From a virus, in the IMG/VR virus record IMGVR_UViG_3300047322_000201, positions 1-62,464 of that record: a DNA stretch of 62,464 nt; one strand, given 5' to 3'. Positions 1 to 62,464 of the stretch are shown piece by piece. The notes beneath the pieces are model-generated. The model saw only the letters and a list, made by a program, of their open reading frames with translations, had not been told where the DNA came from and did no database searches. The translations under genes were made by a program, and so were the position numbers. Numbering within the stretch: the first letter of the stretch is position 1; each line of letters begins with the position of its first letter.

Positions 1-82
1 CGCCGTAGGCGACTTGACCGGCCGGGCTGTTGAAGCCGCCAGCGTTGATCGGATAGACTGCGCCCGGGGTTACGGTTGCCAT
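1..82 (-). CDS. 5' end of major capsid gene (duplicate of 62338-62419)
   Basis: These bases encode the first 27 residues of the major capsid protein whose full copy lies at 61415-62419. The start codon is at 82-80, and AGGAGA sits about 8 bases upstream of it. It is truncated only by the contig edge and is not a separate gene. Confidence 0.95.
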   Translation of the reverse strand, partial: MATVTPGAVYPINAGGFNSPAGQVAYG

Positions 83-127
83 GGTGATGCTCTCCTAAAA
101 AGATGGGGTGAACCAGGCAACCGAACC
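1..127. repeat. Left copy of exact 127-bp terminal redundancy
   Basis: Bases 1-127 are identical to bases 62338-62464. A repeat of exactly 127 bp at both contig ends is what a de Bruijn assembler with k=127 leaves on a closed circular molecule. The repeat starts and ends inside or beside the capsid gene with no packaging-site features. I therefore read it as circularity, not a biological terminal repeat. Confidence 0.95.
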
Positions 128-138
128 AGGCTAACGTG

Positions 139-1074
139 CTAACGCACTCGGCCTTCAGCTACGGCTGCCTGGAGATCTGCTTCCAAGCGAGCCGCCTCGT
201 CGGTCGGAATGTTGCCGCGGCGGAGGTCCTCGTAGAACTGATTGATGGACGCGGTGTCCCAGATCAGCGTCTGCTTGGTCTCCGGCGGCGCACTCTGACG
301 CGTGCGGGCGGGGGCGACCTGTCGCGCGAGATCGTTCTTCGGCGGTGTGGCCTGCTGCACCGGCGCCTTCGTGGCGAGGTAGGCGTTGAAGATGTTCGCG
401 GTGCGCGCGACATCCCGGCGATCCGCGGCGTTATCCAGCGCAACCTTGCGCGGCAAGCCGTAGATCGGGTCCACCTCACTCAGCCATGCGATGAACTCAG
501 GGTCCTGGTTCGTCTGCACGAGGCTCGGTACTGCGCGCCCCAGATCAGCGTAGAAGGCAGCTTCGGCCTGCTCCGCGGTCTGTTGCGCCACACTGCCGAC
601 GTTCGCTTTCACCTGGGCCAGTTCGGCTCGCAACCGCTCGTTCTCGGACTGCAGGGGGCTTGTCGCCTGCTGCACGCCGCGTTCGATGAGGTTGACGAGG
701 TCCGGTCCAAATGACTCGCGGTCCTGGTCAGTGATCAATTGCGTCGGGGCCTTGGGCGGTTCCTTGGGGGCTTGCAGCTGCGCGATCTGGTTCTGCATGG
801 CCGTGAGCGACTCTCGAAGCTCTCGGTTCTGCGCGTTCAGGCGCGGTACTTCCGCGTCGAACATGCCCTTCAGCGTGCTGTACTTGTGCTCCCAATCGAC
901 CGGCTTATGCTCCGGCGCCGGGGTTACCGGCTGCTGTTCCGGGGGCGTCTGCGGGGCAGGCTCCTGGGGTTCGTTGGGTGTAGGCTCCGAGTTACCGCTC
1001 GGGTCGCCGACCATCTGTGCCGCCAAGGCGTCTGCTGCGTCTGCTGCTTCCTGAACTGCGCGTGGCAATCCCAT
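139..1074 (-). CDS. Head scaffolding protein
   Basis: A 311-residue protein encoded immediately upstream of the major capsid gene, the classic scaffold position. The N-terminal third is rich in Pro, Glu and Gln. A central coiled-coil segment (about residues 75-110) and Gln/Ala-rich helical segments follow, and the C-terminus is charged. This low-complexity, helical composition is usual for scaffolds, which assemble with coat protein inside the procapsid and then leave. The start is supported by a GGGGGAGAAG Shine-Dalgarno before ATG. No protease domain is visible. The call rests on position and composition, not on a recognised motif. Confidence 0.75.
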   Translation of the reverse strand: MGLPRAVQEAADAADALAAQMVGDPSGNSEPTPNEPQEPAPQTPPEQQPVTPAPEHKPVDWEHKYSTLKGMFDAEVPRLNAQNRELRESLTAMQNQIAQLQAPKEPPKAPTQLITDQDRESFGPDLVNLIERGVQQATSPLQSENERLRAELAQVKANVGSVAQQTAEQAEAAFYADLGRAVPSLVQTNQDPEFIAWLSEVDPIYGLPRKVALDNAADRRDVARTANIFNAYLATKAPVQQATPPKNDLARQVAPARTRQSAPPETKQTLIWDTASINQFYEDLRRGNIPTDEAARLEADLQAAVAEGRVR

Positions 1075-1156
1075 GTCTACTTCTCCCCCGCTCCGGCTCT
1101 ACGGTCAGCGGACAAATGGTTGAATTCGCTTGGCCCCGTGGAGGTCGGCCGTGCGC

Positions 1157-1390
1157 TTATTTCTGATACTTCGTCGCCAGGGTTTCGCCCTCAGCGACGT
1201 ACTTCAAAACCTGTTCGATGACATCGATCGCCGACTGTGAGCGAGCCATGTCATCCAGATTGCGTGCGCGCTTCAAGCTCTCGAGCTCTTCATCCCGCGA
1301 CTCCCGTAGGTATGTCGTCAGGTTGTTGAACTCGGCGGCCCGGAGCCTCGCGAATGCGCGCAGGGCTCCTATATCGCGGCACTGCTTCAT
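1157..1390 (-). CDS. Small hypothetical protein, head region
   Basis: A 77-residue, charged, largely helical protein rich in Arg, Glu and Leu, with no membrane segment. Its ATG overlaps the stop of the upstream gene (ATGA), so translation is probably coupled. It lies between portal and scaffold, where small head-completion or packaging accessory proteins are common. I do not recognise the family. Confidence 0.6.
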   Translation of the reverse strand: MKQCRDIGALRAFARLRAAEFNNLTTYLRESRDEELESLKRARNLDDMARSQSAIDVIEQVLKYVAEGETLATKYQK

Positions 1391-1608
1391 TTGCAGAGGC
1401 CGTCGCCCTTGTTGACGATCGTGCTGAACTCGTCACCCATGACCTTGCCGACCGGGCGCTCGTGCCACTTCGACGAGATGCTGTTGCCGTCGTCGTTGAC
1501 CTTGCCGTTGCCAGCTGAGCCGCCACCTGCGGTGACCTGGCCCATCTCGCCCTTGCGGCCTTGTTGCAGCGCGCCCATGGAGCCGCTGCCGGACTTCTCT
1601 TTCGCCAT
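1387..1608 (-). CDS. Small Gly/Lys-rich hypothetical protein
   Basis: A 73-residue basic, Gly-rich protein. Two consecutive ATGs exist (1611 and 1608). The second is preferred because AAGGAG lies 6 bases before it, against 3 before the first. It overlaps the next gene by ATGA. It is probably a virion-associated or assembly protein because it lies between portal and scaffold. No family is recognised. Confidence 0.6.
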   Translation of the reverse strand: MAKEKSGSGSMGALQQGRKGEMGQVTAGGGSAGNGKVNDDGNSISSKWHERPVGKVMGDEFSTIVNKGDGLCK

Positions 1609-1672
1609 CATCGGCTCCTTTAACCTATATGGATCACATGCTAACAAACTGCGCGCTACTTGTTAACAGGTT

Positions 1673-1867
1673 CTACTCAATAAGATGGCCATCGGCGTAC
1701 AGCTTGCCCTGATAACCTATCTCCACGAGCGGCGACGTCACGCGCACGCCATAGGGCACTTCCGTGTGCAGCAGGTTCGAGATGCGCTCGATCTGGTGAG
1801 CATCGAAGCCAAGCGCCTGCAAGGTCTCGGTGGATTTCTTCAAGTTGGCTATCGCTTTGCCGTTCAT
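1673..1867 (-). CDS. Small hypothetical protein after portal
   Basis: A 64-residue protein whose start overlaps the portal stop codon (ATGA), so it is translationally coupled to the portal. The N-terminal half looks helical and the C-terminal half is beta-like with Gly and Tyr. No known family is recognised. Its place in the packaging operon suggests a head-assembly role. Confidence 0.6.
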   Translation of the reverse strand: MNGKAIANLKKSTETLQALGFDAHQIERISNLLHTEVPYGVRVTSPLVEIGYQGKLYADGHLIE

Positions 1868-4116
1868 TGTCCGTTGCTCGGAAGGTTGTTGGTGACGGGC
1901 TGCCCGCCGGGGAGCGCCGCGCCTTGCGGCATACCAGCCGGCGAGCCTTGCGGCGCCATCGGCGGCGGAGCGCCCATACCCAGAAGAGGTGCGGTGGCAA
2001 GCGCATCCTGCGCCTGATTCTGCAGCGGCTCGGTCGGCGCGAACTGGCCGTGCTTGAGCATCATCTGCTGCGCGAACTCCTGCGCCTGCATCTGCTTCTG
2101 CTGCGCCATGGCTTGCTGCTGCTGCATAGCGGCCGCGCGCTGCTGCGCCGCCCAGCGCTGCTTGAGGATAGGGATCGGCGGGACGATGTCGTCGGTATTG
2201 AGCTCGAGCGTCTTGGCGACTTCCCGGAGCAGCGAGGCGATGCCCTCTTGCCCGATCACGCCAGCGACCTGCTGGTTGCCCAATGCAGTCTGGAGGAACT
2301 GCGCCTGGCGGGCCTGCGCGGTCTCGCGCTGGATAATGGCCGACGCACCCTTGGCGACGATCTTCACATCGCCCTTCAGGTCCTTGTCGTCACCATAGCG
2401 CATGTTGTAGTAATACAGGCGGTTCACGGCCTGCTCGATGACCCTGTCGTCGATATTGCCAATGACCTGCTTGATCGACTTGCCTGCATTGCCCATCAGC
2501 ATGCTCATGCCCGACGCGGTGCGCCCGGCGCCGCCCGAGGGCGAGTCCCCCGCCATATAGCGGGGGATGCCGGTGTACTCGTCGGCGAGCGTCGAGAACT
2601 TCTCGTAGATCTGCAGGAGCTCGCCGGCGATCGACTGCGGCTGCTCGAACTGCATCGCCGGCTGGCTGCCCATCTGCGGGTCGGACGTGACTTGCCACAC
2701 TTTCCAGGGGTACAGCTGCGTGATCTTCTCGCCTTCCGGGAGCCGGTCGACGTTGTAGACCACCTGCGGTCCGGATGCGAGGCCCATGTTGTTCACGAGC
2801 GCGCGGGCCGCGGCGTTGCAGATGTCCTGCGTGTCGCGGCAGAGGTCGGCCACCGAGTTGCCCCAGAACGCACCGGGGATCTCTTCGTAACTCGCCTTGT
2901 AGTACGGCTTGCGTCCGAGCGGGTCCGGGTTGATCACCGCCTTGATGACCCACGTGCCGATGAGCCACGCTTCGACCGGGTACTCGGCGAGCGGATCGTC
3001 GATCTCGGTCTCGTCCATACCCCACTCGAGGAGGATCTTGCCCTGCACGCTACCCCAGAACTGGAGCGCATCGATGAGCTCGGACGGGTTCGTAGCGACG
3101 CCGATGGTGGCCTTGCCCTCTGCAGTCGCCTGCGCCGTGTCGACGTTGATCCACTCGCGCAGTCCGCCGCGGCCGTAGTCGTCGAGCACCGCGTGGATCG
3201 CCTTGTCCGAATACCCCTCGACGCCGATGAGTGCCTGCAGGTCGCCGCGCGCGAGCTTGTGGCGCTCGATGAGCCAGCCGTCGTCGATCTCGGAGGCGTC
3301 GGGCGCGGGGTAGATGTGAAACGGGTCCACGCGCTCCCACTCGAGCGTGAGCTCCTGCGCGATGTCGGGCGTGAAGCCACCCTGCCCATCCGGGAGCCAC
3401 TTGAGCTTGTTGCGGTTGCGCACCACCGGGCCCTTCAGGAACGCGGCGGGGAACGTGGTGACATCGTCGATGAACTGGGAGAACGCACGAATCCAGCCCC
3501 CTTCGAGCAGCTGCTCCTGCATCTTGTTGCTCATCAGGTCGGACTGCTGGCGCGCGAGGTCCTGGATCTGCGAGAGGCCCATTTCCTTCAGGGCCAACAG
3601 CATCGAGCGCACTTCCATGTCGGTCGGAGCCTGGCCCGCCTGGGTCATCTGTGCGATTTGCTGCTGCGCGATCTCCATGATCTCCTGGATCAGGTTCGGC
3701 GGCATGTCAGCGACGGGCGACGGCTCGATCGTCCACGGCTTGTCCTCGGTCGAGGTGACCAGCACGTCGCGAATCCAGCTGGCGGCCGCACGGCACTTGT
3801 TCGACGTCAGCTGCATATAGATGACTGTCGAGTTCTGCTCGGCGAGGACCGTGAGTTTATCCGGGTCGTACTCACCGCGGCGCTGGCGGATCGACTTGAG
3901 CATTTTCTGCTCGGCGGTCATCTCCTTGGCCTGGCGCGCGGTGGTCCACATGCGTCGGATCAGGGCGGCGAAGCCTTGCACCACGCCGTCGTTATTGGCC
4001 AACTGCGCAGCCGCTTTCTCTTCAGCGAGCAGTTGCGCGTTGTTCTTGATCTGGACGCCCGGCCCGACGACCGTGGACATCGGTTGGGAACCGGTGATGT
4101 TGAGGGCTTGGGCCAT
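1864..4116 (-). CDS. Portal protein
   Basis: A 750-residue protein immediately downstream of the large terminase. It has the layout of large podoviral portals: a helical N-terminus, a long Gln/Met-rich helical region near residues 150-210, a central mixed clip/wing region, and a Gln-Ala-Met-rich C-terminal tail (about residues 660-750) like the portal barrel. The portal forms the dodecameric DNA channel at the head vertex and binds terminase. The predicted promoter at 4131-4158 would leave only about 8 bases of leader, and no clear Shine-Dalgarno is seen, so this mRNA could be nearly leaderless. Confidence 0.88.
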   Translation of the reverse strand: MAQALNITGSQPMSTVVGPGVQIKNNAQLLAEEKAAAQLANNDGVVQGFAALIRRMWTTARQAKEMTAEQKMLKSIRQRRGEYDPDKLTVLAEQNSTVIYMQLTSNKCRAAASWIRDVLVTSTEDKPWTIEPSPVADMPPNLIQEIMEIAQQQIAQMTQAGQAPTDMEVRSMLLALKEMGLSQIQDLARQQSDLMSNKMQEQLLEGGWIRAFSQFIDDVTTFPAAFLKGPVVRNRNKLKWLPDGQGGFTPDIAQELTLEWERVDPFHIYPAPDASEIDDGWLIERHKLARGDLQALIGVEGYSDKAIHAVLDDYGRGGLREWINVDTAQATAEGKATIGVATNPSELIDALQFWGSVQGKILLEWGMDETEIDDPLAEYPVEAWLIGTWVIKAVINPDPLGRKPYYKASYEEIPGAFWGNSVADLCRDTQDICNAAARALVNNMGLASGPQVVYNVDRLPEGEKITQLYPWKVWQVTSDPQMGSQPAMQFEQPQSIAGELLQIYEKFSTLADEYTGIPRYMAGDSPSGGAGRTASGMSMLMGNAGKSIKQVIGNIDDRVIEQAVNRLYYYNMRYGDDKDLKGDVKIVAKGASAIIQRETAQARQAQFLQTALGNQQVAGVIGQEGIASLLREVAKTLELNTDDIVPPIPILKQRWAAQQRAAAMQQQQAMAQQKQMQAQEFAQQMMLKHGQFAPTEPLQNQAQDALATAPLLGMGAPPPMAPQGSPAGMPQGAALPGGQPVTNNLPSNGQ

Positions 4117-4130
4117 TGACGTGGTTAACG

Positions 4131-4158
4131 ATTGTATCTGTCAACATATACCACACAA
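4131..4158 (-). promoter_or_regulatory. Predicted sigma70-like promoter for portal/head genes
   Basis: On the minus strand TTGTGT (4158-4153) and TACAAT (4136-4131) are separated by 16 bases. The -35 box overlaps the tandem GTTAGCA-type octamers at 4152-4175, which suggests repressor control. Prediction from sequence only. Confidence 0.5.
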
Positions 4159-4175
4159 CGTGCTAACTTGATAAC
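4152..4175 (-). promoter_or_regulatory. Three tandem GTTAGCA-type octamers (operator candidate)
   Basis: Read on the minus strand, three 8-base units follow each other without gaps: GTTATCAA, GTTAGCAC and GTTGTGTG. This is the clearest multi-unit copy of the word found throughout the genome. It covers the -35 box of the predicted portal promoter in the 60-base terminase-portal gap. Confidence 0.5.
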
Positions 4176-4176
4176 G

Positions 4177-5586
4177 TCAAGCCCACGTGTACCGGACCTT
4201 TTCGACTGGTCTCGCCTGCGTTCGAACCGACCCGCCGAGCAGGTGGCCGCCCGCATGCAGACAGGCGTACTGGTGCCCGTCGAGCAAGTGCGAGTAGCTG
4301 TTCTTCTCCGGCTTATCGTCGCTCTCCCCGTTCTGCCGGATCTTGTACCGATACCCACCCGCGAGGCCGCGGATGAGGGTTGGGCAGTTGGTGCCGTCGA
4401 TCAGGTGCGCCGGGCCGCCGTCGATGGTGCGCGTGAGCCACGAGTCTACGCCTGAGATCCGCGCGGCGATCGAGTTCGTCTTCGCAGAGATCACCCGGAA
4501 GCCTTCATTGCGCAGGATGTCGAACACCGACTTCTCGTCCGTCTGCGCGCGCTGCGTGCCCGCCGGGTCGCCGACCACCAGCACATTCAAGCCAGCAAAA
4601 CGTTGGGTGGTTAAGAGAGGCTTGAGCTTCTCGCGGATGAAGCGCAGTTCGCCCATGCCTTCCGACGTGAGCTCGGCGAACGTGTTCAGCCGCCCGCGCG
4701 GGTCGACCTGGTTGATCGTGCAACTAGGGGTTAACCCGAAGTCGTGACCAATGATGAGCGGGTACGTGCTCATGCGGATCGGCGTGAGCGGGCTCTTGGC
4801 GATGTGGATGCTGCGGTCGAACGCGGGGAACACGGGCTTGCCTGAGAGCGACGCGCCGAACTTGCCGTGAACGTAGATGTCGATCCAGTTCTGCGGCTTG
4901 CCCTCCATCAGGTTCTCGTAGTACCCGTCCTTCAGGTACTGCAGCCAGTCCGCTTCCGGCGACACACCACTCGGTTGGAAGAAGCATGCGGCATTGGCCG
5001 GCGGGCTCGTGAGGTACTCCTCCCACCACGTGTCGAAGTCGGGCGGGTTCGACGCGCCCCAGAACTTGTCGATCTGGTTGCCGTAGTCGTCCTTGCACCC
5101 TACTCCATTGTCAGCCTTCGACGGGTAGCGGCCGAGACGTCCCTGGAGGGCCATGAAAACGTCGGGGTTAAGTTCGCGGAATTCATCGGCGATGCCGAAC
5201 GTAGCCTGGAGAGACAGTAGGCGCCGAACGTCGGCGGCGTCGTCGAGTCCTCGGAAGAGTACTTCGCACTCCACGTCGCCAAACTTGAGGGTGTACTTGT
5301 AGTTCGTTTTTTCGAACGTCCCGGCCAGGCCATCGGGATACCAGCGTAGGAAGTCGGGGATGGACGTGTCGCGCAGCTGCTCACGAGACTGTCGAACCCA
5401 GATAGCGCGGCTGCGGCGTATCCCGTCCCGACAAGGGGCAATTCGAGCTGCTTCATGGGCGATCTTCAAGATCATCGCCGTGGTCTTGGTCGAACCGACC
5501 GGTCCCATGACGAGGTTGATGAACTTGTCCGACGTGAAGTAATCGAGCAAGCTGGGAGGTGGTGTGTAAGTTAGGCTGTTGCTCAT
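4177..5586 (-). CDS. Terminase large subunit (packaging ATPase-nuclease)
   Basis: A 469-residue packaging motor protein that translocates DNA through the portal and cuts it. The ATPase P-loop is GPVGSTKT (residues 28-35), with Thr at the position where Gly usually precedes Lys. A Walker B-like segment, GIADEF, follows near residue 130. The C-terminal RNase H-like nuclease has acidic motifs in GHDFG and VVGDPAG. ATG 5586 is chosen because it overlaps the stop of the preceding small gene (ATGA); a start 21 bases upstream is possible. It lies between the small terminase and the portal, as expected. Confidence 0.93.
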   Translation of the reverse strand: MSNSLTYTPPPSLLDYFTSDKFINLVMGPVGSTKTTAMILKIAHEAARIAPCRDGIRRSRAIWVRQSREQLRDTSIPDFLRWYPDGLAGTFEKTNYKYTLKFGDVECEVLFRGLDDAADVRRLLSLQATFGIADEFRELNPDVFMALQGRLGRYPSKADNGVGCKDDYGNQIDKFWGASNPPDFDTWWEEYLTSPPANAACFFQPSGVSPEADWLQYLKDGYYENLMEGKPQNWIDIYVHGKFGASLSGKPVFPAFDRSIHIAKSPLTPIRMSTYPLIIGHDFGLTPSCTINQVDPRGRLNTFAELTSEGMGELRFIREKLKPLLTTQRFAGLNVLVVGDPAGTQRAQTDEKSVFDILRNEGFRVISAKTNSIAARISGVDSWLTRTIDGGPAHLIDGTNCPTLIRGLAGGYRYKIRQNGESDDKPEKNSYSHLLDGHQYACLHAGGHLLGGSVRTQARPVEKVRYTWA

Positions 5587-5753
5587 CCGATGCTCTCGTC
5601 CCACCACGCGTCGTCTTCGTTGCGCTCACGTGCGTCGAGCTTCTCGAGCCAGCCGAACATCAGCGAGAGCGCGATGCCGGCCACGCAGGCGAGCACACCA
5701 AAAACGCCAGCGACCCACGCGAAGATCACGCCAATCAGGTTCCAGTCGATCAT
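5583..5753 (-). CDS. Small single-pass membrane protein
   Basis: A 56-residue protein tucked between the terminase subunits with ATGA overlaps at both ends. Residues 5-35 form one long hydrophobic segment (Ile, Val, Ala, Leu, Phe, Gly). The C-terminal 20 residues are charged, with many Asp, Glu and Arg. A membrane protein here is unusual. It may be an accessory lysis or exclusion protein, but no family is recognised. Confidence 0.65.
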   Translation of the reverse strand: MIDWNLIGVIFAWVAGVFGVLACVAGIALSLMFGWLEKLDARERNEDDAWWDESIG

Positions 5754-6226
5754 TCCTTGTTCTCCACGATCTCGACGCGCTTCACAGCAGCTTCAGCGGC
5801 CGCGCGGTCCAGGTTGATGTTGATGCTGAATCTCGGGCCGGTGTCGCCACCTGTGCCCACCTTGTTCTTCGGTAGCAGGTCGCCGGTCTTTACCAGCGCC
5901 TCGTAGATGGCCAGCTTCTGCGCGGCCGAGGTGTCAGAGCTCGCGCCGATGCGGATGAGCTCGTCCTGGATCATCTCGGCGCCCAGGCGGGCCTTGGCGA
6001 CCACCACCCACCCTTCGGCCTCGAGCTCCTTGCGCTTGCTCTCCACGGCCTTCTGGAAGCTCGGGGAGGCGACGAGGCGATCCCAGCGCGGGCCATCCCA
6101 TCCGAAGCGTGACGCGATCTCCGCGGGGTCTTCGAGACCTTGGGCGATTGACATCACCATCTCGGGCGGGAAGTTCAGGTCCGTCTGCGCGAGGGGGTCG
6201 AAGAGGGTGATCTTGCCTTCGCTCAT
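5750..6226 (-). CDS. Terminase small subunit-like protein
   Basis: A 158-residue protein just upstream of the large terminase. The first 70 residues look like a helix-turn-helix DNA-recognition region and are followed by a helical oligomerisation region. Such proteins bind the pac or cos site and load the large subunit. The C-terminus ends in a short beta/alpha portal-binding-like tail. The call rests on position, size and overall pattern. Confidence 0.75.
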   Translation of the reverse strand: MSEGKITLFDPLAQTDLNFPPEMVMSIAQGLEDPAEIASRFGWDGPRWDRLVASPSFQKAVESKRKELEAEGWVVVAKARLGAEMIQDELIRIGASSDTSAAQKLAIYEALVKTGDLLPKNKVGTGGDTGPRFSININLDRAAAEAAVKRVEIVENKE

Positions 6227-6459
6227 GCCGAGAACAGATCCGGTGCAATGAGCTCGTAGGCTGCCTCGAACACGGAGCCATCCACCACGGCCGTGCCGTC
6301 AAGGACGTAGTCGCCCAGCTTCGTGCTGGCGGGGACGAGCGCGTCGAACCCGTTATCGAGGGTAGCGTGGCGCTCCTCGGGGTTGGCCAGCTTGCCGAGG
6401 TCCACGACCTTGTGGGCGGTGATCTCGAGGGTGTTGCGTGCGCGGTGGGTGGAGGTCAT
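6223..6459 (-). CDS. Hypothetical protein, packaging operon
   Basis: A 78-residue protein linked by ATGA overlaps to both neighbours. The start at 6459 is chosen over upstream ATGs because it coincides with the previous gene's stop. The sequence is mixed alpha/beta with no membrane segment or motif that I recognise. Confidence 0.6.
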   Translation of the reverse strand: MTSTHRARNTLEITAHKVVDLGKLANPEERHATLDNGFDALVPASTKLGDYVLDGTAVVDGSVFEAAYELIAPDLFSA

Positions 6460-6683
6460 TGGAGGGTGTGTCCGTTGGATGAGCCGACTCGGTTTTCCAG
6501 CTGGTCGGCGAGTAGGCGGAGTGATTCGGCGCATGCCTTGCGCTGCTCCTCGTCCGCGAAGCCACCGAACCCCTTAAGGCCCGCGTCGTCCTCGGTGACG
6601 TAAAACACCGCCGTGTAGAGGATGTCGTCATCCTCGAGATCGCCGAGGAACTCCTCGATGCGGTCGGTCTGCTCTGGGGTCAT
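6456..6683 (-). CDS. Acidic hypothetical protein
   Basis: A 75-residue acidic protein rich in Glu and Asp. The start at 6683 is favoured over 6701 because it forms ATGA with the preceding gene and has GAGGA at a good distance. It lies in a chain of coupled small genes ahead of the terminase. Function unknown. Confidence 0.6.
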   Translation of the reverse strand: MTPEQTDRIEEFLGDLEDDDILYTAVFYVTEDDAGLKGFGGFADEEQRKACAESLRLLADQLENRVGSSNGHTLQ

Positions 6684-6901
6684 TTGGCCGTCCTCAAACA
6701 CTGCATCTGCATGGCGTGCGAATCGCTGGCACGCGCCACGTAACAGACGACACCGTGCTCACGATCCTCAACCACGTCGAGCGAGTCGGACCACTGCAGC
6801 TGGTGCGTCGGCAGGTCGTGCTTCGCCGTGTCGACAAGGTCGGAGCTCGAGGCGTGCGCGGTGCCTGCGGCTAGTGCTGCGAGGATGATCAGAGTCTTCA
6901 T
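6680..6901 (-). CDS. Small secreted protein
   Basis: A 73-residue protein that begins with a Lys and then a short hydrophobic stretch (residues 4-14) ending in Ala-His-Ala, like a signal peptide with an A-x-A cleavage site near residue 17. Two Cys remain in the mature part and could form a disulphide. This suggests a small periplasmic protein, possibly a host-interaction factor. Its start overlaps the RHH gene stop (ATGA). Confidence 0.65.
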   Translation of the reverse strand: MKTLIILAALAAGTAHASSSDLVDTAKHDLPTHQLQWSDSLDVVEDREHGVVCYVARASDSHAMQMQCLRTAK

Positions 6902-7044
6902 TGACGCTCCAGGTATTCCTGCAGTGCGCGGCGGACATGCTCGGCTACCGGCGTGCCCTTCGTGGCTGCGTGCTTCTTGATGGCCTCCACCAACGGCTTC
7001 GGGAGGAAGTAGTTGCAGCGTTGCATCGGCTCGTTGCGGATCAT
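6898..7044 (-). CDS. Ribbon-helix-helix DNA-binding protein
   Basis: A 48-residue protein and the first gene of the leftward operon. It matches the Arc/CopG/MetJ-type pattern: a short beta strand (CNYFLP, residues 10-15), helix A (about 17-28), a Gly-Thr turn (30-31), and helix B ending in LQEYLE. Such proteins dimerise and bind short operators. Its promoter-proximal place beside the divergent regulatory region fits an autoregulator or a regulator of the packaging operon. It could bind the repeated GTTAGCA sites, but that is only inference. Confidence 0.75.
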   Translation of the reverse strand: MIRNEPMQRCNYFLPKPLVEAIKKHAATKGTPVAEHVRRALQEYLERQ

Positions 7045-7743
7045 GTGTTCCTTGTGTCTGGGTGGCCCCGTTACGTGGGGCCAGGCGGATTTGGGCTCGT
7101 CCCGACGATTAAGCTGCCGAGCCCGCTTACAGCCGCATGAAGTGCCACGGGTTAGCAGCCCGCAGCGCGCATCGTCAGTAACGCCTTTCCAGAACCCATG
7201 TTAGCTAGACCGGCGTCGTTTGTGAATACCTTATGAGTAGAAAGTGTGTATAACCGACAAAATGGGCCTTGCTCTCTACGGGATACGTAAAGGGGGTGGC
7301 CCCCCCAAGGGCACTGGGTCCAGCTAGGGGGTGGGTGGCGGGGGGTGTAAGGGGCAGGGTTAAAGCGGAAACCATGTATGTAGGGCAGCAGTACACACGG
7401 TGAGCAGGGAGCTAAAGCCCACACCGTGTTAGCAGGTAGCAGCAAGCGGCAACTCCCGAAGCCGCGAAGGTAGCAAGAGGGGCGGTGGAACGTATCTACC
7501 ATGGTGGGCGCACGCCCAAAGTGGACTAGACCCGGAAAGCCGATCGGACCCGACACTGGCCACGCTATGACGTGGACGTGCAAAACGGGATGGATAGCCG
7601 GCCGTGTAGGTCGGTGGCGGGATTAACCCGGAGAGCGTTAGCCAACTTGGCGCGTCAACTCCGGCGGCGACCCGGGCAGGCGAAACTCACTGACTTCCTC
7701 GCTGACCTGCTAACGGGGCTGTGCGAATCGGATCGTGGCCCCG

Positions 7744-7798
7744 GGGACACAATGTCCCGAAGCGCCCCGGAGACGCAGAAATGGTCACTTCGGGGCGC
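7744..7798 (+). ncRNA. Tandem stable hairpins (possible structured RNA)
   Basis: Two adjacent perfect hairpins: GGGACA-CAA-TGTCCC (7744-7758), and GCGCCCCG pairing with CGGGGCGC across a 21-base loop (7762-7798). No T-run follows on either strand, so simple intrinsic termination is unlikely. It sits just before the palindromic GTTAGC site and the first rightward ORF. Confidence 0.35.
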
Positions 7799-7799
7799 A

Positions 7800-7816
7800 A
7801 GCTAACTGAGTTAGCT
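7800..7816. promoter_or_regulatory. Perfect palindrome made of two inverted GTTAGC words
   Basis: AGCTAACT-G-AGTTAGCT is a perfect 8+1+8 inverted repeat formed by the same word that is over-represented genome-wide. It is placed about 50 bases before the first small rightward ORF. It looks like a dimeric operator. Confidence 0.5.
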
Positions 7817-7864
7817 GCAAGTTGACTAGGCGACATAAGCTACCAACCAACAAGGGAGTTAGCT

Positions 7865-7960
7865 ATGCCGATGGATCAATTCCGCGTTATGACCTACCAC
7901 TATCGACACCGTTCGGTTCGCGTGCTGTATTGCGGTCCTGTCGAAGTCTCAAGGCTCTAA
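7865..7960 (+). CDS. Possible 31-residue leader peptide
   Basis: A 31-codon ORF preceded by AAGGGAG at a good distance and by the AACCAACAAGG leader also seen before other early genes. It encodes a basic Arg/Val/Tyr-rich peptide with no known relative. It may be a leader peptide for the 192-residue gene downstream. The support is the ribosome site, since its length alone proves nothing. Confidence 0.4.
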   Translation: MPMDQFRVMTYHYRHRSVRVLYCGPVEVSRL

Positions 7961-8042
7961 CGCACTGGCACCGTGGTTGGTGCCTTATGTCGCCTACCAA
8001 TAGTCAGCTTGTTCTTAACTCAATAACTCAGGAGTTTGCATC

Positions 8043-8621
8043 ATGGCAAAGCAAATGGCATTCGCAGCGATGGAAGGTAAGGCACTGAGCGCGCTGATCG
8101 GCTCGATCGGCAAGGCGGCTGAATCGCTCAACGGCAAGGTCCAACAAGCTGCCGTGCAGTGCGTGGCTCACGCTTTCCTGCATGGTGACGTGCGCCCGGC
8201 GACTCAGCTGTTCGAGGCGATGACGAAGGGTATGCGTCGCCAGTCGATCGTCACGTGGTTCGAGGTCAATGGCCCCTTCGCGTTTGACACCAAGAAGAAC
8301 GCGTTTGGTCTGCATAACCGCGAAGGTTGGGAGGAGCGTCTCACGAAGGAAGGCACGACCGTCGACGGCTACTGCACCAAGTTGCTCACCATCTCGTGGC
8401 TTGAGGCGAAGGCGGAGAAGATCGAATCGGAAGTTGACGTCCTCGAATCCATCGAGAAGTTGCTCGCTTCGATTTCCAAGAAGGTCGCCACCGCTCAGAA
8501 GGACGGAGCCACGAAGCCGGTGAAGCACGACAAGCTGCGCGACTATCTCGCCGATGCGGTGCTGAAGTACAAGGCGGAGCTCGAAGAGCCGCAACTGGAG
8601 AAGCCGCGTCAGGCGGCGTAA
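8043..8621 (+). CDS. Conserved-looking early phage protein
   Basis: A 192-residue soluble protein, first substantial gene of the rightward region, with a strong AGGAG ribosome site and its own terminator at 8637-8659. It is helical, with a Trp-containing core near residues 70-105 and a Lys/Glu-rich C-terminus. Isolated placement with its own long leader and terminator suggests strong, separately controlled expression. I do not recognise the family; similar proteins of unknown function occur in podoviruses. Confidence 0.75.
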   Translation: MAKQMAFAAMEGKALSALIGSIGKAAESLNGKVQQAAVQCVAHAFLHGDVRPATQLFEAMTKGMRRQSIVTWFEVNGPFAFDTKKNAFGLHNREGWEERLTKEGTTVDGYCTKLLTISWLEAKAEKIESEVDVLESIEKLLASISKKVATAQKDGATKPVKHDKLRDYLADAVLKYKAELEEPQLEKPRQAA

Positions 8622-8636
8622 TCCAAGTTAGCAGGT

Positions 8637-8659
8637 GGTAGGGAGCTTGTCTCCCTACC
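8637..8659 (+). terminator. Rho-independent-like terminator
   Basis: A 9-bp perfect stem, GGTAGGGAG / CTCCCTACC, with a 5-base loop. It starts 16 bases after the stop of the 192-residue gene and is followed by a T-containing stretch. A GTTAGCAGGT word (8627-8636) lies between stop codon and stem. Confidence 0.75.
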
Positions 8660-9027
8660 CTCTCGCTGTTTTCTGGATACTTGTAGTGTTTCTGGTTTTT
8701 GCTCGCTACATATTGAATGCCAAGTGCGATTCATTCAGCCAAGCCAGCCAAGGGTCTCGTTCTTTTATATATCAACTAGTAGGTTATTAGATATATAAAA
8801 AAAAGGGATCTACGTGTGCGAGGCGGCCGCGTGGCTTCGATATTTTTTCGGAGCACGAGGTGCACGTAACTCACGTAGAGGGTAGGTCCATCCTTTTGAT
8901 ATGCCCACATATTCCTGTTTTCTGTACTAGATTCCTGCTAACATCTCGCCCACTATGAAATCTTGCGTGCAGGTGTTAGCAGAAACCAACATCTGAATGT
9001 ACAGGTTCCGTACGAGGATATAGAATC
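8660..9027. other. AT-rich non-coding region with long dyad (origin candidate)
   Basis: A 368-base gene-free stretch containing one of the most AT-rich parts of the genome. TTTTATATATC (8763-8773) and GATATATAAAA (8790-8800) form a perfect 11-bp inverted repeat with a 16-base loop. Further out, CTACGTG near 8810 and CACGTAG near 8872 form another pair. Two GTTAGCA words (minus-strand 8942-8936 and plus-strand 8975-8981) flank the end. It could be a DNA-unwinding or lytic origin, or a small RNA locus. Confidence 0.45.
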
Positions 9028-9192
9028 ATGCAAGTTAAATCTTGGAGCGGTGGCGTGGCCTGTATGGGCGCACCTGACAATGCCCGTTCGATCGAGCGCA
9101 CCATCGGCCCGAAGAACGTAGCGCCCGTGGTGTGGCGCAATGGCGTTCGTTACATGGTGCTTCCAAGCGGCAAGTTGCGCATCGTTAAATAA
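9028..9192 (+). CDS. Small basic hypothetical protein
   Basis: A 54-residue protein with a GAGGATA-type ribosome site. It is basic, beta-like and Gly/Val-rich, with no membrane segment, and lies just before the GIY-YIG nuclease gene. Function unknown. Confidence 0.55.
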   Translation: MQVKSWSGGVACMGAPDNARSIERTIGPKNVAPVVWRNGVRYMVLPSGKLRIVK

Positions 9193-9195
9193 CTC

Positions 9196-9633
9196 ATGCG
9201 AAGACCAAAATACCCACAGCCCTTCAGGGATGAGATGCAGGCGAGGAAAGCGCAGCGCGCGGAGGACCTACGCGAGGAGCGCATCGACGACAGCCTACGC
9301 AAGAAGCCTCACCCATCTCACCGGCGCAAGTTCCCAGGTATCTACTCGATCACTTTCTGCGGCATGGTGTACATCGGCGCAGCGTCGAATATCTGGAAGC
9401 GGTGGCGCGAGCACATGTCACGTTTGCGTCGCGGCCAACACCTGAATGCTGCTATGAGCGCTGCCTATGCAGAGCACGGTATGCGTGTGTTCGTGTTCCA
9501 GATACTCGAAGTGGTCGAGCTTCCTGATTTCCTTCATGAGCGAGAGCGCTGGCATATCTCGCACACCGCGAACTGCTGTAACCACGTCGCGCCACACGTC
9601 ATCGAAGTATGGAGAACAAAATGGCCCGCATAG
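9196..9633 (+). CDS. GIY-YIG family endonuclease
   Basis: A 145-residue nuclease with a basic helical N-terminus (residues 1-45) and a GIY-YIG domain: GIY at 48-50, VYIG at 58-61, the catalytic Arg in KRW (68-70), His 73, and the following helix with spaced Leu/Arg. The family cuts DNA and includes free-standing and intron-borne homing endonucleases. Here it is free-standing, beside a non-coding region. No intron structure was recognised, so it may be a selfish gene or a recombination nuclease. The last 13 bases overlap the next gene. Confidence 0.88.
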   Translation: MRRPKYPQPFRDEMQARKAQRAEDLREERIDDSLRKKPHPSHRRKFPGIYSITFCGMVYIGAASNIWKRWREHMSRLRRGQHLNAAMSAAYAEHGMRVFVFQILEVVELPDFLHERERWHISHTANCCNHVAPHVIEVWRTKWPA

Positions 9634-10082
9634 TCAACAAGAACGTCCACAACTTCTTCATCCCCCGCGAGTGGGTGCTAGACATCAAGGCGAAGCTCGG
9701 CGCACCGAACATTAACCCAGCCATCGATGCGGAGTTTGTTTCCCGCATGGGCAAGGATGTCGCCACGTACATGGCGGACTGGAAGCTGGCGAATCCGCAT
9801 GGCTCCAAGTCGGCTGAGTTCAAGCGCCTGCTCATCGAGTGGTTCGATCCCCCTGCTCCACGCAAACACGAGGCAGCCGGGTCGGACTATGAGACGATCA
9901 CGTCCTCATACCAGCGCACGCTCAAGAAGCGTCTGGAGCTCGCAGCCGAGGGTGTTGGCGTTACCATCCACGAGCTCCAACGCCGCTGCGTGATCGAGTT
10001 CCTCGACAGCATGGGTGGCGAGGCAGCAGTACGAATTGGCGCGCACCAGCGCGAGGTAGCGAAGCGCGGAGCGAGCAAATGA
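9621..10082 (+). CDS. Hypothetical early protein
   Basis: A 153-residue protein with mixed helices and a basic second half. The start at 9621 is chosen because GGAGA lies 6 bases upstream; an ATG 12 bases earlier is less well placed. Its last 16 bases with the next start (GGAGCGAGCAAATGAC) recur at the next gene junction, a sign of exchange at gene borders. No family recognised. Confidence 0.6.
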   Translation: MARIVNKNVHNFFIPREWVLDIKAKLGAPNINPAIDAEFVSRMGKDVATYMADWKLANPHGSKSAEFKRLLIEWFDPPAPRKHEAAGSDYETITSSYQRTLKKRLELAAEGVGVTIHELQRRCVIEFLDSMGGEAAVRIGAHQREVAKRGASK

Positions 10083-10642
10083 CCGATGAACAGAAAGCAG
10101 CGCTCGATCTGGCAATCCTGAATCTCAGGACTCACGGCGACGACCAGTTGCTGAGCGCCGTGAAACCGCTGATCGAGTTTTACGAATCCCGCGTATTGGC
10201 GGAGAGGAAGCCTACTGCATGGGTTCGATACCGAAGCGATGGCGGGTTTGAAGGTCCGATCATGGATACCGATGAGCGCATGTGTGATACGCGGCGCAAG
10301 TCCGGCGCATGGACGCCGCTCTACGCCGCCCCTCTCGCCAATCCGAGCGACAAGCAAGAGGCGGTGGCGGAGATTGTTCGATACGAGACGTTCACCGGCC
10401 GCACTGCGTGGGACATAAAGATTCGGGACACGTCTCTTAAAAACGGAGCGTTGCTGTATGCCGCCCCTCTCGCCCAGTCCGCAGAGCAAGACAGGATTGA
10501 TGCGGAACGGTATCGGTGGCTGCGCGTACAGGACGACGACGATTTCTGTTTTGCAGTTGTGAAAAACGCGCATTTCGATCTGTACGAGTCCCCGGAAGAA
10601 CTAGACGCCGCTATTGACGCTGCCAAGGGAGCGAGCAAATGA
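10079..10642 (+). CDS. Modular phage protein with repeated LYAAPL segments
   Basis: A 187-residue protein made of short repeat-like modules. It has an N-terminal helix with RVLAERKP (residues 38-45), two segments ending in LYAAPL, and a C-terminal RYRWL helix. This patchwork resembles Eae/ead-type accessory proteins of temperate phages, whose function is unknown. DNA coding RVLAERKP is repeated in the next gene. Start and stop overlap both neighbours by 4 bases. Confidence 0.65.
   Translation: MTDEQKAALDLAILNLRTHGDDQLLSAVKPLIEFYESRVLAERKPTAWVRYRSDGGFEGPIMDTDERMCDTRRKSGAWTPLYAAPLANPSDKQEAVAEIVRYETFTGRTAWDIKIRDTSLKNGALLYAAPLAQSAEQDRIDAERYRWLRVQDDDDFCFAVVKNAHFDLYESPEELDAAIDAAKGASK
10183..10206 (+). 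repeat. 24-bp direct repeat, copy 1
   Basis: Identical to 10773-10796. The overlapping 23 bases at 10190-10212 are also identical to 10891-10913. All copies code for RVLAE(R) in the same frame, in two adjacent genes. Confidence 0.85.
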
Positions 10643-11274
10643 CTGATCTGATTATCAAAGTCGATAAGGATAAGTTCGATGGGTTGATGGGCGCTCTCGA
10701 CCGAGCCGAAAGCAAGGGCTACATGCCGGACGCAATGGCCGAAGAGTGGGCCGCTTTTGAATGGGATGCCCTCGAATCCCGCGTATTGGCGGAGAGTTCG
10801 AATAAGGCTGACGAGGAATGGTGCAAGGCATACGCCGAAGAATGGCAAGACACGCTCAAGGAGCAATCCGACCGGATCAAGGAGCTTGAGCGCGTATTGG
10901 CGGAGAGGAAGCCGATCTATCAGATTCAATCTGGTTACGGGTGGATCGACATAAGAGAAAAAGAGTTCAATGAACTCGGCAACTACGGCGGGAAGCGCGC
11001 TTTGTTCACCCACTCCACGCCGGATGATGCAAGCCAGTGGATCAGCGTGAGCGAGCGGTTGCCAGAAGACGGTCAGACGGTCGTAGTTTATGACCCTGAC
11101 AACACCATACTCAAGGTATGGCCTGCGCAGTGGGATGCCGAGAATCAAGCATTTACAGCAGGTAGTCACAAATCGGCTGGCTGGTTCGAAAAGGATGAGG
11201 TTACGCACTGGATGCCGTTGCCGAAGCCGCCAGCCGCCATCGACCGAGCAATGCAAGACACGAAGGGAGCGTAG
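10639..11274 (+). CDS. DUF551-containing modular protein
   Basis: A 211-residue protein. The C-terminal third matches the DUF551 pattern: WISVSERLPEDG, a V-Y-D strand, then VTHWMPLPKPP near residues 190-200. The N-terminal half holds two more copies of the RVLAE module in coiled-coil-like helices. DUF551 proteins are common in temperate phage accessory regions and have no settled function. It was probably assembled by recombination with the preceding gene. Confidence 0.75.
   Translation: MTDLIIKVDKDKFDGLMGALDRAESKGYMPDAMAEEWAAFEWDALESRVLAESSNKADEEWCKAYAEEWQDTLKEQSDRIKELERVLAERKPIYQIQSGYGWIDIREKEFNELGNYGGKRALFTHSTPDDASQWISVSERLPEDGQTVVVYDPDNTILKVWPAQWDAENQAFTAGSHKSAGWFEKDEVTHWMPLPKPPAAIDRAMQDTKGA
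10773..10796 (+). repeat. 24-bp direct repeat, copy 2
   Basis: Second exact copy of 10183-10206, inside the DUF551 gene. It marks duplication or recombination between the two modular genes. Confidence 0.85.
10891..10913 (+). repeat. 23-bp direct repeat, copy 3
   Basis: Exact copy of 10190-10212, coding RVLAERKP. It is the third copy of this module within 730 bases. Confidence 0.85.
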
Positions 11275-11278
11275 CCAC

Positions 11279-11476
11279 ATGGCTAACAAGAAGCCGAAGG
11301 TGGATGAGTTCGCCAAGCACGAACTGATGGACCGTGCGTACTACGTGCTCGAGATCCTGGAGTTGATCGAGACGCACCCGGCGCACGACAAGGCGACGCG
11401 CAAGGCCCACAAGAAAGCCGTGGCTGGTGTGTACAAGTTGTACGCCGCCACTGCGAACATGCGTTTCGAGGAGTAG
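11279..11476 (+). CDS. Small basic helical protein
   Basis: A 65-residue Lys/Ala/Glu-rich helical protein starting 5 bases after the DUF551 gene. It has no membrane segment or motif. Function unknown. Confidence 0.6.
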   Translation: MANKKPKVDEFAKHELMDRAYYVLEILELIETHPAHDKATRKAHKKAVAGVYKLYAATANMRFEE

Positions 11477-11480
11477 ACAC

Positions 11481-11663
11481 ATGGCGACCATCACACACCG
11501 CCCTGCGTGGGCGACCAGCGACGTATCGCGTTCGATCTACAAGCGCATGCTGGCCGAGGCATACATCGAACTCGAAGAGGCGAAGCACACCACATCCACG
11601 CTGAACGTGGAGTTTTGGGAGACGCGCATCGCCCTGTGTACCGCGCAACTCATGGAGTGTTGA
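11481..11663 (+). CDS. Small helical protein of the IALxTAxLME family
   Basis: A 60-residue protein preceded by CGAGGAG. Its C-terminus, RIALCTAQLMEC, resembles the ends of the genes at 13204, 13547 and 23523 (for example GIALWTAKLLE and CIALITARLIE). This points to a family of tiny helical-hairpin paralogues within this genome. Function unknown. Confidence 0.6.
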   Translation: MATITHRPAWATSDVSRSIYKRMLAEAYIELEEAKHTTSTLNVEFWETRIALCTAQLMEC

Positions 11664-11668
11664 AGTAG

Positions 11669-11761
11669 ATGGATCTCAAAACCGCCGCGCTCACCGCGGC
11701 CCTGTGTGCACTGTGCTACCTGGGCGGCGTCATCTCGACGATGGCTCTCATGGCGCAGTGA
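11669..11761 (+). CDS. Tiny membrane peptide
   Basis: A 30-residue peptide that is hydrophobic over almost all its length (Leu, Ala, Cys, Gly), with one likely membrane helix. It is preceded by GTTGAAG, a weak ribosome site. It is packed tightly between genes and is probably real. Confidence 0.45.
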   Translation: MDLKTAALTAALCALCYLGGVISTMALMAQ

Positions 11762-11816
11762 TTCACATGTCACGCGCCGCACACATCAACCTGTAAACCG
11801 TAAACGGATAACCAAC

Positions 11817-12353
11817 ATGTTCAAGCGTATCTACATCCACACCGGCTCCGACCGCGCGCAATACGCGTCGCCATGTGCTGAGCATACTGAGCCCGCCCCC
11901 ACCGAAGCCGACATGCTCCGCGCCGAGCTCGAAGACACGCAGCGCGTGGCGCACTACCAGCGCGAGACGATCGCCGCCCACCTGAGCACGATCGACAGCC
12001 AGCGCAAGATCATCAAAAGCCTGCACGACCGCTTTGATGGCACGACGATCGCTGAGTTGCGCAGCAAGCTGGCCGAATCCGAGGAGCAGAAGCGCGATCT
12101 GCAGGGCCGCATCCTGGGATACGACGCGGACTGCCACGGCATGCAGCAGCGCATCGTCGCTCAGTCGGATGCGTTGGAAGCCAAGGATGACGTGATCGCC
12201 CGCATGCGCGACACCCTCATCGCAAAGGACAAGAAGATAGCCGAGCAGGCCGCGGTGATCAACCATCTGAGCAAGGCGAATGTCGAGGAGCTCGAAGACC
12301 GCATCCATGACCTGGAAGTGAAGCTCAACTCCGCCCGCGTCGCACTGTCCTAA
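11817..12353 (+). CDS. Coiled-coil protein
   Basis: A 178-residue protein. After a 35-residue variable N-terminus it is nearly all heptad-like helix (about residues 35-175), rich in Leu, Glu, Arg and Gln. It is expected to form a long coiled-coil oligomer in the cytoplasm. No enzyme motif. A CACATGTCA word lies in the 55-base gap upstream (11764-11772). Confidence 0.65.
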   Translation: MFKRIYIHTGSDRAQYASPCAEHTEPAPTEADMLRAELEDTQRVAHYQRETIAAHLSTIDSQRKIIKSLHDRFDGTTIAELRSKLAESEEQKRDLQGRILGYDADCHGMQQRIVAQSDALEAKDDVIARMRDTLIAKDKKIAEQAAVINHLSKANVEELEDRIHDLEVKLNSARVALS

Positions 12354-12378
12354 GTTATCAAGTTGTGAGGAGGTTGAT

Positions 12379-12873
12379 ATGGGATACAGAAGCGACGTGG
12401 CCTACATGATCCGTGGGCCCAAGGACACGATGATGGGACTGCTGGCTCAGATCAAGGTGGCCGAGCCTCACCTGCAGGAAGCGCTCAAGGATTGCGTGGT
12501 GACCGAGCAGCCCAGCAAGCACTGGGTGTACGAGGATGGCGAGAGTCATGAGGTGACTGTACCGACGGTGACGGTGGCTTTCCATATGCAGGATGTGAAG
12601 TGGTACGGCTCGTATCCATACGTCCAGAACCACGAGGCGCTACGCAGGTACTTCGCCGACGCACACGAGGAGCACAACGACAGCTACGAGATTGACACCC
12701 GCTTCGTGCGTATTGGCGAGGAGACTGGGGACATTGATGAAACCGATACTGGCGATGACCACTGGGACCTGCACGAGCGTCTCAATGTCAGCGTAAGCCT
12801 GGTGATCGACGAGGGATCTTCGTTTGACGAAGCCATGGAGATCCGAGAAGGCGTGGAGCGCAGTGATGCCTAA
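12379..12873 (+). CDS. Hypothetical phage protein (MGYRSDVAY type)
   Basis: A 164-residue acidic protein with a very strong ribosome site, GAGGAGG. The MGYRSDVAY start is reminiscent of small phage proteins of unknown function. An acidic Asp/Glu-rich stretch lies near residues 95-135. The upstream gap holds a degenerate GTTATCAAGTTGTG copy of the repeated word. It could be a DNA-mimic or inhibitor type of protein, but this is speculation. Confidence 0.65.
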   Translation: MGYRSDVAYMIRGPKDTMMGLLAQIKVAEPHLQEALKDCVVTEQPSKHWVYEDGESHEVTVPTVTVAFHMQDVKWYGSYPYVQNHEALRRYFADAHEEHNDSYEIDTRFVRIGEETGDIDETDTGDDHWDLHERLNVSVSLVIDEGSSFDEAMEIREGVERSDA

Positions 12874-13207
12874 AGTCGACCGCGCAGCCACGTGGATACT
12901 GGAACACCTGCGCACCAACGGACCGTCCACGAAGGTAGCGATGCGGGCCGAGGCCCCGGATGACGTCGCCGCCTCTGTTGGCCCGCGGCTGTCCGCCCTC
13001 GCCTCACTGGGCAAGCTGGACACCCGCACCATCGGCGAGAAGTTAGGTAAGCCGGTGCTGGAGTATCGCCTGGCCGGGAGCACGCAGCGCACGACGTCCA
13101 CGTCGTTCCGCTCCCATGAGATCCTCGACGCGTTCCTCGCGGCCGCGCGCCGGCAGCTGGGCGTCGAGGAGAGTTACCTCGACCGGATCAGGAAGGAGCA
13201 CGCGTGA
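12866..13207 (+). CDS. Winged-helix-like small DNA-binding protein
   Basis: A 113-residue basic protein. Residues 5-70 have the spacing of a winged helix: helix, a STKVAMRAE turn, a recognition helix with LSALASLGKL, then a beta wing. A basic C-terminal helix follows. It is a candidate transcription regulator of the early region. The start overlaps the upstream stop by 8 bases. Confidence 0.55.
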   Translation: MPKVDRAATWILEHLRTNGPSTKVAMRAEAPDDVAASVGPRLSALASLGKLDTRTIGEKLGKPVLEYRLAGSTQRTTSTSFRSHEILDAFLAAARRQLGVEESYLDRIRKEHA

Positions 13208-13377
13208 GCAACGTAGCCATAGCCACCGAGATGGCGCGGATGAACCTGCAGAACAAAATCCGTTTCTGGCAACACGAGCTCGCGCACTACGGCTATGGCG
13301 GCGACATGCCATTCAGCCGTGCCTTCATCAAGCGCGAGATCGCGCGCCTCACCGCCCTACTCATGGAGTTGAGATGA
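13204..13377 (+). CDS. Small helical protein of the IALxTAxLME family
   Basis: A 57-residue protein starting at GTG that overlaps the upstream stop (GTGA). The C-terminal helix, REIARLTALLMEL, matches the tails of 11481, 13547 and 23523. Function unknown. Confidence 0.55.
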   Translation: MSNVAIATEMARMNLQNKIRFWQHELAHYGYGGDMPFSRAFIKREIARLTALLMELR

Positions 13378-13505
13378 GCAAATCACATGTCATGCAGCTG
13401 GACGTGCTGTACGCCGCGTTCACCGGATTCTTTCTGGCCCTGTTTCTCTTCGCGCTGTGGGATCTACACCACATCATGGTCCTCATCGACCTCTGGTTAA
13501 GTTAG
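13374..13505 (+). CDS. Small membrane protein
   Basis: A 43-residue protein with one strong hydrophobic helix (about residues 11-38). It overlaps the previous gene by ATGA. The CACATGTCATG word falls in its codons 4-7. It may act in superinfection control or lysis timing; there is no direct evidence. Confidence 0.5.
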   Translation: MSKSHVMQLDVLYAAFTGFFLALFLFALWDLHHIMVLIDLWLS

Positions 13506-13522
13506 CAAGTTGTGTGTATGAT
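13501..13522 (+). promoter_or_regulatory. GTTAGCAAGTTG operator with TATGAT box
   Basis: GTTAGCAAGT (13501-13510) is followed by TTGTG and a -10-like TATGAT (13517-13522). The latter lies in a small dyad, GTGTG/CACAC. The -35 match is poor, so activator- or repressor-dependent expression of the gene at 13547 is plausible. Confidence 0.4.
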
Positions 13523-13546
13523 GCACACACATTGTGAGGGGGTCGT

Positions 13547-13714
13547 ATGAACATCGGCACGGTGGAGCACGCTGAATACGTTATCCGTGTGTGGCTTATG
13601 CACCTGAAGCGCATCGACGCGAGGCTTAGCTGCGGCTTCACCCGAGCGCAATGCGAGGAAGGCATCGCGCTCTGGACCGCCAAGCTACTGGAGGCACGAA
13701 GTGGGCGAGACTGA
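13547..13714 (+). CDS. Small helical protein of the IALxTAxLME family
   Basis: A 55-residue protein with a GAGGGGG ribosome site. The helix, then QCEEGIALWTAKLLEA at the end, matches the other members of this tiny family. It overlaps the next gene by 14 bases. Confidence 0.6.
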   Translation: MNIGTVEHAEYVIRVWLMHLKRIDARLSCGFTRAQCEEGIALWTAKLLEARSGRD

Positions 13715-13904
13715 ACTAGAAGTTCGGAACGAGGCGATCTACTGCGACATCACCTCGCGTAACCCGAAGCCGACGAGGGACGAAGCGACAGAGCGGGTTC
13801 AGTTCTACGTCGCGCGCCGGCTGGAAGGCAGAGGTGACATCCTCACACGGATCTGGCTGGCCGCGTGGGTTAGGTATCTGGAGGAGCTCGATGCACAAGG
13901 ATGA
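13701..13904 (+). CDS. Small acidic hypothetical protein
   Basis: A 67-residue protein starting at GTG, embedded in overlapping neighbours. It is helical, with a Trp-rich C-terminal helix. No family recognised. Confidence 0.5.
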   Translation: MGETELEVRNEAIYCDITSRNPKPTRDEATERVQFYVARRLEGRGDILTRIWLAAWVRYLEELDAQG

Positions 13905-14106
13905 GAAGCTGATGTTGGTCCTATATGGCGTGGCGGTGCTCGCGCTATGGGTTTCGCTGTTCGTGAAACCGTGGGATGTCGTGTCTACGACCATGTCGGC
14001 GCTCGGCGCCATCATCTCCACATGTTGTTGGATGGCGCTGTACCGCAAGGTCAAACAGAACATCGTCGACAGAGTTATCCGAAGACTTGAACGAGGTGAG
14101 CAGTGA
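13891..14106 (+). CDS. Two-pass membrane protein
   Basis: A 71-residue protein with two hydrophobic helices (about residues 7-25 and 32-51), a short loop containing KPWD, and a basic C-terminal tail. GAGGAGC serves as ribosome site. It may be a holin-like or exclusion protein of the early region, though the true holin appears to be at 51602. Confidence 0.6.
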   Translation: MHKDEKLMLVLYGVAVLALWVSLFVKPWDVVSTTMSALGAIISTCCWMALYRKVKQNIVDRVIRRLERGEQ

Positions 14107-14447
14107 CGTTTCTCAGGCAGCGCACGCCGACGCGGCGCCAAGCAGACAAGAAGTTCAACGCGCGATGGGGGGAAGCAGTGCGATTCACACCGACGCCCTG
14201 GGCGGGCAAAGAGTGGGCCATCTACGACGGCGAGTTGCGCAAGAACGTGGAGTTCGGCACCAAGGGTTTCTGTATGTCGAAGGCGGGGCACCTGAACAAT
14301 GAACATGCGCGATCAATCTTTGAGAGCCCGTGGCCTGTCGCCGATGGCGCTGAGCCGCGGCTGGAAGGCGATCATGCTGGACAGGACGATCATGCGAATG
14401 TCCGGCGAAACTTTCGACCGTGTGCCCTACTGGGCGGCGCTGCTTAG
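14103..14447 (+). CDS. Hypothetical protein with long overlap
   Basis: A 114-residue GTG-start ORF. The first 75 residues look protein-like (basic N-terminus, then Trp/Phe-rich beta segments). The last 38 residues, which overlap the next ORF in another frame by about 149 bases, look like random Asp/His/Arg-rich sequence. Either the overlap is real or the true product is shorter. Confidence 0.45.
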   Translation: MTFLRQRTPTRRQADKKFNARWGEAVRFTPTPWAGKEWAIYDGELRKNVEFGTKGFCMSKAGHLNNEHARSIFESPWPVADGAEPRLEGDHAGQDDHANVRRNFRPCALLGGAA

Positions 14448-14535
14448 CCAAGCGCACCACATCAACTGCCCGGCTGACCAGATCGAGTACATCGAAGAGC
14501 AGCTGGCGATCGTAGTGGCAAGGAGGATGGAGTGA
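14299..14535 (+). CDS. Small protein ending in VVARRME
   Basis: A 78-residue protein with a basic N-terminus and a helical C-terminus that ends in EEQLAIVVARRME. It shares the A-x-x-A-R-M-E ending seen in many neighbours. ATG 14299 is used; an internal ATG at 14344 would shorten the overlap with the previous ORF. Function unknown. Confidence 0.55.
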   Translation: MNMRDQSLRARGLSPMALSRGWKAIMLDRTIMRMSGETFDRVPYWAALLSQAHHINCPADQIEYIEEQLAIVVARRME

Positions 14536-14789
14536 GTAAAGACTTCAGCTGGTTCCAAGTTGAGACAATCATCGAGGTAGCGTTGTGGGCCGGGGAGCAT
14601 CCCGAGCATGACCTCGAAGCGATCGAGGATGGCAGCTACGAAGGGCTCAGCATGTGGATCAAGCAGCGCGCGGCCGAGTTCGACGAGCAGCACAAGGACC
14701 ACGACTGGTCTTTTCAAGGTGACTTCTATGAGGCCGTGCCCGAGTGGCTCACCGCGTACATCGTCGCCAAACGGATGGAGAAGACGTGA
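14532..14789 (+). CDS. Acidic helical small protein
   Basis: An 85-residue GTG-start protein. It is acidic, with several Trp, and ends in AYIVAKRMEK, the same type of tail as its neighbours. It overlaps both neighbours by a few bases, so expression is coupled. Function unknown. Confidence 0.55.
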   Translation: MSKDFSWFQVETIIEVALWAGEHPEHDLEAIEDGSYEGLSMWIKQRAAEFDEQHKDHDWSFQGDFYEAVPEWLTAYIVAKRMEKT

Positions 14790-15088
14790 TGATCGACGTC
14801 ACCGAGGAACAGCGCGACATCATCGAGAACTTCGGCCTCGTTGTGCTCGAGCTCCGTAAGGCGAATATCCAGTTCGAGGTGGACGAAGACTTCTTCGAGA
14901 TCTGGACCATTGCCAATGAGATCGGCGAGCAGTGGCGCGCGTGGATCAAGGAACGCATGGGAGCGACAAACGTCGACACACCTTATCGCTCGATGGTCGA
15001 GATGATTCGCGACCACGTCACCGCGCAGCAGGTAGCCGCGCGCATGGAAGGCAAGAACCTCTTCCAATATCTGCGCGCCGATACGTAG
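14789..15088 (+). CDS. Acidic helical small protein
   Basis: A 99-residue acidic protein. Its architecture (acidic helices, Trp residues, an ARMEG tail near residue 88) looks like a diverged paralogue of the gene at 14532. It is the last gene before the non-coding leader of the AAA+ gene, and its stop codon lies at the edge of a GTTAGCAGGT word. Confidence 0.55.
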   Translation: MIDVTEEQRDIIENFGLVVLELRKANIQFEVDEDFFEIWTIANEIGEQWRAWIKERMGATNVDTPYRSMVEMIRDHVTAQQVAARMEGKNLFQYLRADT

Positions 15089-15164
15089 TTAGCAGGTACA
15101 CGCAGTACACGTAACACATGTCATGCAGCAAACCACCAACCACTGATTAACTTAAGGATCAGAC

Positions 15165-16151
15165 ATGAAATTCTCCGACATCCACACCTCCATCACGGCT
15201 CAGTTCAAGACCACCAACCGCATCGCCCCGTTCATCCTCGGCAAGCCGGGCGGCGGCAAGACGGAACTGGCCCGCAAGGTGGGCCGGGACCTCGGCTTCG
15301 ACCAGGTGATCGAGTTCAACGCGTCGCTGCGCGACCCGGTCGACCTGCTGGGCACGCCGCGCAACGCCGGCGAGTTCACCGAGTGGGTGCCGCCGAAGGA
15401 ACTGTACCGCCTGAAGGAAGGCCGCAACCTCCTCATCCTTGAGGAACTCAGCGACGCCACGGTGCCGATGCAGAACGGCCTGTGCGGACTGATCCACGAC
15501 CGTAAGCTCAACGACCTGCAGCTGTCGCCGGATACCTACATCATCGCGACGGGCAACCGCACCGAGGACAAGTCGGGCGCGAACCGCATCACCTCGAAGC
15601 TGGCCAACCGCATGCGCCGCTTCGACTTCGACGAGAACCTCGACGACTGGTGCGACTGGGCGCTCGGAGCGGGCATCGACGTCATGCTCATCCAGTTCCT
15701 GCGCTTCAAGCCGAACCTGCTCTCGGACTTCGACCCGAACCGCTTCTGCAACCCGACGCCGCGCGCATGGGAGCGCGTCAACATGATCCCGGAAGATCTC
15801 GAGCCGGCGCTCTTCATGGATAACGCAGCCGGTGAAGTCGGCGCGGGCGCGGCAGCCGAGTACACGGCTTTTCGAAAAATCGCGAGCCAGCTGCCGTCGA
15901 TCGATAGCGTGCTCATGAATCCTGCGACCGCCGAAGTCCCGACAGACGTGGCAGTCCTCTTCGCCATGGCTGGTGCGATCTCGATGCGCACGACGAAGGA
16001 CAATATCGATCGCGTCTCGGAATACATGAACCGTATGCCGATTGACTTCTCTGTGCTTATGATGAACGACGTCGTGAAGCTCAAGCCCGAGGTGAAGACC
16101 ACGAAGGCGTTCGTGCAGTGGGCAGTAAAGAACGCGAGCATCCTCGTCTGA
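15165..16151 (+). CDS. MoxR-type AAA+ ATPase
   Basis: A 328-residue AAA+ ATPase. Walker A is GKPGGGKT (26-33), the Walker B-like segment is LLILEEL near 90 (acidic pair Glu-Glu), and sensor 1 is ATGN near 128. MoxR-type ATPases work with VWA proteins as chaperone-like remodelling complexes. A VWA-metallopeptidase gene follows at 18166 and a DUF3150-like gene at 16984, so these three probably form one system. The 76-base leader holds GTTAGCAGGT and CACATGTCATG words, and an AAGGA site precedes the ATG. Confidence 0.85.
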   Translation: MKFSDIHTSITAQFKTTNRIAPFILGKPGGGKTELARKVGRDLGFDQVIEFNASLRDPVDLLGTPRNAGEFTEWVPPKELYRLKEGRNLLILEELSDATVPMQNGLCGLIHDRKLNDLQLSPDTYIIATGNRTEDKSGANRITSKLANRMRRFDFDENLDDWCDWALGAGIDVMLIQFLRFKPNLLSDFDPNRFCNPTPRAWERVNMIPEDLEPALFMDNAAGEVGAGAAAEYTAFRKIASQLPSIDSVLMNPATAEVPTDVAVLFAMAGAISMRTTKDNIDRVSEYMNRMPIDFSVLMMNDVVKLKPEVKTTKAFVQWAVKNASILV

Positions 16152-16152
16152 T

Positions 16153-16464
16153 ATGGCGCGCGGCAAGTGGGCTACAAATTTCGGCTTCACCGGCAAGGCG
16201 ATGTTCACCGTCGACACCGGGCTGCAGGCGGACGGTACGCCCACTGGCTGGTATGTCCGCACCGATGGGAAGATCGACGGTATCTGGCGGGTGTACTACC
16301 CGCCGGACTACGCCTACTTTTCAGAGCGTCCATCTTGGGTGCTCGCCAGGTTCGCACCAGGTGGAGAGTGGTGGTGCGCCGTGGTCAACAAGACCGAGCA
16401 GCGCGTGGGCCCCTTCCCTACCAAGGCATCCGCGCTCGCAGCACGGAGGATGTTATCAGCATGA
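16153..16464 (+). CDS. Small beta-rich paralogue (family with A-x-x-A-R-M tail)
   Basis: A 103-residue beta-rich protein with many Trp, Tyr and Gly, ending with a short helix of type ALAARRML. The same plan (Trp/Tyr-rich strands, then a terminal helix with Ala-Arg-Met) recurs in the next two genes and at 19271-20167. It starts 1 base after the ATPase stop. Function unknown. Confidence 0.6.
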   Translation: MARGKWATNFGFTGKAMFTVDTGLQADGTPTGWYVRTDGKIDGIWRVYYPPDYAYFSERPSWVLARFAPGGEWWCAVVNKTEQRVGPFPTKASALAARRMLSA

Positions 16465-16709
16465 AGATCCTAGAGAAGCAGAACCCCACGATATTGAACG
16501 ATCTGCCGATCATCTACTACAGCGATACGGACTACACGTTCTTCCCTAGAAATGGCCGGTGGATCTATATCGAGGCGGGCCTAGACAGCCAAGGCATCGA
16601 TATCGTCCGGATGAAGGGAGGCGGCTGGGTGGTCGAGAAGGGTGGGTATCTGCAACCGGGCCGCTACCCTAGCCGCCGGGTTGCCGTGATCGCAGCGAGG
16701 ATGGGATGA
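16461..16709 (+). CDS. Small beta-rich paralogue
   Basis: An 82-residue member of the local family, with strands rich in Tyr, Trp and Gly and a final helix, AVIAARMG. ATGA overlaps with both neighbours imply coupled translation. Confidence 0.6.
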   Translation: MKILEKQNPTILNDLPIIYYSDTDYTFFPRNGRWIYIEAGLDSQGIDIVRMKGGGWVVEKGGYLQPGRYPSRRVAVIAARMG

Positions 16710-16951
16710 AGATCATCGACAAGGAGTGGGAGAACGACGACTTCTACACTTCGATCTACTACGGGCCGAAACATCTAGGCACGTCGGCGCGCATGTGGGA
16801 TGAGGGAGATGGCTGGCGCTTCTCCATGAGTGGAGTTGGTGCGCATGTGTTTCGCGAACGCGGCGGTGGATGGTACTGCGGCAGCGGCCCAGACGATAAC
16901 CGCTATCCATGCCGCGCCGCTGCGCTAGTCGCACTGAAGCTCTCGCAGTAA
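16706..16951 (+). CDS. Small beta-rich paralogue
   Basis: An 81-residue member of the same family. The GGGWY/GGGW motif in the third quarter is shared with the preceding gene (GGGWVV). The final helix is AALVALKLSQ. Translation overlaps the upstream gene by 4 bases. Confidence 0.6.
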   Translation: MKIIDKEWENDDFYTSIYYGPKHLGTSARMWDEGDGWRFSMSGVGAHVFRERGGGWYCGSGPDDNRYPCRAAALVALKLSQ

Positions 16952-16983
16952 GCACCACAACACTAACTAACTTGAGGCACGCA

Positions 16984-17895
16984 ATGGACATGACTCTCCC
17001 CCCGAACATCGGCATCAAGGCCACGCAGTTGAATGAGAAGGCGATGCTCGTCAAGCTGACGATGCGCCGCGCTCACATGTCATCGCGCGATCAGGCTGCC
17101 GAGGAGATCGTGCAGAACCAGCTGAACGACGCGTCGCTGGTGGTCAACCGCAAGCTGTTCCGGGACAAAGCGAACCCGGTGAACCGAATTCTGACGGCCG
17201 CGAGCGAGGTGTACACAGCACACAAGAAGATGACGCTGCCGTACATGGACGCCGGCCCGCGCATCCTCGCAAACGGGATGTACATGGAGTACACGAAGGC
17301 GATGAAGGAGCGCATCGCGCACCTCGAAGGGATGATCGAGCAGACGCTGGCCAGCTGGGACCAGCACGTGGCGGCCGACATCTCGTTTCGCAGCCGGTCA
17401 TCCAGTGGCGGCCGGGCAACAGTCGAGGACTACCCCACCGCTGAGCAATTCAGGGAGCGCGTGGGATTCGACCTGCGCTTCTCCCCCCTGCCGGACGAGA
17501 GCCACTTCCTCTTCGACCTGTCGGAGGAGGACAAGGCGGGCTTCGCTTCGTCTATGAAGGAGATCGCCGCCGGCGCGCGCCGCGATTGCATCATGCGGAT
17601 GTTAGCACCTGTTGACCACTTGATTAGTAAGTTGCGCTTGCCCATTGGCGAAACTGGGAGTATCTTCCGTGACTCGGCGATCACCAACGTGGTCGAAGGG
17701 TGCGAGATCGCCCGCAAACTCAACATCGACGACGACCCCCAGATCACGGCGGTGATCGGAGAGTTGAACCGCGCGATCGCCAAGATCAACGACGCGAAGG
17801 ATGCAGTGCGCGAGTCGCAGCCCACGCGCGAGGCCGCAGCGAAGAAGCTGGCCGAGCTCCAGGCGAAGCTGGCACCGTTTATGGGGGGTATGTGA
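16984..17895 (+). CDS. DUF3150-like protein of the MoxR/VWA cluster
   Basis: A 303-residue helical protein between the MoxR-type ATPase and the VWA gene. Length, helical pattern, an N-terminal LT.RRAHMSSRD-type segment and the Ala/Lys-rich C-terminal coiled coil fit the DUF3150 family, which I remember as neighbours of CobS-like ATPases and CobT/VWA proteins. It is probably the third partner of a remodelling complex. The assignment is from memory of gene order and pattern. A CACATGTCA word lies in codons 31-33. Confidence 0.6.
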   Translation: MDMTLPPNIGIKATQLNEKAMLVKLTMRRAHMSSRDQAAEEIVQNQLNDASLVVNRKLFRDKANPVNRILTAASEVYTAHKKMTLPYMDAGPRILANGMYMEYTKAMKERIAHLEGMIEQTLASWDQHVAADISFRSRSSSGGRATVEDYPTAEQFRERVGFDLRFSPLPDESHFLFDLSEEDKAGFASSMKEIAAGARRDCIMRMLAPVDHLISKLRLPIGETGSIFRDSAITNVVEGCEIARKLNIDDDPQITAVIGELNRAIAKINDAKDAVRESQPTREAAAKKLAELQAKLAPFMGGM

Positions 17896-17896
17896 G

Positions 17897-18136
17897 ATGA
17901 CAACGAAGCGTGAAGAGAACTGGATCGCGATACAGCCGGGGTATGACTGCCACATCCTCCTGCCGGCCTCGAAGGCCACGGAGTTGCTGGCCCACATGCT
18001 CCAGCTGCAGCACAAGTACGTCGACGGCAGCTACGTGTGGACGGTGGTAGGCGATCGGGAGCATACCAAAATCCAGATCGTCGAAGCCGACCTCATCACC
18101 GCCGCGCGCGTGGCTGCGAAGTTCGACGACAAGTAG
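17897..18136 (+). CDS. Small hypothetical protein in MoxR/VWA cluster
   Basis: A 79-residue alpha/beta protein placed between the DUF3150-like and VWA genes. It ends in a helix (ITAARVAAKF) like the small paralogue families here. Function unknown, but its position suggests co-expression with the complex. Confidence 0.55.
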   Translation: MTTKREENWIAIQPGYDCHILLPASKATELLAHMLQLQHKYVDGSYVWTVVGDREHTKIQIVEADLITAARVAAKFDDK

Positions 18137-18165
18137 AACACCAACAACCAACTCACTCAATAACC

Positions 18166-19305
18166 ATGAAAACCGTATCCAAGTTGGACAAGGCCAAGGC
18201 GGCCGTGGTCCTCGACCACCCGTTCTTCGCGTCGATTCTCCTGCGCCGCCCGATGGTCGCGCGCCAAGACATCCCGATCCTCGCGATCGACAAGCGCGGC
18301 ACGATCTACTACAACCCCACCACCATCGAGAAGTTCACGGTGCCGCAGCTGGTGTGGGGGCTGTGCCACGAAACAATGCACTACATGGGTCAGCATATGA
18401 ACCGCGCTGGCAGCCGAAAACACAAGAAGTGGAATGTCGCCTGTGACGCTTGGATAAACGATACCTTGACGAGCGCAGGGATCGGCCAGCCCATCGAGGG
18501 CACGGTGAACATGCCAGGCTCGAAGGACAAGACCTGCGAGGCAATCTACGACGAGCTCCCCGACCAGCCCGAAGGTGGCGGCAGTGGTGATAGCGAAGGT
18601 AGCGGGGATAGCCAAGGCGGCATGGGCGACGACGTCCTCGATGAAGGCGCACCCGTCAGCGAGAGCGAAGCCAAGCAGATGGAGGCCCAGGCCAAGATCG
18701 AAGTGGCTGAAGCGGCGCAGGCAGCGAAGATGCGCGGCAAGCTGCCCGCCGCGCTAGCTGAGTTCGTCGCCGATTTTCTCGACAGCAAGACGCCCTGGTT
18801 CGACATCCTCGAGCGGCACATGACGGCGCTCACCGCCACGCACATGTCATGGCAACGTCCGAACCGCCGCTACGCGCTGAGCGACCTGTATCTGCCGAGC
18901 ATGGCCAAGGCCCCGACGATGGGCGAGTTGTGCTGCGTGGTCGACGTCTCCGGTTCGATCAACCAGACGGAGCTCGCCTACTACAACGGCCACCTCACGC
19001 GCATCGTCGAGCAGTGCAACCCCGAGAAGGTCCACGTGCTCTACGTCGACACGAAGTGCCGGAAGCACGTCGAGTTCGAGCAGGGCGAGCCGGTCGGGCT
19101 GGAGTTCTACTCCGGCGGCGGCACGCACATGCCGGCCGCGTTCGACTTCATGGCCGAGCACGGCATCGACCCGGCGGTGACGGTGTTCCTCACGGACGGA
19201 TTTACTGGTTTTGATACGGACCCCGGCATGCCGGTGGTGTGGTGCATCTCTTCCAACGTGGTGGCCCCCTATGGCGAAACCGTGCACTTCGAACTCGAGC
19301 ATTAA
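18166..19305 (+). CDS. VWA-like metallopeptidase (DUF2201 type)
   Basis: A 379-residue protein. The N-terminal metallopeptidase-like domain has HETMH at about 68-72 (HExxH zinc motif). A Gly/Ser/Asp/Glu-rich linker covers about 130-185. The C-terminal VWA-like domain has VVDVSGSI (MIDAS D-x-S-x-S) near 258-265 and FLTDG further on. This two-domain layout is typical of VWA proteins paired with MoxR ATPases. It probably binds or processes a protein target under ATPase control. Confidence 0.83.
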   Translation: MKTVSKLDKAKAAVVLDHPFFASILLRRPMVARQDIPILAIDKRGTIYYNPTTIEKFTVPQLVWGLCHETMHYMGQHMNRAGSRKHKKWNVACDAWINDTLTSAGIGQPIEGTVNMPGSKDKTCEAIYDELPDQPEGGGSGDSEGSGDSQGGMGDDVLDEGAPVSESEAKQMEAQAKIEVAEAAQAAKMRGKLPAALAEFVADFLDSKTPWFDILERHMTALTATHMSWQRPNRRYALSDLYLPSMAKAPTMGELCCVVDVSGSINQTELAYYNGHLTRIVEQCNPEKVHVLYVDTKCRKHVEFEQGEPVGLEFYSGGGTHMPAAFDFMAEHGIDPAVTVFLTDGFTGFDTDPGMPVVWCISSNVVAPYGETVHFELEH

Positions 19306-19519
19306 CCCGCCGGCCATCGAGGACCCATGGATCTGGTACGCGACCACCAACAACGACGTCTTCTGGCTCTACAAGGGGTCGCGCGCGGTGACGAAGATCG
19401 AGCAGATCAATCGGATCGGTAGTTGGTCGTTGTGGTACTGGGGTGCACAGGAACTAACGTTCGACTCGCTTGGGGACGCAAAGGCCGCCGTGTTAGCGAT
19501 CGTGAGGATGGGAGCATGA
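19271..19519 (+). CDS. Small beta-rich paralogue
   Basis: An 82-residue protein whose ATG lies 35 bases inside the VWA gene. It has Trp/Tyr-rich strands and then an AKAAVLAIVRMGA tail, the local family signature. The start is uncertain; no closer ATG exists in frame before the conserved part. Confidence 0.55.
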   Translation: MAKPCTSNSSINPPAIEDPWIWYATTNNDVFWLYKGSRAVTKIEQINRIGSWSLWYWGAQELTFDSLGDAKAAVLAIVRMGA

Positions 19520-19719
19520 GGTGGTATGACAATGATCTGGACAAGCACTTCCGTATGTACGACGAGCACGATGTCATACAGGCGATAGTGTTGGCGAAGG
19601 ACTTCGACGGATACCACGCTCGTGCGCGTCGGAGCAACGGCACCGGCGTCGACGACGGCGATTTCGACGCGATCGAGGAGGCGAAGGCATGGTGCCTAGC
19701 GATAGCGAGAATGGGCTGA
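19516..19719 (+). CDS. Small beta-rich paralogue
   Basis: A 67-residue protein, ATGA-coupled to the previous gene, with the tail EEAKAWCLAIARMG. It is rich in Asp, His and Tyr. It belongs to the family of tiny paralogues flanking the VWA gene. Confidence 0.55.
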   Translation: MRWYDNDLDKHFRMYDEHDVIQAIVLAKDFDGYHARARRSNGTGVDDGDFDAIEEAKAWCLAIARMG

Positions 19720-19937
19720 CCTGGCGCGCGTGCGGCTTCACCATCGACGGCGCGACGGACCAGTGGGCGCTTGATCTCGGCAACGGCGAGGATGGCGCAG
19801 TGGTCTGGGAGGTTCAGGACCTGGACCGCCAGTTCTACTACGTCCTCCACACTAGCGGGATCTCAGAGCCCCACCCCACGCTCGAGGCCGCGCAGGAAGC
19901 CGCCCTCGCAGCCTGGGTAGCGGAGAGGATGAAATGA
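19689..19937 (+). CDS. Small beta-rich paralogue
   Basis: An 82-residue acidic protein with Trp-rich strands and the tail AAQEAALAAWVAERMK. It overlaps the upstream gene by 31 bases in another frame. Same local family. Confidence 0.55.
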   Translation: MVPSDSENGLTWRACGFTIDGATDQWALDLGNGEDGAVVWEVQDLDRQFYYVLHTSGISEPHPTLEAAQEAALAAWVAERMK

Positions 19938-20167
19938 TCGAGTGGCATAGGGATATCAGCCGCGATGGATGGTTCGGCGCGGTGCCAGGTCACAACGCGG
20001 CGGTCATCATCTGGCGCGAGGTGGCGCACCCACACCGCATCACCATGATCAACATCTGGGACGGTGGTGGGCGCTGGATTGGAGACACAGTCGAAGAAGC
20101 CAAGCGGGCCGCAGTCGCACAACTTGTCTTATGGAGGATGGAACATGGGCATCAAAAGAAGCCCTGA
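19934..20167 (+). CDS. Small beta-rich paralogue
   Basis: A 77-residue protein, ATGA-coupled, with strands containing W-R, GGGRW and the tail EEAKRAAVAQLVLWRMEHG. Same local family. Function unknown. Confidence 0.55.
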   Translation: MIEWHRDISRDGWFGAVPGHNAAVIIWREVAHPHRITMINIWDGGGRWIGDTVEEAKRAAVAQLVLWRMEHGHQKKP

Positions 20168-20351
20168 AGTCGGCGTGCAGGTGGTCGAAGTCACGCAGCA
20201 GGCCGGGCGGCCGAAGTACCGCGTGAACATCACGCTCGACCGCATGCAGTGGAAGTCGGTCGAAGTCGACGAAGCGTTGTCTGTTGGCGACGCCATCGCG
20301 TTAGCAGTTGTCGAATTGAAGTTAGCAGGTGTATCCTTGCAACCCAACTGA
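20145..20351 (+). CDS. Small beta-rich protein, last of the local array
   Basis: A 68-residue protein with a basic N-terminus, two beta segments and a helix with AIALAVVELKLAG. It resembles 22489 and 22881 in overall plan. Two GTTAGCA words (20300 and 20321) fall inside its last codons, in the same frame (Leu-Ala). Confidence 0.5.
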   Translation: MGIKRSPEVGVQVVEVTQQAGRPKYRVNITLDRMQWKSVEVDEALSVGDAIALAVVELKLAGVSLQPN

Positions 20352-20359
20352 GGCACAGC

Positions 20360-21061
20360 ATGTTTACTTACTCACAGCTTGAAGAAATCTGGAACACGCG
20401 TCGCAAGGGCAACGAGCACAAACCGCTCACACGCCACGGCCTGCGTAACTGCGACCTGGAAAAGCGAGGCAACGACTTCGCCATCTACTTCCACCGCAAC
20501 CTGATCGTCATCGTCCAGCCGGACAATATGATGACGCTGCACAGCCACGCCTGGTACGACTCGCCGACGACTCGCGAACGTATCTGGTGTATCTCGCGCG
20601 TGAGCGTCACCTCGGACCGCAAGACAACAGGCCTCGAGACCACGACGCGACTCAATGGCCTGCCCCTCACCAATGGTATGAAGTTCCGCAACGGAGTGTG
20701 TCTAAACCCCGAGATCTGCGTCGACATCATCCACACTTTGCCGCGCTCCGCGGTAACCGAGGTCTCGATGCGTATCGCAAAGCTCAAGGCCATCGCCGCT
20801 TCCATGGCGCGTATCGCCGCGCTCGAACGCATGGACGGCCGCAAAGACTTCGGCTCCATCAACTTCGAAGACCCGCAGTACGCCGACGCATGCACGGTCT
20901 ACCGCGCGGGCTGGGAGCATCTCGACTATTACAAGCGTGAGAACCAACTCACCTGCCTGCAGGCAGGCTTCAAGCGCGTCCGCCAGTGGCTGTACGACGA
21001 CCTCAACATGCGTGTCGCTAAGGAGATCCGCCATGGGCACGATCAGCGCATCGCTGCTTGA
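20360..21061 (+). CDS. Hypothetical early protein, 233 residues
   Basis: A soluble alpha/beta protein with a basic N-terminus, His/Tyr/Trp-rich strands near residues 35-80 and a helical C-terminus containing MARIAALERMDG. Its leader (GTTAGCAGGT, then CAACTGAGG) matches that of other strongly expressed early genes. No catalytic motif or family recognised. Confidence 0.65.
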   Translation: MFTYSQLEEIWNTRRKGNEHKPLTRHGLRNCDLEKRGNDFAIYFHRNLIVIVQPDNMMTLHSHAWYDSPTTRERIWCISRVSVTSDRKTTGLETTTRLNGLPLTNGMKFRNGVCLNPEICVDIIHTLPRSAVTEVSMRIAKLKAIAASMARIAALERMDGRKDFGSINFEDPQYADACTVYRAGWEHLDYYKRENQLTCLQAGFKRVRQWLYDDLNMRVAKEIRHGHDQRIAA

Positions 21062-21695
21062 TAAGCACCGGGAGATCAACGTAGATCACGACTGGTGGGA
21101 TTTTGTCTATGAGGACTGGTTCGGTCCGAACGGCAAGTGCAAGAAGTATGGCCTGAACGTCAGCGTCATCGACGCCGAGTTCTCCGGTTTCTCCTGCCAA
21201 GGCGATGGTGCGTCGTTCACTGGCTCGATCGAGTGGAAGCCGTTCCTCGAGGCGCACCCTGAGCTCCGTGAGCGCTACAGGTCGGTGATGCACTTCATCG
21301 ACGAAGGCGATATCTGGGGCACACTCAAGCGCCACACCGGCCGGTACAGCCATAGCAACATGGTGTATCTCGACATCGACGACGCCATCGACAACATCTA
21401 CGACGAAGATGAGGAGCCAATCCGCCACTTCGCCATGGAGGAGTTGCTCGACCAGATGCGCACCGAGATCGGCGATTTTCAGGATGACGTGCTGCAGATC
21501 TGCCGAGGCTATATGGATGAGCTCTACGGTGAGCTCGAAGAAGAGTACGAGTACCAGACGAGCGACGAGGCTGTAACCGACACGCTCGAGTGCAATGGGA
21601 TCTACGACGAAGAGGAAGACGATGACACCGATGAAGACGACGATGCCGAGCCTGCCGATCACGAACCCGAAGTTCAGGTACACGCCGTCGCATAG
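21033..21695 (+). CDS. Very acidic hypothetical protein
   Basis: A 220-residue protein with AAGGAGA before the ATG. It is strongly acidic, above all in the last 40 residues, which are mostly Asp and Glu. An early, very acidic phage protein could be a DNA mimic, a host-enzyme inhibitor or a DNA-binding-protein partner; no evidence decides between these. It overlaps the previous gene by 29 bases. Confidence 0.65.
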   Translation: MGTISASLLDKHREINVDHDWWDFVYEDWFGPNGKCKKYGLNVSVIDAEFSGFSCQGDGASFTGSIEWKPFLEAHPELRERYRSVMHFIDEGDIWGTLKRHTGRYSHSNMVYLDIDDAIDNIYDEDEEPIRHFAMEELLDQMRTEIGDFQDDVLQICRGYMDELYGELEEEYEYQTSDEAVTDTLECNGIYDEEEDDDTDEDDDAEPADHEPEVQVHAVA

Positions 21696-21753
21696 CACCG
21701 ACATCCGCGAGACCTCCAAGAAGCACGACCGCCTCAACAACCGCAGCAAATAA
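21622..21753 (+). CDS. Small basic phage protein (YTPSHSTDIRET type)
   Basis: A 43-residue basic protein starting inside the acidic gene, with GAGGAAG before ATG. The pattern PITNPKFRYTPSHSTDIRET resembles small proteins that I remember from many phages (F-x-Y-x-P-x-x-x-TDIR). It overlaps the upstream gene by 74 bases in another frame. Function unknown. Confidence 0.55.
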   Translation: MTPMKTTMPSLPITNPKFRYTPSHSTDIRETSKKHDRLNNRSK

Positions 21754-21781
21754 CTCACCAACCAACAAGGAACTTACTGAC

Positions 21782-22117
21782 ATGAACGTTCAAGAAGTTG
21801 CAGCAGCCAAGGCCCTGATGATCCTGAAAGCCGCCGGCGCCCGGTTCCACATCAAGATGTCCGATGGCATCGAGTATGGCGAGCCGATCGTAGAAGGCAA
21901 GCCGCGCAAGAAGGTCGGGCCGAGCATCCTGCACCACTATCAGGAGCCGATCGAGAGGATGGAGGTGGGCGATGTGGTCCAACTCGCCTACCCCGCTGAT
22001 GTAGACCGCGTGCGATTCAAGACGAACGCGCAGTCCTACGCCCGTAACAAATTCGGCCCCGACTCGTGCGTCGTGGGCAAGACCGACACTCATGTGGAGA
22101 TTCTCCGTGTCCAATGA
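21782..22117 (+). CDS. Hypothetical basic protein
   Basis: A 111-residue basic protein with an N-terminal Ala-rich helix and a C-terminal beta/alpha region. It might bind nucleic acid. Its leader contains AACCAACAAGG, shared with 7865 and 27186. No family recognised. Confidence 0.6.
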   Translation: MNVQEVAAAKALMILKAAGARFHIKMSDGIEYGEPIVEGKPRKKVGPSILHHYQEPIERMEVGDVVQLAYPADVDRVRFKTNAQSYARNKFGPDSCVVGKTDTHVEILRVQ

Positions 22118-22295
22118 AGAAACGAAACGTCTCGCGCGCGTCGAGTCGCGCCTTTGCCAACTGATGCTCCACATGGGGCTTGATCCGAATGAGAGAGTCT
22201 ACGATGCGCCCTTCGAAAGCGGGTCCCCTCAACATCCCGCAGACGGTCACCCGTATGCACCGCGCCATGGCGCACCGGGATGCCGTCGAGCCTGA
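22107..22295 (+). CDS. Small helical phage protein
   Basis: A 62-residue GTG-start ORF. The first 35 residues, with KRLARVESRLCQLMLHMGLDP, form an amphipathic helix of a type common in small phage proteins. The tail after residue 40 overlaps the next gene and may be less constrained. Confidence 0.5.
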   Translation: MSNEETKRLARVESRLCQLMLHMGLDPNERVYDAPFESGSPQHPADGHPYAPRHGAPGCRRA

Positions 22296-22452
22296 GAGCG
22301 AGGCACATGTCATGCTCCAGGCGGCGATCGACACCATCCGCTCGGTGCTGATCATCTACCTCGGGCACGGCGTGGAGCCGCGTATCCAGTCGCGCCACAT
22401 GGAAGGCGTCGAGCACTTCAATAAGGTGCTCACGTCCTTGGACATCAACTAG
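22204..22452 (+). CDS. Small helical hypothetical protein
   Basis: An 82-residue helical protein with a His-rich second half. It overlaps the previous ORF by 92 bases in another frame. A CACATGTCATG word falls in its codons (AHVML), as in the genes at 27836 and 33202. Function unknown. Confidence 0.5.
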   Translation: MRPSKAGPLNIPQTVTRMHRAMAHRDAVEPESEAHVMLQAAIDTIRSVLIIYLGHGVEPRIQSRHMEGVEHFNKVLTSLDIN

Positions 22453-22488
22453 ATCGAGGCGCCCACGTTAGCACGTGGGCGGTAATGA

Positions 22489-22881
22489 GTGAGCCTAATC
22501 CCATCGGCTGGGGCACTAGCCAACTACTTCAAGTCCAACAGAGAGGCGCAGAGCGCCATGAACCAACAGGCAGCCGCGATGGCAAACAGTATCTCGTCGA
22601 TCACCAGCACCCCGTTTGAAATCTACAACCCGAGCATCCTTACAAGCACAGGCATCGGCATGGGCGCACAAGGAATACAAGCGGGGCAGGCGCCAAAGAA
22701 GCCGGACGGCAGCTTCTCGATCACCCTCGAGAAGATCGAGGATGGCTATGTCGTCCACGTATCGCAGGGCACGCCGTACGACAACAACCTGCGTACCAGC
22801 AAGCGATACATCGCTGCGGAGCTTGACGAGGCGCTCGACAAGGCCAAGGCCGGTATTGTGACCTTCGCGCTGGAGAAGTGA
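22489..22881 (+). CDS. Small paralogue with N-terminal extension
   Basis: A 130-residue ORF with a GTG start; an internal ATG at 22558 is possible. The last 60 residues (strand, DGYVVHVSQG, strand, helix, FALEK) align by eye with the whole of the next protein. It follows a GTTAGCACGT word at 22467-22476. Confidence 0.55.
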   Translation: MSLIPSAGALANYFKSNREAQSAMNQQAAAMANSISSITSTPFEIYNPSILTSTGIGMGAQGIQAGQAPKKPDGSFSITLEKIEDGYVVHVSQGTPYDNNLRTSKRYIAAELDEALDKAKAGIVTFALEK

Positions 22882-23099
22882 TGGGAGTGCACGGCGTAAT
22901 CGCCGCGCCGATGGCCTCGATACTGCCCGACCGCGCGCCGTCATGGACCGTGACGCTTACACAGACCGATAACGGATATCACCTCGTTGTCGCGAGCCAT
23001 GGGAAACCACTCAAGCAGACAACCCGCATTGCAACTGACCTGGAGGACGTCGCCGCGCAGATGCTGGCGGCGATCGCCACACTGAGGATGGAGAAGTAA
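22881..23099 (+). CDS. Small paralogue (ends ATLRMEK)
   Basis: A 72-residue protein sharing plan and several positions with the C-terminal half of its neighbour: an NGYHLVV strand, a helix, then LRMEK. It overlaps the upstream stop by one base (TGATG). Function unknown. Confidence 0.55.
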   Translation: MGVHGVIAAPMASILPDRAPSWTVTLTQTDNGYHLVVASHGKPLKQTTRIATDLEDVAAQMLAAIATLRMEK

Positions 23100-23100
23100 C

Positions 23101-23526
23101 GTGCCCGGCAACAAGAAGTCACGCAAGAAATACAAGCCCGTCGTGCGCCTCGCGCTGCCGATGACCTACGGCATCACCAAAGAGGCGTCGATGTGGCTGC
23201 AGATGTCGCCGCACCAGCACCTCGAGGAGTTCCGCCGCGGCGATGCGGGCGAGCAGGCGTGGCACACGCTGGTCTGCCGACTCAACATCGGCCTGACGCT
23301 GGCGCACGAGTTCTTCCCGCTCGCTAAGCAGGACATGGCGGACGCGCTGCAGGCCATGCAGGATGTCGGCGCACGCCATGACTTCCTCAAACAGTGGGGG
23401 ATGTCCGGCGACCAACTGAAGGTGGTTGGCGTCGGGCTGAGCCTATGTGACGACATGCAAAATTCGGTGACTCGCCGGGAGTTCTCCAAGGCAGTCGACG
23501 AAGTATTCGAGAGGGCGGCTGTATGA
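23101..23526 (+). CDS. Hypothetical early protein (basic N-terminus)
   Basis: A 141-residue GTG-start protein with a Lys/Arg-rich first 15 residues, then LALPMTYGI and helical repeats. I recall similar proteins of unknown function from Burkholderia phages. A nucleic-acid-binding role is possible. Confidence 0.6.
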   Translation: MPGNKKSRKKYKPVVRLALPMTYGITKEASMWLQMSPHQHLEEFRRGDAGEQAWHTLVCRLNIGLTLAHEFFPLAKQDMADALQAMQDVGARHDFLKQWGMSGDQLKVVGVGLSLCDDMQNSVTRREFSKAVDEVFERAAV

Positions 23527-23666
23527 CCCCCAAGGAAGAGGACAAGGACGAGCTTAAGTGGTGGACAGCCCGGCTGGAAATAGCGCGCGACGACAACGAG
23601 CGCCGGCTGTGCGAGCGATGCATCGCGCTAATCACCGCGCGGCTAATCGAGAACAACTATGACTGA
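23523..23666 (+). CDS. Small helical protein of the IALxTAxLME family
   Basis: A 47-residue acidic helical-hairpin protein ending CIALITARLIENN. It matches the tails of 11481, 13204 and 13547. It overlaps the DNA polymerase start by 8 bases, so its translation is coupled to polymerase. Confidence 0.6.
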   Translation: MTPKEEDKDELKWWTARLEIARDDNERRLCERCIALITARLIENNYD

Positions 23667-26400
23667 CATCGTAACCGGCGACTTCGAGACGTACTACGCC
23701 ACCGACTATAGCCTCACGCGTCTCACCACCGAGGCATATATCCGCGACGAGCGGTTCGAGGCGATCATGTTGGGCCTGAAGGTGAACGACGAGCCGGCGT
23801 ACATCGTCGACTCGACCGACATCGGCGCGGCGCTGCGCGACCTGAACCTCTCCAACAAGAAGTTCCTCGCGCACCACGCCGCGTTCGACGGCGCCATCCT
23901 CGAGTGGCGCTACGGCGCGCGGCCCGGCATGTACCTCGACACCCTGTCGCTCGCGCGGCCGGTGACAGGCAACACGGTGGGCTGCTCGCTCGACGCGCTC
24001 ACCAAGAAGTTCACGACGAGCGAGAAGGGCAAGGAGGTCGTGATGGCGCGTGGTAAGCGCCGGTCTGACTTCACGCCGGCCGAGTTCACCGCGTACGCCG
24101 GCTACTGCAAAAACGATGTGGAGCTTACCGCCCTGCTCTACCAGATCCTGCAGCAGTTCTCCACGCCGCAGGAGCACTACATCATCGACATGATGCTGCG
24201 CATGTTCACCGATCCGGTCTTCGAGCTCGATCGCACCACGCTCATCGAGCACCGCAACCAGGTGCAGGCGCAGAAGGCGCGGCTGCTCGAGAAGGTGGAG
24301 GCGTTCTGTGGCGCTGATGGATTGATGAGCAACGACAAGTTCGCCGAGGTGCTCGATCGCCTGGGCGTCGAACCACCGATGAAAGTATCGGTCGCCAAGA
24401 CGAACAACGCCACGAAGAACCCGAGCGGCGAGCCCGTCTACACCTACGCGTTCTCCAAGCAGGACGAGGCGTTCAAGGCGCTGCTCGAGCACGAGGACCC
24501 CATGGTGCAGGCCGTGGTCGCCGCCCGTCTGGGCGTGAAGTCCACCATCGAGGAGACGCGCGCTGAGTCGTTCCTGGGTATACAGATGCGCGGGCTGCTG
24601 CCTGTTTACTACCACTACTGGGGTGCGCACACTGGCCGCGCGTCCGGCGGCGACAAGGTGAACCTGCAGAACCTGACCCGCGGCGGCAAGCTGCGCGCCA
24701 GCATGAAGGCCCCGCCTGGCCACGTCGTCGTGGCATGCGACTCCGCGCAGATCGAAGCGCGCGTGGTGGCATGGTTAGCGGGTCAGACCGACCTTGTCGA
24801 GCGGTTCGCCGCCGGCGCGGACATCTATTCCGAGTTCGCCACGGACATCTACGGCTACCACGTCGATCGCAAGAAGAACACCGAGCATAAGGTGCAGGGC
24901 TTCGTTGGCAAGACGTGTTTCGCAGCGAACACTCGTGTATTAACAAACCGTGGTGCCGTAGATATCATCGACGTACAACCTACGGATTTGGTATGGGACG
25001 GAGAAGAATGGGTACGACACTCGGGGGTGGTCTTCCAAGGGGAGAAGGTGACGAAGGAATTTGCCGGAGTCCGCGCGACACCGGATCACGAAATCCTGAC
25101 GGAACATGGATGGCGGGAGTGGAGCGAGGTCAGTACAAGCCCTTCCCTTTTCCAATCGGCGCTGTCTTTGGCTGGCTCACCATCACAGGATGGGAGCGCC
25201 ACCATAACAAGCTCGGGAAGTCAGCGGGCTTCCACCCTGTTTGCCGATGCGTCTGTGGCTGGACAGGAAAGGTTGATCGACACAGCCTTAAGGCCGGGCG
25301 GTCCACGCGGTGCAACGCCTGCGCGAAAATCGCTGCGAGCACCAAGCGGTACTGGTGCTACAAAAACGCCATGCCTGACGACGAGCATCGAACTCGACTG
25401 CTCAATCGACTCTCTAGTGCAATCGCGCGCTGCCACAACCGTGGTAACCGTGCGTACCACGGGTACGGTGAACGTGGCATCGCAGTCTGCGATGAGTGGC
25501 GACGAGACCGCGCGGCCTTCTTGTGGTATGTCCAAACCGTCCCAGGGTGGGACGACCCAGAACTCGAGATGGACCGAGAGAACAACAACCGAGGATACGA
25601 GCCTGGTAACATCCGCTTCGCCACGCGAAAGGAGAACGTTGCTAATCGCAGAGAACTCGCCACGCTGGAGCGAAGAATCAGAGAGCTCGAGGCAGAGGTT
25701 GCCCGTCTTCGATCTGGCGAACGCGGGGCCGAGGAATAGGTTTGTCATCGTTACCGACTCCGGACCAGTGATCGCGCACAACTGTATTCTCGGCCTCGGT
25801 TTTGGGATGGGAGGCGACAAGCTGGACACCACCTTCCGAAAAGAGAAGGTCGACGGCGGGGTAGAGTTCGCGAAACACTGCGTGGACACCTACCGACAGA
25901 AGTATGGTGAGATCGTCAAGCTGTGGAAAAAATGCGACAACGTGCTTAAAGATGTTTGCAATGGGTACGAAGGGTATGTAGGCGTCGGCGTCGAGCTTTT
26001 GTGGAACCAGGATGGTATCCACCTGCCCAACGGCATGCTGATCCGCTACCCCGAGCTCAAGCGCGGCAAGGATGGCTTCGAATACAAGACCAAGCGCGGC
26101 TGGGTCAAGCTGTACGGAGCGAAGGTAGTTGAGAACATCGTGCAGGCGTTGGCGCGAATTGTCGTTTTCAATCAAATGGCTATGATCGACCAGCAGCTGC
26201 GCCCGCTGGACGCGCCCAGGCAGCGCCACCGCGTCGCCGCGTCGACACACGACGAAGTGATCGGCATCGTGCCGGAGGATAAAGCTAACTGGATGGTCAA
26301 CTTGATGCTAACGATTATGCGGAAAGTCCCTAAATGGGCATACGGTCTACCTATTAACTGCGAGGCAGAGTATGGTCTGACATATGGCGACTGTAAGTGA
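23659..26400 (+). CDS. Family A DNA polymerase precursor with intein
   Basis: A 913-codon gene. After removal of a 289-residue intein the polymerase is 624 residues. The 3'-5' exonuclease domain has DFE (8-10) and YCKND. Polymerase motif A is DSAQIEAR (D361), motif B is the O-helix GK(T)..CILGLGFGMG interrupted by the intein, and motif C is HDE (about 864 in the precursor). It is the replicative polymerase; no 5'-3' exonuclease domain is present. The intein separates catalytic O-helix residues, so splicing is needed for activity. The start overlaps the small gene upstream. Confidence 0.93.
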   Translation: MTDIVTGDFETYYATDYSLTRLTTEAYIRDERFEAIMLGLKVNDEPAYIVDSTDIGAALRDLNLSNKKFLAHHAAFDGAILEWRYGARPGMYLDTLSLARPVTGNTVGCSLDALTKKFTTSEKGKEVVMARGKRRSDFTPAEFTAYAGYCKNDVELTALLYQILQQFSTPQEHYIIDMMLRMFTDPVFELDRTTLIEHRNQVQAQKARLLEKVEAFCGADGLMSNDKFAEVLDRLGVEPPMKVSVAKTNNATKNPSGEPVYTYAFSKQDEAFKALLEHEDPMVQAVVAARLGVKSTIEETRAESFLGIQMRGLLPVYYHYWGAHTGRASGGDKVNLQNLTRGGKLRASMKAPPGHVVVACDSAQIEARVVAWLAGQTDLVERFAAGADIYSEFATDIYGYHVDRKKNTEHKVQGFVGKTCFAANTRVLTNRGAVDIIDVQPTDLVWDGEEWVRHSGVVFQGEKVTKEFAGVRATPDHEILTEHGWREWSEVSTSPSLFQSALSLAGSPSQDGSATITSSGSQRASTLFADASVAGQERLIDTALRPGGPRGATPARKSLRAPSGTGATKTPCLTTSIELDCSIDSLVQSRAATTVVTVRTTGTVNVASQSAMSGDETARPSCGMSKPSQGGTTQNSRWTERTTTEDTSLVTSASPRERRTLLIAENSPRWSEESESSRQRLPVFDLANAGPRNRFVIVTDSGPVIAHNCILGLGFGMGGDKLDTTFRKEKVDGGVEFAKHCVDTYRQKYGEIVKLWKKCDNVLKDVCNGYEGYVGVGVELLWNQDGIHLPNGMLIRYPELKRGKDGFEYKTKRGWVKLYGAKVVENIVQALARIVVFNQMAMIDQQLRPLDAPRQRHRVAASTHDEVIGIVPEDKANWMVNLMLTIMRKVPKWAYGLPINCEAEYGLTYGDCK
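24916..25782 (+). mobile_element. Intein in DNA polymerase motif B
   Basis: A 289-codon in-frame insertion starting with Cys (codon 420) and ending His-Asn before extein Cys 709. Block A-like CFAANTRVL, block B ATPDHEI (T-x-x-H) and block F/G-like VFDL..RFVIV...GPVIAHN are all visible. The part between block B and block F is Ser/Thr-rich and not protein-like in this frame. It contains the complete HNH gene (25110-25739) in another frame. This is a splicing-competent-looking intein with an out-of-frame endonuclease. Confidence 0.88.
25110..25739 (+). CDS. HNH homing endonuclease nested out of frame in the intein
   Basis: A 209-residue ORF in a different frame from the polymerase, wholly inside the intein. 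The N-terminal domain has the phage HNH pattern IGAVFGWLTI, then Cys pairs CRCVC and CNAC (zinc ribbon). The nuclease domain has GYGERGIAVCDEW, MDREN, GYEPGNIRFAT and ENVANRR. The C-terminal coiled-coil tail is rich in Glu, Arg and Leu. It has its own ATG and stop (TAG at 25737-25739). A GTG at 25119 is an alternative start, and no strong Shine-Dalgarno is seen. It probably cuts intein-less polymerase genes and so spreads the intein. Confidence 0.85.
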   Translation: MAGVERGQYKPFPFPIGAVFGWLTITGWERHHNKLGKSAGFHPVCRCVCGWTGKVDRHSLKAGRSTRCNACAKIAASTKRYWCYKNAMPDDEHRTRLLNRLSSAIARCHNRGNRAYHGYGERGIAVCDEWRRDRAAFLWYVQTVPGWDDPELEMDRENNNRGYEPGNIRFATRKENVANRRELATLERRIRELEAEVARLRSGERGAEE

Positions 26401-26430
26401 GATATCGCACATACCTATTAACCCTGTCGG

Positions 26431-26458
26431 TTGTAACTTCTCACAACGTGTGTATAGT
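26431..26458 (+). promoter_or_regulatory. Predicted sigma70-type promoter
   Basis: TTGTAA (26431-26436) and TATAGT (26453-26458) with a 16-base spacer, in the gap after the polymerase gene. It would drive the gene at 26493 and those downstream. Confidence 0.6.
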
Positions 26459-26492
26459 GTATGTATTAGTCACAATCTATATACATAAAGCC

Positions 26493-27119
26493 ATGATTTC
26501 TTATGACCAACAGCGCGCCAAGGCTGCTGTCGAGTACTTGGTAAATACGACCTATTTCCCGCACCGCGTCCGCGGACTGCGTACGGAGGTGAAGCGCCCG
26601 CGCGCACTCCCCTATAAAGGAGATGAAGAAGTGCTCAACGAACTGCTCGTGATCGGCCGGCAGAGCGAGCAGGCGATGGAGAACCTGATCGCGGTGGCGG
26701 AGTTCAAGCGCGATCAGGACCGCAACGCGTACCAGCGCCAATATATGGCTGCGCAGCGTCGCCGGTTCCGTTGGGCGGTGGAGCTCGAGGAGCGACGCAC
26801 CGGCGCCAAGCTGGGGCTCGATGAGCGCAACCGCCTCGCCCATGAAGTCCAGGCCATCTGGCTCGAGGAGCGCGACGCGTACGTTGAGCGGCGTGCCGAA
26901 CAGTGGATCGCTCAGCATGGCGGCGAAGTATCGTATGATGATCGCCGGATCTTCATCGAGCAGTTCTGGGACCAGAAAAATCAGGAGCTCCAGGCTATGC
27001 TTTCTGAGGTGCCGAGCGCGGATCATGTCATCCGAAAGAAGCGTCGAACCGTTACTGTCAGCACACCTACAACAGTCATGGGGCAGGCACTTCAAAAAGC
27101 GATTGACATTACCAAATGA
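26493..27119 (+). CDS. Hypothetical replication-region protein
   Basis: A 208-residue, highly charged helical protein with long Arg/Glu-rich helices (about residues 75-165) and a basic C-terminus. It lies between DNA polymerase and a RecB-like nuclease, so it is probably a DNA-metabolism accessory. A predicted promoter directly precedes it. No family recognised. Confidence 0.65.
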   Translation: MISYDQQRAKAAVEYLVNTTYFPHRVRGLRTEVKRPRALPYKGDEEVLNELLVIGRQSEQAMENLIAVAEFKRDQDRNAYQRQYMAAQRRRFRWAVELEERRTGAKLGLDERNRLAHEVQAIWLEERDAYVERRAEQWIAQHGGEVSYDDRRIFIEQFWDQKNQELQAMLSEVPSADHVIRKKRRTVTVSTPTTVMGQALQKAIDITK

Positions 27120-27130
27120 AGGTTTATGAT
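27103..27130 (+). promoter_or_regulatory. Strong predicted sigma70 promoter
   Basis: Consensus TTGACA (27103-27108) and near-consensus TATGAT (27125-27130) with a 16-base spacer, in the 66-base gap and the end of the preceding gene. It is the best host-type promoter seen in the window and drives the nuclease-helicase-primase set. Confidence 0.75.
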
Positions 27131-27185
27131 CCGTACACGTTCAGCAATTGAGTAACTGTTTGCAACCAACAAGGTAAAAAATACC

Positions 27186-27839
27186 ATGCCCGACATGAAG
27201 GCGTGGACATACAGCCAGCTGGACGGGTTCGAAACCTGTCCTCGGCAGTACCACGCAAAAACAGTGCTGCGGCGGTTCAAGTTCGAACCGACCGTGGCAA
27301 CCGAATGGGGCGACAAGGTTCACAAAGCGTTTGAAACGGCCATCGAGGACCACACCCCCCTCCCGGACGGCATGACGCAGTGGCAAGGTATAGCGAACGC
27401 GCTAACAGCTATGCCCGGAACCAAGTTAGTCGAGAAGAAGTTAGCAGTAGACAGGAACTTTCAGGCATGCGATTACTGGGGAGCGTGGTCACGGGGGAAT
27501 GTCGACTTGACCGTGATCAACAAAGACCACGCCGTCTTGGTCGACTACAAGACTGGCAAGTACAAGCCGTCCGAGCAGTTGATGTTGTATGCGGGGTATG
27601 CCTTTGCGCACTGGCCGCAGTTATCGTCGGTGCAGACTGGGTTCATATGGTTGAAGAGCAAGAAGGTTGAGAAGAAGACGTACAAGCGGGACGAGGTGCC
27701 GGTGATCTGGCAGGAGTTCACACCCCGCGTGAGACGTCTCGAATTGGCCTATGAGAAAGACCAGTGGCCCGCTCGGCCTAGCGGGTTGTGTAACGGCTGG
27801 TGCCCAGTAACTGATTGCGAACACTACAAAGCAAAATGA
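27186..27839 (+). CDS. PD-(D/E)XK nuclease, RecB/Cas4-like
   Basis: A 217-residue nuclease of the PDDEXK_1 type. The SQLDGFETCPRQY motif carries the first Cys (about 20). The catalytic core is VEKK, GNVDLTV and VDYKTGK (D120-x-K122), with a Gln helix QLMLYAGY. LCNGWCPVTDC at the C-terminus gives three more Cys, as in Fe-S-cluster RecB/AddB/Cas4-type enzymes. It probably processes DNA ends in recombination or replication. No CRISPR array is nearby. The leader carries AACCAACAAGG. Confidence 0.85.
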   Translation: MPDMKAWTYSQLDGFETCPRQYHAKTVLRRFKFEPTVATEWGDKVHKAFETAIEDHTPLPDGMTQWQGIANALTAMPGTKLVEKKLAVDRNFQACDYWGAWSRGNVDLTVINKDHAVLVDYKTGKYKPSEQLMLYAGYAFAHWPQLSSVQTGFIWLKSKKVEKKTYKRDEVPVIWQEFTPRVRRLELAYEKDQWPARPSGLCNGWCPVTDCEHYKAK

Positions 27840-27997
27840 ATCTCCTGCAGCAGACCGAATTCACGGCAGTATCGTGCGCCGACTTGATCGCACATGTCAT
27901 GCTTAAGCCGGAACGCCACTCCTCGCTGGAGCGCGAACTGGCCCAACGCCTGTGGCTTGCCACGATGGAGGAAGACGACGATGGCCTCGACGCCTGA
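27836..27997 (+). CDS. Small hypothetical protein
   Basis: A 53-residue acidic helical protein, ATGA-coupled to the nuclease gene. It contains the CACATGTCATG word (AHVML). It overlaps the VRR-NUC gene by 17 bases. Function unknown. Confidence 0.55.
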   Translation: MNLLQQTEFTAVSCADLIAHVMLKPERHSSLERELAQRLWLATMEEDDDGLDA

Positions 27998-28328
27998 AGG
28001 TCGTGTTAAAGCAGACATCAAGAAGGAACTTGTCTCCCGCGGGTTCCAGCCCGCCGGTGGCAAGGAGCCCGAAGCGATGACTGGGTGGTACTATATGCCC
28101 GTCTCCAATGGGATGGGCACGCACGGGATACCGGACTTCGTCTGCTGCTGGAAGGGCCTGTTCTTTGGCATCGAAGCGAAGGCGCCGAAGGGTGAACCTT
28201 CGCTGCAGCAGCTGCGCCGCCACACCGAGATCAAGAACGCTGGCGGCCTTATCCTTGTTGTGGATGACGTTAGCAGGTTGAAACAGTTTTTTGACGAGTA
28301 CGAGCTAGATGTCAGCCGACACCATTGA
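27981..28328 (+). CDS. VRR-NUC domain nuclease
   Basis: A 115-residue stand-alone VRR-NUC enzyme. GIPDFVCCWKG, then FFGIEAKAPKG, gives the D...E-x-K catalytic set, followed by QLRRHTEIKNAGG and VVDDV. Such phage enzymes act as structure-specific (Holliday-junction-like) nucleases. GGAGGAAG precedes the ATG. It fits with the nearby RecB-like nuclease and helicase. Confidence 0.88.
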   Translation: MASTPEGRVKADIKKELVSRGFQPAGGKEPEAMTGWYYMPVSNGMGTHGIPDFVCCWKGLFFGIEAKAPKGEPSLQQLRRHTEIKNAGGLILVVDDVSRLKQFFDEYELDVSRHH

Positions 28329-28515
28329 TAACGCCTCCGAGGCGGAAGAACTCATGACGCGCGCCGCGATCTCCATGGTCGTGGCGAAGAATAAACCGAT
28401 CGAGCCGAGCGCCGAGTGCCTGCAGTGCGGCGAGCCAATCGAGCAGAACGACGTGGTGCCGCGCCGCTGGTGCGACCGCACCTGCCGAGATGACTGGGAG
28501 CGGTCGAAGAAATGA
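28309..28515 (+). CDS. Small zinc-finger protein
   Basis: A 68-residue protein with two Cys pairs, CLQC and CDRTC, spaced as a treble-clef or zinc ribbon, in a TraR/DksA-like C-terminal setting (RRWCDRTCRDDWE). It is a possible RNA polymerase or nucleic-acid binder. It overlaps its neighbour by 20 bases. Confidence 0.7.
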   Translation: MSADTIDNASEAEELMTRAAISMVVAKNKPIEPSAECLQCGEPIEQNDVVPRRWCDRTCRDDWERSKK

Positions 28516-28814
28516 TCACTGCGGAACTGGATGAGCCGGCTGTCGGCGCCGAGCAGTCGGGATACAACCGCCTCTGGGCGGCCGTGCTGCTGCAGGCGAT
28601 CCGCGACATGAGCGCGGTCGACAATATCGAGCGCGGCTTGAAGGACACCCGCGCGGGGGGTTTCAGCGTGATCAAGCTCAAAGAGTGGTTCGCCAGTGAT
28701 GAGCTCAAGCTCGGCTCGTTCGCGTGGATCTGCAGCTACCTCGGCCACAACCACGCGCGCGTTCGAGAGATTGTCGCGAAGAATCCACAAGTGCTAACTG
28801 GAACGAGGAAATAG
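28512..28814 (+). CDS. Hypothetical helical protein
   Basis: A 100-residue protein with a C-terminal helix-turn-helix-like segment (AWICSYLGHNHARVREIV) of a type seen in many phages. It may be a small DNA-binding regulator. ATGA overlap with the zinc-finger gene. Confidence 0.6.
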   Translation: MITAELDEPAVGAEQSGYNRLWAAVLLQAIRDMSAVDNIERGLKDTRAGGFSVIKLKEWFASDELKLGSFAWICSYLGHNHARVREIVAKNPQVLTGTRK

Positions 28815-28816
28815 TT

Positions 28817-29095
28817 ATGGCGCGGAAGCCGACGGAGTATGACAAGAAGTACAATGCCGCCTACGAGGCGAGGCCGGAGCAGGTTAAAAATAGAGAAGCG
28901 CGTAATTTAGCGCGGCAGCACGCACTAAAAGCTGGGGTTGTACATAAGGGCGACGGCAAGGATATCGATCATAAGAAGCCGCTGATTGATGGCGGGTCCA
29001 ACAGTAAATCGAATCAGCGCGTCGTGAGTGAGAAGACCAACCGGGGGTGGCGGGCAGGCAGTGCCTCCTACAACCCGAATAAACAGAAGAAGTAA
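28817..29095 (+). CDS. Small HNH-type endonuclease
   Basis: A 92-residue basic protein with the compact HNH pattern KDIDHKKPL, GGSNSKSNQRVV and a following Asn-Arg. Free-standing small HNH nucleases are common in phages, either as homing enzymes or as packaging/recombination helpers. It lies between the zinc-finger/HTH genes and the helicase. Confidence 0.75.
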   Translation: MARKPTEYDKKYNAAYEARPEQVKNREARNLARQHALKAGVVHKGDGKDIDHKKPLIDGGSNSKSNQRVVSEKTNRGWRAGSASYNPNKQKK

Positions 29096-29100
29096 ATCAC

Positions 29101-30669
29101 ATGCTAATTTGGCAGCCTAAGAAGTGCGTGCTATTTAGGTTAAAGAATCCCAGCCGTATTTTGGAAGTCATCCCAACTGCCAAGTTGGTTCGACACCAGG
29201 GAGAAGTCCTCGTCGCAGTCCCTCATCGGCCCGATGAGACTGCGGTGCTGCGCAACTTAGGCTGGAACGTCCCCTCTCCCATTGGCTTCTACTACGACTG
29301 GCCGGGACCCTATAAGCCTTTTGATGCACAGCTGAAGACCTGCGAGTTTGCCTCTCAGCACACCCGCTCGTTCATCCTCAACTCGATGGGAACTGGGAAA
29401 ACCACAAGTGCCCTCTGGACCTACGACTACCTTCGCTCAGTTCGCGCAGTCAGCCGAGCACTGGTTGTGGCTCCGCTATCTACACTTGAGCGTACATGGG
29501 CCGACACTGTATTTCGGTCCTTCCCACATCTATCGTGCGCTGTGCTCTACGGGAGTGCTCAACGGAGAAAGAAACTCCTGGCTGCCGAGCACGACATCTA
29601 CGTCGTTAATATCGACGGCGCGAAGATCCTCCTTGAGCAGCTGGCAGATCGCCCGGATATCGACATGGTCATCGTCGACGAAGTAGCGATGGCGCGCAAC
29701 GCCTCCACGGATAGATGGAAAGCGCTCAACACCATACTCAACAAGCAGGTGCCACGCCGCGCGATGGGTTTGACTGGCGCCCCTATCCCAAACGAGGTGA
29801 CCGATGCCTGGGCCCAGGCGCGGCTGATCAATCCCACCAACCCAGACGTGCCGAAGTACTTCCGGGCATTCAAGGAGAGGACGATGGATCAGACTGGGCC
29901 GTACACCTGGAGAGCGAAGCCCACTGCGCTGGATGATGTCCATAAAATCCTCCAGCCGTCGATTCGATTCTCGCTTGATGACTGCGTGGACTTGCCGCCA
30001 GAGACTAGACTGGATCGCGATGTCGAACTTACGTCCGAGCAGAAGGCAGCCTATGAGTCGATGATGAAGAAGCTCGTCGCGCAGCACGCGGCCGGCGAAG
30101 TCACCGCGGCTAATGAGGCAGTCAAGGCTGGGAAGCTGGTTCAGATCGCCTGTGGTGTGGCGTATGACGCAGCTGGCGATTGCGTGACGCTACCCTGTCA
30201 GCCGCGAGTCAATGAACTCATCGACGTTATTGAGGAGTCGGAAGGCAAAGTATTGGTCTTCGCGCCATTCACTGGAGTCATCGAGCACATCGCTGAGTGC
30301 ATTAAAACCAAGTGGGAGATTGGAGTCGTACATGGAGGCACGTCAAAAGATGAACGAGACGTTATCTTCCAACGCTTCCAAGATCCCCAAGATCCACTCC
30401 ACGTTATTGTGGCGAACCCCGGCACCATGTCGCATGGCTTGACGCTGACTGAGGCCACGACGACGTGTTGGTACGCACCAATTAATTCGGCGGATACCTA
30501 TGTCCAGGCGAACGCTCGAGTGCGCCGCCCGGGCCAGAAGCGTACTTCTGTCATTGTCCATATAGCTGGATCTAAAGTTGAGCGACGTATCTACGCCCGC
30601 CTCGCGGGTAAAGTCGACACACAAGGAGTGCTCCTTGACCTTATTGAAAAGCAAGACACGGCCAGTTAA
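29101..30669 (+). CDS. SNF2/DEAD-like helicase
   Basis: A 522-residue superfamily 2 ATPase. Walker A is SMGTGKT (about 95-101), motif II is DEVA (194-197), motif III is TGAP, and the C-terminal lobe has GKVLVFAPF, HGGTS, motif V, and motif VI RVRRPGQK (SNF2 style). It resembles phage SNF2-type helicases that work with VRR-NUC and primase genes. It probably remodels or unwinds replication or recombination intermediates. Confidence 0.88.
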   Translation: MLIWQPKKCVLFRLKNPSRILEVIPTAKLVRHQGEVLVAVPHRPDETAVLRNLGWNVPSPIGFYYDWPGPYKPFDAQLKTCEFASQHTRSFILNSMGTGKTTSALWTYDYLRSVRAVSRALVVAPLSTLERTWADTVFRSFPHLSCAVLYGSAQRRKKLLAAEHDIYVVNIDGAKILLEQLADRPDIDMVIVDEVAMARNASTDRWKALNTILNKQVPRRAMGLTGAPIPNEVTDAWAQARLINPTNPDVPKYFRAFKERTMDQTGPYTWRAKPTALDDVHKILQPSIRFSLDDCVDLPPETRLDRDVELTSEQKAAYESMMKKLVAQHAAGEVTAANEAVKAGKLVQIACGVAYDAAGDCVTLPCQPRVNELIDVIEESEGKVLVFAPFTGVIEHIAECIKTKWEIGVVHGGTSKDERDVIFQRFQDPQDPLHVIVANPGTMSHGLTLTEATTTCWYAPINSADTYVQANARVRRPGQKRTSVIVHIAGSKVERRIYARLAGKVDTQGVLLDLIEKQDTAS

Positions 30670-30832
30670 GAAGGACTGGCGGTTTATTACGTACGACGGC
30701 GAGACGATGTGCATTAAAGACTGGGCCGAGCGTCTCGGCATTAAATACATCACGCTTTATCAACGACTCTCGCGATCGCGCTGGTCAATTGAAAAAGCAT
30801 TTTTGACGAAGGTGAGACATGGAACTGACTGA
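30635..30832 (+). CDS. Small HTH protein (TTG start)
   Basis: A 65-residue protein. The TTG start is chosen because AAGGAG lies 8 bases upstream, inside the helicase gene. Its core matches the small phage HTH pattern IKDWAERLGI..ITLYQRLSRSRWSIEKAF. It probably binds DNA as a small regulator or nuclease-associated module. It overlaps the helicase end by 35 bases. Confidence 0.7.
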   Translation: MTLLKSKTRPVKKDWRFITYDGETMCIKDWAERLGIKYITLYQRLSRSRWSIEKAFLTKVRHGTD

Positions 30833-31064
30833 GTGGTATCCAGCGCACATTAAGCCGGTCCGACAAGGGGTGTATGAACTCGAGGTGTATGAACTCGACT
30901 ATTGGAAGTTCACCCCGACACTGATGTTCAGCTGCTGGGATGGTAAGCAGTGGCTGTGGATTGCGGACAACGTAGACAAGGCGGCCACGCGCATCTGCCC
31001 TGCGCAGAGCCAGAATCGGAGATGGCGTGGTTTGGCAGCAAGACCCCAAGTTAGCACGTTGTAA
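30819..31064 (+). CDS. Conserved small phage protein (EWYPAHIKPVRQGVYE type)
   Basis: An 81-residue protein with the pattern WYPAHIKPVR.GVYE and a C-terminal QNRRWRGL. I remember similar proteins from phages of Burkholderia and relatives, with no known function. It ends within a GTTAGCACGT word. Confidence 0.65.
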   Translation: MELTEWYPAHIKPVRQGVYELEVYELDYWKFTPTLMFSCWDGKQWLWIADNVDKAATRICPAQSQNRRWRGLAARPQVSTL

Positions 31065-31084
31065 CCAACTTACTGAGGTGAGAC

Positions 31085-31468
31085 ATGAAGCTCAACGAAC
31101 TCGTCGAGAAGTACATCGCCATCCGCGATAAGAAAGCCGAGATGAAGAAGCAGTTGGAGGAGAAGCTCAAGCCGCTCGACAACGCCATGGAGCAGATCGA
31201 GGCGGTGCTGCTGAAGACCTTCGACCAGCTGGGCACCGAGTCGGTCAAGTCCGGCGCGGGCACCGCGTACGTCTCGACCCGCACGAGCGCCACGGTGGCC
31301 GACAAGGAAGCGTTTCGCGCCTTCATCCAGGCCGACGAGAACAACTGGGCGATGGCCGATGTGCGCGCGGCGAAGGCGGCGATCGAGCAGTACGCCGAGG
31401 AACATCAGGACCTGCCGCCGGGCATTAACTGGCGCCAGGAGCGAGTCGTCAACGTGAGGCGCACATGA
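31085..31468 (+). CDS. Coiled-coil hypothetical protein
   Basis: A 127-residue protein with Lys/Glu-rich N-terminal coiled coil (about residues 5-50), then an alpha/beta segment with a Trp-rich C-terminus. It has a good ribosome site (GAGGTGAG). It lies beside the ssDNA-binding-protein candidate and is probably a replication or recombination accessory. Confidence 0.65.
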   Translation: MKLNELVEKYIAIRDKKAEMKKQLEEKLKPLDNAMEQIEAVLLKTFDQLGTESVKSGAGTAYVSTRTSATVADKEAFRAFIQADENNWAMADVRAAKAAIEQYAEEHQDLPPGINWRQERVVNVRRT

Positions 31469-31569
31469 CCGGATTTGTGTGGTTTCTAGCGATCCTGTCG
31501 CTCCTCGGCAAGGACGCTGGATTGTTCTTTCTGTGCTTCATAGCGCTTTTCTTCCACTACGTCCTATGA
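31465..31569 (+). CDS. Tiny membrane peptide
   Basis: A 34-residue peptide with one hydrophobic helix interrupted by Lys-Asp in the middle. ATGA overlaps with both neighbours support translation. Function unknown. Confidence 0.5.
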   Translation: MTGFVWFLAILSLLGKDAGLFFLCFIALFFHYVL

Positions 31570-31760
31570 CCCACCTAGCAGCACAAGGCCCCCTCCTCTT
31601 CTGGTACGTCCGACACAAGGATAGTGAAGAGGTTGTGGCTGGTTTCCAGTACTCCGCCGAAGCGAACCTGTTTCTCTCGGCCTGCCAGTCCGCCACACCA
31701 CAGTTTTCGTACGAAGTTGTAAATCGGCGACAACTTGCTAACTTCAACGATCAAGCGTAA
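31566..31760 (+). CDS. Small hypothetical protein
   Basis: A 64-residue protein with a Trp/Tyr core and beta pattern, ATGA-coupled to the membrane peptide. Its 3' end lies over a minus-strand GTTAGCAAGT word. No family recognised. Confidence 0.5.
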   Translation: MTHLAAQGPLLFWYVRHKDSEEVVAGFQYSAEANLFLSACQSATPQFSYEVVNRRQLANFNDQA

Positions 31761-31789
31761 TCTACAACCCCACACAGGAATTCACTCAA

Positions 31790-32884
31790 ATGGCTAACAA
31801 TCTGCCTGCACTCTTCGCGTCGAACGCTAACGTCCCGGCCTTCCTGAAGGGCGCAGCGGTCGACAACGCGCTGGCCGCGCACCACACCTCCTCGTTCAAG
31901 GTGCTGTCGATCAAGGGCAAGAACTGGACCGTCACGCAAGGCGACGAGAAGACCATTCTCATGAACCCGAAGGACCCGGATAGCCCGGCCTCCTACATCG
32001 AGGTGGTGATCGTCAAGGCGAGCCCGATCAAGCACAAGGTCTGGTATGCCTCCAACTACCAGGATGGTGCGGAAGTTGGCAAGCCGGACTGCTTCTCCAC
32101 CGATGGCATGAAGCCGGACCCGCAGTCAGAGAAGCCCCAGTCGAAGACCTGCGCGCTGTGCAAGAAGAACCAGTTCGGCACGAAGTCGAACCAGGATGGC
32201 TCGATGGGCAAGGGCAAGGCGTGTAACGACGTGATCCGCATGGCGGTCGCAGCACCCAACGCCATCGACGACCCGATGCTGCTGCGTATCCCGCCGGCGT
32301 CGATCAAGCCGGCCGGCGACTACGGCAAGCTGCTCCAGAAGCGCGGCGTGCCGCTCAACGGCGTGATCACCAAGCTGGTGTTCGACAAGGACGCGCCGAC
32401 CCCGCGCGTGCTGTTTGAGCCGGTGGGCTTCGTGGACGCAGCGCAGTTCGCACAGGCGAACGAAGTGGCAGATAGCGAAGTGGTCGACGCGATCCTTGGC
32501 ATGTCGCCCGTGGAAGCCCCCGCTGACGAGCCGGCCGACGCGCTCGGCGCCGTGCCGGAGCACCTGAAGCCCGCAGCCACCAAGCCGGTGGCGAAGCCGA
32601 AGGCCCCGGAGAAGACCGCCGAGGAGCTCGAGGCTGAGGCTGAAGAGAAGGCGCTCGCCGATCTCCTCGCCAAGAAGGCAGCACGCAAGGCGAAGGAAAT
32701 CCAGCCGACCAAGGCCGTGAAGGATGCGGAGATCGAGGCGGCGGTGGAAGCGGCTGAACGCAACCTCACGGTGGCAGGCGCCAAGGACGTGAGCGAAACC
32801 GACGCTTCGCAAGTCGAAGTCGACGCTGGTAGCATTAACGTCGATGCGATCCCCGACCTGGCGACGATCTCCTTCGACGACTAA
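31790..32884 (+). CDS. Probable single-stranded DNA-binding protein
   Basis: A 364-residue protein. The N-terminal half is beta-rich with a Cys pair, CALCKKN (zinc-like). The Ala/Lys/Glu-rich linker (about 230-330) leads to an acidic tail ending SFDD, as in SSB tails that bind partner proteins. It has its own terminator and lies beside primase and helicase genes. The call is by composition, tail and context; no OB-fold was directly seen. Confidence 0.55.
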   Translation: MANNLPALFASNANVPAFLKGAAVDNALAAHHTSSFKVLSIKGKNWTVTQGDEKTILMNPKDPDSPASYIEVVIVKASPIKHKVWYASNYQDGAEVGKPDCFSTDGMKPDPQSEKPQSKTCALCKKNQFGTKSNQDGSMGKGKACNDVIRMAVAAPNAIDDPMLLRIPPASIKPAGDYGKLLQKRGVPLNGVITKLVFDKDAPTPRVLFEPVGFVDAAQFAQANEVADSEVVDAILGMSPVEAPADEPADALGAVPEHLKPAATKPVAKPKAPEKTAEELEAEAEEKALADLLAKKAARKAKEIQPTKAVKDAEIEAAVEAAERNLTVAGAKDVSETDASQVEVDAGSINVDAIPDLATISFDD

Positions 32885-32900
32885 CAGCACCTCGCAGCAC

Positions 32901-32921
32901 CCGGCCCCGTTCTGGGGCCGG
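32901..32921 (+). terminator. Rho-independent-like terminator
   Basis: An 8-bp perfect stem, CCGGCCCC / GGGGCCGG, with a 5-base loop, just after the SSB-like gene. It is followed by only two T, so termination may be partial. Confidence 0.65.
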
Positions 32922-32944
32922 TTCACTTCCTGACTGGACTTTTC

Positions 32945-33199
32945 ATGTCGATCGAAATCAATCATAAAAAAGTGGCGGACGTCGTCGTCCGTTGCAACGA
33001 GGCGCTGTCCACCGGTACGTACAACTTCGGCGAGGTCATCATCGGCCTGGGCGAACTCATCGGCAAGGTCATCGTAGAAGCATCGCAGGGCCCGCTCCAA
33101 TGCAAGGAGCTCACGAAGGTCGTCGTCGAGCACCTTGATCGCACTATCCACATCGGCGCCGAGGCGCGTCAAAAGCAACGCATCATCCTGCCGGAGTGA
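32945..33199 (+). CDS. Small hypothetical protein before primase
   Basis: An 84-residue alpha/beta protein rich in Val, Ile and Glu, with no motif recognised. It ends 2 bases before the primase ATG, so it is co-translated with it and may be a primase partner. Confidence 0.6.
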   Translation: MSIEINHKKVADVVVRCNEALSTGTYNFGEVIIGLGELIGKVIVEASQGPLQCKELTKVVVEHLDRTIHIGAEARQKQRIILPE

Positions 33200-33201
33200 C
33201 C

Positions 33202-36168
33202 ATGGATACGTTGGCGTTCCTGCAGGCGATCATGCCTGCGAACGGCCCGTATCTCATCGCACACTTCGATGGCGCGAAGCCCTACCTTCAGCACACGGCC
33301 ATGCCGTCGCTGGAGCTCATGGCAAAAACCATCAAGGGGTTCGACGAGAAGGGCTACACGGTTTATCACGCATGCTCGTCCTACAAGGGCGCACATGTCA
33401 TGCTGCCGGACCCTAAAAAGCCCGGTGAGATGAAACGGTACTACCGCGTCGCGGAGAACCTGAACCGCGTGCGCTCGTTCTGGATTGACATCGACTGCGG
33501 CGAGGACAAGGCGGACGCCGGCAAGGGTTATGCGAAGAAGTCCGACGCGCGTGATGCGATCGTCAAGTTCTGCAACGACGTGGGGCTCAAGCTGCCGATG
33601 ATGGTGAGCTCGGGTAATGGCCTGCACTGCTACTGGCCACTCACCAAGGACATTGGCCCGAACGGCTGGCGCGCGGTGGCTTCGGCGTTCAAGGCGGCCC
33701 TGGCCGAGCACGGCGTGCTGGCTGACCCCACGCGCACGGCGGACGCGAGTTCGATCCTGCGCCCAGTGGGCTCCACGCACCGAAAGGGTGAGCCCAAGCC
33801 GGTGAAGGTGCTGTATGCCGGCCAGGGCGAGATGACGCCCGAAGCGTTCCGCGATATTTTTTCCTCCGCCAGTGTTAGCACGTTGACGGCTGGAGTTAGC
33901 GAAGTGCCTGCGTTTCTTCGGGGCGCTGCCTCGGGAAACGGGCTGGCTGAGCACGCCAAGTATGACGGCCCGCCCTCCTCCGCGGTGGTGATCGCGGAGA
34001 AGTGTGCTCAGCTGCGCGCCATGCGCGACACCAAGGGCTGCGTCGAGTATCCGATCTGGTTCAAGTCGCTCGGGGTCATCAAGCACTGCACCGAGGGCCT
34101 GGCTCTCGCGCAGGAGTGGAGTGCCGAGGGGCCGGGCTATTCGGAGTACGCCACTGAGAAAAAGTACGACGACTGGAACACAGGGCCCGCCACGTGCGCG
34201 GCGTTCTTCGCGGACAACCCGAAGGGCTGCGACGGCTGCGTCTACCGGGAGAACGATGGCACGTTCAAGAAGACCTCGCCGATCCAGCTGGGTCTGACGA
34301 TGCCGGAAGCGGCGCCCGCGCAGGTGATGCAGGTGCAGCTGCCGACCGCGGCCGCGCCGGTGACGATCGAGATCCCGGAGAAGCCGGACGGCTTCCAGTG
34401 GGACGACGAGAAGCTTGTGCGGTATCTGGTGAATAAGGACGGCGACCTCGAGTGGCACACGCTCACCGAGGCGCACTTCTACGTCTACGGCTGGGCGATC
34501 GACGAGAACAAGGCGTTCCACGCATCGGCCCGCCTGCACCAGCCGCGCGGCGGGATTGTCGAGTTCGACATCCCTATGGCGGCGGTGGCGTCAGCCAGTG
34601 ACTTAATGAAAGAATTGAGCAAGAGGTCAATCATGCCGGTGAATACGAAGGACTCGGGCACGCACATCATGGCGTACGTGCGTGAGTCGATCAACAAGAT
34701 CAAGGTGGAAGCGGCCGAGCTCTCCACGCTGCGCGCCTTCGGCTGGACGCCGGAGCGCGACGGATTCCTGATGGGCGACGTGCTCTACGGCACGGACGGC
34801 TCGGTGCGCAAGGTGCGCCTGGGCGCAAACGCCACGACGCTGTCAGAGGTGGTGTTCCCCGCGCGCCGCGGCAGCCTCGAGAACTACGTGAACGCGGTGA
34901 ACTTCGTCTACGCGCGCGACGGCATGGAGCCGCTGCAGTATGCGTTCGCCAACGCATTCGGGTCGCTGCTGACGCCCTTCTCCGGCGAGACGCTCTACAA
35001 GGGCGTGATGTTCGCGATCACCGGCGGGCGTACCGCGCGCGGCAAGACGACCGTGGCGAATGCGGCGCTCTACGCGTTTGGTGACGCAAGCCGCATGACG
35101 CATACCAAGTCATCCACGATCAACGCGCGCTACGGCTTCATGGGCACGCACGGCAACATGCCGCTGCTGTTCGACGAGTTCACGGACATTGAGCCGGCCG
35201 AGCTCTCCGAGTGGGCCTACTCCATCTCGGAAGGCCGCGACAAGTCGCGCATGCAGGCGGGCAGTAACGGCGTGGGGCTGGCGAAGTCCTCCGAGTGGGC
35301 GATGGCGCCGTATGTCACGGCCAACACCGACCTGCACGAGCGCCTCGCTGAGCACCGTGGCAACACGGATGCGGAAGCCATGCGGATCATCCAGCTGTCG
35401 ATCGACAAGTACGCGCTGCCACAGCTGGACCCGAATCAGGTCTCTCAGGCGCTGAACACGATGGGGATGAACGCGGGCCACGCGGGCGAAGTGTTCGTGA
35501 AGCACCTCGTGGCGAACAAGGCGGCCGTCGAGCAGCTGGTGTTCGACAAGATGCTCGTGGCAGCCAAGCACCTGACGTCGGCTGGCCAGCGCTACTACCG
35601 CGCGCACATGGCCTGCACGCTGGCGGCCGCGCAGCTGCTGTGTGACCTCGGACTCGTGGCGTTCAACTACCACGCGGTTGAGCAGTTTGCGATCTCGATG
35701 ATGACGGACATGTCGGAGACGGTCGCCGAGACGAACACGGTGGACCTCGAGGACACGCTCTCGCGCATGATTAACGCGCTGGCGCCACGCATCCTGACGA
35801 CCTACGGCTACTACACCAGCAGCCGCGTGGCGCCGGAAGAGGTGCGGATCTACAACGAGGTCGCCGGGCGCTACGTGATTGGCAACCAGCAGACCGACAA
35901 CAGCTTCCACAACGTCCTGATTCTCAGCCGGCCGGCGGTGCGCAACTGGTGTACGACTGAGCGCATCGAGTTGTCTGAGGTCCTGGGTGCGGCCGCCGCG
36001 CGCGGCGCGCTCAAGGGCGACAGCGTGCGCATGACGCTGACCCGGGGTACGACCGCCGCTGGCTCCGCCGTGCCCTGCGTGCTGCTCGACATGAGTAAGC
36101 TCGACGATGCGAACCTGCTGCCGCAGATACAGGCGGTTAGCAATCACCACGTGGCTAAAGCCATCTGA
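33202..36168 (+). CDS. Primase-helicase fusion (AEP-like plus DUF927)
   Basis: A 988-residue replication protein. The N-terminal domain has WIDIDCG (D96, D98) and SSGNGLHCYW (about 133-142), as in archaeo-eukaryotic-type primase-polymerases. A Cys-rich linker with CAAF..GCDGC (about 330-350) follows. The C-terminal DUF927-type ATPase has FGWTPERDGFLMGD, Walker A GGRTARGKTT (about 607-616) and Walker B LLFDEF (about 655). It is expected to unwind DNA and make primers. ATG 33202 is chosen over an upstream GTG because of the GGAG spacing. Confidence 0.85.
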   Translation: MDTLAFLQAIMPANGPYLIAHFDGAKPYLQHTAMPSLELMAKTIKGFDEKGYTVYHACSSYKGAHVMLPDPKKPGEMKRYYRVAENLNRVRSFWIDIDCGEDKADAGKGYAKKSDARDAIVKFCNDVGLKLPMMVSSGNGLHCYWPLTKDIGPNGWRAVASAFKAALAEHGVLADPTRTADASSILRPVGSTHRKGEPKPVKVLYAGQGEMTPEAFRDIFSSASVSTLTAGVSEVPAFLRGAASGNGLAEHAKYDGPPSSAVVIAEKCAQLRAMRDTKGCVEYPIWFKSLGVIKHCTEGLALAQEWSAEGPGYSEYATEKKYDDWNTGPATCAAFFADNPKGCDGCVYRENDGTFKKTSPIQLGLTMPEAAPAQVMQVQLPTAAAPVTIEIPEKPDGFQWDDEKLVRYLVNKDGDLEWHTLTEAHFYVYGWAIDENKAFHASARLHQPRGGIVEFDIPMAAVASASDLMKELSKRSIMPVNTKDSGTHIMAYVRESINKIKVEAAELSTLRAFGWTPERDGFLMGDVLYGTDGSVRKVRLGANATTLSEVVFPARRGSLENYVNAVNFVYARDGMEPLQYAFANAFGSLLTPFSGETLYKGVMFAITGGRTARGKTTVANAALYAFGDASRMTHTKSSTINARYGFMGTHGNMPLLFDEFTDIEPAELSEWAYSISEGRDKSRMQAGSNGVGLAKSSEWAMAPYVTANTDLHERLAEHRGNTDAEAMRIIQLSIDKYALPQLDPNQVSQALNTMGMNAGHAGEVFVKHLVANKAAVEQLVFDKMLVAAKHLTSAGQRYYRAHMACTLAAAQLLCDLGLVAFNYHAVEQFAISMMTDMSETVAETNTVDLEDTLSRMINALAPRILTTYGYYTSSRVAPEEVRIYNEVAGRYVIGNQQTDNSFHNVLILSRPAVRNWCTTERIELSEVLGAAAARGALKGDSVRMTLTRGTTAAGSAVPCVLLDMSKLDDANLLPQIQAVSNHHVAKAI

Positions 36169-36173
36169 CCTCA

Positions 36174-36197
36174 GCCCCGGCCACGCGCCGGGGCTTT
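36174..36197 (+). terminator. Rho-independent terminator after primase-helicase
   Basis: An 8-bp stem, GCCCCGGC / GCCGGGGC, with a 5-base loop followed by TTT. It separates the lytic replication unit from the partition cassette. Confidence 0.8.
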
Positions 36198-36198
36198 C

Positions 36199-36238
36199 GT
36201 ATATACGGCGGTATGGACGTGCATCCATACGTATATAC
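36199..36238 (+). promoter_or_regulatory. Candidate partition site (parS/parC-like dyad)
   Basis: The order is GTATATAC (36199-36206), GGCG, GTATGGA (36211-36217), CGTGCA, TCCATAC (36224-36230), GTATATAC (36231-36238). An inner 7-bp inverted repeat is flanked by two identical self-complementary octamers. Type Ib partition systems keep their centromere and operator just upstream of parA, which is where this lies. Confidence 0.6.
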
Positions 36239-36256
36239 CGATCTCCTCATTCATGT

Positions 36257-36290
36257 AGAACTTGAAGTTCTCCCCGACATGCACTAGCCT
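36257..36290 (+). promoter_or_regulatory. Predicted parA promoter with overlapping inverted repeat
   Basis: AGAACTT-G-AAGTTCT (36257-36271) is a perfect inverted repeat. The -35-like TTGAAG (36262-36267) lies inside it, with TAGCCT (36285-36290) 17 bases further on. The overlap suggests autoregulation by the ParG-like protein. Confidence 0.5.
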
Positions 36291-36316
36291 ACCGACACTT
36301 CACGACGGGAGGCAAC

Positions 36317-37006
36317 ATGCTGATAGCGGTGGCATCACGCAAGGGCGGGGTGGGAAAGACCACCATCGCCACCAACCTAGCCGCAGGCAGAGCCGCCAGC
36401 GGATACGACACCAAGCTCATCGACACGGACCCAGAGCGCTACGCCTTCATGTGGGTCGGTACGCGCGCGGATAAGGGCGTCGAGCCTGAAATACGTGCGA
36501 CCTCCATGCAGGGCGAGATCAAGGGCGCGCTGATAGCCGACCGCATACAGGCCGATACAGTCATCGTGGACTGCGCTGGTGGCAACAGCGTGGAGCTCGT
36601 GCATGTGGTTGACGTCTGCGACGTGCTGATCATCCCGGTGAAGATCGGCCAGTTCGATGTCTGGAGCCTGATGGCCATCGCCAAGTTGATCGCGACTGCC
36701 CGACTTGAGCGGCAGTTCAAAGTGATCCCGGTGATGAACGCGCTCGATCCGCAGCAGCCTGACAGCCCGCTCGCACGCGCGCTCGAGCAGCAGGTGAAGG
36801 CGTGCTTCGACGATCCGATCGTGAAGATATACGAGCGTGTGAGCGTGGCGTACGCGGCGATCGAAGGGAAGGGCGTGCTCGAGCTCAAGGCAAACCGGGA
36901 CAACGCCAAAGCAATCGACGAATTTTCAACGCTCTACCAGGAGGTGTTCAATGAGCCCACGCGATGTGTCATTCGCCCAAGTGCCGCAGCTGTCGCCAGC
37001 GCTTAA
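36317..37006 (+). CDS. parA: ParA-type partition ATPase
   Basis: A 229-residue ATPase of the small ParA/ParF type without an N-terminal HTH. The deviant Walker A is KGGVGKTT (9-16), Walker A' is IDTDPE (about 40), and Walker B is VIVDCAGG (about 80). It uses ATP-dependent DNA binding to move or anchor plasmid copies. GGGAGG precedes the ATG. It overlaps the ParG-like gene by 56 bases. Presence of a ParA in a phage with no integrase supports plasmid-like lysogeny. Confidence 0.9.
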   Translation: MLIAVASRKGGVGKTTIATNLAAGRAASGYDTKLIDTDPERYAFMWVGTRADKGVEPEIRATSMQGEIKGALIADRIQADTVIVDCAGGNSVELVHVVDVCDVLIIPVKIGQFDVWSLMAIAKLIATARLERQFKVIPVMNALDPQQPDSPLARALEQQVKACFDDPIVKIYERVSVAYAAIEGKGVLELKANRDNAKAIDEFSTLYQEVFNEPTRCVIRPSAAAVASA

Positions 37007-37253
37007 GCAGTTCGAGGAAGAAGCGCGCGGGCAGCGCAGCAATCCCGTGGAACCAGCGCCGGCCGAGCGCCAAGGGAAGAGGGTGTCCCTGAAGCCACGC
37101 GTCGACACGCGCAAATTCAGCCTCAATATCCCGATCCCGCTGCATGAGGAGCTCCTGGAGTTCTCGAAGGACACCGACCTCGACATGAGCGAGGTGCTCA
37201 TCGAAGGCGCGAAGCGCGAGATGGTGCGTCTTCGCAAGCTCCACGGTCTGTGA
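36951..37253 (+). CDS. ParG-like RHH centromere-binding protein
   Basis: A 100-residue basic protein with a disordered, basic N-terminal half and a C-terminal ribbon-helix-helix pattern: the KFSLNIPIP strand, helix LHEELLEF, then helix MSEVLIEGAKREM. This is the ParG/omega layout, in which the RHH binds the centromere and the N-terminal tail stimulates ParA. AGGAGG lies before the ATG, inside parA. It would also repress the operon. Confidence 0.8.
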   Translation: MSPRDVSFAQVPQLSPALKQFEEEARGQRSNPVEPAPAERQGKRVSLKPRVDTRKFSLNIPIPLHEELLEFSKDTDLDMSEVLIEGAKREMVRLRKLHGL

Positions 37254-37568
37254 TTCCGATCCGACTCCCGGCAGTGAACCCCACTGCCGCTCGGCGGACC
37301 GGCTGCGTGGCTGCCGATACCGGCAGAGAGACAAAAAACCGGGCAAACCTAACCCGTAAGAACCTAGATCAAGAGGGAATTCTCGGAGAGCCACGTAAAC
37401 ACTAGACCCTGCGTCTCATTTTTGAGTCGCGAAGTGATCAAAAATGAGCCTGATAGTGCTCGCTGGGAAGATCACTTCTGGTACTAAAAATGGGACTGAT
37501 TGTGCTAGGCAAGTTGCGCACATGCCGTAGCGTGTGTATGCTCCGCGAAGTGCTAAAGGAGAAGCGAC
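37254..37568 (+). other. Non-coding replicon control region with iteron-like repeats
   Basis: 315 bases without a gene. It holds a perfect 11-bp inverted repeat (37415-37425/37438-37448), a second 9-bp inverted pair (37431-37439/37470-37478), and two 21-base direct repeats (37440-37460 and 37486-37506) that match at 18 positions with a 46-base period. The repL promoter follows. The layout fits a plasmid origin or copy-control region. Confidence 0.65.
37514..37542 (+). promoter_or_regulatory. Predicted repL promoter
   Basis: TTGCGC (37514-37519) and TATGCT (37537-37542) with a 17-base spacer, 27 bases before the repL start and directly after the direct repeats. This suggests repression by whatever binds them. 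Confidence 0.6.
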
Positions 37569-38036
37569 ATGACAGCCAAGTTCCGTGGGGTTCGCAAGAT
37601 CTGCGACGTCGACACCGGCGACATCATGAACGTCCAGGTGGTGGATAAGAGCGTCGGTGATCGTGGATTCAAAAAAATCTGGATGGCCCAGATCCTCGAC
37701 CTTGTCGACGAGGTCGGCAACGCCAAGATGAAGGTGCTCGCGTGGTTGATCGACGCGGCCGATAACAAGAACCAGGTGCTCGCCACGCTCACCGAGATCG
37801 CCGATGCGACCGACACAAGCCGCGCGACAGTGCAACGCTTGATGTCCGTCCTGAAGAAAGCCAACGTGATCGCTGAGACACGCCGGTCGCTGTGGCGCCT
37901 GAACCCGGAGATCATCTTCGCGGGCAACCACGACCAGCGCATGGCCGTCCTGATCCGATACAACAACGAGAAGCAGAAAGATCTGTTCGATGAAAAGCCC
38001 GAAGAGAAGCTCTCGCACCTGCGCGCGGTAGCCTAA
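37569..38036 (+). CDS. RepL-family plasmid replication protein
   Basis: A 155-residue winged-helix protein matching the RepL family pattern: KIWMAQILDLVDEVGNAK, KVLAWLID, TLTEIADATDTSRATVQRLM (HTH), then LWRLNPEIIFAGN and the closing AVLIRY. RepL proteins are sequence-specific replication initiators of small plasmids. Here it sits with parA and a centromere candidate. AAAGGAGAAG precedes the ATG. This is not the P1 RepL protein, which is longer. Confidence 0.85.
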   Translation: MTAKFRGVRKICDVDTGDIMNVQVVDKSVGDRGFKKIWMAQILDLVDEVGNAKMKVLAWLIDAADNKNQVLATLTEIADATDTSRATVQRLMSVLKKANVIAETRRSLWRLNPEIIFAGNHDQRMAVLIRYNNEKQKDLFDEKPEEKLSHLRAVA

Positions 38037-38037
38037 C

Positions 38038-38060
38038 TTATCCACAATTTCTGTGGATAA
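38038..38060. promoter_or_regulatory. Inverted pair of perfect DnaA boxes (origin candidate)
   Basis: TTATCCACA (38038-38046) and TGTGGATAA (38052-38060) are both exact E. coli-type DnaA boxes in inverted orientation, 5 bases apart, starting just after the repL stop. They could also form a 9-bp hairpin, but no T-run follows. A host-DnaA-assisted plasmid origin is likely. Confidence 0.75.
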
Positions 38061-38079
38061 CTCACGCAACTAATCGTCT

Positions 38080-38367
38080 ATGACCATGAAAACCAATAAA
38101 CTGATCATCGCCACGGCGCTTACCATTGCGCTGGCAGGGTGCGGCGGCCCGCAAGTCACGGCGATGCAGGGTCCATCAGGGGGCAAGGAGTACCTCGTGG
38201 ACTGCGGCCACCACGGGTTCGATGGTGGCGACTGGGCGCAGTGCTACTCGGAGGCCACCAGGGTCTGTCCGAGCGGTTACGCGATCCACGACAAGAGCCA
38301 GGAGGCCGGGCCGGTCTTCGCTACCTCGGGTGCCAAGCGCACGTTGCTGGTCGCGTGCAAAGTTTGA
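38080..38367 (+). CDS. Small lipoprotein
   Basis: A 95-residue protein with a signal peptide and lipobox LAGC near residues 18-21, so it should be lipid-anchored. The mature part has several Cys and a CGHHGF..W..C pattern. It is next to the plasmid maintenance genes and so possibly expressed in the lysogen. A surface-exclusion or lysogenic-conversion role is an inference. An internal ATG at 38086 is an alternative start. Confidence 0.75.
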   Translation: MTMKTNKLIIATALTIALAGCGGPQVTAMQGPSGGKEYLVDCGHHGFDGGDWAQCYSEATRVCPSGYAIHDKSQEAGPVFATSGAKRTLLVACKV

Positions 38368-38402
38368 TCATCGGTATTATGTCAATACGAGGGTAAACAA
38401 GA

Positions 38403-38418
38403 GCCGCCCGAAGGCGGC
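38403..38418 (-). terminator. Terminator between convergent units
   Basis: GCCGCC-CGAA-GGCGGC hairpin just after the stop of the giant virion gene. On the minus strand it is followed by TCTTGTTT, fitting termination of the long late transcript. Confidence 0.65.
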
Positions 38419-38424
38419 CCTGCA

Positions 38425-41400
38425 TCACTCGTCGGGGTCTTGGCCCTCCGCCAGCAGCCGGCTGCGGATCGCGTTGTAGTTGCGCGCGCTGCCTTGCACG
38501 CCACGCTGCGTCCAGTGCTTCTGCTTCTCGGCGCTCACCAGCCCACGGAACAGCATCGAGCCAGCCGGCGGCTTCATGCCGTTCTGACTCATCTCCGTGG
38601 CGGTCTCGGCGAATTGCTTCTGCACGTCAGCCATGGTGCCGGCGTCGCCATCCTTCAGCGCGCGCTGGAACTGCGTGGCCATCTCGTTGAACTTCGACGT
38701 GTAGTGCGCCTCGTCGGTCTGCTCATCCTTGGCCACACGCTGCGCGTCCGCCACCGACTTCGGCTGGATACCCACCGCCTGCGCGGCGATATCAGCTGTC
38801 GAGAGATTCTCCGGCGCGATGCGCTGCGTGCCCTTCTTGTCGGCGAAGCCATCGGTCGCGAGGCCGTACGCCTTCAGGCCGTCCTGAATGCCCTTGGGCA
38901 TCATGGCCGCCAAGCCACCGTACCAATCCCCCTTCATCATCTGCCCCACACCGCCGAGCATATTGATTGCCGTGCCGCCGGTCGGGCCAGCCACCGCCAG
39001 AGCCGCATCGCCCAGCTGCGCGCGCGTAGGGATCTCCCCGTGCGCCACGCTGCTGGCGATCTCAAGCGGCTTGACCAGCGGATCGAAAATATCCCCCGCA
39101 CCAATTTTCCGTTCAGCATTCACCCCCATCACCCCTGGCACACCGTGCGTCAGGAAGTCGCCAATCGTGGAGTCACCCACCGCCTGACGGATGTACGACT
39201 CAGTGCTCATCGCCTTGTCGTGCTCATCGCCAAACAGGTTCTTGATCGCCCCCGCCACCAGCATCGCACCTGGCACGCCGGCGGCGCCCGCCAGCACGCC
39301 GTAGTGGCCAGCCATGAACGCCAGCGACTTCTGCGCGATCGCGCGCTCCTCGGGCGTCGCCCCCTTGAATGACTCGCGCGCCAGGTTCACCACCATCGAG
39401 CCGTGCAGCACGTGGAACTTCTTGTACTGGGTGGCAAGACGCAGCAGCGGGTTGGCGCTTGCGAGCGCGCGCGGTGCGTTGGCCGCCGAGTAATCGCCGT
39501 ACGCCGACATGATCGTGTCCGTGGCGAACTTCACGCCCGCATCGTGCGCATCGGTGGCCGACTTGCCAGCGCGCTCCGCGTCCTTGAACGCCAGGCGGTA
39601 GGCCGCCAGCGCCGAGAGGATGCGGTTGTGCGTCTCGAGCGTGCGCGGGATCTGGCTCATCTTGCCGGTGACCGTATGGAATGCCGCCGACGCTGCGTTG
39701 TCGCTGTACACCGCCGGGCGCCCTGCTTCCAGATCGCTGCCGTGCTCGAGAATGTTCCGGGCCTGCAGCGCACGCAGCATCCCGACCTCGTCGCCCACCT
39801 TGTTCACGTGCTTGGCGAGATCCGGCTTGACCCACGACGACGACTTGGCGATCGCGATCGCATCCTGCAAACCACTGTGGAGTTCACGCCAGCCATGCGC
39901 ATAGCCATAGCGCCCCTGCAGGATTGGCAGCGCCATGGTGACCGGCTGCGAGAGGTACTGCAGGTAGTGCGCCGGCGAGCTCAGCAGACGCCACACCGAG
40001 TTGAACTGCAGCAGGTTGTCCATCACCCGCGACGGCTCGTTCTTCATCTGCTGGATGCGCCGCGCGGCGAACTCGTTGGCGAAGTCCTGCCGCTCCTTCG
40101 CCAGCTTCGGGTCGGTCGTCTCGCGCACCTCGCGCGACATCGCCGCCTGCGCCTTGTTGATGGCGTCACCGTGGACGGCCTCGGATACCATACGGTTGCG
40201 GTTCTGGCCGTTCATGAAGAACGACATCAGCGCCTGCTCGCCCTTAACCCCCACGACGTTGCCGCGCTTGAGGTTTGAGGCGCGCGCCGAGTTGTCGGCC
40301 ATCTTCTGGAGCATGAGCTCCTTGAGCATCTTCGCCATGTCGTCGGCTGCGGCCGGGTCGACGCCCTCCTGCTCGCTCACCGACTTGCGGATCTTCTCAG
40401 CCCACGCGTCGACCGTCGCGAACGACGCGCCGTGCGTGTCAGAGTAATACTTGTCGCGCGCCATCGCCTTGACGTTCTGGCTGCCGAACTTCATGTCCAG
40501 CTGGCGCTTGACCTCGTTGGCCAGGGCCTGCGATGCCTCGTGGCCGTAGTAATAGTGGTTGGCGTCCTGCTTCAGCTGCGTGAGACGTGCCTGCGCGCCG
40601 TCGCGCTCGGCCGCGAGGTACTCGTGCGACTTGGCCTCGACGACGAACTCACCGTGGCGGCGCAGCGGGAAGTACGGGCCATCCATGCGCGGCTCGACGC
40701 CCTTAGGCATCTCCACGCCTGCGCGCTGCGAGGCTTCCTTAAGCGCCACGAACTCGCGCTGCTGCTGCTCGACGCCTTCCTTGTTGAGCGACTTGATGAC
40801 TTCCTGCACATTGGTGGGCAGCTTGTCGAAGCGCGCCTTGGTCGACGGGTCCACCGTGACGCCCTTGTTCCAGTCGGCCTCATAGCCCCACTTGCCCCAC
40901 ATCGTGGTGTCGGTGAGGTAGTCGCCCGCCATGCGGCGTTCGTTCGGCTTGAGCTTCGACGCCTCGGTGCCGAGCTCCGCGATGTGCGCGTTGAGCGCGT
41001 TGCGGTAGGCGTCCTTGCGCGAGATCGCATCCATGTACTCGCGCGGCGTCTTCATGCCAGCGGTCTTCTCGGCGAGGTTCGCCAGGTCGTGGCCGAAGCG
41101 GATCGCCTTGGCGGCGACGCCCGTGACATGTGCGAGGTTGTCGTAGATGCGTCGCACCGGGCCTTGAGCGGCCTCGGGCAGCTTCGAGATTACGCGCTCG
41201 GCTCGTCCGGGAGCGCCATCGAACCCTGTGGGTCGAGTCCCCTCACTGCTTGCGGCAGCGGCTTGCTCTGCGTCTCGAGTTGAGCTGCGGGCGGCTCGGC
41301 GCGCGTTGGCGGCTGCTGCGAGTTCTCGGAGTCGCTCGTCGCTGTGGCTGGCGTAGGCGTCTGCGGGCTCTGCTGGCTCGCCGCGCCCACCTTCGTCCAG

Positions 41401-44400
41401 TCCACCTTGTTCGGATCGGGCAGCCCCTTCAGTGCGCCCTTGGGTGTCACGAACGGCGAACTCGATGCCGCGGCCTGTCGCGTGAGACTCCGTGCCATGT
41501 TGAAGCGCTTCTGGGTTGCGTTTGACATTCTCCACTACCTCTTTCATGAACTTGGCCGTGGCGGGCGCGTACTGCTCGAGCTTCGCGCGCCACGTCGGAT
41601 TGGTGTACATCGACCACAGCTGCGAGAATACCTCGCCCTGCAGGCGCTTGCGCGACATCGGATAGGCGTCACGGTTCAGCGGGTAGTCGAACAGGCCCTC
41701 GAGCAGCGGATCGCCCGACTTGAACATGGCGTCGACTTCGCGCGCGACCTCGCCGCTGCCTTCCCAGCCGTGCTCGCCGAGCGAGAAGCGCATCTCCGGC
41801 TGGATCGAGTAGACACCACCGTGACCGATGTCGTCGACCACGTGGCCCACTTCGTGGCGCAACGTGTGCGCGAGCAGTGCGCCACCGTTGTCGGACACCT
41901 CGCGTGAGATGCCAACCTTCATGCCACCGTTCGGATCGGCCACCGCGTAGCCGTCGCCATCGAACTGGTGTGGCTCGAAGACGTGGTATTCCGTGGCGGC
42001 ATCCAGCGCATGCGTGATGCCCAGGCGATCGTACTCGCGCTCGGTGTCGCGCACCGTATCCGCGTTGTTCTCAGCGATCTCCTTGAAGCCCGGCGACGTG
42101 CGCGAGTCGTACTCGTACATGCCGTTGTCGTACTTGTCGACGATGCCGGCGAAGCGGTCGCGGTTGGCCGTGCCAGCCTTGAGCGCGTCGTGCCACTCAC
42201 CCTTGAGCGAGCTCGGCAGGTCATCGAACTTCACGCCCGACTCCTGGTGGAGCTCTTGCTTTTCCCACGCCGTGCGCGCGGCGCCGTGCTCGTCATCCAT
42301 CTCGGACTCGAAGCCACGCTTGCGGATCTGCGCCTCAAGCGCGTCGAGCTTCTCCTGGATGGCGTCGGCCTCGGCGTGCTTGCCCTTCGCCACGAGATCT
42401 TCCTGCTTCTCGCGCAGCTTGGCCCACTGCGTGACGTGGTCGCCGCCGTCCGCCACGTTCGACTTCGAGCCGCCGGCCGTGACCGTGCCAGTGCCCGTCA
42501 TGTCGTCGAGCTCTGCGTGGCCCAGGCGGTCGCCGGCGTTGGGCGCCAAGCTCGACTCACCATAGCCGAGCTCCTGCTGGATCTCGTACGCCTTGTCACC
42601 GACCGCCGCGCGCTCAAGCGCCTCATCGGCTTCTGCTTTAGCGCGACGCTTGGCAGCCTCATCGTGGAAGAGCTTCATGAGCTCCTCCGGCTCCATGCCG
42701 ATGTTCTTCATGGCCTGCGGGATCTCCGCGGCCTTTTGCTTGCGCCACGCCTCGTTCGTCAGCTGGCTGATACGGCCTTCAGTCAGGCCATGCTGCGAGG
42801 CGACGTCGGCGATCGCCGAGCCATCATGGACGGCCGCGAAGATCGACAGGTCGCGCGCGGCGTTCTTGCCGGGGAAGAGTTGCTTGGCAAGCTCAACGAA
42901 GCGCGGGTGCGCAACCTCCTCACCAGCTTCCTGCTTGGCAGCCTCGGCGGGCTTTGCGTCCCACGGCGACTTGTAATCGCCATGCATGATCGACTCGATC
43001 TCGCCATGCGTCAGCGCGCCCGTCCGCTGGGTGATCGAGTTGACGTGCCCGTACTTGAGCGCGCCGTCGCTTTCACGCACGCGGTCCTGCAGGCGACGAA
43101 TCATTTCCGATCGCGTGATCTCGCCGTTCATGTAGGCCACGACGTCGTTCTGCGCGCGATTCATGCCGGTCGGCTCTTTGCCGCCGACCGGCTTCACCTC
43201 GGGGTAGTCGTGGTGGTCGCGCAGTTCGATCTCGCCGCGGGTGTCCTTCTCACCACGCACCGGCTTGCCGCCGGGCGTGATCATCATGGTGCCCGCGGAG
43301 TCGCGCCTTACTTCTTCGCCTTCTGCACCGGACTCGGCCCGGCCAGCTGCATCTCGCCCACCACGTACAGCGGCATCCCCAGCCGGGCTGCGATCCGCTG
43401 CTCCCTCGCTTCGTACGCTGCCGACTCGTGCGGCTCCTGCTTCGACTCCATCCGATTGTCGCAACTCACCTGCTGGTCGAACTGATACCGATCCCACGTC
43501 TGCGGATCGTCCAGCGACGTCCCCGGCAGGGGCTTGCTCTTGTCCGCGAAGTTGTTCAGTGCCATTGATGCTTCTCCGTTTCTTGACCTTGACGAGAGTG
43601 TTCTGCGTCGTGGCGTCCAGCGGACGACCATCGACGTAGGCTTTAGGTGCTTCTCCTCTGATCGCGGCGTCCCAATCGGCATCGGTCGGCACGCGGTCCG
43701 AGAAATAAGTTGTCGGCTCATGTGGCTCAGCGAGCGCAGCTTGCCACGCTGCTTCGCTCTCGCTTACTTCACCGGCTTCGGCAGATCCTGCGCGTACATC
43801 TGCCGGTTGTTGTTCTTGAAGCCCGGTGCCTTCGGTGCCTTGGGCATCGGTGCCTTGGCGGGCTTCGCCACTGCCTGCTTGGGGAACGGCGTCGCCTTGG
43901 GCGCCATTGCCTTGGGCATCGGTGCGGACGCCTTCGGCAGCGACGGCGCCTTGGGTTGCGGAACTTTCGCCGCCTTCAGGGCGGGCATTGCTGGCATCTT
44001 GGACATTGTTTTCTCCGATGAGTTTTTTGCGCCACTCGTTGAGGACGCCGCGTTTGAAGTCCGAGGACTCCGCCTTCGAGCGCTCGAGCTTCTTGAGCGC
44101 GAGATCGATCTTCATCACTGCATCGGCATGCGACTGGATGTCGCCCACGCCGATCAGCTTGGTGAACTGGTCGAGCTCCTTGGGCGTCGGGTGCGGGCCG
44201 AGGCCATCCGCGTCCTTTGGCCGATCCATGGGGTTATGCTCGCGCCACGCGTCGACGAACACGTGCTCGAGGTCGTGCTGCACGTCGGACTTGGCGAGCT
44301 CCTTCGTGGCGACCTTAGCCTGCGCGCGGTTGAACTCGTCGGTCGTGGTGTGCTCGTCGCCCGCCCACGCGTGCGCGCCCGGCACCGGCTGGCCCGAAGG

Positions 44401-45864
44401 AGCGTGGATGATGTCGCCACGCGGGCCGAACTTCGACTCGGCAAGCGCCACGCCACCTTGCTGCTTAATCTCAGCCTGCTTCTGCGCGTTGGCATCGTCG
44501 GTGTTGTGCGATGCCTCAATCACGTCGCCGAGCGTCGCCGGGCGGATTTCCACGCCGGTCTGCGGGTCGTGGATCATGAACGGCGTCGGCTGGTCCAGCG
44601 CACCCTTCATGTCGGACTGCACAGGCGCACGTGCCACGCCGGTGTTCTGGTCGATGATCGACTGGATCGGCGTCGGCTGAGGGCCGTGAATGTTCTGGAG
44701 CGCGGGGTTAGGTGCGGCTGCGTCGGTGGCGCCGTAGCCGAGCGTCTGCGCGCTGTCGGCCACAGGGTTGACGCCCTGTGCTTCGTTGGCTTTCTGACGT
44801 GCTTCGAAGTCACCGCGCTGCGCTTCCACACCGCCGGGGAAGATGCGCGGAGCATTCTGGTCCGGCACGGTCGGGTCGTGCGGCAGGCGCGGCACCGAGG
44901 AGCCCACCGAGTTCGCTGCGTCGCCGGCGGGGTCGCCAGTCTTGACGCCCTCGTTGGCGCCGTCGAGCGCGGACTTCGGATGGAAGATCGGGTGCAGCGC
45001 AGCGCCGGCGACAGCACCGCCGACGAAGCCATGACCCGCGGCGGATGCGAGGTTCTGGTTCCACGCGTCGCCATTGCCGACGTTCTCGCCCAGCTGCGAG
45101 CCAGTGGCCATACCTGCGCCCTGCACGCCTTGGTCCACCGCGCCGGCGGTAGCCTTCTGGATGAAGTCGCCAACAAACGGCACCTTGGCTGCTAACTTAC
45201 CCGCGAGCGGCGTGAGGAACTTGGAGCCCAGCGCCATCGTGGCGGCCGTGGTGACGCCAGCGATCGGAGCAGCCTCGTAGGCCCCAGCGATATTGTCCGG
45301 GTTCTTGTCGAGTACGTTCTGTGCCGAGGTGCCTGCGGCTTGCACGCCCGCGCCAACCGGGCCGAGCGCCACGCCAGCGGCGAGGTTAGGCGCGGCTTCG
45401 ACGGCCGAGCCGAGTGCTGCCATCGGATGGCGCGCGTAGGCGCCGGCGGTGTTCCAGAAGCCCTGCGCGTCCTCGATGTCCTTCTCGTCCGCTTGGAGCT
45501 TGGCCGAGAGATCCTGGCCAAGCTCCTTGTTGGCCTGGCCAAGCGTCTTGATCGGCGCGAGCGCTTCAGCGGCCTGCTCGCCATACTTCTTGGCGATTGC
45601 GGCGTGGAGATCACGGTCGGCCTTGCCAGTGCCACCACCCGTGGCGAGGTTGCCCAGACCCTTGATCGACTGCTCGACTTCCTGTACGCCCTGCGCGAGC
45701 TTCACCGCCGAGTCGGGGGTATGCCGGGCGATCCACGACTGTTCGCGAGGCGCGTCGTCCCCGATCTCCGTGTAATCCGTGAGCTTGCCAGGCGAGGTCG
45801 AGTCAGACGGCGCGCTAGGCCCAGCGGTAGCCGATACGTCCTCGTAGTCGGTGATCTTCGGCAT
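38425..45864 (-). CDS. Giant internal virion protein with HExxH motif
   Basis: A 2479-residue protein, last gene of the late unit. The N-terminal 300 residues have hydrophobic Gly/Ala-rich segments. A long Ala/Glu/Gln/Gly-rich helical region, with low complexity around residues 650-900, follows. HEVGH at 1337-1341 with a downstream His resembles a zinc metallopeptidase, and the C-terminal third is helical with Ala-rich hydrophobic stretches. Podoviruses eject such proteins with their DNA; they degrade cell wall or form the ejection tube. Bcep22-type phages carry a protein about twice as long, from memory. The peptidase function is inference. Confidence 0.8.
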   Translation of the reverse strand: MPKITDYEDVSATAGPSAPSDSTSPGKLTDYTEIGDDAPREQSWIARHTPDSAVKLAQGVQEVEQSIKGLGNLATGGGTGKADRDLHAAIAKKYGEQAAEALAPIKTLGQANKELGQDLSAKLQADEKDIEDAQGFWNTAGAYARHPMAALGSAVEAAPNLAAGVALGPVGAGVQAAGTSAQNVLDKNPDNIAGAYEAAPIAGVTTAATMALGSKFLTPLAGKLAAKVPFVGDFIQKATAGAVDQGVQGAGMATGSQLGENVGNGDAWNQNLASAAGHGFVGGAVAGAALHPIFHPKSALDGANEGVKTGDPAGDAANSVGSSVPRLPHDPTVPDQNAPRIFPGGVEAQRGDFEARQKANEAQGVNPVADSAQTLGYGATDAAAPNPALQNIHGPQPTPIQSIIDQNTGVARAPVQSDMKGALDQPTPFMIHDPQTGVEIRPATLGDVIEASHNTDDANAQKQAEIKQQGGVALAESKFGPRGDIIHAPSGQPVPGAHAWAGDEHTTTDEFNRAQAKVATKELAKSDVQHDLEHVFVDAWREHNPMDRPKDADGLGPHPTPKELDQFTKLIGVGDIQSHADAVMKIDLALKKLERSKAESSDFKRGVLNEWRKKLIGENNVQDASNARPEGGESSATQGAVAAEGVRTDAQGNGAQGDAVPQAGSGEARQGTDAQGTEGTGLQEQQPADVRAGSAEAGEVSESEAAWQAALAEPHEPTTYFSDRVPTDADWDAAIRGEAPKAYVDGRPLDATTQNTLVKVKKRRSINGTEQLRGQEQAPAGDVAGRSADVGSVSVRPAGELRQSDGVEAGAARVGSVRSEGAADRSPAGDAAVRGGRDAAGRAESGAEGEEVRRDSAGTMMITPGGKPVRGEKDTRGEIELRDHHDYPEVKPVGGKEPTGMNRAQNDVVAYMNGEITRSEMIRRLQDRVRESDGALKYGHVNSITQRTGALTHGEIESIMHGDYKSPWDAKPAEAAKQEAGEEVAHPRFVELAKQLFPGKNAARDLSIFAAVHDGSAIADVASQHGLTEGRISQLTNEAWRKQKAAEIPQAMKNIGMEPEELMKLFHDEAAKRRAKAEADEALERAAVGDKAYEIQQELGYGESSLAPNAGDRLGHAELDDMTGTGTVTAGGSKSNVADGGDHVTQWAKLREKQEDLVAKGKHAEADAIQEKLDALEAQIRKRGFESEMDDEHGAARTAWEKQELHQESGVKFDDLPSSLKGEWHDALKAGTANRDRFAGIVDKYDNGMYEYDSRTSPGFKEIAENNADTVRDTEREYDRLGITHALDAATEYHVFEPHQFDGDGYAVADPNGGMKVGISREVSDNGGALLAHTLRHEVGHVVDDIGHGGVYSIQPEMRFSLGEHGWEGSGEVAREVDAMFKSGDPLLEGLFDYPLNRDAYPMSRKRLQGEVFSQLWSMYTNPTWRAKLEQYAPATAKFMKEVVENVKRNPEALQHGTESHATGRGIEFAVRDTQGRTEGAARSEQGGLDEGGRGEPAEPADAYASHSDERLRELAAAANARRAARSSTRDAEQAAAASSEGTRPTGFDGAPGRAERVISKLPEAAQGPVRRIYDNLAHVTGVAAKAIRFGHDLANLAEKTAGMKTPREYMDAISRKDAYRNALNAHIAELGTEASKLKPNERRMAGDYLTDTTMWGKWGYEADWNKGVTVDPSTKARFDKLPTNVQEVIKSLNKEGVEQQQREFVALKEASQRAGVEMPKGVEPRMDGPYFPLRRHGEFVVEAKSHEYLAAERDGAQARLTQLKQDANHYYYGHEASQALANEVKRQLDMKFGSQNVKAMARDKYYSDTHGASFATVDAWAEKIRKSVSEQEGVDPAAADDMAKMLKELMLQKMADNSARASNLKRGNVVGVKGEQALMSFFMNGQNRNRMVSEAVHGDAINKAQAAMSREVRETTDPKLAKERQDFANEFAARRIQQMKNEPSRVMDNLLQFNSVWRLLSSPAHYLQYLSQPVTMALPILQGRYGYAHGWRELHSGLQDAIAIAKSSSWVKPDLAKHVNKVGDEVGMLRALQARNILEHGSDLEAGRPAVYSDNAASAAFHTVTGKMSQIPRTLETHNRILSALAAYRLAFKDAERAGKSATDAHDAGVKFATDTIMSAYGDYSAANAPRALASANPLLRLATQYKKFHVLHGSMVVNLARESFKGATPEERAIAQKSLAFMAGHYGVLAGAAGVPGAMLVAGAIKNLFGDEHDKAMSTESYIRQAVGDSTIGDFLTHGVPGVMGVNAERKIGAGDIFDPLVKPLEIASSVAHGEIPTRAQLGDAALAVAGPTGGTAINMLGGVGQMMKGDWYGGLAAMMPKGIQDGLKAYGLATDGFADKKGTQRIAPENLSTADIAAQAVGIQPKSVADAQRVAKDEQTDEAHYTSKFNEMATQFQRALKDGDAGTMADVQKQFAETATEMSQNGMKPPAGSMLFRGLVSAEKQKHWTQRGVQGSARNYNAIRSRLLAEGQDPDE

Positions 45865-45890
45865 CTTTTATTCCCTAAACAGTATCTGGT

Positions 45891-47504
45891 TTAACGCGTC
45901 GGCAGATTCGGAAGGGCTGCGGTCTGCCCTGCGCCGAATGGATTTTCTTTCGTTGGCACTACGCCACTGCGACCGAACGACGAGGCGGCTTCAGCGGCGT
46001 TGTCGTATAAGCCGTCCTTACCTACGTATGCCGCGGACAGCGTGCCGGTCTTATTGTCACGTACCATTCGCGTCTGGATACCGCCGACAGCATCGGGCTT
46101 CTTGATGATGATCGGCTTGTTCGGGTTCTTCGGGTCCATCTTCATAATGGCGCCCGACTTGGTGTCATGCCATTGACCGAACGCGTTCTTATCCTCCACC
46201 CAATTTTCGCCGGCGAGGCCCGCGCCTTTACCTGCCGCGCGGATCTTCGCGGTGTCTTCCTTCGTGGCGTTACCCCACTGCGCGATCTTCTCTTTCGACT
46301 GGATGTTGGCCTGACTTATGTTCTCGCGCGAGGTGATCGTGTCGGTGTTGCGGTCCGTCGACTTGTCGGCCGAGTAGACGCTCGGTGCGTTCTTGAGCGC
46401 CGCTGCCTGCTTGACGACACCATCCGCCTTGACGACACCATTTGCGTCTGGCTCGAAGTCTTCCGGCTTGAGCTCGGAGACATTCTTGAGCGCGCCATTG
46501 GTGTAGCCGAGACCCGTGGTCTCCGCGGACTTGTAATCTGCATCGGCGGTGTAGCTGCCGGTCTTCGCCGCCGACTCGCCTTGGTCGTACGGCAGCATGG
46601 CCGTGGTGTGGTTCGCCCCCGCGTTCGAGTAGTTGGCCTGACCGTTAAGGGCATTCGCCCGCGCCGGTGCGGTGCTCGCTTCTGCGTACTGATTCGTTGC
46701 CTGCGCGCGGGCGAGCGCAATCTGCGACGGCGCCTTCGACGCTTCGGTCGCAGCGTTCGTGGCGGCAGCGCCCGCTTGCGTCGTGGCAGCACCAGCGTGC
46801 TGAAGCTGCGCGCCGGCCTGCGCACCTGCTACTGTGCCCGAGCTCGCGAAGGCGTTGGAGAGCGCAAGGCCATGAAGCTGGCCAAGCACCGCCAACTGAC
46901 CGTCGCGTGACGTCAGGTCGATCGGATGTCCCTGGTACGACAACTGTCCGTTCTGGCCAGCCTCGAACTTGATACCATTCTGTGCCGCCAGCTGCATAAT
47001 GCCCTGCTGTCCGCCTTGGAGGTCGCCACCAGCGATCTGCGTGGTGAGGCCATTGAAGTTCTTCGTGGCATCCGTCACGCGCTGCTGCAGCTGCAGCGTC
47101 TGGTCGTTGGCAATACCCTTGCCTGTCGCTTCGGCGCCATAGTAATTGCCCTGCGAGCGCTGCAGGCCATACTTGGCTGCGAGCTCCGGGTTACCGGACG
47201 ACAGGATCGCGCGGTTCACATAGGCGTCCTGGTCGGCCTGCGTGAACTTCTTGAACTCCGGCGTCACGCTACCTTGGCGGATCGCCGTCTTGTCAACCTG
47301 ATCCGGCGCGTACTTGGTACCATCCTGGCCGGCGTAGTCCTGCGCGCCAGCATCCACGTTATCCGAGCCGACTTGCGGCATAGCCTTGAGCGTGTCCTGC
47401 AGATCCTGCTGGTCGCGCTGCTGCTTGTATGCCTGTGCGAGCTTCAGGCCCTGCTGCATGCCGTTACTCAGGCCGCCGGCGAAGCCACCAAAATTGAACC
47501 CCAT
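45891..47504 (-). CDS. Internal virion protein
   Basis: A 537-residue Ala/Gln/Asn/Thr-rich protein without membrane segments. Helical, low-complexity composition and position between two other internal virion genes suggest an ejected core protein. Its ATG overlaps the stop of the PAPS-reductase-like gene (TAATG). Confidence 0.7.
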   Translation of the reverse strand: MGFNFGGFAGGLSNGMQQGLKLAQAYKQQRDQQDLQDTLKAMPQVGSDNVDAGAQDYAGQDGTKYAPDQVDKTAIRQGSVTPEFKKFTQADQDAYVNRAILSSGNPELAAKYGLQRSQGNYYGAEATGKGIANDQTLQLQQRVTDATKNFNGLTTQIAGGDLQGGQQGIMQLAAQNGIKFEAGQNGQLSYQGHPIDLTSRDGQLAVLGQLHGLALSNAFASSGTVAGAQAGAQLQHAGAATTQAGAAATNAATEASKAPSQIALARAQATNQYAEASTAPARANALNGQANYSNAGANHTTAMLPYDQGESAAKTGSYTADADYKSAETTGLGYTNGALKNVSELKPEDFEPDANGVVKADGVVKQAAALKNAPSVYSADKSTDRNTDTITSRENISQANIQSKEKIAQWGNATKEDTAKIRAAGKGAGLAGENWVEDKNAFGQWHDTKSGAIMKMDPKNPNKPIIIKKPDAVGGIQTRMVRDNKTGTLSAAYVGKDGLYDNAAEAASSFGRSGVVPTKENPFGAGQTAALPNLPTR

Positions 47505-48202
47505 TACTGCACCTCGTTCGTGAATGCGTCGATGTGCTCGACAACTGCGATCTTGATGGCCTTCAGACGCTGCTGATACAGCACGTGCGCGGCCGGGTGG
47601 TTGTCCTTCAGGTACTGCGCGCGACCCTCTCCCCACCACGCCGAGCAGTTCAGGCAGTCAGGTGAGGACTTCATCGTCTGGTAGAAGCGCGGAAGCTCAA
47701 CTACCTCACTGGTGAGGTAGTTGAAGACCTGCTCATCGCTCCATCCCTCGAGCGGGTAGACGTACGTGATGCCCTCGAGCTCGTCGCCACTCTTGAGCGG
47801 GCCCTTGAGCGCGTCGGCGTTCTTCTGGCCGCGGATGAGCGTGGTGATGCCGTCCTCTTTCATACGACGGTGCATAGGCTCCATGAGTGCGCGCCAGCAG
47901 CACGAGTAACGGTCCTGCATCTTCACGCCACGGCCGGCGCCCATGATGCCAATTGGCGTCGCCGTGGCGGGCAGCAGGTCGGTCGGAATGCCGTGCTCGG
48001 TGATGCTCTTCTGCACGTCGCCGCGGATCTCCACGAAGTGCGGAACCATCTCGCGTACGCGCGCTACGAGCTCGAGTGTTTCGGGCATAGGGTCGCCCGT
48101 GTTCGTCCAGTAGACGACGAGCTTGTCCCAGTGCGCGCGCATGAGATGGAGAACGGCAAGGGAGTCCTTGCCACCAGAGAACTGGAGCGCGGTCGTAATC
48201 AA
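47504..48202 (-). CDS. PAPS reductase-like PP-loop enzyme
   Basis: A 232-residue enzyme of the PAPS reductase/DndC-like family. PP-loop SGGKDS (9-14), YWTNTGDPMPET, SCCW and a C-terminal DCLNCSAWW. The TTG start overlaps the previous stop and gives the family N-terminus directly before the PP-loop; no better ATG is present. The enzymes activate or transfer sulphur, or modify nucleotides. Its place between two virion genes is odd and suggests a horizontally acquired cargo gene or a modification role during late infection. Confidence 0.85.
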   Translation of the reverse strand: MITTALQFSGGKDSLAVLHLMRAHWDKLVVYWTNTGDPMPETLELVARVREMVPHFVEIRGDVQKSITEHGIPTDLLPATATPIGIMGAGRGVKMQDRYSCCWRALMEPMHRRMKEDGITTLIRGQKNADALKGPLKSGDELEGITYVYPLEGWSDEQVFNYLTSEVVELPRFYQTMKSSPDCLNCSAWWGEGRAQYLKDNHPAAHVLYQQRLKAIKIAVVEHIDAFTNEVQ

Positions 48203-49125
48203 AATGCCACCGCGCCGGCCATGGCCACAGTGCCGACCAGCCCGCCGATGCCGGAGCTCGACTGTGCGTCCGCAGCTTGCTGCGCCTGCCATGCGTTGAC
48301 CTGCGTGCCGTAGGTCTGGTTAGCGAGACTGCCAATAGCCTGGTTCGCGTTGATCTGTTGCTGAGCCGCGCCCTGGGAGTTCGAGATACCGGTCTCGGTG
48401 TTACCTAGTGCGGTTTGCGTGTTCGAGACTGTTTGTTGCGTTGTGCCCGTCTGGCCAGCGAGTGCGTTCAGCCCCGCGGTGCCCGCACCGAGCGAGGCGC
48501 CCGGCAGGTTCTGGCCCATTGAGGTCGCGGTGGTCTTCATGTTCCAGCCCAGCTGCTGCGCGGCCTGGCGCGCACGTGAGGCGGCCGCCGCCTGCTGCGC
48601 GGCCTGGTTCACGCTGTTGGCGTTCCACATGGAGTTGTAAGCGCCCGAGGTCGGATCGACGCCGACCGACTTCATCTGCATCGCCTGCGAGTTGCGCGCG
48701 GCGTTGAAGGTGTCGTTGACGTCGCCCACCGCCAGCTGAGCCTGCTGCTCGAAGTTCGAGTCGGTGTCGTAGGCGTTGGCCTGATCGACCATGCCCTGCA
48801 TCGCCGGCATGTACGTACCCTTGTACATGTCGTAGTAATCCTTCGACTGCGTGTCGAACTGCTGCTGGCTAGTCTTGTACTGGTCGGCGATGCCCGATAG
48901 CGTGGAGTTCTGCGCGTCGATCTGGGAAGACGCCTTGTCGGCCTGCGCCTGGTACTGCGGTGCGAGCGTGTTCTTGTAGTAGTCGAACTCTTGCTGGCTC
49001 AGGTCGGCCATCTTCTGTTGAGCCTGGCCGATCGCGGGATCGGGCGCGGGTGCGCTGCCGCCGCCCTTGCCTTGCGGGCAGTAGGCGGGTCCGCGGAGTT
49101 TTCGTTTGAGATCGAGAAGAGTCAT
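48199..49125 (-). CDS. Internal virion protein (helical)
   Basis: A 308-residue protein with long Gln/Ala-rich helices (about residues 35-200) and a Gly/Ala-rich hydrophobic C-terminus. It is typical of podoviral ejection proteins. Overlaps by ATGA with the acetyltransferase gene upstream and by TTGA with the PAPS reductase-like gene downstream. Confidence 0.7.
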   Translation of the reverse strand: MTLLDLKRKLRGPAYCPQGKGGGSAPAPDPAIGQAQQKMADLSQQEFDYYKNTLAPQYQAQADKASSQIDAQNSTLSGIADQYKTSQQQFDTQSKDYYDMYKGTYMPAMQGMVDQANAYDTDSNFEQQAQLAVGDVNDTFNAARNSQAMQMKSVGVDPTSGAYNSMWNANSVNQAAQQAAAASRARQAAQQLGWNMKTTATSMGQNLPGASLGAGTAGLNALAGQTGTTQQTVSNTQTALGNTETGISNSQGAAQQQINANQAIGSLANQTYGTQVNAWQAQQAADAQSSSGIGGLVGTVAMAGAVAF

Positions 49126-49538
49126 CGGTTAATCCATCTGCATTCAGCGCGAAGCATGCCGTACACGATCAGTGCTTCTCCATTGGGCAGTCCTTCACGG
49201 AGCACGCCTTCCTGAACAAACCCGATGTGCTCGTCAAACTTGCGCGCGGTGAGGTTAGTCGCCGCCACGAGACCCGTGACACGGTTACAGCCCAGCTGCA
49301 GGAATGGGTACGCGAAGAACCTGTGCATGGCTACACGTCTCACCCACATCACGCCGGGCTTGGCCGCCACGTGCATGCAGATGTCGTTGCCGGTGAACCG
49401 GTCGTACACCACGGACACCACGATCTCTCCATCACGCTCGATCCCGATCGCGTGCGAGTCCTCGGGGAATCGCACGCCGATCTGCGCGGCCGCCCACGGC
49501 ACCAGCCGCGAATCGTCGTAGAGAAATCGCTGTTCCAT
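49122..49538 (-). CDS. GNAT-family N-acetyltransferase
   Basis: A 138-residue protein with the GNAT fold pattern: a beta4-like strand, VRRVAMHRFFAYPFLQLGCNRVTGLVAATNLTARKF (acetyl-CoA binding and Asn-x-x-A-x-x-x helix) and EHIGFVQEGVLREG near the end. Phages often carry such a gene among tail or internal virion genes; the substrate is unknown. Confidence 0.8.
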   Translation of the reverse strand: MEQRFLYDDSRLVPWAAAQIGVRFPEDSHAIGIERDGEIVVSVVYDRFTGNDICMHVAAKPGVMWVRRVAMHRFFAYPFLQLGCNRVTGLVAATNLTARKFDEHIGFVQEGVLREGLPNGEALIVYGMLRAECRWINR

Positions 49539-49575
49539 CTGCTAACTGTATATCAGTAATGAGCTAACTTGTGAA

Positions 49576-49797
49576 TCAGACGCCCTGGTAATTCAAGCGC
49601 GCGATGATCGCGTTAATCGCCGCGATGATCTGCGCGCTCGAGGCGTTCACCGGCAGCGCGGTGAGCACCGGCACGCCCTTACGCACGCCCGTGATGATCT
49701 CCACGTTATCCTTCAACGCAGAGAGCACGGGGCCGATCCTCGAGTCCTGCGTCGTGATGACCGAGCCGATGGCGGTTTTTGTGATGGGCGCGCTCAT
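49576..49797 (-). CDS. Small virion-region protein
   Basis: A 73-residue Ala/Ile/Val-rich protein coupled to the following tail gene. No motif recognised. Probably a virion-associated or assembly protein. Confidence 0.5.
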   Translation of the reverse strand: MSAPITKTAIGSVITTQDSRIGPVLSALKDNVEIITGVRKGVPVLTALPVNASSAQIIAAINAIIARLNYQGV

Positions 49798-51602
49798 ACT
49801 TGGCGGAGCTCCAGGATAGAGGTGGCGAGCGCGACCTTGCGCACCGGCGCGTTACCCGAGATCATCACCTCCCAGACGAGGCCCTTGAACCCACCGGGCA
49901 TACGGATCGGCTCGTTGTTGGTCGCCTGTGTCTGGAACACCTGGATGCCATCACAGAAGACCGTCACCTGCACCGAGCGCGTTTCGGCGATGCGCGGGAC
50001 GTCGAGCAGCACTGAGCCGTCTATGCTGTAGGTGTCGATCACCGTGTCGTTCAGGCACCCCTGCAGCGTCGTGCCCGCGTACTGATTCCACAGTGCGAGG
50101 TTCTTGGCCTTGAGTGCGTTGATCGCGGCGGCGTAGGCGACCGGGTCGAAAATATATGTGTAATCCGCGTGGATCTTGAGTGCGGCGAACGAGAGCGGCT
50201 CGGGCAGGATGTACTGGCGGCTCTTCCACTGAAAGATCGTGTTGTTGTCCGCGTCGGCGTCCAGCTGGTAGATCGTGTTGTCGGCGTTGGAGAGCGCGTA
50301 GAAGTTGCCCGTCGAGCGCTCGATGAACACGCACCGTGCGTCGAAGTCGAACATCGTGAGCGGCGGGGTATCCGCGCGCGTGAAGATGAACGATGAGATC
50401 GGCCCGAGCCCGTTGTTGTAGAAGCCCAGGTACATGTTGTTGTAAAGGGCCCCGATGATCGAGCTCGGGTTCAGCGGCTGCCACTCGTCGCGGGTGTAGA
50501 GGTTCTGCGTGACGATATCCTGGATGCCGGGGCCGACCGCCACGAGTCCGTTCGGCGACGCGTACACCACGCCCCACTGGTCCGAGACGATCGAGCGCTT
50601 GGATACGCACGCCTGCAGGATCGAGAGCTTCTCCTGCGACATCGCGGACGGGTTCGTGCCGGTGATGACGTACGGGTTCTTCTGCGTGCCGACGAACAGG
50701 GACGTGCCAAATACGCCCAGGCCCACGATCGGATACTCCACCGTGAGCATGTACTTGACCGGCCATGCGTGCGGGTAGCCCGGCTCGCAGAACCAGACCT
50801 GGTTACCGGTGAAGCCCGCGAGCATGCCGTTCGGCATCTCGACGATGCCTTGCAGCGTCGCGGGCGGCGGCGCCCAGTCAGTGGAGGGCAGCACTGCGCC
50901 AAGCTGCGTAACGGTGAGCGAATCAACGTAGCTGGTCGTGCCAGCCGGGACCTGCGCGACGAACTGGTAGCTCACGGTGGAGGTGCCTGCGACCGACCGG
51001 TAGATGTTCTTGTACTGCCAGTTGTAGTTGCCTGCCGGCGGGGCCGCCATGTTGCTGACCGTCACCGTTGCGCCCGAGGACGTCACGGTCACCGTGGCCG
51101 CTGGGCTCGGGGCCGACTCTTCATTGACCGCGCCGAACACATTCACGAAGGTGTAGACGTACGCGCGCGACTCCGCGGTGCCGCTCGAGCTCGAGGCGGA
51201 GAGCGTCGGAGCGCCGCCGGGCGCTGGCACGCCCATCTCCATGTAGCTGATCGGTGCGGCGCCGACGCCCATGGTGGCGAGCGACCAGTTGGTCTTGCGC
51301 GGGGCGATGCCAGCGCCAGTGTAGTAGATCCGGTAGTCGCTGGCGTCGGCCATCGGCGAGCCGACGACGTCGGTGTCCTGCGCGAACTCCAGCCAATGGA
51401 ACTGGCTGCTCGGGCCCGTGAGCTTGTAGATCGCCTGCGCGGTGGTCGTCGGCTTGAACTCGAGCACGGGCTTGCGCCAAGGGCGGAGCTCGCCGGACTG
51501 CAGCTTCACATTGCGCGCGACCTGCGCGTTCATCGCGCCCAGCCGCGCGGGGCCGGTGCGCGGGACGACGCCGCTGAAGCCTTCGAGAGCGATGGAGGGC
51601 AT
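49794..51602 (-). CDS. Tail tube/knob beta-propeller-like protein
   Basis: A 602-residue beta-rich protein with repeating strand segments containing Trp, Gly and Asp (for example VYASPNGLVAVG and NNMYLGFYNNGLG). The propeller-like pattern fits large tail-tube proteins of podoviruses such as T7 gp12 or P22 gp10 types. It lies between lysis genes and internal virion genes. The exact family is uncertain. Confidence 0.65.
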   Translation of the reverse strand: MPSIALEGFSGVVPRTGPARLGAMNAQVARNVKLQSGELRPWRKPVLEFKPTTTAQAIYKLTGPSSQFHWLEFAQDTDVVGSPMADASDYRIYYTGAGIAPRKTNWSLATMGVGAAPISYMEMGVPAPGGAPTLSASSSSGTAESRAYVYTFVNVFGAVNEESAPSPAATVTVTSSGATVTVSNMAAPPAGNYNWQYKNIYRSVAGTSTVSYQFVAQVPAGTTSYVDSLTVTQLGAVLPSTDWAPPPATLQGIVEMPNGMLAGFTGNQVWFCEPGYPHAWPVKYMLTVEYPIVGLGVFGTSLFVGTQKNPYVITGTNPSAMSQEKLSILQACVSKRSIVSDQWGVVYASPNGLVAVGPGIQDIVTQNLYTRDEWQPLNPSSIIGALYNNMYLGFYNNGLGPISSFIFTRADTPPLTMFDFDARCVFIERSTGNFYALSNADNTIYQLDADADNNTIFQWKSRQYILPEPLSFAALKIHADYTYIFDPVAYAAAINALKAKNLALWNQYAGTTLQGCLNDTVIDTYSIDGSVLLDVPRIAETRSVQVTVFCDGIQVFQTQATNNEPIRMPGGFKGLVWEVMISGNAPVRKVALATSILELRQV

Positions 51603-52156
51603 TACGAGACCGTCGAATTGGCGATCACGTCATCCTTGGACTTCGAGGACATCGTTTCGCCGAACCAGAAATGGACCGCAGCCAGCCACGCCGTGCCGAG
51701 GGTGCCCGTGAAGGCATACACGATCGCCTTATTGGCATCAGGGACGTTGACGAACATCAGCATGGAGAGCATCCCGAAGAAGCCCACCGTTAGCGCGGCG
51801 GTGAGCGCGGCCGGCACCCACGACTTCGTCGACACGAGCATGTCGCGCGCGCTGATCGTGTCCTGCACAGTCAGGCCCGCGAGCGTCTCGATGTTCTTGA
51901 ACCCCGCTTCGGCCATCCGCGCGGCGTAGTCCTGGTCTGCCTTGCGTACGCTGGCAAGCTGCTCAGGCGTCGCCCCACTGAGGGCAGCAGCCAGCGCATC
52001 CTGCCGCGTTGCGAGCGAGGCATCCTTATTGGCGTCGATACCGAAGACGGACTCGAGCGCGGTGACAGCACCACCCGCCAGAGGTCCTCCGATAACCGAA
52101 GCGATTGTCGGGGCCAGTCGAGCCACCACGCCCATAGCATCAGACCATCCGCTCAT
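51602..52156 (-). CDS. Holin (GTA/three-TM holin type)
   Basis: A 184-residue protein with a Gly/Ala-rich helical N-terminus and, near the C-terminus, two hydrophobic helices (about 125-145 and 152-172) separated by VNVPDANKA. It ends in a charged tail. It resembles the three-TM gene-transfer-agent holin family. With the endolysin two genes away it probably controls lysis timing. Confidence 0.75.
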   Translation of the reverse strand: MSGWSDAMGVVARLAPTIASVIGGPLAGGAVTALESVFGIDANKDASLATRQDALAAALSGATPEQLASVRKADQDYAARMAEAGFKNIETLAGLTVQDTISARDMLVSTKSWVPAALTAALTVGFFGMLSMLMFVNVPDANKAIVYAFTGTLGTAWLAAVHFWFGETMSSKSKDDVIANSTVS

Positions 52157-52442
52157 GTGCAACCTCCTCGAGGATCTTGTCTTCTTCAGCCTTGATGGCA
52201 TTCAGCAGCGCCAACATGGCATCCATTTGTGCTCGGTGCTGCTCATCCTGCTTGTCGCTGAGCATCGCGAAGAACGCGAGCGACACCGATGCCTCGGCCG
52301 ACAGCATCAGGTTGATGAGGCCGTGGTCGGCATCGAAGGCGGTCAACTTGCTAACGACAAGCCATGCAGCGATAAACAGCATGAGGCCAATGAGGAACCC
52401 CGCCGAGCCGCGCGCACGCGCGTAGAGAATCGCGATATTCAC
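52140..52442 (-). CDS. Two-pass membrane protein (DUF1003-like)
   Basis: A 100-residue GTG-start protein overlapping the endolysin stop (GTGA). It has two hydrophobic helices (about 14-33 and 44-62) joined by a loop with FDADHGLINL, then a basic/acidic helix. This resembles the DUF1003-type or iron-permease-like small membrane family. In a lysis cluster it could be an antiholin or second holin. Confidence 0.6.
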   Translation of the reverse strand: MNIAILYARARGSAGFLIGLMLFIAAWLVVSKLTAFDADHGLINLMLSAEASVSLAFFAMLSDKQDEQHRAQMDAMLALLNAIKAEEDKILEEVAHERMV

Positions 52443-52912
52443 TGCTCCCCCTTGAGGATGTTGTTCGCCACGCGTCGAGCCCAGCCGCGGCCGTAGGTCG
52501 GCCACACGTCGAGGTCGCACATATAGAGCAGCCGGTACGCGTCAAAACGCGCGATCAGTTTGTCGGGGTCCGTGGCCTTCACCGCCGCGAGGGTGTCGGG
52601 CCCGAACTTGCCGTCTGCCGCTGCGCCCGATGCCTGCTGCAGCCACTTCACGACGTACCCGCCGTTGTAGGCCGCATCGAACACCTGGAAGCCGATCCGC
52701 GGATCGAGCTCATCGCACCGGTAGACGTCCCAGTACTTGGCCTTCGCGATCGCCTTCGCGGTGCTTAAGGGGAGGTTGCGCATGTCGCCGGTGTAGCCGT
52801 TGGCCCGCGCCACGGCCTGCGTGACGCCATACATGGTCGGCCCACCGTTATCCACGACGTAGCCCTTCTCCACCCCAATCAGCGCCTCGAAGGCATCGTC
52901 GAAGGCGCTCAT
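52439..52912 (-). CDS. Endolysin, glycosyl hydrolase 108-like
   Basis: A 157-residue enzyme. Catalytic Glu 15 is in GVEKGYVVD, followed by GGPTMYGVTQAVA, then the helix KYWDVYRCDEL and the FDAAYNGG..KWLQ core. This is the GH108 lysozyme pattern with the peptidoglycan-binding-type C-terminus. It cleaves the cell wall at lysis. No signal peptide, so it depends on the holin. Confidence 0.87.
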   Translation of the reverse strand: MSAFDDAFEALIGVEKGYVVDNGGPTMYGVTQAVARANGYTGDMRNLPLSTAKAIAKAKYWDVYRCDELDPRIGFQVFDAAYNGGYVVKWLQQASGAAADGKFGPDTLAAVKATDPDKLIARFDAYRLLYMCDLDVWPTYGRGWARRVANNILKGEQ

Positions 52913-52913
52913 C

Positions 52914-53240
52914 TTAGGAACCCATCGCAGCGGCTTCCGCCACGGCTGCGGCTTGTTGCGCAGCGAGCTCGGCGGCGCTCGGCGGCGTCGGCTCGGCAGC
53001 AGCTGCGGCGACCTTGCGCGGCAAGCGCGCGGCCTTCTTCGCCTGTGCGTCCTCGACGGCCTGGACCGGCGCGATGCCAGCTTCGAGCTCGGCCATGATC
53101 GCCTGGCCTTCCTCGTTCAATTCGAACGTCGGCTCGAGCGAACCGATGACGTTGCGCTCAGCTTGCACGCCGATGATGAGCTTTCCGCAGACGACTTCCG
53201 CGCCCGACTTCTCGATGAATTCTGCTGCTGTTAGGGCCAT
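52914..53240 (-). CDS. Small virion/lysis-region protein
   Basis: A 108-residue protein with a beta-like first half and an Ala/Pro-rich tail (about residues 70-108), resembling capsid- or tail-associated phage proteins. It overlaps the upstream gene by one base. Function unknown. Confidence 0.55.
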   Translation of the reverse strand: MALTAAEFIEKSGAEVVCGKLIIGVQAERNVIGSLEPTFELNEEGQAIMAELEAGIAPVQAVEDAQAKKAARLPRKVAAAAAEPTPPSAAELAAQQAAAVAEAAAMGS

Positions 53241-53521
53241 TAGATGCTCCGTTTGAATGCTGCGCGAATGTCTTCACGCAAGTGGTTGACTGCGTCGGTG
53301 AACGCCATCTGGTTCTGCGCGATGGTCTGCTTGATCTCCGCCATCATCTGCTGGACTTCGATCTTCTTGATGTAGTCCTCAGACAGCCTTTCGCGCATCG
53401 CACTGTGCTCGTTTTCGATCTTCTCGATGCGCGAGAAGAACTTCGAGGTTTTCTTGTAGACCCAGCCAAAGATGGCCATGCCAACAGGGACGACTACGTA
53501 AAAAAGGTACTCTGGTGACAT
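53240..53521 (-). CDS. Membrane-anchored coiled-coil (spanin-like) protein
   Basis: A 93-residue protein with one N-terminal hydrophobic helix (about residues 5-21) followed by a charged coiled coil. This is the layout of an i-spanin or an XhlA-like lysis protein. It lies next to the endolysin cluster. No lipoprotein o-spanin was identified beside it, so the assignment is tentative. Confidence 0.5.
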   Translation of the reverse strand: MSPEYLFYVVVPVGMAIFGWVYKKTSKFFSRIEKIENEHSAMRERLSEDYIKKIEVQQMMAEIKQTIAQNQMAFTDAVNHLREDIRAAFKRSI

Positions 53522-53541
53522 GGGGGAATGCCTTAGCAATA

Positions 53542-53557
53542 GGGAGCTTATGCTCCC
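53542..53557 (-). terminator. Hairpin after tail fibre gene
   Basis: GGGAGC-TTAT-GCTCCC perfect hairpin in the 61-base gap between tail fibre and lysis genes, next to a GTTAGCA word (53560-53566). Weak T-run on the minus strand; possibly a partial terminator. Confidence 0.5.
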
Positions 53558-53582
53558 AAGTTAGCAGATACAGGCCAGTTTG

Positions 53583-54668
53583 TTAACCTCCCTGTCCGCC
53601 GCCGCCGCCACTTGAGTAGTCCGGTACGATGTACTGCCCTACTAGGCGCACCGTGCGCGCATCCACCTGCTCCAGCCCGGTAATCGCGAAGCCCACGCCG
53701 TTGTCGGTGCCGGTAATGCGCGGCGCGGCGACGGCGATCGAGGTGAGATACCCCATGTTGTTCACGAGGTCGCTGTTGCCGTTACCTGTATGCAACATGC
53801 GGAAGCCGTTGATGTAGGCTTCACCGAAGCCGTTGATCGACAGATTGCCGCTGGACTGGGTGATGCTCCGGCCATAGTCACCCTGGAAGTAGTACGCGCC
53901 GTTGGTGCTGTTGACGCTGTTGTTGGCCGTCAACGTGCCTGTGACGCCCACGTTGTTGTTGACCTGCGTGTAGCCAAGGACGGTCACACCCGAGTTGAAC
54001 TGCATCGCTCCGCCCACCACGCCGCCGAGGTTCTTGTCGAGCGGCGTGACGTTGGCGGTGTCCCATGGCGTTGCGCCATTGAATATCGGGCGCTTCAGGA
54101 ACACACCTACATCATCGGACCTGAAATACACCGGCGATGTGGCCGTCGAATAATCCCCCGCGCCGGCGGTGTTGCGCTGCAGGACCATGTTGCCGCCACC
54201 CGACGTCCAGCGCCAGCGGCCGCCGGGGGCGGCTGTGGCAGTGTCGTTGAATTGGATCTGCGGCGAGTTATATTGCACCGCCAGGTAGCCAGTGACCGTG
54301 CCGCCGGTGTTCTTGTTCAGGTACGCCGAATCCGCCTGAGTCTTGTTGTAGTAGGCCGTGGCGACGTCGGCCGTATCCGCCTTATCGTTGAACAACTCAG
54401 CAGTCGGACGGAGCTCGAACCGGTCCCCCGCGCTGAATGCGATCGGCGACGTGGCGCGCACGACCGTCATCGTGTCGCCGGTGCGCTGCGTGACCTTCAC
54501 GATCTCGGTCTGGTTCAGCGCGTTCACCAGCGTCGCATAGAAGTAATCCGCTGCGCTGAGCGTCGGGAAGCGCCCACCCTGCCCCGCCGTCACCGTCACC
54601 ACGTTCTGCACAGCAGCGATGTCCGCGGCGAGCGTGGCGAAGGCGTTGTTCGTCGTCTTTACACTCAT
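53583..54668 (-). CDS. Tail fibre/tailspike-like protein
   Basis: A 361-residue protein rich in Gly, Asn, Thr and Val. The N-terminal about 130 residues match the fibre at 55413 (shared LFNDKxDxAD region near 112), and the rest is beta-rich and repetitive with Gly-rich tail. It is probably a trimeric receptor-binding fibre. The start overlaps the neighbouring region without a gap. Confidence 0.75.
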   Translation of the reverse strand: MSVKTTNNAFATLAADIAAVQNVVTVTAGQGGRFPTLSAADYFYATLVNALNQTEIVKVTQRTGDTMTVVRATSPIAFSAGDRFELRPTAELFNDKADTADVATAYYNKTQADSAYLNKNTGGTVTGYLAVQYNSPQIQFNDTATAAPGGRWRWTSGGGNMVLQRNTAGAGDYSTATSPVYFRSDDVGVFLKRPIFNGATPWDTANVTPLDKNLGGVVGGAMQFNSGVTVLGYTQVNNNVGVTGTLTANNSVNSTNGAYYFQGDYGRSITQSSGNLSINGFGEAYINGFRMLHTGNGNSDLVNNMGYLTSIAVAAPRITGTDNGVGFAITGLEQVDARTVRLVGQYIVPDYSSGGGGGQGG

Positions 54669-54669
54669 G

Positions 54670-54894
54670 TCAATCGTCCTTGATGATCGCCCGCGCGCCG
54701 GCGTCGGGCTCGAGCGACTTCTGACAGTGGTCCTTCTGCACGTAGCTGAGCAGCTTGCAGAGCACACACCCCCAGCGCTTGCCAGCGCGCATCGCCTTGT
54801 CCGCGCGGCTCGAGATCGTCTCGTCCGGGTCGCCGCCGGCGAGCGTGTTGAGCAGCTGGTCGAGCGCGATCAGCACGTTCCAGATGTATGCCAT
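54670..54894 (-). CDS. Small phage protein near tail fibre
   Basis: A 74-residue protein with the pattern FxALDQLLNTLxGGDPDET and KDHCxKS, which I recall from many Burkholderia-type phages, of unknown function. TGATG overlap with the upstream gene favours ATG 54894 over 54900. Confidence 0.65.
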   Translation of the reverse strand: MAYIWNVLIALDQLLNTLAGGDPDETISSRADKAMRAGKRWGCVLCKLLSYVQKDHCQKSLEPDAGARAIIKDD

Positions 54895-55409
54895 CACCAT
54901 GTGATCGCCTGCACCTGGGCGACAGTGGTCGCTGCGTTGACCGCCGCGCAGAGGTCGTTGTTGCGCTGGATCGCATTGAGCTTCGTGACCATCGCGTCCA
55001 TACCCACGCGCTGGATCTGCGCGGCGGTGTGCAGGCGAAACGCCCAGACGCCGGCAGAGTCCGCGCACCAGAACGGCGTCGCCCACGACGTGTCCACGCC
55101 CGGCAGCAGTGATGCCGTCACCGACGAGACCAGGTTGCTCTGGTCCTTGTCGAGGAACGGGTAGTGGTACTCCGCGCCGAGCGCCGTCGACGTGAAGCCT
55201 GCGTAGATCGCGTTCTGGCAGGCGCTCGAGAGCACGGAGATCTGGTTGGCCTGCGCCTGCGCGAGTGATAGTGTGGGCGTCGTGGGCTTGTTGCCCACGG
55301 CCACCCAGTCGAGGTAGGCGGCGTAGTCGGTGTTGGCGGGATCGCTCGGGATAAACGCACCATCCGAATCCCGAACGATGCTCCCGAATTGATTGATTGT
55401 GTAGGTCAT
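54894..55409 (-). CDS. Tail fibre assembly-like protein (DUF4376-like)
   Basis: A 171-residue protein with an N-terminal short beta region and a C-terminal helical domain rich in Ala, Gln and Asn, containing WAFRLHTAAQIQRVG, as in DUF4376. It sits directly between two fibre genes, where fibre chaperones or tip proteins are usual. Confidence 0.7.
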   Translation of the reverse strand: MTYTINQFGSIVRDSDGAFIPSDPANTDYAAYLDWVAVGNKPTTPTLSLAQAQANQISVLSSACQNAIYAGFTSTALGAEYHYPFLDKDQSNLVSSVTASLLPGVDTSWATPFWCADSAGVWAFRLHTAAQIQRVGMDAMVTKLNAIQRNNDLCAAVNAATTVAQVQAITW

Positions 55410-55412
55410 CGT

Positions 55413-56747
55413 TTAGAGTTCCGCGTTAGCCGAGATGCTTTGATACCAGTTGGCATTCACGTTTGCTCCTGTGCTTACCTTGTATGCACCAAGCCCGTTC
55501 GTAGTTATAGAGTAAAAATTTGCTGCCCCTGATGGAAATGAGACAACCCCATTGTCATAGAGCATGGCTACGGTCGGGATGGCACGCTTCTCCACAGCGA
55601 AATTCCATATACCACCTAATGATAAGCCCGAAGCAGATATTGCCCCGTTGGTAAGACCAATACTTCTCAGTTCGTAATACCGCTGACACAACGCGAGTTC
55701 CTGACCATACGTACGGCGTTCGAAGGGGGTTGCTATGGTACCTGCTTCAAGCTGTACATCCGTGATGTTAAGAACGCCACTACCACCGGACAGCCAATTG
55801 GTTGCTGAAGCTGCGCAATAGGTGTTGCCAGCTTGCCAAGTGTTGTATGTCGATGTGGAAACGCTTGGACCACCGACAGCACCAATAAACAAGCCCAAAC
55901 CTATTCCGTTTGAGATAGGCAGGGCTGCGCCACTAGGGACTGCCGGGAACGTCAACGAAACGTATTGCGGCGTACTCGCAGCATTGAGCGTGAAGGTCTT
56001 TACAACCGAATACGATGAGCCACTATCCCTCAGCCCAACACCGTAGGTGCCGGGGACATTACCGCGAACCGTAAAGCTCACAGTGAACTGCTGGCCGATC
56101 AGATCGTAAGAGTTAAGGCCTTCAATAATCTGCCAGAACGGGATTGCCGAATTAGTCCCACTGAAGGATGCAGGGAACGCGCTGGTAACAGACGCTAAGG
56201 CAAACGGCTTAATAACACCGTTGATATCTGCGTTATTGACAACACTTAAGGTAAAAGCTCCTGAAGGTGCTGAGTTAGAGCCCTTCCATCGATCACACAC
56301 ACCAAACCCTGAAGTTACTGCAGTGATTGACAGGGCTGCACGTTGCTGGACCCGCATGTCTCCGTTGATAATCCGGTTCTTGCCCGTGAACGGCGCGATC
56401 GAGGCGAGCGGCGTGTACGCCGCGGCCGCGTCGGCAACATCCAGCTTGTCGTTGAAAAGCGCCGCGACCGGGCGGATCTCGAACTTGTCGCCTACGCTCC
56501 ACACCGATGCAGTCGTGTTGTCCACGCCTCGCGTTACCGTGAGCGTGTCGCCCGTGCGGTTCGTGACCTTCACAACCTCGACAGCGCCGCTCGCGTTCTG
56601 CAGCGTGCCATAGAAGTAGTCGCCCGAGCCCGCCGTGACGGACGGGAAGATCCCGCCGGTGCCAGGGTTGACAGTGATCGCAAGGTCACTCGACGCGATC
56701 GACGCGGCGAGCGACGTCGACGCGTTATTGGCTACCTTCACACTCAT
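55413..56747 (-). CDS. Tail fibre protein with foreign tip
   Basis: A 444-residue fibre. The N-terminal part (about residues 1-120) is homologous to the fibre at 53583. The C-terminal part (codons beyond about 125) is richer in A+T than the rest of the genome and beta-rich with Ser/Asn/Gly, typical of a horizontally acquired receptor-binding tip. The duplicated N-terminus suggests swapping of fibres. Confidence 0.8.
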   Translation of the reverse strand: MSVKVANNASTSLAASIASSDLAITVNPGTGGIFPSVTAGSGDYFYGTLQNASGAVEVVKVTNRTGDTLTVTRGVDNTTASVWSVGDKFEIRPVAALFNDKLDVADAAAAYTPLASIAPFTGKNRIINGDMRVQQRAALSITAVTSGFGVCDRWKGSNSAPSGAFTLSVVNNADINGVIKPFALASVTSAFPASFSGTNSAIPFWQIIEGLNSYDLIGQQFTVSFTVRGNVPGTYGVGLRDSGSSYSVVKTFTLNAASTPQYVSLTFPAVPSGAALPISNGIGLGLFIGAVGGPSVSTSTYNTWQAGNTYCAASATNWLSGGSGVLNITDVQLEAGTIATPFERRTYGQELALCQRYYELRSIGLTNGAISASGLSLGGIWNFAVEKRAIPTVAMLYDNGVVSFPSGAANFYSITTNGLGAYKVSTGANVNANWYQSISANAEL

Positions 56748-56757
56748 TTTGTTCTCC

Positions 56758-57207
56758 TTAGTTGAGCGTGACGGTCCAGGTGATCGTCAGCGTGTCGGCG
56801 GCGTTCTTGGTGAGCGTGCCGAACGTCACGCGCGCGAGCATCGTGCCGCCTGAGCTCGCGTTGAAAATGCCGGCCTCGGTGAGCGACCCGGTAGCCACGC
56901 CCGGGTTGAACGTGCAGGTGAAGACGATCGACTGGCCTGCGACCGCACCGTTGTTGGTCGTGGCCGTGCGCGAGCCCGCCATCTCGGTCTGCAGCGCCGT
57001 GTCGGACGTGGTCGGGGCGGTCGCGCCGGTGCCTAGCGCTATGTAGCCCATCTTGGTCGGGGGTGATGCCTGCGAGGCCATGTTGAGCAGCCACGTGCGG
57101 CCGGCGTTGACCACCGCGTTGGGCATCTCGCGCGCTTCCTTGACCTCGCCATCCGGGCCGTACAGCACCGCATGGACGCGGCCGGTGATTCTCAGGGTGT
57201 CGTGCAT
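56758..57207 (-). CDS. Tail structural protein
   Basis: A 149-residue beta-rich protein with Thr/Gly/Ala-rich sequence, resembling baseplate or fibre-connector proteins. ATG 57207 is chosen for GAGGAT spacing; an upstream TTG at 57219 is possible. Lies between two fibre-related genes. Confidence 0.6.
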   Translation of the reverse strand: MHDTLRITGRVHAVLYGPDGEVKEAREMPNAVVNAGRTWLLNMASQASPPTKMGYIALGTGATAPTTSDTALQTEMAGSRTATTNNGAVAGQSIVFTCTFNPGVATGSLTEAGIFNASSGGTMLARVTFGTLTKNAADTLTITWTVTLN

Positions 57208-57215
57208 ATCTATCC

Positions 57216-58685
57216 TCAATTGAGTGGTGCGGCGTTGAGCGCGCGGCCGTCGACGGTGGTCGGCGAAAAGAACGTGAACGCCACGCTGTCGAGTGCGGCG
57301 ACAGCGTCGGCAAGCGCGGTCGCAGACGTCATCACCACACTGTCGAGCGCGGCAACGGTGTCCGTGAGCGCACGCGTGGCGGCGAACGTCACCTGGTCAA
57401 CTGCCGTCGATGTGTCAACTAACGCCTTTGTACCTGCTAACGCAATCGAGTCGTTAATTGGTACATTGTCGTATAGCGCAGGGCCTTTTGCGAAGGCGAC
57501 ATCGTCGGTGATGGAGACCGTGTCAGAGAAGGGTTTCCCAGCCGCCAGCGCAAGGGCGTCGACCGCAGCCGACGTATCCTGGAAACCGGTGGAGAAGTTA
57601 AACGCTGTCGCGTCGACCACCGGCACCCGCTCATAGAGGGCGGACGGATTCGGCGCGATGTAGGCGCCCAGCTGCACAAACGTTGCCGTCACCTTCACCA
57701 GCACCGTGCCGCGCGCGGTCTGCGTCGAGCGCACATAGCCCGTGGCGCGGCTAGAAAGTGTCGCCGTGCTCATGGTCGCGCCCGCTGCGCGAAGGGTGGC
57801 GGAGGCCGCCGAGCTCGAGGCGAGCACACTCGCCACCGCGCCATAGATCATGCGCACGCCGGCGGCCGACGAGGTGAGGGTTACCGTGCTCGCCGTGCTG
57901 CCCGTGTAGGTCGTCGGGCCCAGTGCGATGTGATCCGCCAGGGTCGCGGTGCTCGTCACCTGCCCGTAGCGCTGCGCGCGGCCGGCGGCCAATGATGTAA
58001 GCGTCGCGCTCGAGACGCGTGATCCTGCGCGGCGCGCGGAGCCGGCTGCCGATGACGTGAGCGATGCGCTGCCCGAGTACGAGCCGTTCTGCGTTGTGCC
58101 ACCTCCGGCCGCAGCAAGATACTTCACCGCGTGCAGCATGACGTTCCACGACGTGCTCTGCGTCGTCGTGAGCAGCATCTTGATCGTCAGTGTCTGCGAT
58201 GCCGAGTTCGCCGCATACGTGATCGTCGTGCTGTAGAACTTCTCGTTGCCCGCGCCGGTCGCCGTGGGCGATACCGTGTAGGCTGTTGCGCTGCCGTCCG
58301 AGAGCGTCGCGGTGAGCGTGCCCTGCCCGGAGTACATCGCCCAGTAGATCGTGAGCGTGCGGCTGGTCGTGTCAGCAGGCGCGACGATCTGGATACCCTG
58401 CCCGGTGCCTGTCATGGTGTCGGCGTAGACACCGCCCGCAAGCGCCGTCGCCGAGGCCGTGGGTGTGCCATCGGTCCACGTCATCGTCGGACCGTCCGTG
58501 TAGCCGGTCCACGTCAGGCCCGAGCCGACCAGCGTCGGCAGTCCAATGGTCGAGCCACCGCCCGACCTCCGGTTCACGGCGGTCGCTGACTGCGGGAACT
58601 GAATCCAGTCAGTCTGCGCCGGCGACGAGAGATTAAAGACCTCGGTGCCGGCTAGAATCGTGTTCGAGCCGGTGAGCGTGCCCAT
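57216..58685 (-). CDS. Repetitive tail/fibre-associated protein
   Basis: A 489-residue beta-rich protein. The middle part has repeated Ser-Ala-Thr-Leu-x-Ser-x-Ala-x-Gly units. The last 120 residues have about six repeats of a unit like ALxDTVxxxDxVAF, spaced 18-20 residues apart. Such repeats suggest an elongated fibre stem or connector. No enzyme motif. Confidence 0.65.
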   Translation of the reverse strand: MGTLTGSNTILAGTEVFNLSSPAQTDWIQFPQSATAVNRRSGGGSTIGLPTLVGSGLTWTGYTDGPTMTWTDGTPTASATALAGGVYADTMTGTGQGIQIVAPADTTSRTLTIYWAMYSGQGTLTATLSDGSATAYTVSPTATGAGNEKFYSTTITYAANSASQTLTIKMLLTTTQSTSWNVMLHAVKYLAAAGGGTTQNGSYSGSASLTSSAAGSARRAGSRVSSATLTSLAAGRAQRYGQVTSTATLADHIALGPTTYTGSTASTVTLTSSAAGVRMIYGAVASVLASSSAASATLRAAGATMSTATLSSRATGYVRSTQTARGTVLVKVTATFVQLGAYIAPNPSALYERVPVVDATAFNFSTGFQDTSAAVDALALAAGKPFSDTVSITDDVAFAKGPALYDNVPINDSIALAGTKALVDTSTAVDQVTFAATRALTDTVAALDSVVMTSATALADAVAALDSVAFTFFSPTTVDGRALNAAPLN

Positions 58686-58691
58686 TGTCGA

Positions 58692-59084
58692 TTACGTGAG
58701 CGAGAGCGTGTAGCTGCCCGCCGGCACTGCGAACACGTCACTCGTGCCAATCGCCTTGGACGCAGCGAGCGCGCCCGCGTCGATCAGGTTGCCGCCCGAG
58801 ACCGCGTCATAGATACCGACACCAACGATGGTGCCCCACGACGCCGTGGCAGTCGGGAACGTCACGGCGCCGTTGGAGGCGACCGCCGGGCCTGTGCCGG
58901 AGACCGTGAAGGTGACCGCCTGGCGCGCGTACGAGCCGCCCGAGACTTCGACGCCGCCGGTATTGCCCGGCAGCGTTGGCGTGGTCGTGAACGCGGCCAT
59001 ATAGACCGTGGTAGGTTTCGTGAGCGTGGAGACACCCAGAATGTGATTCAGGACTGCCTGCTCCATCGTGCCGGGTAATGCCAT
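58692..59084 (-). CDS. Tail protein
   Basis: A 130-residue Thr/Gly/Ala-rich beta protein of the type annotated as phage tail fibre-like protein, with MEQAVLNHILG at the N-terminus. Position in the tail cluster supports a structural role. Confidence 0.65.
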   Translation of the reverse strand: MALPGTMEQAVLNHILGVSTLTKPTTVYMAAFTTTPTLPGNTGGVEVSGGSYARQAVTFTVSGTGPAVASNGAVTFPTATASWGTIVGVGIYDAVSGGNLIDAGALAASKAIGTSDVFAVPAGSYTLSLT

Positions 59085-59094
59085 GAACGACTCC

Positions 59095-59259
59095 TCAGAA
59101 ATGGGTGGCGAGGAACGCGAGCTCGTCGGCCGCGCTCATCTGCACAACTTGTGCGGTGCATACGACCTTCTCGTACGTCGCCACAGCAGCGGCTGCATGC
59201 GGTTGCGCTACGCAGGTCGCGCCGGCCTCGACGTACTTATGCTGCGTCGGCGCCGTCAT
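59095..59259 (-). CDS. Small tail-region protein
   Basis: A 54-residue Ala-rich protein whose start overlaps the next upstream gene's stop region. No motif recognised. Possibly an assembly protein. Confidence 0.45.
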   Translation of the reverse strand: MTAPTQHKYVEAGATCVAQPHAAAAVATYEKVVCTAQVVQMSAADELAFLATHF

Positions 59260-59606
59260 GCGGGCCTCACGCGGAAGGAGAACTTGTCTTTCACGGTCAT
59301 GCGCAGCGACCCCGGCTGCATGATCTGCACGAGCCCTTCGTAGAGTCCTGGAGGAACTTTCGTGCAGTCGCCCGCGAAATAGAACGACACGACGCCATCG
59401 GTGCCGTTGTTCACATTCGTGCAAAGGAGCGGCGTGCCCGCGGGCGTGCCGTCCGGGTTGGCTATCGCGCCGACCGGGCGGAAGTAGACCGTGACGGCGG
59501 CGGCCGACACGTCAATCGGGAAGCCGTTTGATGTGTCGGTCAGCGTGCAGGTCACGAGTGGCAGGTTGTCGCCCTGCGTCAGGTCGATAGTTGCGATGGT
59601 GCTCAT
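59256..59606 (-). CDS. Tail/baseplate protein with Ig-like fold pattern
   Basis: A 116-residue beta protein with strands of alternating hydrophobics and a GLYEGLVQI segment, resembling BppU-type or Ig-like baseplate domains. ATGA overlaps on both sides. Structural role likely. Confidence 0.6.
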   Translation of the reverse strand: MSTIATIDLTQGDNLPLVTCTLTDTSNGFPIDVSAAAVTVYFRPVGAIANPDGTPAGTPLLCTNVNNGTDGVVSFYFAGDCTKVPPGLYEGLVQIMQPGSLRMTVKDKFSFRVRPA

Positions 59607-60265
59607 ACGAACCCCGTGAATTGAATGCGTAGATCCGCGCGGCCCAGGCCCTTCTCCATCTTCCTGCGGGCGCGTGACATCTCGAGCATGAACTCTCGTC
59701 GCACCTGCATCCCGAGGCTGGGGTTCGAGTACGGCTGGCCGGGGGTCATATAGAGGCGCGCGCGGGCACCCTTGCCGATCGTCTCGGCGTAGTGCTCCCA
59801 CACCCGGCCCTGAATCGTCGTGCTGTCGCGCGTGGGCGAAAGCGCAATGCGCAAGGTGAGCGCATTCGGGAGCGTGACGCTGGGCATTGGCACGAGGATG
59901 ATCTCGGGCTGGATCACGCGCGTGATGTACGCCGGCGTGCCGTCGAGCGTGCGCCAGTCAAGCGAGCGATAGATCGAGGCGAGCTCGTCGACCGACTTCG
60001 GGATGAGCAGCAGGTTGTTGTACCAGCCCTCGACCACGTCGAGAAACGCGGTGTCGGGGGGCGTGTCGATCTGGTAGTTCGGCACGTCCTTCACGCCGGT
60101 GAACGGGTCAGCGTCGACCTGGACATAGCGCGTCTCGTTGCAGAACTCGATGCACGCGTTGCGGATGGCGTTGATCGCCACGAACTCAGGCACGTTCGGC
60201 ACGAACGGCGTGACCTCGTTGAGGAATTTCTCGTAGCCGACCGTGTAGCCGTACTGTTCGCTCAC
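59603..60265 (-). CDS. Head-tail adaptor protein
   Basis: A 220-residue GTG-start protein of the podoviral adaptor/gatekeeper type: helical N-terminus with NAIRNACIEFCNET, beta middle, and C-terminal basic helix with RREFMLEMSRARRK. Such proteins connect the portal to the tail. It overlaps the next gene by ATGA/GTGA type coupling. Confidence 0.65.
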   Translation of the reverse strand: MSEQYGYTVGYEKFLNEVTPFVPNVPEFVAINAIRNACIEFCNETRYVQVDADPFTGVKDVPNYQIDTPPDTAFLDVVEGWYNNLLLIPKSVDELASIYRSLDWRTLDGTPAYITRVIQPEIILVPMPSVTLPNALTLRIALSPTRDSTTIQGRVWEHYAETIGKGARARLYMTPGQPYSNPSLGMQVRREFMLEMSRARRKMEKGLGRADLRIQFTGFV

Positions 60266-60948
60266 GAGTTAGCTCCCGGAACGGGCTGGGCGTTACCCTT
60301 GCCCAGCTGCTGGTTGACGTTGTTCACCGCCTCCTGCTCGGCCTCCTTGCCCATCTGCGCCATAAAAGTCGACAGGTACTGGGCGGCCTGCTGGGTGCCA
60401 GCGAACTCGGCATCCTTCGCGCACGCGCGGTAGAGGATGTAATCCACGAGCGCGGTCTGCAGCACGTCGTTGATGACGATTGGCTTGGCTTCGTCGGTGA
60501 TGTCGACAGGCACGCGCGAGTAATTGAGCTCTATCGTGTTGTTGCCGTTCGACGGGGGGTAGACGTAGAACGCCTGCGCGTCCTGCACGTCGTAGATGTA
60601 GTTCTGCACGACCGCGGCGCCCGTCATGGTGTGCCAATACGGGTCCTGCGCGTCGACCACCGTACGCGAGACCAGACGCACCGCGCGGCCCGGCGAGACG
60701 CCGGTGGGGCCCATGTTGCGGTAGATGTCTAGCAGCAGGTGTGCGTCGGCCGGCAGCTGCTGGCGCGATCCCTGCACCAGCTGCAGCGTCGTGGTGATGG
60801 AGGAGGCATTCGCCTGAATCAGCACAATGGCGCGCTGCCCATCGTTCAACCAGCCGAGCAGTTCGATGCGCGTCCAGCGGGTGTTGGTGTTATCCAGCAG
60901 CTGGGTGGCGACTTTGTCGATGATCTGCTTGCAGGTGATGGTGCCCAT
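60262..60948 (-). CDS. Head-tail connector-like protein
   Basis: A 228-residue protein: N-terminal helices (ELLGWLNDGQRAIV), a beta centre containing YWHTMTGA and FYVYPPS, and an Ala/Gln-rich C-terminal helix. It resembles adaptor families (T7 gp11-like or DUF6682). Start at 60948; an in-frame start 30 bases upstream is possible. Confidence 0.65.
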   Translation of the reverse strand: MGTITCKQIIDKVATQLLDNTNTRWTRIELLGWLNDGQRAIVLIQANASSITTTLQLVQGSRQQLPADAHLLLDIYRNMGPTGVSPGRAVRLVSRTVVDAQDPYWHTMTGAAVVQNYIYDVQDAQAFYVYPPSNGNNTIELNYSRVPVDITDEAKPIVINDVLQTALVDYILYRACAKDAEFAGTQQAAQYLSTFMAQMGKEAEQEAVNNVNQQLGKGNAQPVPGANS

Positions 60949-60968
60949 ATGCTCATTCAGAAGAACGC

Positions 60969-60994
60969 GCGCACCCACCAGGAGGCAGGTGCGC
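60969..60994 (-). terminator. Hairpin between small head gene and connector
   Basis: A 7-bp stem GCGCACC/GGTGCGC across a 12-base loop in the 53-base gap, with T-rich sequence following on the minus strand. Probably a partial terminator. Confidence 0.45.
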
Positions 60995-61001
60995 TACGTG
61001 A

Positions 61002-61367
61002 TTACGCCGAGTGCTGCGCGACCCACGTGACGCCGTCCGGCGACATGAACGTGGTGCTCTTTCCCGCGGCGACTGCGAACGCGGTGTTCACCGATGCACC
61101 GTTGACCGTGCCACCCACCGGCGGATATACCGCGAGCGAGTTGGCGCCGCCATTGAACACGGTGACGAACGCCGAACCGAAGCTCGGCAGGACCGCGCCC
61201 GAGCTCGCCGCCACCGTCGCGAACATGTTGATGTCGTTGACGATCGGCAGGGCCGTGGCCTGGGTCGTGCCCGTGGCGATGAGCGCGGAGCCCATATCGC
61301 CGCCGGCGAGCGTCTTCGCCGTGCTGTCCCAGATGCCGGCCTGGACCAGCTTGTTTTCGTAAGTCAT
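61002..61367 (-). CDS. Head decoration-like protein
   Basis: A 121-residue beta-rich Gly/Ala/Val protein following the capsid gene, the usual place of a decoration or head-stabilising protein. Small size and composition fit. No catalytic motif. Confidence 0.6.
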   Translation of the reverse strand: MTYENKLVQAGIWDSTAKTLAGGDMGSALIATGTTQATALPIVNDINMFATVAASSGAVLPSFGSAFVTVFNGGANSLAVYPPVGGTVNGASVNTAFAVAAGKSTTFMSPDGVTWVAQHSA

Positions 61368-61389
61368 CTCTACTCCTGTGCGTGAAGAA

Positions 61390-61407
61390 GCCCGGGTTGC
61401 CCCGGGC
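61390..61407 (-). terminator. Terminator after major capsid gene
   Basis: GCCCGGG-TTGC-CCCGGGC (7-bp perfect stem) in the 47-base gap after the capsid stop. On the minus strand it is followed by TTCTT. It would reduce read-through and help capsid over-expression. Confidence 0.7.
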
Positions 61408-61414
61408 CGCCGAA

Positions 61415-62419
61415 TTAGCCCGCTGCGACGAGCGTCGCGAGCGAGTCCGGTTGCGTCACGCCGTAGCCGTAGATGTTCAGGCCGCGGACCAGGTTGCCGA
61501 AGTCGTTCGGGTTCTGGAGCGACTCGACCTTCGCGATCTGCGAGGCGAAGCTGATCGCCGACTTGTGGCCTGCGATGATCGCGTGGCGCTTGGCCGTGCC
61601 ACCCGCTGCGCCGCCCGTCCAGTTCTGAGCCGCAGCCGCGCGCGGTGTGAGGTTCGAGACGTAGACCGTGAAGCGGTCGATCTGGCCGATGCGGCCGTTA
61701 CGCAGGATCGACTGGCCGTCGCCCATGAACTGGGCCTGCGCCAGGTTCGATTGCATCAACAGCTGACGCTCGGTCGGCGTGAGGATCAGCCAGCGGTCCG
61801 TTTCCGGCACGTTCGCTTCGTCGAGCACGCTCGAGAGCGACGTGATCATCTGCAGGATGTTCGCCGCGGTCAGGGACACCGGCGCCGTGTCGGTGCCGAG
61901 GTTGTACGCGCCCGAGATCTTGCCGGCCGTTGCGCCCATGTTGGTCGCCGATCCGCCGTTGAACGTGCCGCCGAGGACGTCCTTGTCGATCGTGATCTTC
62001 ATCTGCATCGACGCGTCGTTGGTGAACATGTCCATCAGCTTCGGCTTCGACTGAAGCTCGAGGACGTTGTTGACGTTGACGCCGAAGTACTTGCCCTTGT
62101 TGATCTGCAGCGTGATCGTCGACGGCGCCGGCACGTCGTAATTCAGCGACTGGCCGACCGAGTAGTTGTAGATGTTGATCGTCGGGATCGTGTTGATGAT
62201 CACCGTGTCGCCCATCTGGCTGATATCACCCTGCCAGTCCGTATTCGCGATTTCGCCGAATACAGTGGCTGCATAAAACTTCTGCGCGAGCTTGCCGGAC
62301 CAGAGCGCCGGGATGAAGGTGCCGCTGTAAGCCGTGCCGCCGTAGGCGACTTGACCGGCCGGGCTGTTGAAGCCGCCAGCGTTGATCGGATAGACTGCGC
62401 CCGGGGTTACGGTTGCCAT
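61415..62419 (-). CDS. Major capsid protein
   Basis: A 334-residue coat protein, likely HK97-fold. The sequence is beta-rich, with NTIPTINIYNY and PSTITLQINKGKYFGVNVNN, a DRWLILTPTERQLL helix, and a C-terminal GYGVTQPDSLATL; this resembles P22/N4-type coat proteins. A good AGGAGA ribosome site and a terminator downstream suggest high expression. The left 82 bases of the window repeat its first codons because the contig is circular. Confidence 0.88.
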   Translation of the reverse strand: MATVTPGAVYPINAGGFNSPAGQVAYGGTAYSGTFIPALWSGKLAQKFYAATVFGEIANTDWQGDISQMGDTVIINTIPTINIYNYSVGQSLNYDVPAPSTITLQINKGKYFGVNVNNVLELQSKPKLMDMFTNDASMQMKITIDKDVLGGTFNGGSATNMGATAGKISGAYNLGTDTAPVSLTAANILQMITSLSSVLDEANVPETDRWLILTPTERQLLMQSNLAQAQFMGDGQSILRNGRIGQIDRFTVYVSNLTPRAAAAQNWTGGAAGGTAKRHAIIAGHKSAISFASQIAKVESLQNPNDFGNLVRGLNIYGYGVTQPDSLATLVAAG

Positions 62420-62464
62420 GGTGATGCTCTCCTAAAAAGATGGGGTGAACCAGGCAACCGAACC
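62338..62464. repeat. Right copy of exact 127-bp terminal redundancy
   Basis: Identical to bases 1-127. It confirms that the contig closes to a 62,337-bp circle. Confidence 0.95.

Follow-up and report, generated by a model that had tools for sequence, protein, structure and literature searches.

The par-rep locus of a circular phage genome

The window, i.e. the whole stretch of 62,464 bases that makes up the virus record, is a circular phage genome of 62 kb. Its ends are identical over 127 bp (1-127 and 62338-62464), which indicates a circular or a circularly permuted genome; a similar overlap is present in the contig of a relative, L004. The repeat would fit a complete circular assembly and be compatible with an extrachromosomal prophage, and it would also fit packaged circularly permuted DNA. 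Virion genes were recognized by portal and tail-fibre matches and they co-occur with a plasmid initiator (RepL) and ParA, which is the gene combination of a phage-plasmid. No match to Phage_integrase (tyrosine) or Resolvase (serine) was found in the window, and the controls were positive. Since ParA, an RHH-type protein and a RepL initiator are present and no integrase was found, the window fits a phage-plasmid, probably living as a plasmid.

The region of interest (Table 1) follows the gene of a 990-aa DUF927 primase/helicase-type protein, from which it is separated by a GC-rich hairpin (−20 kcal/mol, z −3.6) that is nearly identical in L004 and similar in a second relative, L003. In line with a type Ib partition ATPase, ParA has its deviant Walker A motif at residues 9-16 and lacks an N-terminal HTH. 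It matched PHROG 164 (E 1e-32) and NF041546 (E 2e-32, under that model's curated cut-off), and a profile search matched the TP228 ParF structures 4dzz and 5u1g, with ParF/Soj structures among the matches. The RepL protein is 61% identical to RepL from an Acetobacter pasteurianus plasmid. Further downstream, 38425-45864 encodes a 2479-aa protein with a DarB-like antirestriction match confined to the C-terminal part (residues 1725-2430).

Table 1. Features of the par-rep locus in window coordinates (L003 and L004, the two relatives carrying the par operon).
Feature	Position	Strand	Description
GC-rich hairpin, likely primase/helicase gene terminator	36173..36195	+	left edge of exchanged cassette
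Candidate parS array	36199..36238	.	four GTATATAC-like 8-bp boxes in a single 4-bp frame
AGAACTT-G-AAGTTCT dyad	36257..36271	.	overlaps -35; absent from L003 and L004
Putative parA promoter	36262..36290	+	TTGAAG (36262-36267), 17 nt, TAGCCT (36285-36290)
parA	36317..37006	+	229 aa, small partition ATPase of the Walker-box type, KGGVGKTT
Small RHH-type centromere-binding protein candidate	36951..37253	+	100 aa, gene overlaps parA
Likely origin region	37256..37506	.	hairpin after RHH gene, inverted and 21-bp direct repeats before rep; putative function
rep, RepL-type plasmid replication initiator	37569..38036	+	155 aa, PF05732 E 4e-30
DnaA box pair	38038..38060	.	convergent, perfect, TTATCCACA-N5-TGTGGATAA; right edge of cassette, directly after rep

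In the small protein encoded from 36951 the N-terminal half is mostly without predicted structure and the C-terminal part shows a strand-helix-helix pattern. Its own Pfam scan was empty, i.e. below thresholds, and the RHH assignment rests on its relatives, which match RHH_3 (0.004) and an Arc-like repressor PHROG (7e-5). Its C-terminus was aligned in register to partition proteins of the CopG type by hhalign; an AlphaFold model was poor (pLDDT 66, pTM 0.25) and a PDB fold search uninformative. The earlier note on this DNA called the protein ParG-like, which agrees with its architecture but not with its sequence, as neither it nor the two relatives gave a Pfam ParG match at E≤1 and no ParG chain was found in a PDB sequence search at E≤10. 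The placing of the proposed site before a parA gene was right, as the downstream gene encodes a ParF-like ParA and the relatives of the next gene's product match RHH/Arc-like models. Residues S/T57 and N59, in the supposed DNA-contacting strand, are common to the three phages, which would fit a common box code.

The box array and the promoter upstream of parA

Direct reading of the sequence gave exact copies of GTATATAC at 36199-36206 and 36231-36238 and, between the two octamers, an inverted repeat of GTATGGA (36211-36217) and TCCATAC (36224-36230), just as the earlier note had described. The array as a whole consists of four boxes (36199-36206, 36211-36218, 36223-36230 and 36231-36238), of which two are off-consensus and some are separated by 4-bp gaps. 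The octamer occurs twice in the 62,464 bases, both times inside the array, with 0.05 copies expected and two copies in none of 100 shuffles. The 40-bp array is also an imperfect palindrome in which 15 of 20 pairs are paired, and this was matched by 13 of 5000 dinucleotide shuffles with a fixed centre and by 3 of 2000 with the best centre. A parameter-free score, for which tetramers with a repeat or a complement in a single 4-bp frame are counted, was scanned genome-wide and had its maximum of 15 at 36199, with 10 at the runner-up place. The dyads in the array are real and far above chance.

The upstream regions of the window, L003 and L004 were compared ungapped, counting back from the parA start codon, because the gaps introduced by MAFFT mask the common box positions. 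The window, L003 and L004 share boxes resembling the octamer at −106, −94 and −86, and an additional box is present at −118 in the window and at −114 in L004, L003 having a GTAC only. Among the three phages, on which the conservation evidence for the array rests, the invariant columns are 16 of 40 in the array, 13 of 28 in the three-box core and 4 of 23 in the neighbouring linker. The tetramers GTAT, ATAC, GTAA, TTAC and GTAC occur 18 times, always in the same one of the four frames, and 18 was reached by none of 5000 dinucleotide shuffles, a statistic that is post hoc since the tetramer set was picked after viewing the sequences and the phages are related. Each of the three genomes has one cluster of GTAT/ATAC boxes; the L003 array scores weaker on the parameter-free measure. 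A lack of conservation of the dyads in relatives had been named earlier as a refuting condition, and when this was checked the box array was found to be kept in both L003 and L004. The GTATGGA/TCCATAC inverted repeat is present in the window but is not conserved in the relatives, where the common unit is the 8-bp box, and the AGAACTT/AAGTTCT dyad is likewise window-specific among the three phages. On this comparison, the conserved features are the box array and the promoter and not the two inverted repeats.

The promoter block TTGAAGT-N13-CACTAGCnTAC is identical in sequence and position in all three phages (TTGAAG at −55, CACTAGCnTAC near −35). As a strict sigma-70 consensus scan did not call a parA promoter, the support for it is its conservation. 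The array ends 23 bp before the conserved −35 and overlaps neither the promoter nor the ribosome site. The dyad closer to parA (AGAACTT at 36257-36263, a 1-base spacer and AAGTTCT at 36265-36271) does exist and does overlap TTGAAG, as had been claimed, but the TTGAAG part alone is conserved; its given distance of sixty bases downstream holds when counting begins where the first octamer starts, whereas it is about 19 bp from the array end. Because of its absence from both relatives the dyad is probably incidental. The earlier note was thus largely right in kind and is corrected in detail, since the conserved elements are 8-bp boxes in a 4-bp frame rather than inverted repeats.

A GTAT-rich stretch at 26436-26550 was considered as a second parS and rejected, because it is conserved as a promoter-like element in front of a different gene. 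The intergenic region 26410-26485, which follows the polymerase gene, is strongly conserved up to the gene after it, with a promoter-like TTGTAA-16-TATAGT and two TCACAA motifs, and is retained in L003, where the surrounding identity is 73%. The ORF of the family-A DNA polymerase itself (23659-26400) has an intein-like insert at about residues 420-700, which begins CFAANTRVLTNRG and ends VIAHN before C, and its Pfam polymerase match ends at residue 406.

Exchange of the par-rep cassette between related phages

Searches of IMG/VR with ParA or with the RHH protein as single queries gave no relative, and a profile search with the three ParAs gave no further close relative in IMG/VR or GTDB genomes. 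The two relatives were obtained with the primase, which found 78 loci in IMG/VR, two of them carrying the par operon; of the loci with the primase, 46 extend 2 kb or more downstream of it, and among these the ParA motif is present in L003 and L004 only, within the available sequence. Compared with the window, L004 is 99% identical in the primase, 62% in ParA and 38% in the RHH protein, and the corresponding values for L003 are 87%, 63% and about 54-55%.

When the identity between L004 and the window was followed per 100 bases it was ~94-100%, mostly 97-99%, up to 36196, fell to 59% in the array block, 60-69% (~65%) in parA and 43-51% (~45% over rep) in the rep region, where there is no homology, and was back at ~98% by 38096. 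The left edge of the diverged segment is the end of the terminator-like hairpin and the right edge is the convergent DnaA-box pair, of which L004 retains both boxes around another 5-nt centre and which is absent from the L003 locus. From this alignment, the array, parA, the RHH gene and rep are exchanged as one cassette in which the boxes are kept. As the array and the RHH gene lie inside the same exchanged cassette, the two co-vary while the box type is retained, and this exchange of the whole cassette with its boxes is the strongest indication of the array being the probable cognate site of the RHH protein. Other gaps and diverged stretches are found elsewhere in the window and L004 genomes, and the par-rep cassette is therefore one of several exchanged segments.

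The initiators differ. RepL of the window corresponds in L003 to a distant RepL whose nearest resemblance is to the initiators of small plasmids from Gram-negative bacteria, and in L004 to a winged-helix protein, the sole plasmid match of which is the rep of Polaromonas pA29BJ2, with the same gene order. The repeats in the likely origin region of the window contain no GTAT boxes and, along with rep, differ completely among the three phages. In L004, four GGGTGAGGG-type iterons (CCCTCATGGGTGAGGG) lie downstream of rep at 11712-11833 and likely form an origin unlike that of the window. In L003 an extra gene (5974-6228) between the primase and the array has a product resembling the pyocin activator PrtN (PF11112, E 8e-24).

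Exchange of par/rep modules among phage-plasmids has already been described and explained as an escape from incompatibility (PMC10879196; PMC7157519). A tentative extension, which we favour less than its alternatives taken together, is that in this phage group the centromere, the partition genes and the initiator form a single exchangeable identity cassette, and that sister genomes may recombine at two flanking conserved palindromes, here the primase terminator hairpin and the convergent DnaA-box pair, leaving the box code nearly unchanged. If this is true, phages that are mostly ~95-99% alike would switch incompatibility type and could share a host cell, and the GTAT/ATAC code of the RHH protein would stay nearly the same despite the exchange. 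The two sister phages, near-identical on both sides of their diverged par-rep cassettes, constitute a natural experiment on partition specificity and incompatibility, in which the surroundings are nearly constant.

A candidate type Ib centromere and its known counterparts

Short repeated boxes in cis adjoin the par operon, as in type Ib systems, and we take the array, with a probability of roughly 70%, to be the centromere (parS) of a ParA/RHH partition operon of type Ib carried by a phage-plasmid. Dimers of the RHH protein would cover the 8-bp boxes one next to the other, and the N-terminal tail of the bound protein would engage ParA on the nucleoid and stimulate its ATPase, by which the copies of the prophage-plasmid would separate before cell division. 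The RHH-array complex may also tune its own operon, the array then being a possible autoregulatory operator. Because the array ends shortly upstream of the conserved −35, such autoregulation by the same complex is probable, and it is plausible despite the lack of overlap between the array and the conserved promoter.

That short gap bears also on the idea that the array is an operator only, at which the RHH protein represses parA, the true centromere being located elsewhere, e.g. among the repeats that follow the gene of the RHH protein. Several plasmid relatives do have a palindrome such as TTTTAATATTAAAA immediately before parA, in operator position, and the repeats and hairpins at 37256-37506 are available as an alternative centromere. 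However, the array of the window stops short of both the promoter and the ribosome site, and the downstream repeats lack the boxes and have changed completely with rep, and we therefore regard this explanation as unlikely. A protein other than the RHH protein, such as a phage repressor or a host regulator, could bind the array, and the occurrence of similar boxes beside RHH proteins that are merely 38-55% identical leaves room for such a shared factor; with the array being the sole such cluster per genome and sharing its exchanged cassette with the RHH gene, this seems quite improbable. The dyads might instead act at the RNA level, as a terminator or attenuator hairpin for transcripts that run from the primase gene into parA, since in the window the array is able to fold (−14.8 kcal/mol) and directly follows the gene end. 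This was set aside after a folding test and is the kind of explanation to which we give very little credence: the GC-rich hairpin just upstream is much stronger, the z of the array fold is −1.7 only, and neither L004 nor L003 has the same pairing partners. It is the box frame and not a stem that is conserved.

The preferred reading, a type Ib parS, describes a system of known arrangement, notable here chiefly for its clean cassette exchange. It provides a defined candidate parS for a group of phage-plasmids known here from metagenomes only. The arrangement resembles TP228 parFGH in its small ParA without HTH, which profile-matches ParF 4dzz, its putative downstream RHH partner with a disordered N-terminus and its array of degenerate short boxes as proposed centromere (PMC7308502, PMC5393062), but the boxes of the window are of the GTAT/ATAC type, the partner has no ParG sequence match and a conserved second operator array at the promoter is absent. 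In the delta/omega/parS system of pSM19035, RHH ParB dimers bind short repeats 5' of the par genes (PMC9499535), as is proposed for the window. Those repeats are 7-bp, non-palindromic, contiguous WATCACW sequences overlapping promoters, whereas the boxes of the window are 8-bp and near-palindromic, have 4-bp gaps and lie upstream of the promoter. At least four contiguous repeats are required in pSM19035 (PMC9499535), and in this comparison the short array of four boxes, some of them 4 bp apart, counts against a parS function in the window.

The extrachromosomal mycobacteriophages RedRock and Miko resemble the window in having no integrase and a par cassette, and their parS has 8-bp repeats (PMC7157519), like the candidate parS of the window, and the ParB of their group has diversified, probably avoiding incompatibility (PMC7157519). 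They differ from the window in having two parS loci, which in RedRock contain eight 8-bp direct repeats each (PMC7157519), in their host group and in RepA or RNA-based origins instead of RepL. The closest ParA in the plasmid set (40%) is that of Polaromonas pA29BJ2, with the order parA, small protein and wHTH rep, but the boxes upstream of it are mostly GTAAAG/CTTTAC and its small protein cannot be aligned to that of the window by BLASTP. Palindromes are also found upstream of distant ParA/RHH operons, TTTTAATATTAAAA in many of them and TTGATATCAA in phage KS14. These palindromes differ from one distant parA gene to another, and therefore short palindromic boxes are usual in this position and their sequence varies by system; in an AT-rich Rickettsiales plasmid the box upstream of parA is GTATATAC itself, present twice.

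Follow-up and report, generated by a model that had tools for sequence, protein, structure and literature searches.

Among small carriers of resistance genes, RepL plasmids are common. In the accessible text of a review (PMC5703833), they are filed as rolling-circle plasmids, their replication is described as less studied, with no copy-number control known, and variation among RepL sequences is reported as greatest at residues 85-95, a suggested determinant of specificity. Further, according to the available portion of another paper (PMC7157519), related mycobacteriophages whose prophages live as plasmids differ in their partition/origin cassettes. In this report, we describe a repL gene in a viral genome and conclude that the cassette around it is likely an iteron-type RepL origin with its initiator, carried by a temperate phage that appears to persist as a plasmid prophage.

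The virus genome and its exchanged block

The window analysed here is the whole of virus record IMGVR_UViG_3300047322_000201, 62464 bases in length. Its ends are an identical repeat of 127 bases (1-127 and 62338-62464); the genome unit is thus 62337 bases, circular or terminally redundant, and the record looks like a complete genome. Virion genes (terminase, head-tail adaptor/portal, major head protein and tail fibres) are accompanied by genes for replication (DNA polymerase, helicase, primase/helicase and RepL) and for partition (ParA), so that the window unites the virion, plasmid-replication and partition genes of a phage-plasmid. ParA was detected in all nine records searched, and a Phage_integrase domain was absent from eight of them, the window among these; the gene content fits a prophage that lives as a plasmid.

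Two other genes of the window deserve mention. In the DNA polymerase frame (23659-26400), one polymerase profile is matched over the first 404 residues and others at 738-903, and the residues 439-720 between these parts match an endonuclease profile; an intein with a homing endonuclease is possible. The last third of the 2479-aa protein encoded by 38425-45864 gives a DarB-like antirestriction match.

The genes and edges of the cassette are as follows:

36173-36195, + strand: GC-rich hairpin after the primase gene, 9-bp perfect arms, loop of 5; left edge of the exchanged block
36198-36238: inverted repeat ahead of parA that contains copies of CGTATATAC; putatively a par site or an operator
36317-37006, + strand: parA; phrog_164 ParA-like (1e-32), Pfam CbiA/AAA_31
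36951-37253, + strand: putative second partition protein, small and judged ParB/RHH-like from its position and length
37569-38036, + strand: repL, encoding a 155-aa winged-helix initiator with its recognition helix at about residues 85-97
38038-38060: inverted pair of exact DnaA boxes, 5 nt apart, at the right edge of the exchanged block

Comparison with sibling phages delimits this block. One sibling, L007, has about 97% identity to the window on either flank of it, and immediately past the primase hairpin the identity goes from.98 down to.48; the divergent block spans about 36.2-38.04 kb and ends at the DnaA pair (38038). Within it, the L007 parA product has 62% protein identity to that of the window and is followed by a 207-aa initiator without a RepL match, then by CCCTCATGGGTGAGGG-type repeats, and then by the same DnaA pair as in the window. 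A more distant sibling, L006, has a third version: its initiator lies barely over the RepL cut-off (24.2 vs 20.3 bits), and it has 22-bp palindromic units of its own (CCCGACACAAATGTCGGG). Different initiators are thus found with different repeats, which indicates that the repeats go with the initiator. The small second partition protein has relatives at the same place in L002 (a contig described below), L006 and L007, and no Pfam or PHROG match. The gap between primase and parA holds a palindromic, TATAC/TACG-rich stretch in all three siblings (window 36198-36238, L007 11003-11020, L006 6282-6308). Its letters differ among the three, and it is likely a par site or operator.

The DnaA boxes (TTATCCACA, 38038-38046, and TGTGGATAA, 38052-38060) lie directly 3' of repL and 517 nt 3' of the last repeat unit described below. 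They are the only two exact DnaA boxes in the window, and their inverted arrangement is the sole match there even with 3 mismatches allowed; at this tolerance too, it arose in none of 100 shuffles. The initial annotation had the initiator flanked by both types of origin element. Both are present, but the assignment of the DnaA pair to the RepL origin is not supported. L007 keeps the pair despite its other initiator, and there the pair adjoins repeats; among the 11 distinct RepL loci examined (window, L002, L003, L105 and L107-L113), an exact box directly 3' of repL was found in two, the window and L105. The pair is thus probably no core part of the RepL origin. From these comparisons, we consider it part of the phage backbone and not of the RepL module, and it may help initiation in this phage group. 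The pair is not supported as a general marker of rep/par loci: a par or rep query match lay within 3 kb in 3 of at least 119 viral loci that contain it. The spacer of the pair (38047-38051) looks inverted between siblings (ATTTC against GAAAA in L007), as if by recombination or inversion inside the hairpin.

The minimum of cumulative GC skew had also been expected at the origin. Instead, the maximum lies here (37758), and the minimum is at 3225; by that criterion, the result counts against an origin at this place. A rightward gene block ends and a leftward block begins near the maximum; the signal is therefore confounded by gene direction and neither supports nor settles the position of an origin. 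Third-position skew by gene block is small and mixed. GC skew was accordingly rejected as an origin marker.

Repeats and conserved box upstream of repL

Every element named in the initial annotation (inverted arms, direct repeats and DnaA boxes) is present where it had been placed. The inverted arms are an exact 11-bp pair (CTCATTTTTGA at 37415-37425 and TCAAAAATGAG at 37438-37448) and a 9-bp pair (GAAGTGATC at 37431-37439 and GATCACTTC at 37470-37478). From alignment with a close relative, we find that the repeats are more aptly described as a series of five units, with centres that run from 37420.5 to 37511.5 in steps of 22-23 bp, behind a conserved box. The upstream features are:

37365-37392, + strand: conserved origin box, with AGATCAAGAGGGAA at 37366-37379
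37412-37429: repeat unit 1, centre 37420.5; placed by eye and from homology to the register of L002
37434-37451: repeat unit 2, centre 37442.5; half-site GTGATC at 37434-37439
37440-37460, + strand: copy 1 of the direct repeat of the initial annotation
37456-37475: repeat unit 3, centre 37465.5; half-sites GTGCTC at 37456 and GATCAC at 37470
37480-37497: repeat unit 4, centre 37488.5; offset from unit 2 by 46 nt, the distance of the earlier direct repeat
37486-37506, + strand: copy 2 of that direct repeat, 86% (18/21) against copy 1
37502-37521: repeat unit 5, centre 37511.5; GTGCTA...GCGCAC, overlapping the putative -35
37514-37542, + strand: putative repL promoter, TTGCGC-17-TATGCT; by eye, spacing as in L002
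37550-37555, + strand: extra half-site GTGCTA beside the ribosome-binding site

The five centres were placed by eye on the alignment of the window with L002, and the earlier elements can be mapped onto them: the direct repeats fall in units 2 and 4, the 11-bp arms fall in units 1 and 2, and the 9-bp arms lie in outer halves of units 2 and 3. The promoter is likewise a call made by eye; a consensus promoter scan found none. No Rfam match to an RNA control element was found in 36100-38600.

How much of this array can be read from the window by itself? When the upstream 200 bp were shuffled 400 times with dinucleotides preserved, no shuffle reached the direct repeat (15/18 at lag 46; p 0.0025). 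The window has three places with repeats of 18/21 or better at lags of 18-60, and so the direct repeat by itself is only moderately rare. Taken alone, neither the window's palindromic periodicity (p 0.355) nor its best repeat at lags 20-27 (p 0.39) is significant; the clear repeat is that at lag 46, two units apart, and the palindromes are worn relative to those of L002 and other relatives. The stretch 37401-37580 is the only one in the window with five copies of GTG[AC]T[CA] in 150 nt, and some other 300-base stretches contain five or six. The case for regular units thus rests on the relatives.

The closest of these, L002, is a different phage-like contig whose RepL is 90% identical to that of the window over the matched segment. 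Window and L002 match at the nucleotide level over 37357-37993 (81%), a segment that takes in the box, the repeats and repL in otherwise different backbones; in the 20.4 kb of L002 compared, the only other match is to 54748-55265. RepL proteins about 54-63% identical to that of the window were found in five viral contigs (L105-L109, two of which share the same repL region), in Acetobacteraceae (plasmid L003 and contigs L110-L112) and in Paraburkholderia (L113), and more distant ones in plasmids of many bacteria. One of these, an Arsenophonus nasoniae plasmid (L090, 983-4754), has four annotated repL genes in a row.

Over the 200 bases upstream of repL, lag 22 was the best spacing (among lags 20-27) in 20 of 26 loci, the tandem direct repeats of about 20 bp beside an initiator gene that characterise an iteron origin. 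The best repeat at these lags exceeded shuffles (p<0.05) in 17 of the 26, Firmicutes included, and was not significant in the other nine. The 26 loci are not all independent, L003 and L110 being close, as are L107 and L108. The table leaves out duplicates (L106 of L105, L098 of L085, L102 and L104), records with a short upstream region (L089, L100) or with the gene at the record start (L092), extra repL copies in L090 and L099, and L246-L249, which were found later. In Acetobacter, each unit is a plain palindrome of 18 bp (GGTATCAAAATTGATACC and variants), and a run of five extends to the gene. The palindromes of L002, also five in number, are centred 22-24 apart (p 0.013). In a test for periodic palindromes, p was below 0.05 in 9 of 16 loci (L002, L003, L105 and L108-L113), the others being the window, L107 and five more distant loci (L084-L087 and L094).

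The box lies about 50-80 bases above the units. Its form is AGATAAGAGTRAA in many plasmids and AGATCAAGAGGGAA-like in the proteobacterial group. A search with these typed forms gave p<0.05 in 18 of 26 loci, but is circular for the window and for the loci already seen. For this reason, a separate nhmmer model of the box and first units was built from nine RepL loci, with the window and L002 excluded. In 19 records (328 kb), it matched only the window at 37365-37392 (E 0.0073) and L002 (E 0.0086); it later also found the box in L246, a locus fetched afterwards (E 0.0033). It had no match in the 15 more distant loci that were included, many of which have a box shorter by one base. On the sequences compared, an order of box, tandem 22-bp units and repL occurs in many plasmids and phages. 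A further shared element, TTACCCACACTTGAGCCTGACGCG ... TTGCC(C/T)CAATGAGAGAGAAAG and variants, stands above the box upstream of repL in L105, L107, L108 and L109 and at 7365-7480 in L006; it is partly present in L002 too and was not seen in the window.

The proposal of iteron-like repeats upstream of a RepL initiator is thus sustained by the relatives, by the origin model and by the covariation described below. Its details fare less well. The two 21-mers named as the repeats are only two of about five units, and AAAAATG, taken as their shared core, was rejected as a recognised sequence: it is not kept in L002, and it corresponds to the A/T centre of the units in the relatives, that is, to the unit spacer.

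RepL and the letters of the half-sites

The window's RepL matches the Pfam RepL family (PF05732) at 104.8 bits against a cut-off of 20.3 (E 4.3e-30), which places it in that family. Its AlphaFold model is weak overall (pLDDT 58.7); the only moderately confident part is a winged helix at about residues 51-111, in which helix 85-97 lies in ten-residue blocks with a mean pLDDT of 79-84. The nearest folds are CAP and MarR-type regulators, with all PDB matches above E 0.001. There is no Rep_3 match, and a single winged helix sets the protein apart from initiators of the Rep_3 type. Nor does it look like a rolling-circle initiator: Pfam and fold comparison reveal no nuclease domain or fold, and the 19 aligned RepL proteins have no invariant tyrosine, the invariant residues being G17, N68, T73, L95 and G119. 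RepL is rare: in two bacterial families, 3 of 398 genomes and 4 of 299 had a match, one of them weak in each family.

Recognition helix and half-sites change together. Across 11 loci, similarity of the repeat arms tracks identity of the helix after control for the remainder of the protein (partial r 0.348, permutation p 0.01). L110 and L111 are nearly identical in DNA except for two dips, one at the repeats and the other at repL codons ~70-110, the recognition-helix part; L105 and L107 display the same double dip in weaker form. The helix classes, with copies of each half-site in 300 bp on both strands (off-class counts being 0 to 2), are:

RATVQRLM (window, L002): half-site GTG[AC]T[CA]; 5 and 4 copies
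RPTVARLM (L003, L110): half-site GGTRTC; 5 and 4 copies
RRTVAALM (L105): half-site GGTGC; 8 copies
RTTVSALM (L107, L108): half-site GGTCC; 5 and 5 copies
KTVQRLM (L111, L112, L113, L246): half-site GGWCA; 6, 6, 3 and 4 copies, thus in 4/4 loci

A sixth helix type is found in L109, and the motif count covers the other five. The half-site motifs were read off the same data, except at L246, which was found after the KTVQRLM class was known and agrees with it. The reported variable residues 85-95 agree with the recognition helix found here. That the letters of the half-sites follow the helix strongly suggests that RepL binds these repeats.

Explanations of the cassette and comparison with known systems

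We propose that RepL, a small winged-helix protein, binds the tandem 22-23 bp units upstream of its own gene. Binding as a dimer is probable, given the 18-bp palindromic units in most of the close relatives. Once bound beside the box, RepL would mark the origin or open it and bring in replication proteins of the host or the phage, with replication starting from here and the box as the presumed place of opening or loading. Units that lie over the promoter would allow RepL to limit its own synthesis. The cassette is exchanged as a block together with the par genes, and, because initiator and repeats change together, related phages could differ in incompatibility.

Several other accounts must be weighed against this one. 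It is rather unlikely that the repeats are operators only, through which RepL represses its own gene, and that the origin sits elsewhere, the DnaA pair and the vicinity of the primase being examples. The putative promoter and start region do overlap with unit 5 and with the half-site at 37550, and the RepL fold resembles MarR/CAP-type regulators. In addition, the accessible text of PMC10655114 describes a Salmonella protein annotated as RepL that is dispensable for replication or maintenance; it is <19% identical to RepL. However, array and box extend upstream of the promoter by about 150 bp and are conserved throughout the family, and the exchanged block includes the repeats plus the initiator. 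Further, single-gene RepL plasmids of 1527 and 1705 bp exist; these leave little room for an origin elsewhere and suggest that RepL and a short non-coding stretch can suffice for an element. A rolling-circle double-strand origin, with the box as its nick region, appears quite improbable. The reverse strand of the box (CTCTTGATCTA) looks like the nick regions of pC194-type plasmids, which counts for this account, as does the usual filing of RepL (pSN2) plasmids in the available text of PMC5703833. The lack of an invariant tyrosine and of a nuclease domain or fold argues against it. Rolling-circle replication of a 62-kb genome that bears par genes would also be unusual.

The initial annotation had joined AAAAATG iterons and DnaA boxes into one origin around repL, and we regard this as unlikely. 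Its elements exist, the DnaA pair is beyond chance, and L105 also has a DnaA box directly after repL. Against it stand the absence of AAAAATG from L002, the retention of the pair in L007 with another initiator, the fact that 9 of the 11 distinct RepL loci have no exact box immediately following repL, and the rarity (3 of at least 119) of a par or rep query match within 3 kb of such pairs in viral loci. An iteron-type RepL origin with its initiator is the reading that we prefer.

A broader proposal can be made only tentatively, at somewhat less than even likelihood: that the whole RepL class, from Firmicutes to proteobacterial phages, is iteron-type with an origin plan of its own (box, 22-bp palindromic units and autoregulated promoter), that the recognition helix together with the half-sites constitutes an address code that can be read, and that phages change incompatibility by swapping the address or the whole par-ori-rep block between two hairpin edges. 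With a shared plan and a helix-to-half-site code, origin, binding site and incompatibility group would be predictable from sequence, and such predictions are testable in small plasmids. The sibling phages with their exchanged cassettes represent a natural experiment on incompatibility change in plasmid prophages. Our literature search found no description of the family-wide RepL layout or of the helix/half-site link; since most subscription papers lay outside it, this is weak evidence of novelty.

Among described systems, the extrachromosomal mycobacteriophage prophages, with repA or RNA origins beside parABS, are alike in that relatives differ in origin/partition cassette and in compatibility; their initiators are different, and no repeats were identified in the regions looked at, as far as the accessible text of PMC7157519 goes. 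Rep_3 iteron plasmids such as pSK639, with five 22-bp repeats (available text of PMC5703833), have tandem 22-bp repeats near the rep promoter, as here, but their initiator is unrelated; RepL has one winged helix, and its units are palindromic in most close relatives. The Acetobacteraceae RepL elements (plasmid Apa386Bp6 and contigs L110-L112) are closer, with RepL about 56-61% identical, the same box and a five-unit array. They are a small plasmid or contigs, Apa386Bp6 has no phage genes in its gene table, and their half-site letters and recognition helix are other than those of the window. Finally, the pSN2-family RepL plasmids of Firmicutes share the initiator family and the box with tandem 22-bp units upstream of repL; the locus described here differs from them in a box one base longer (AGATCAAGAG vs AGATAAGAG) and in its place beside par genes in a 62-kb phage.
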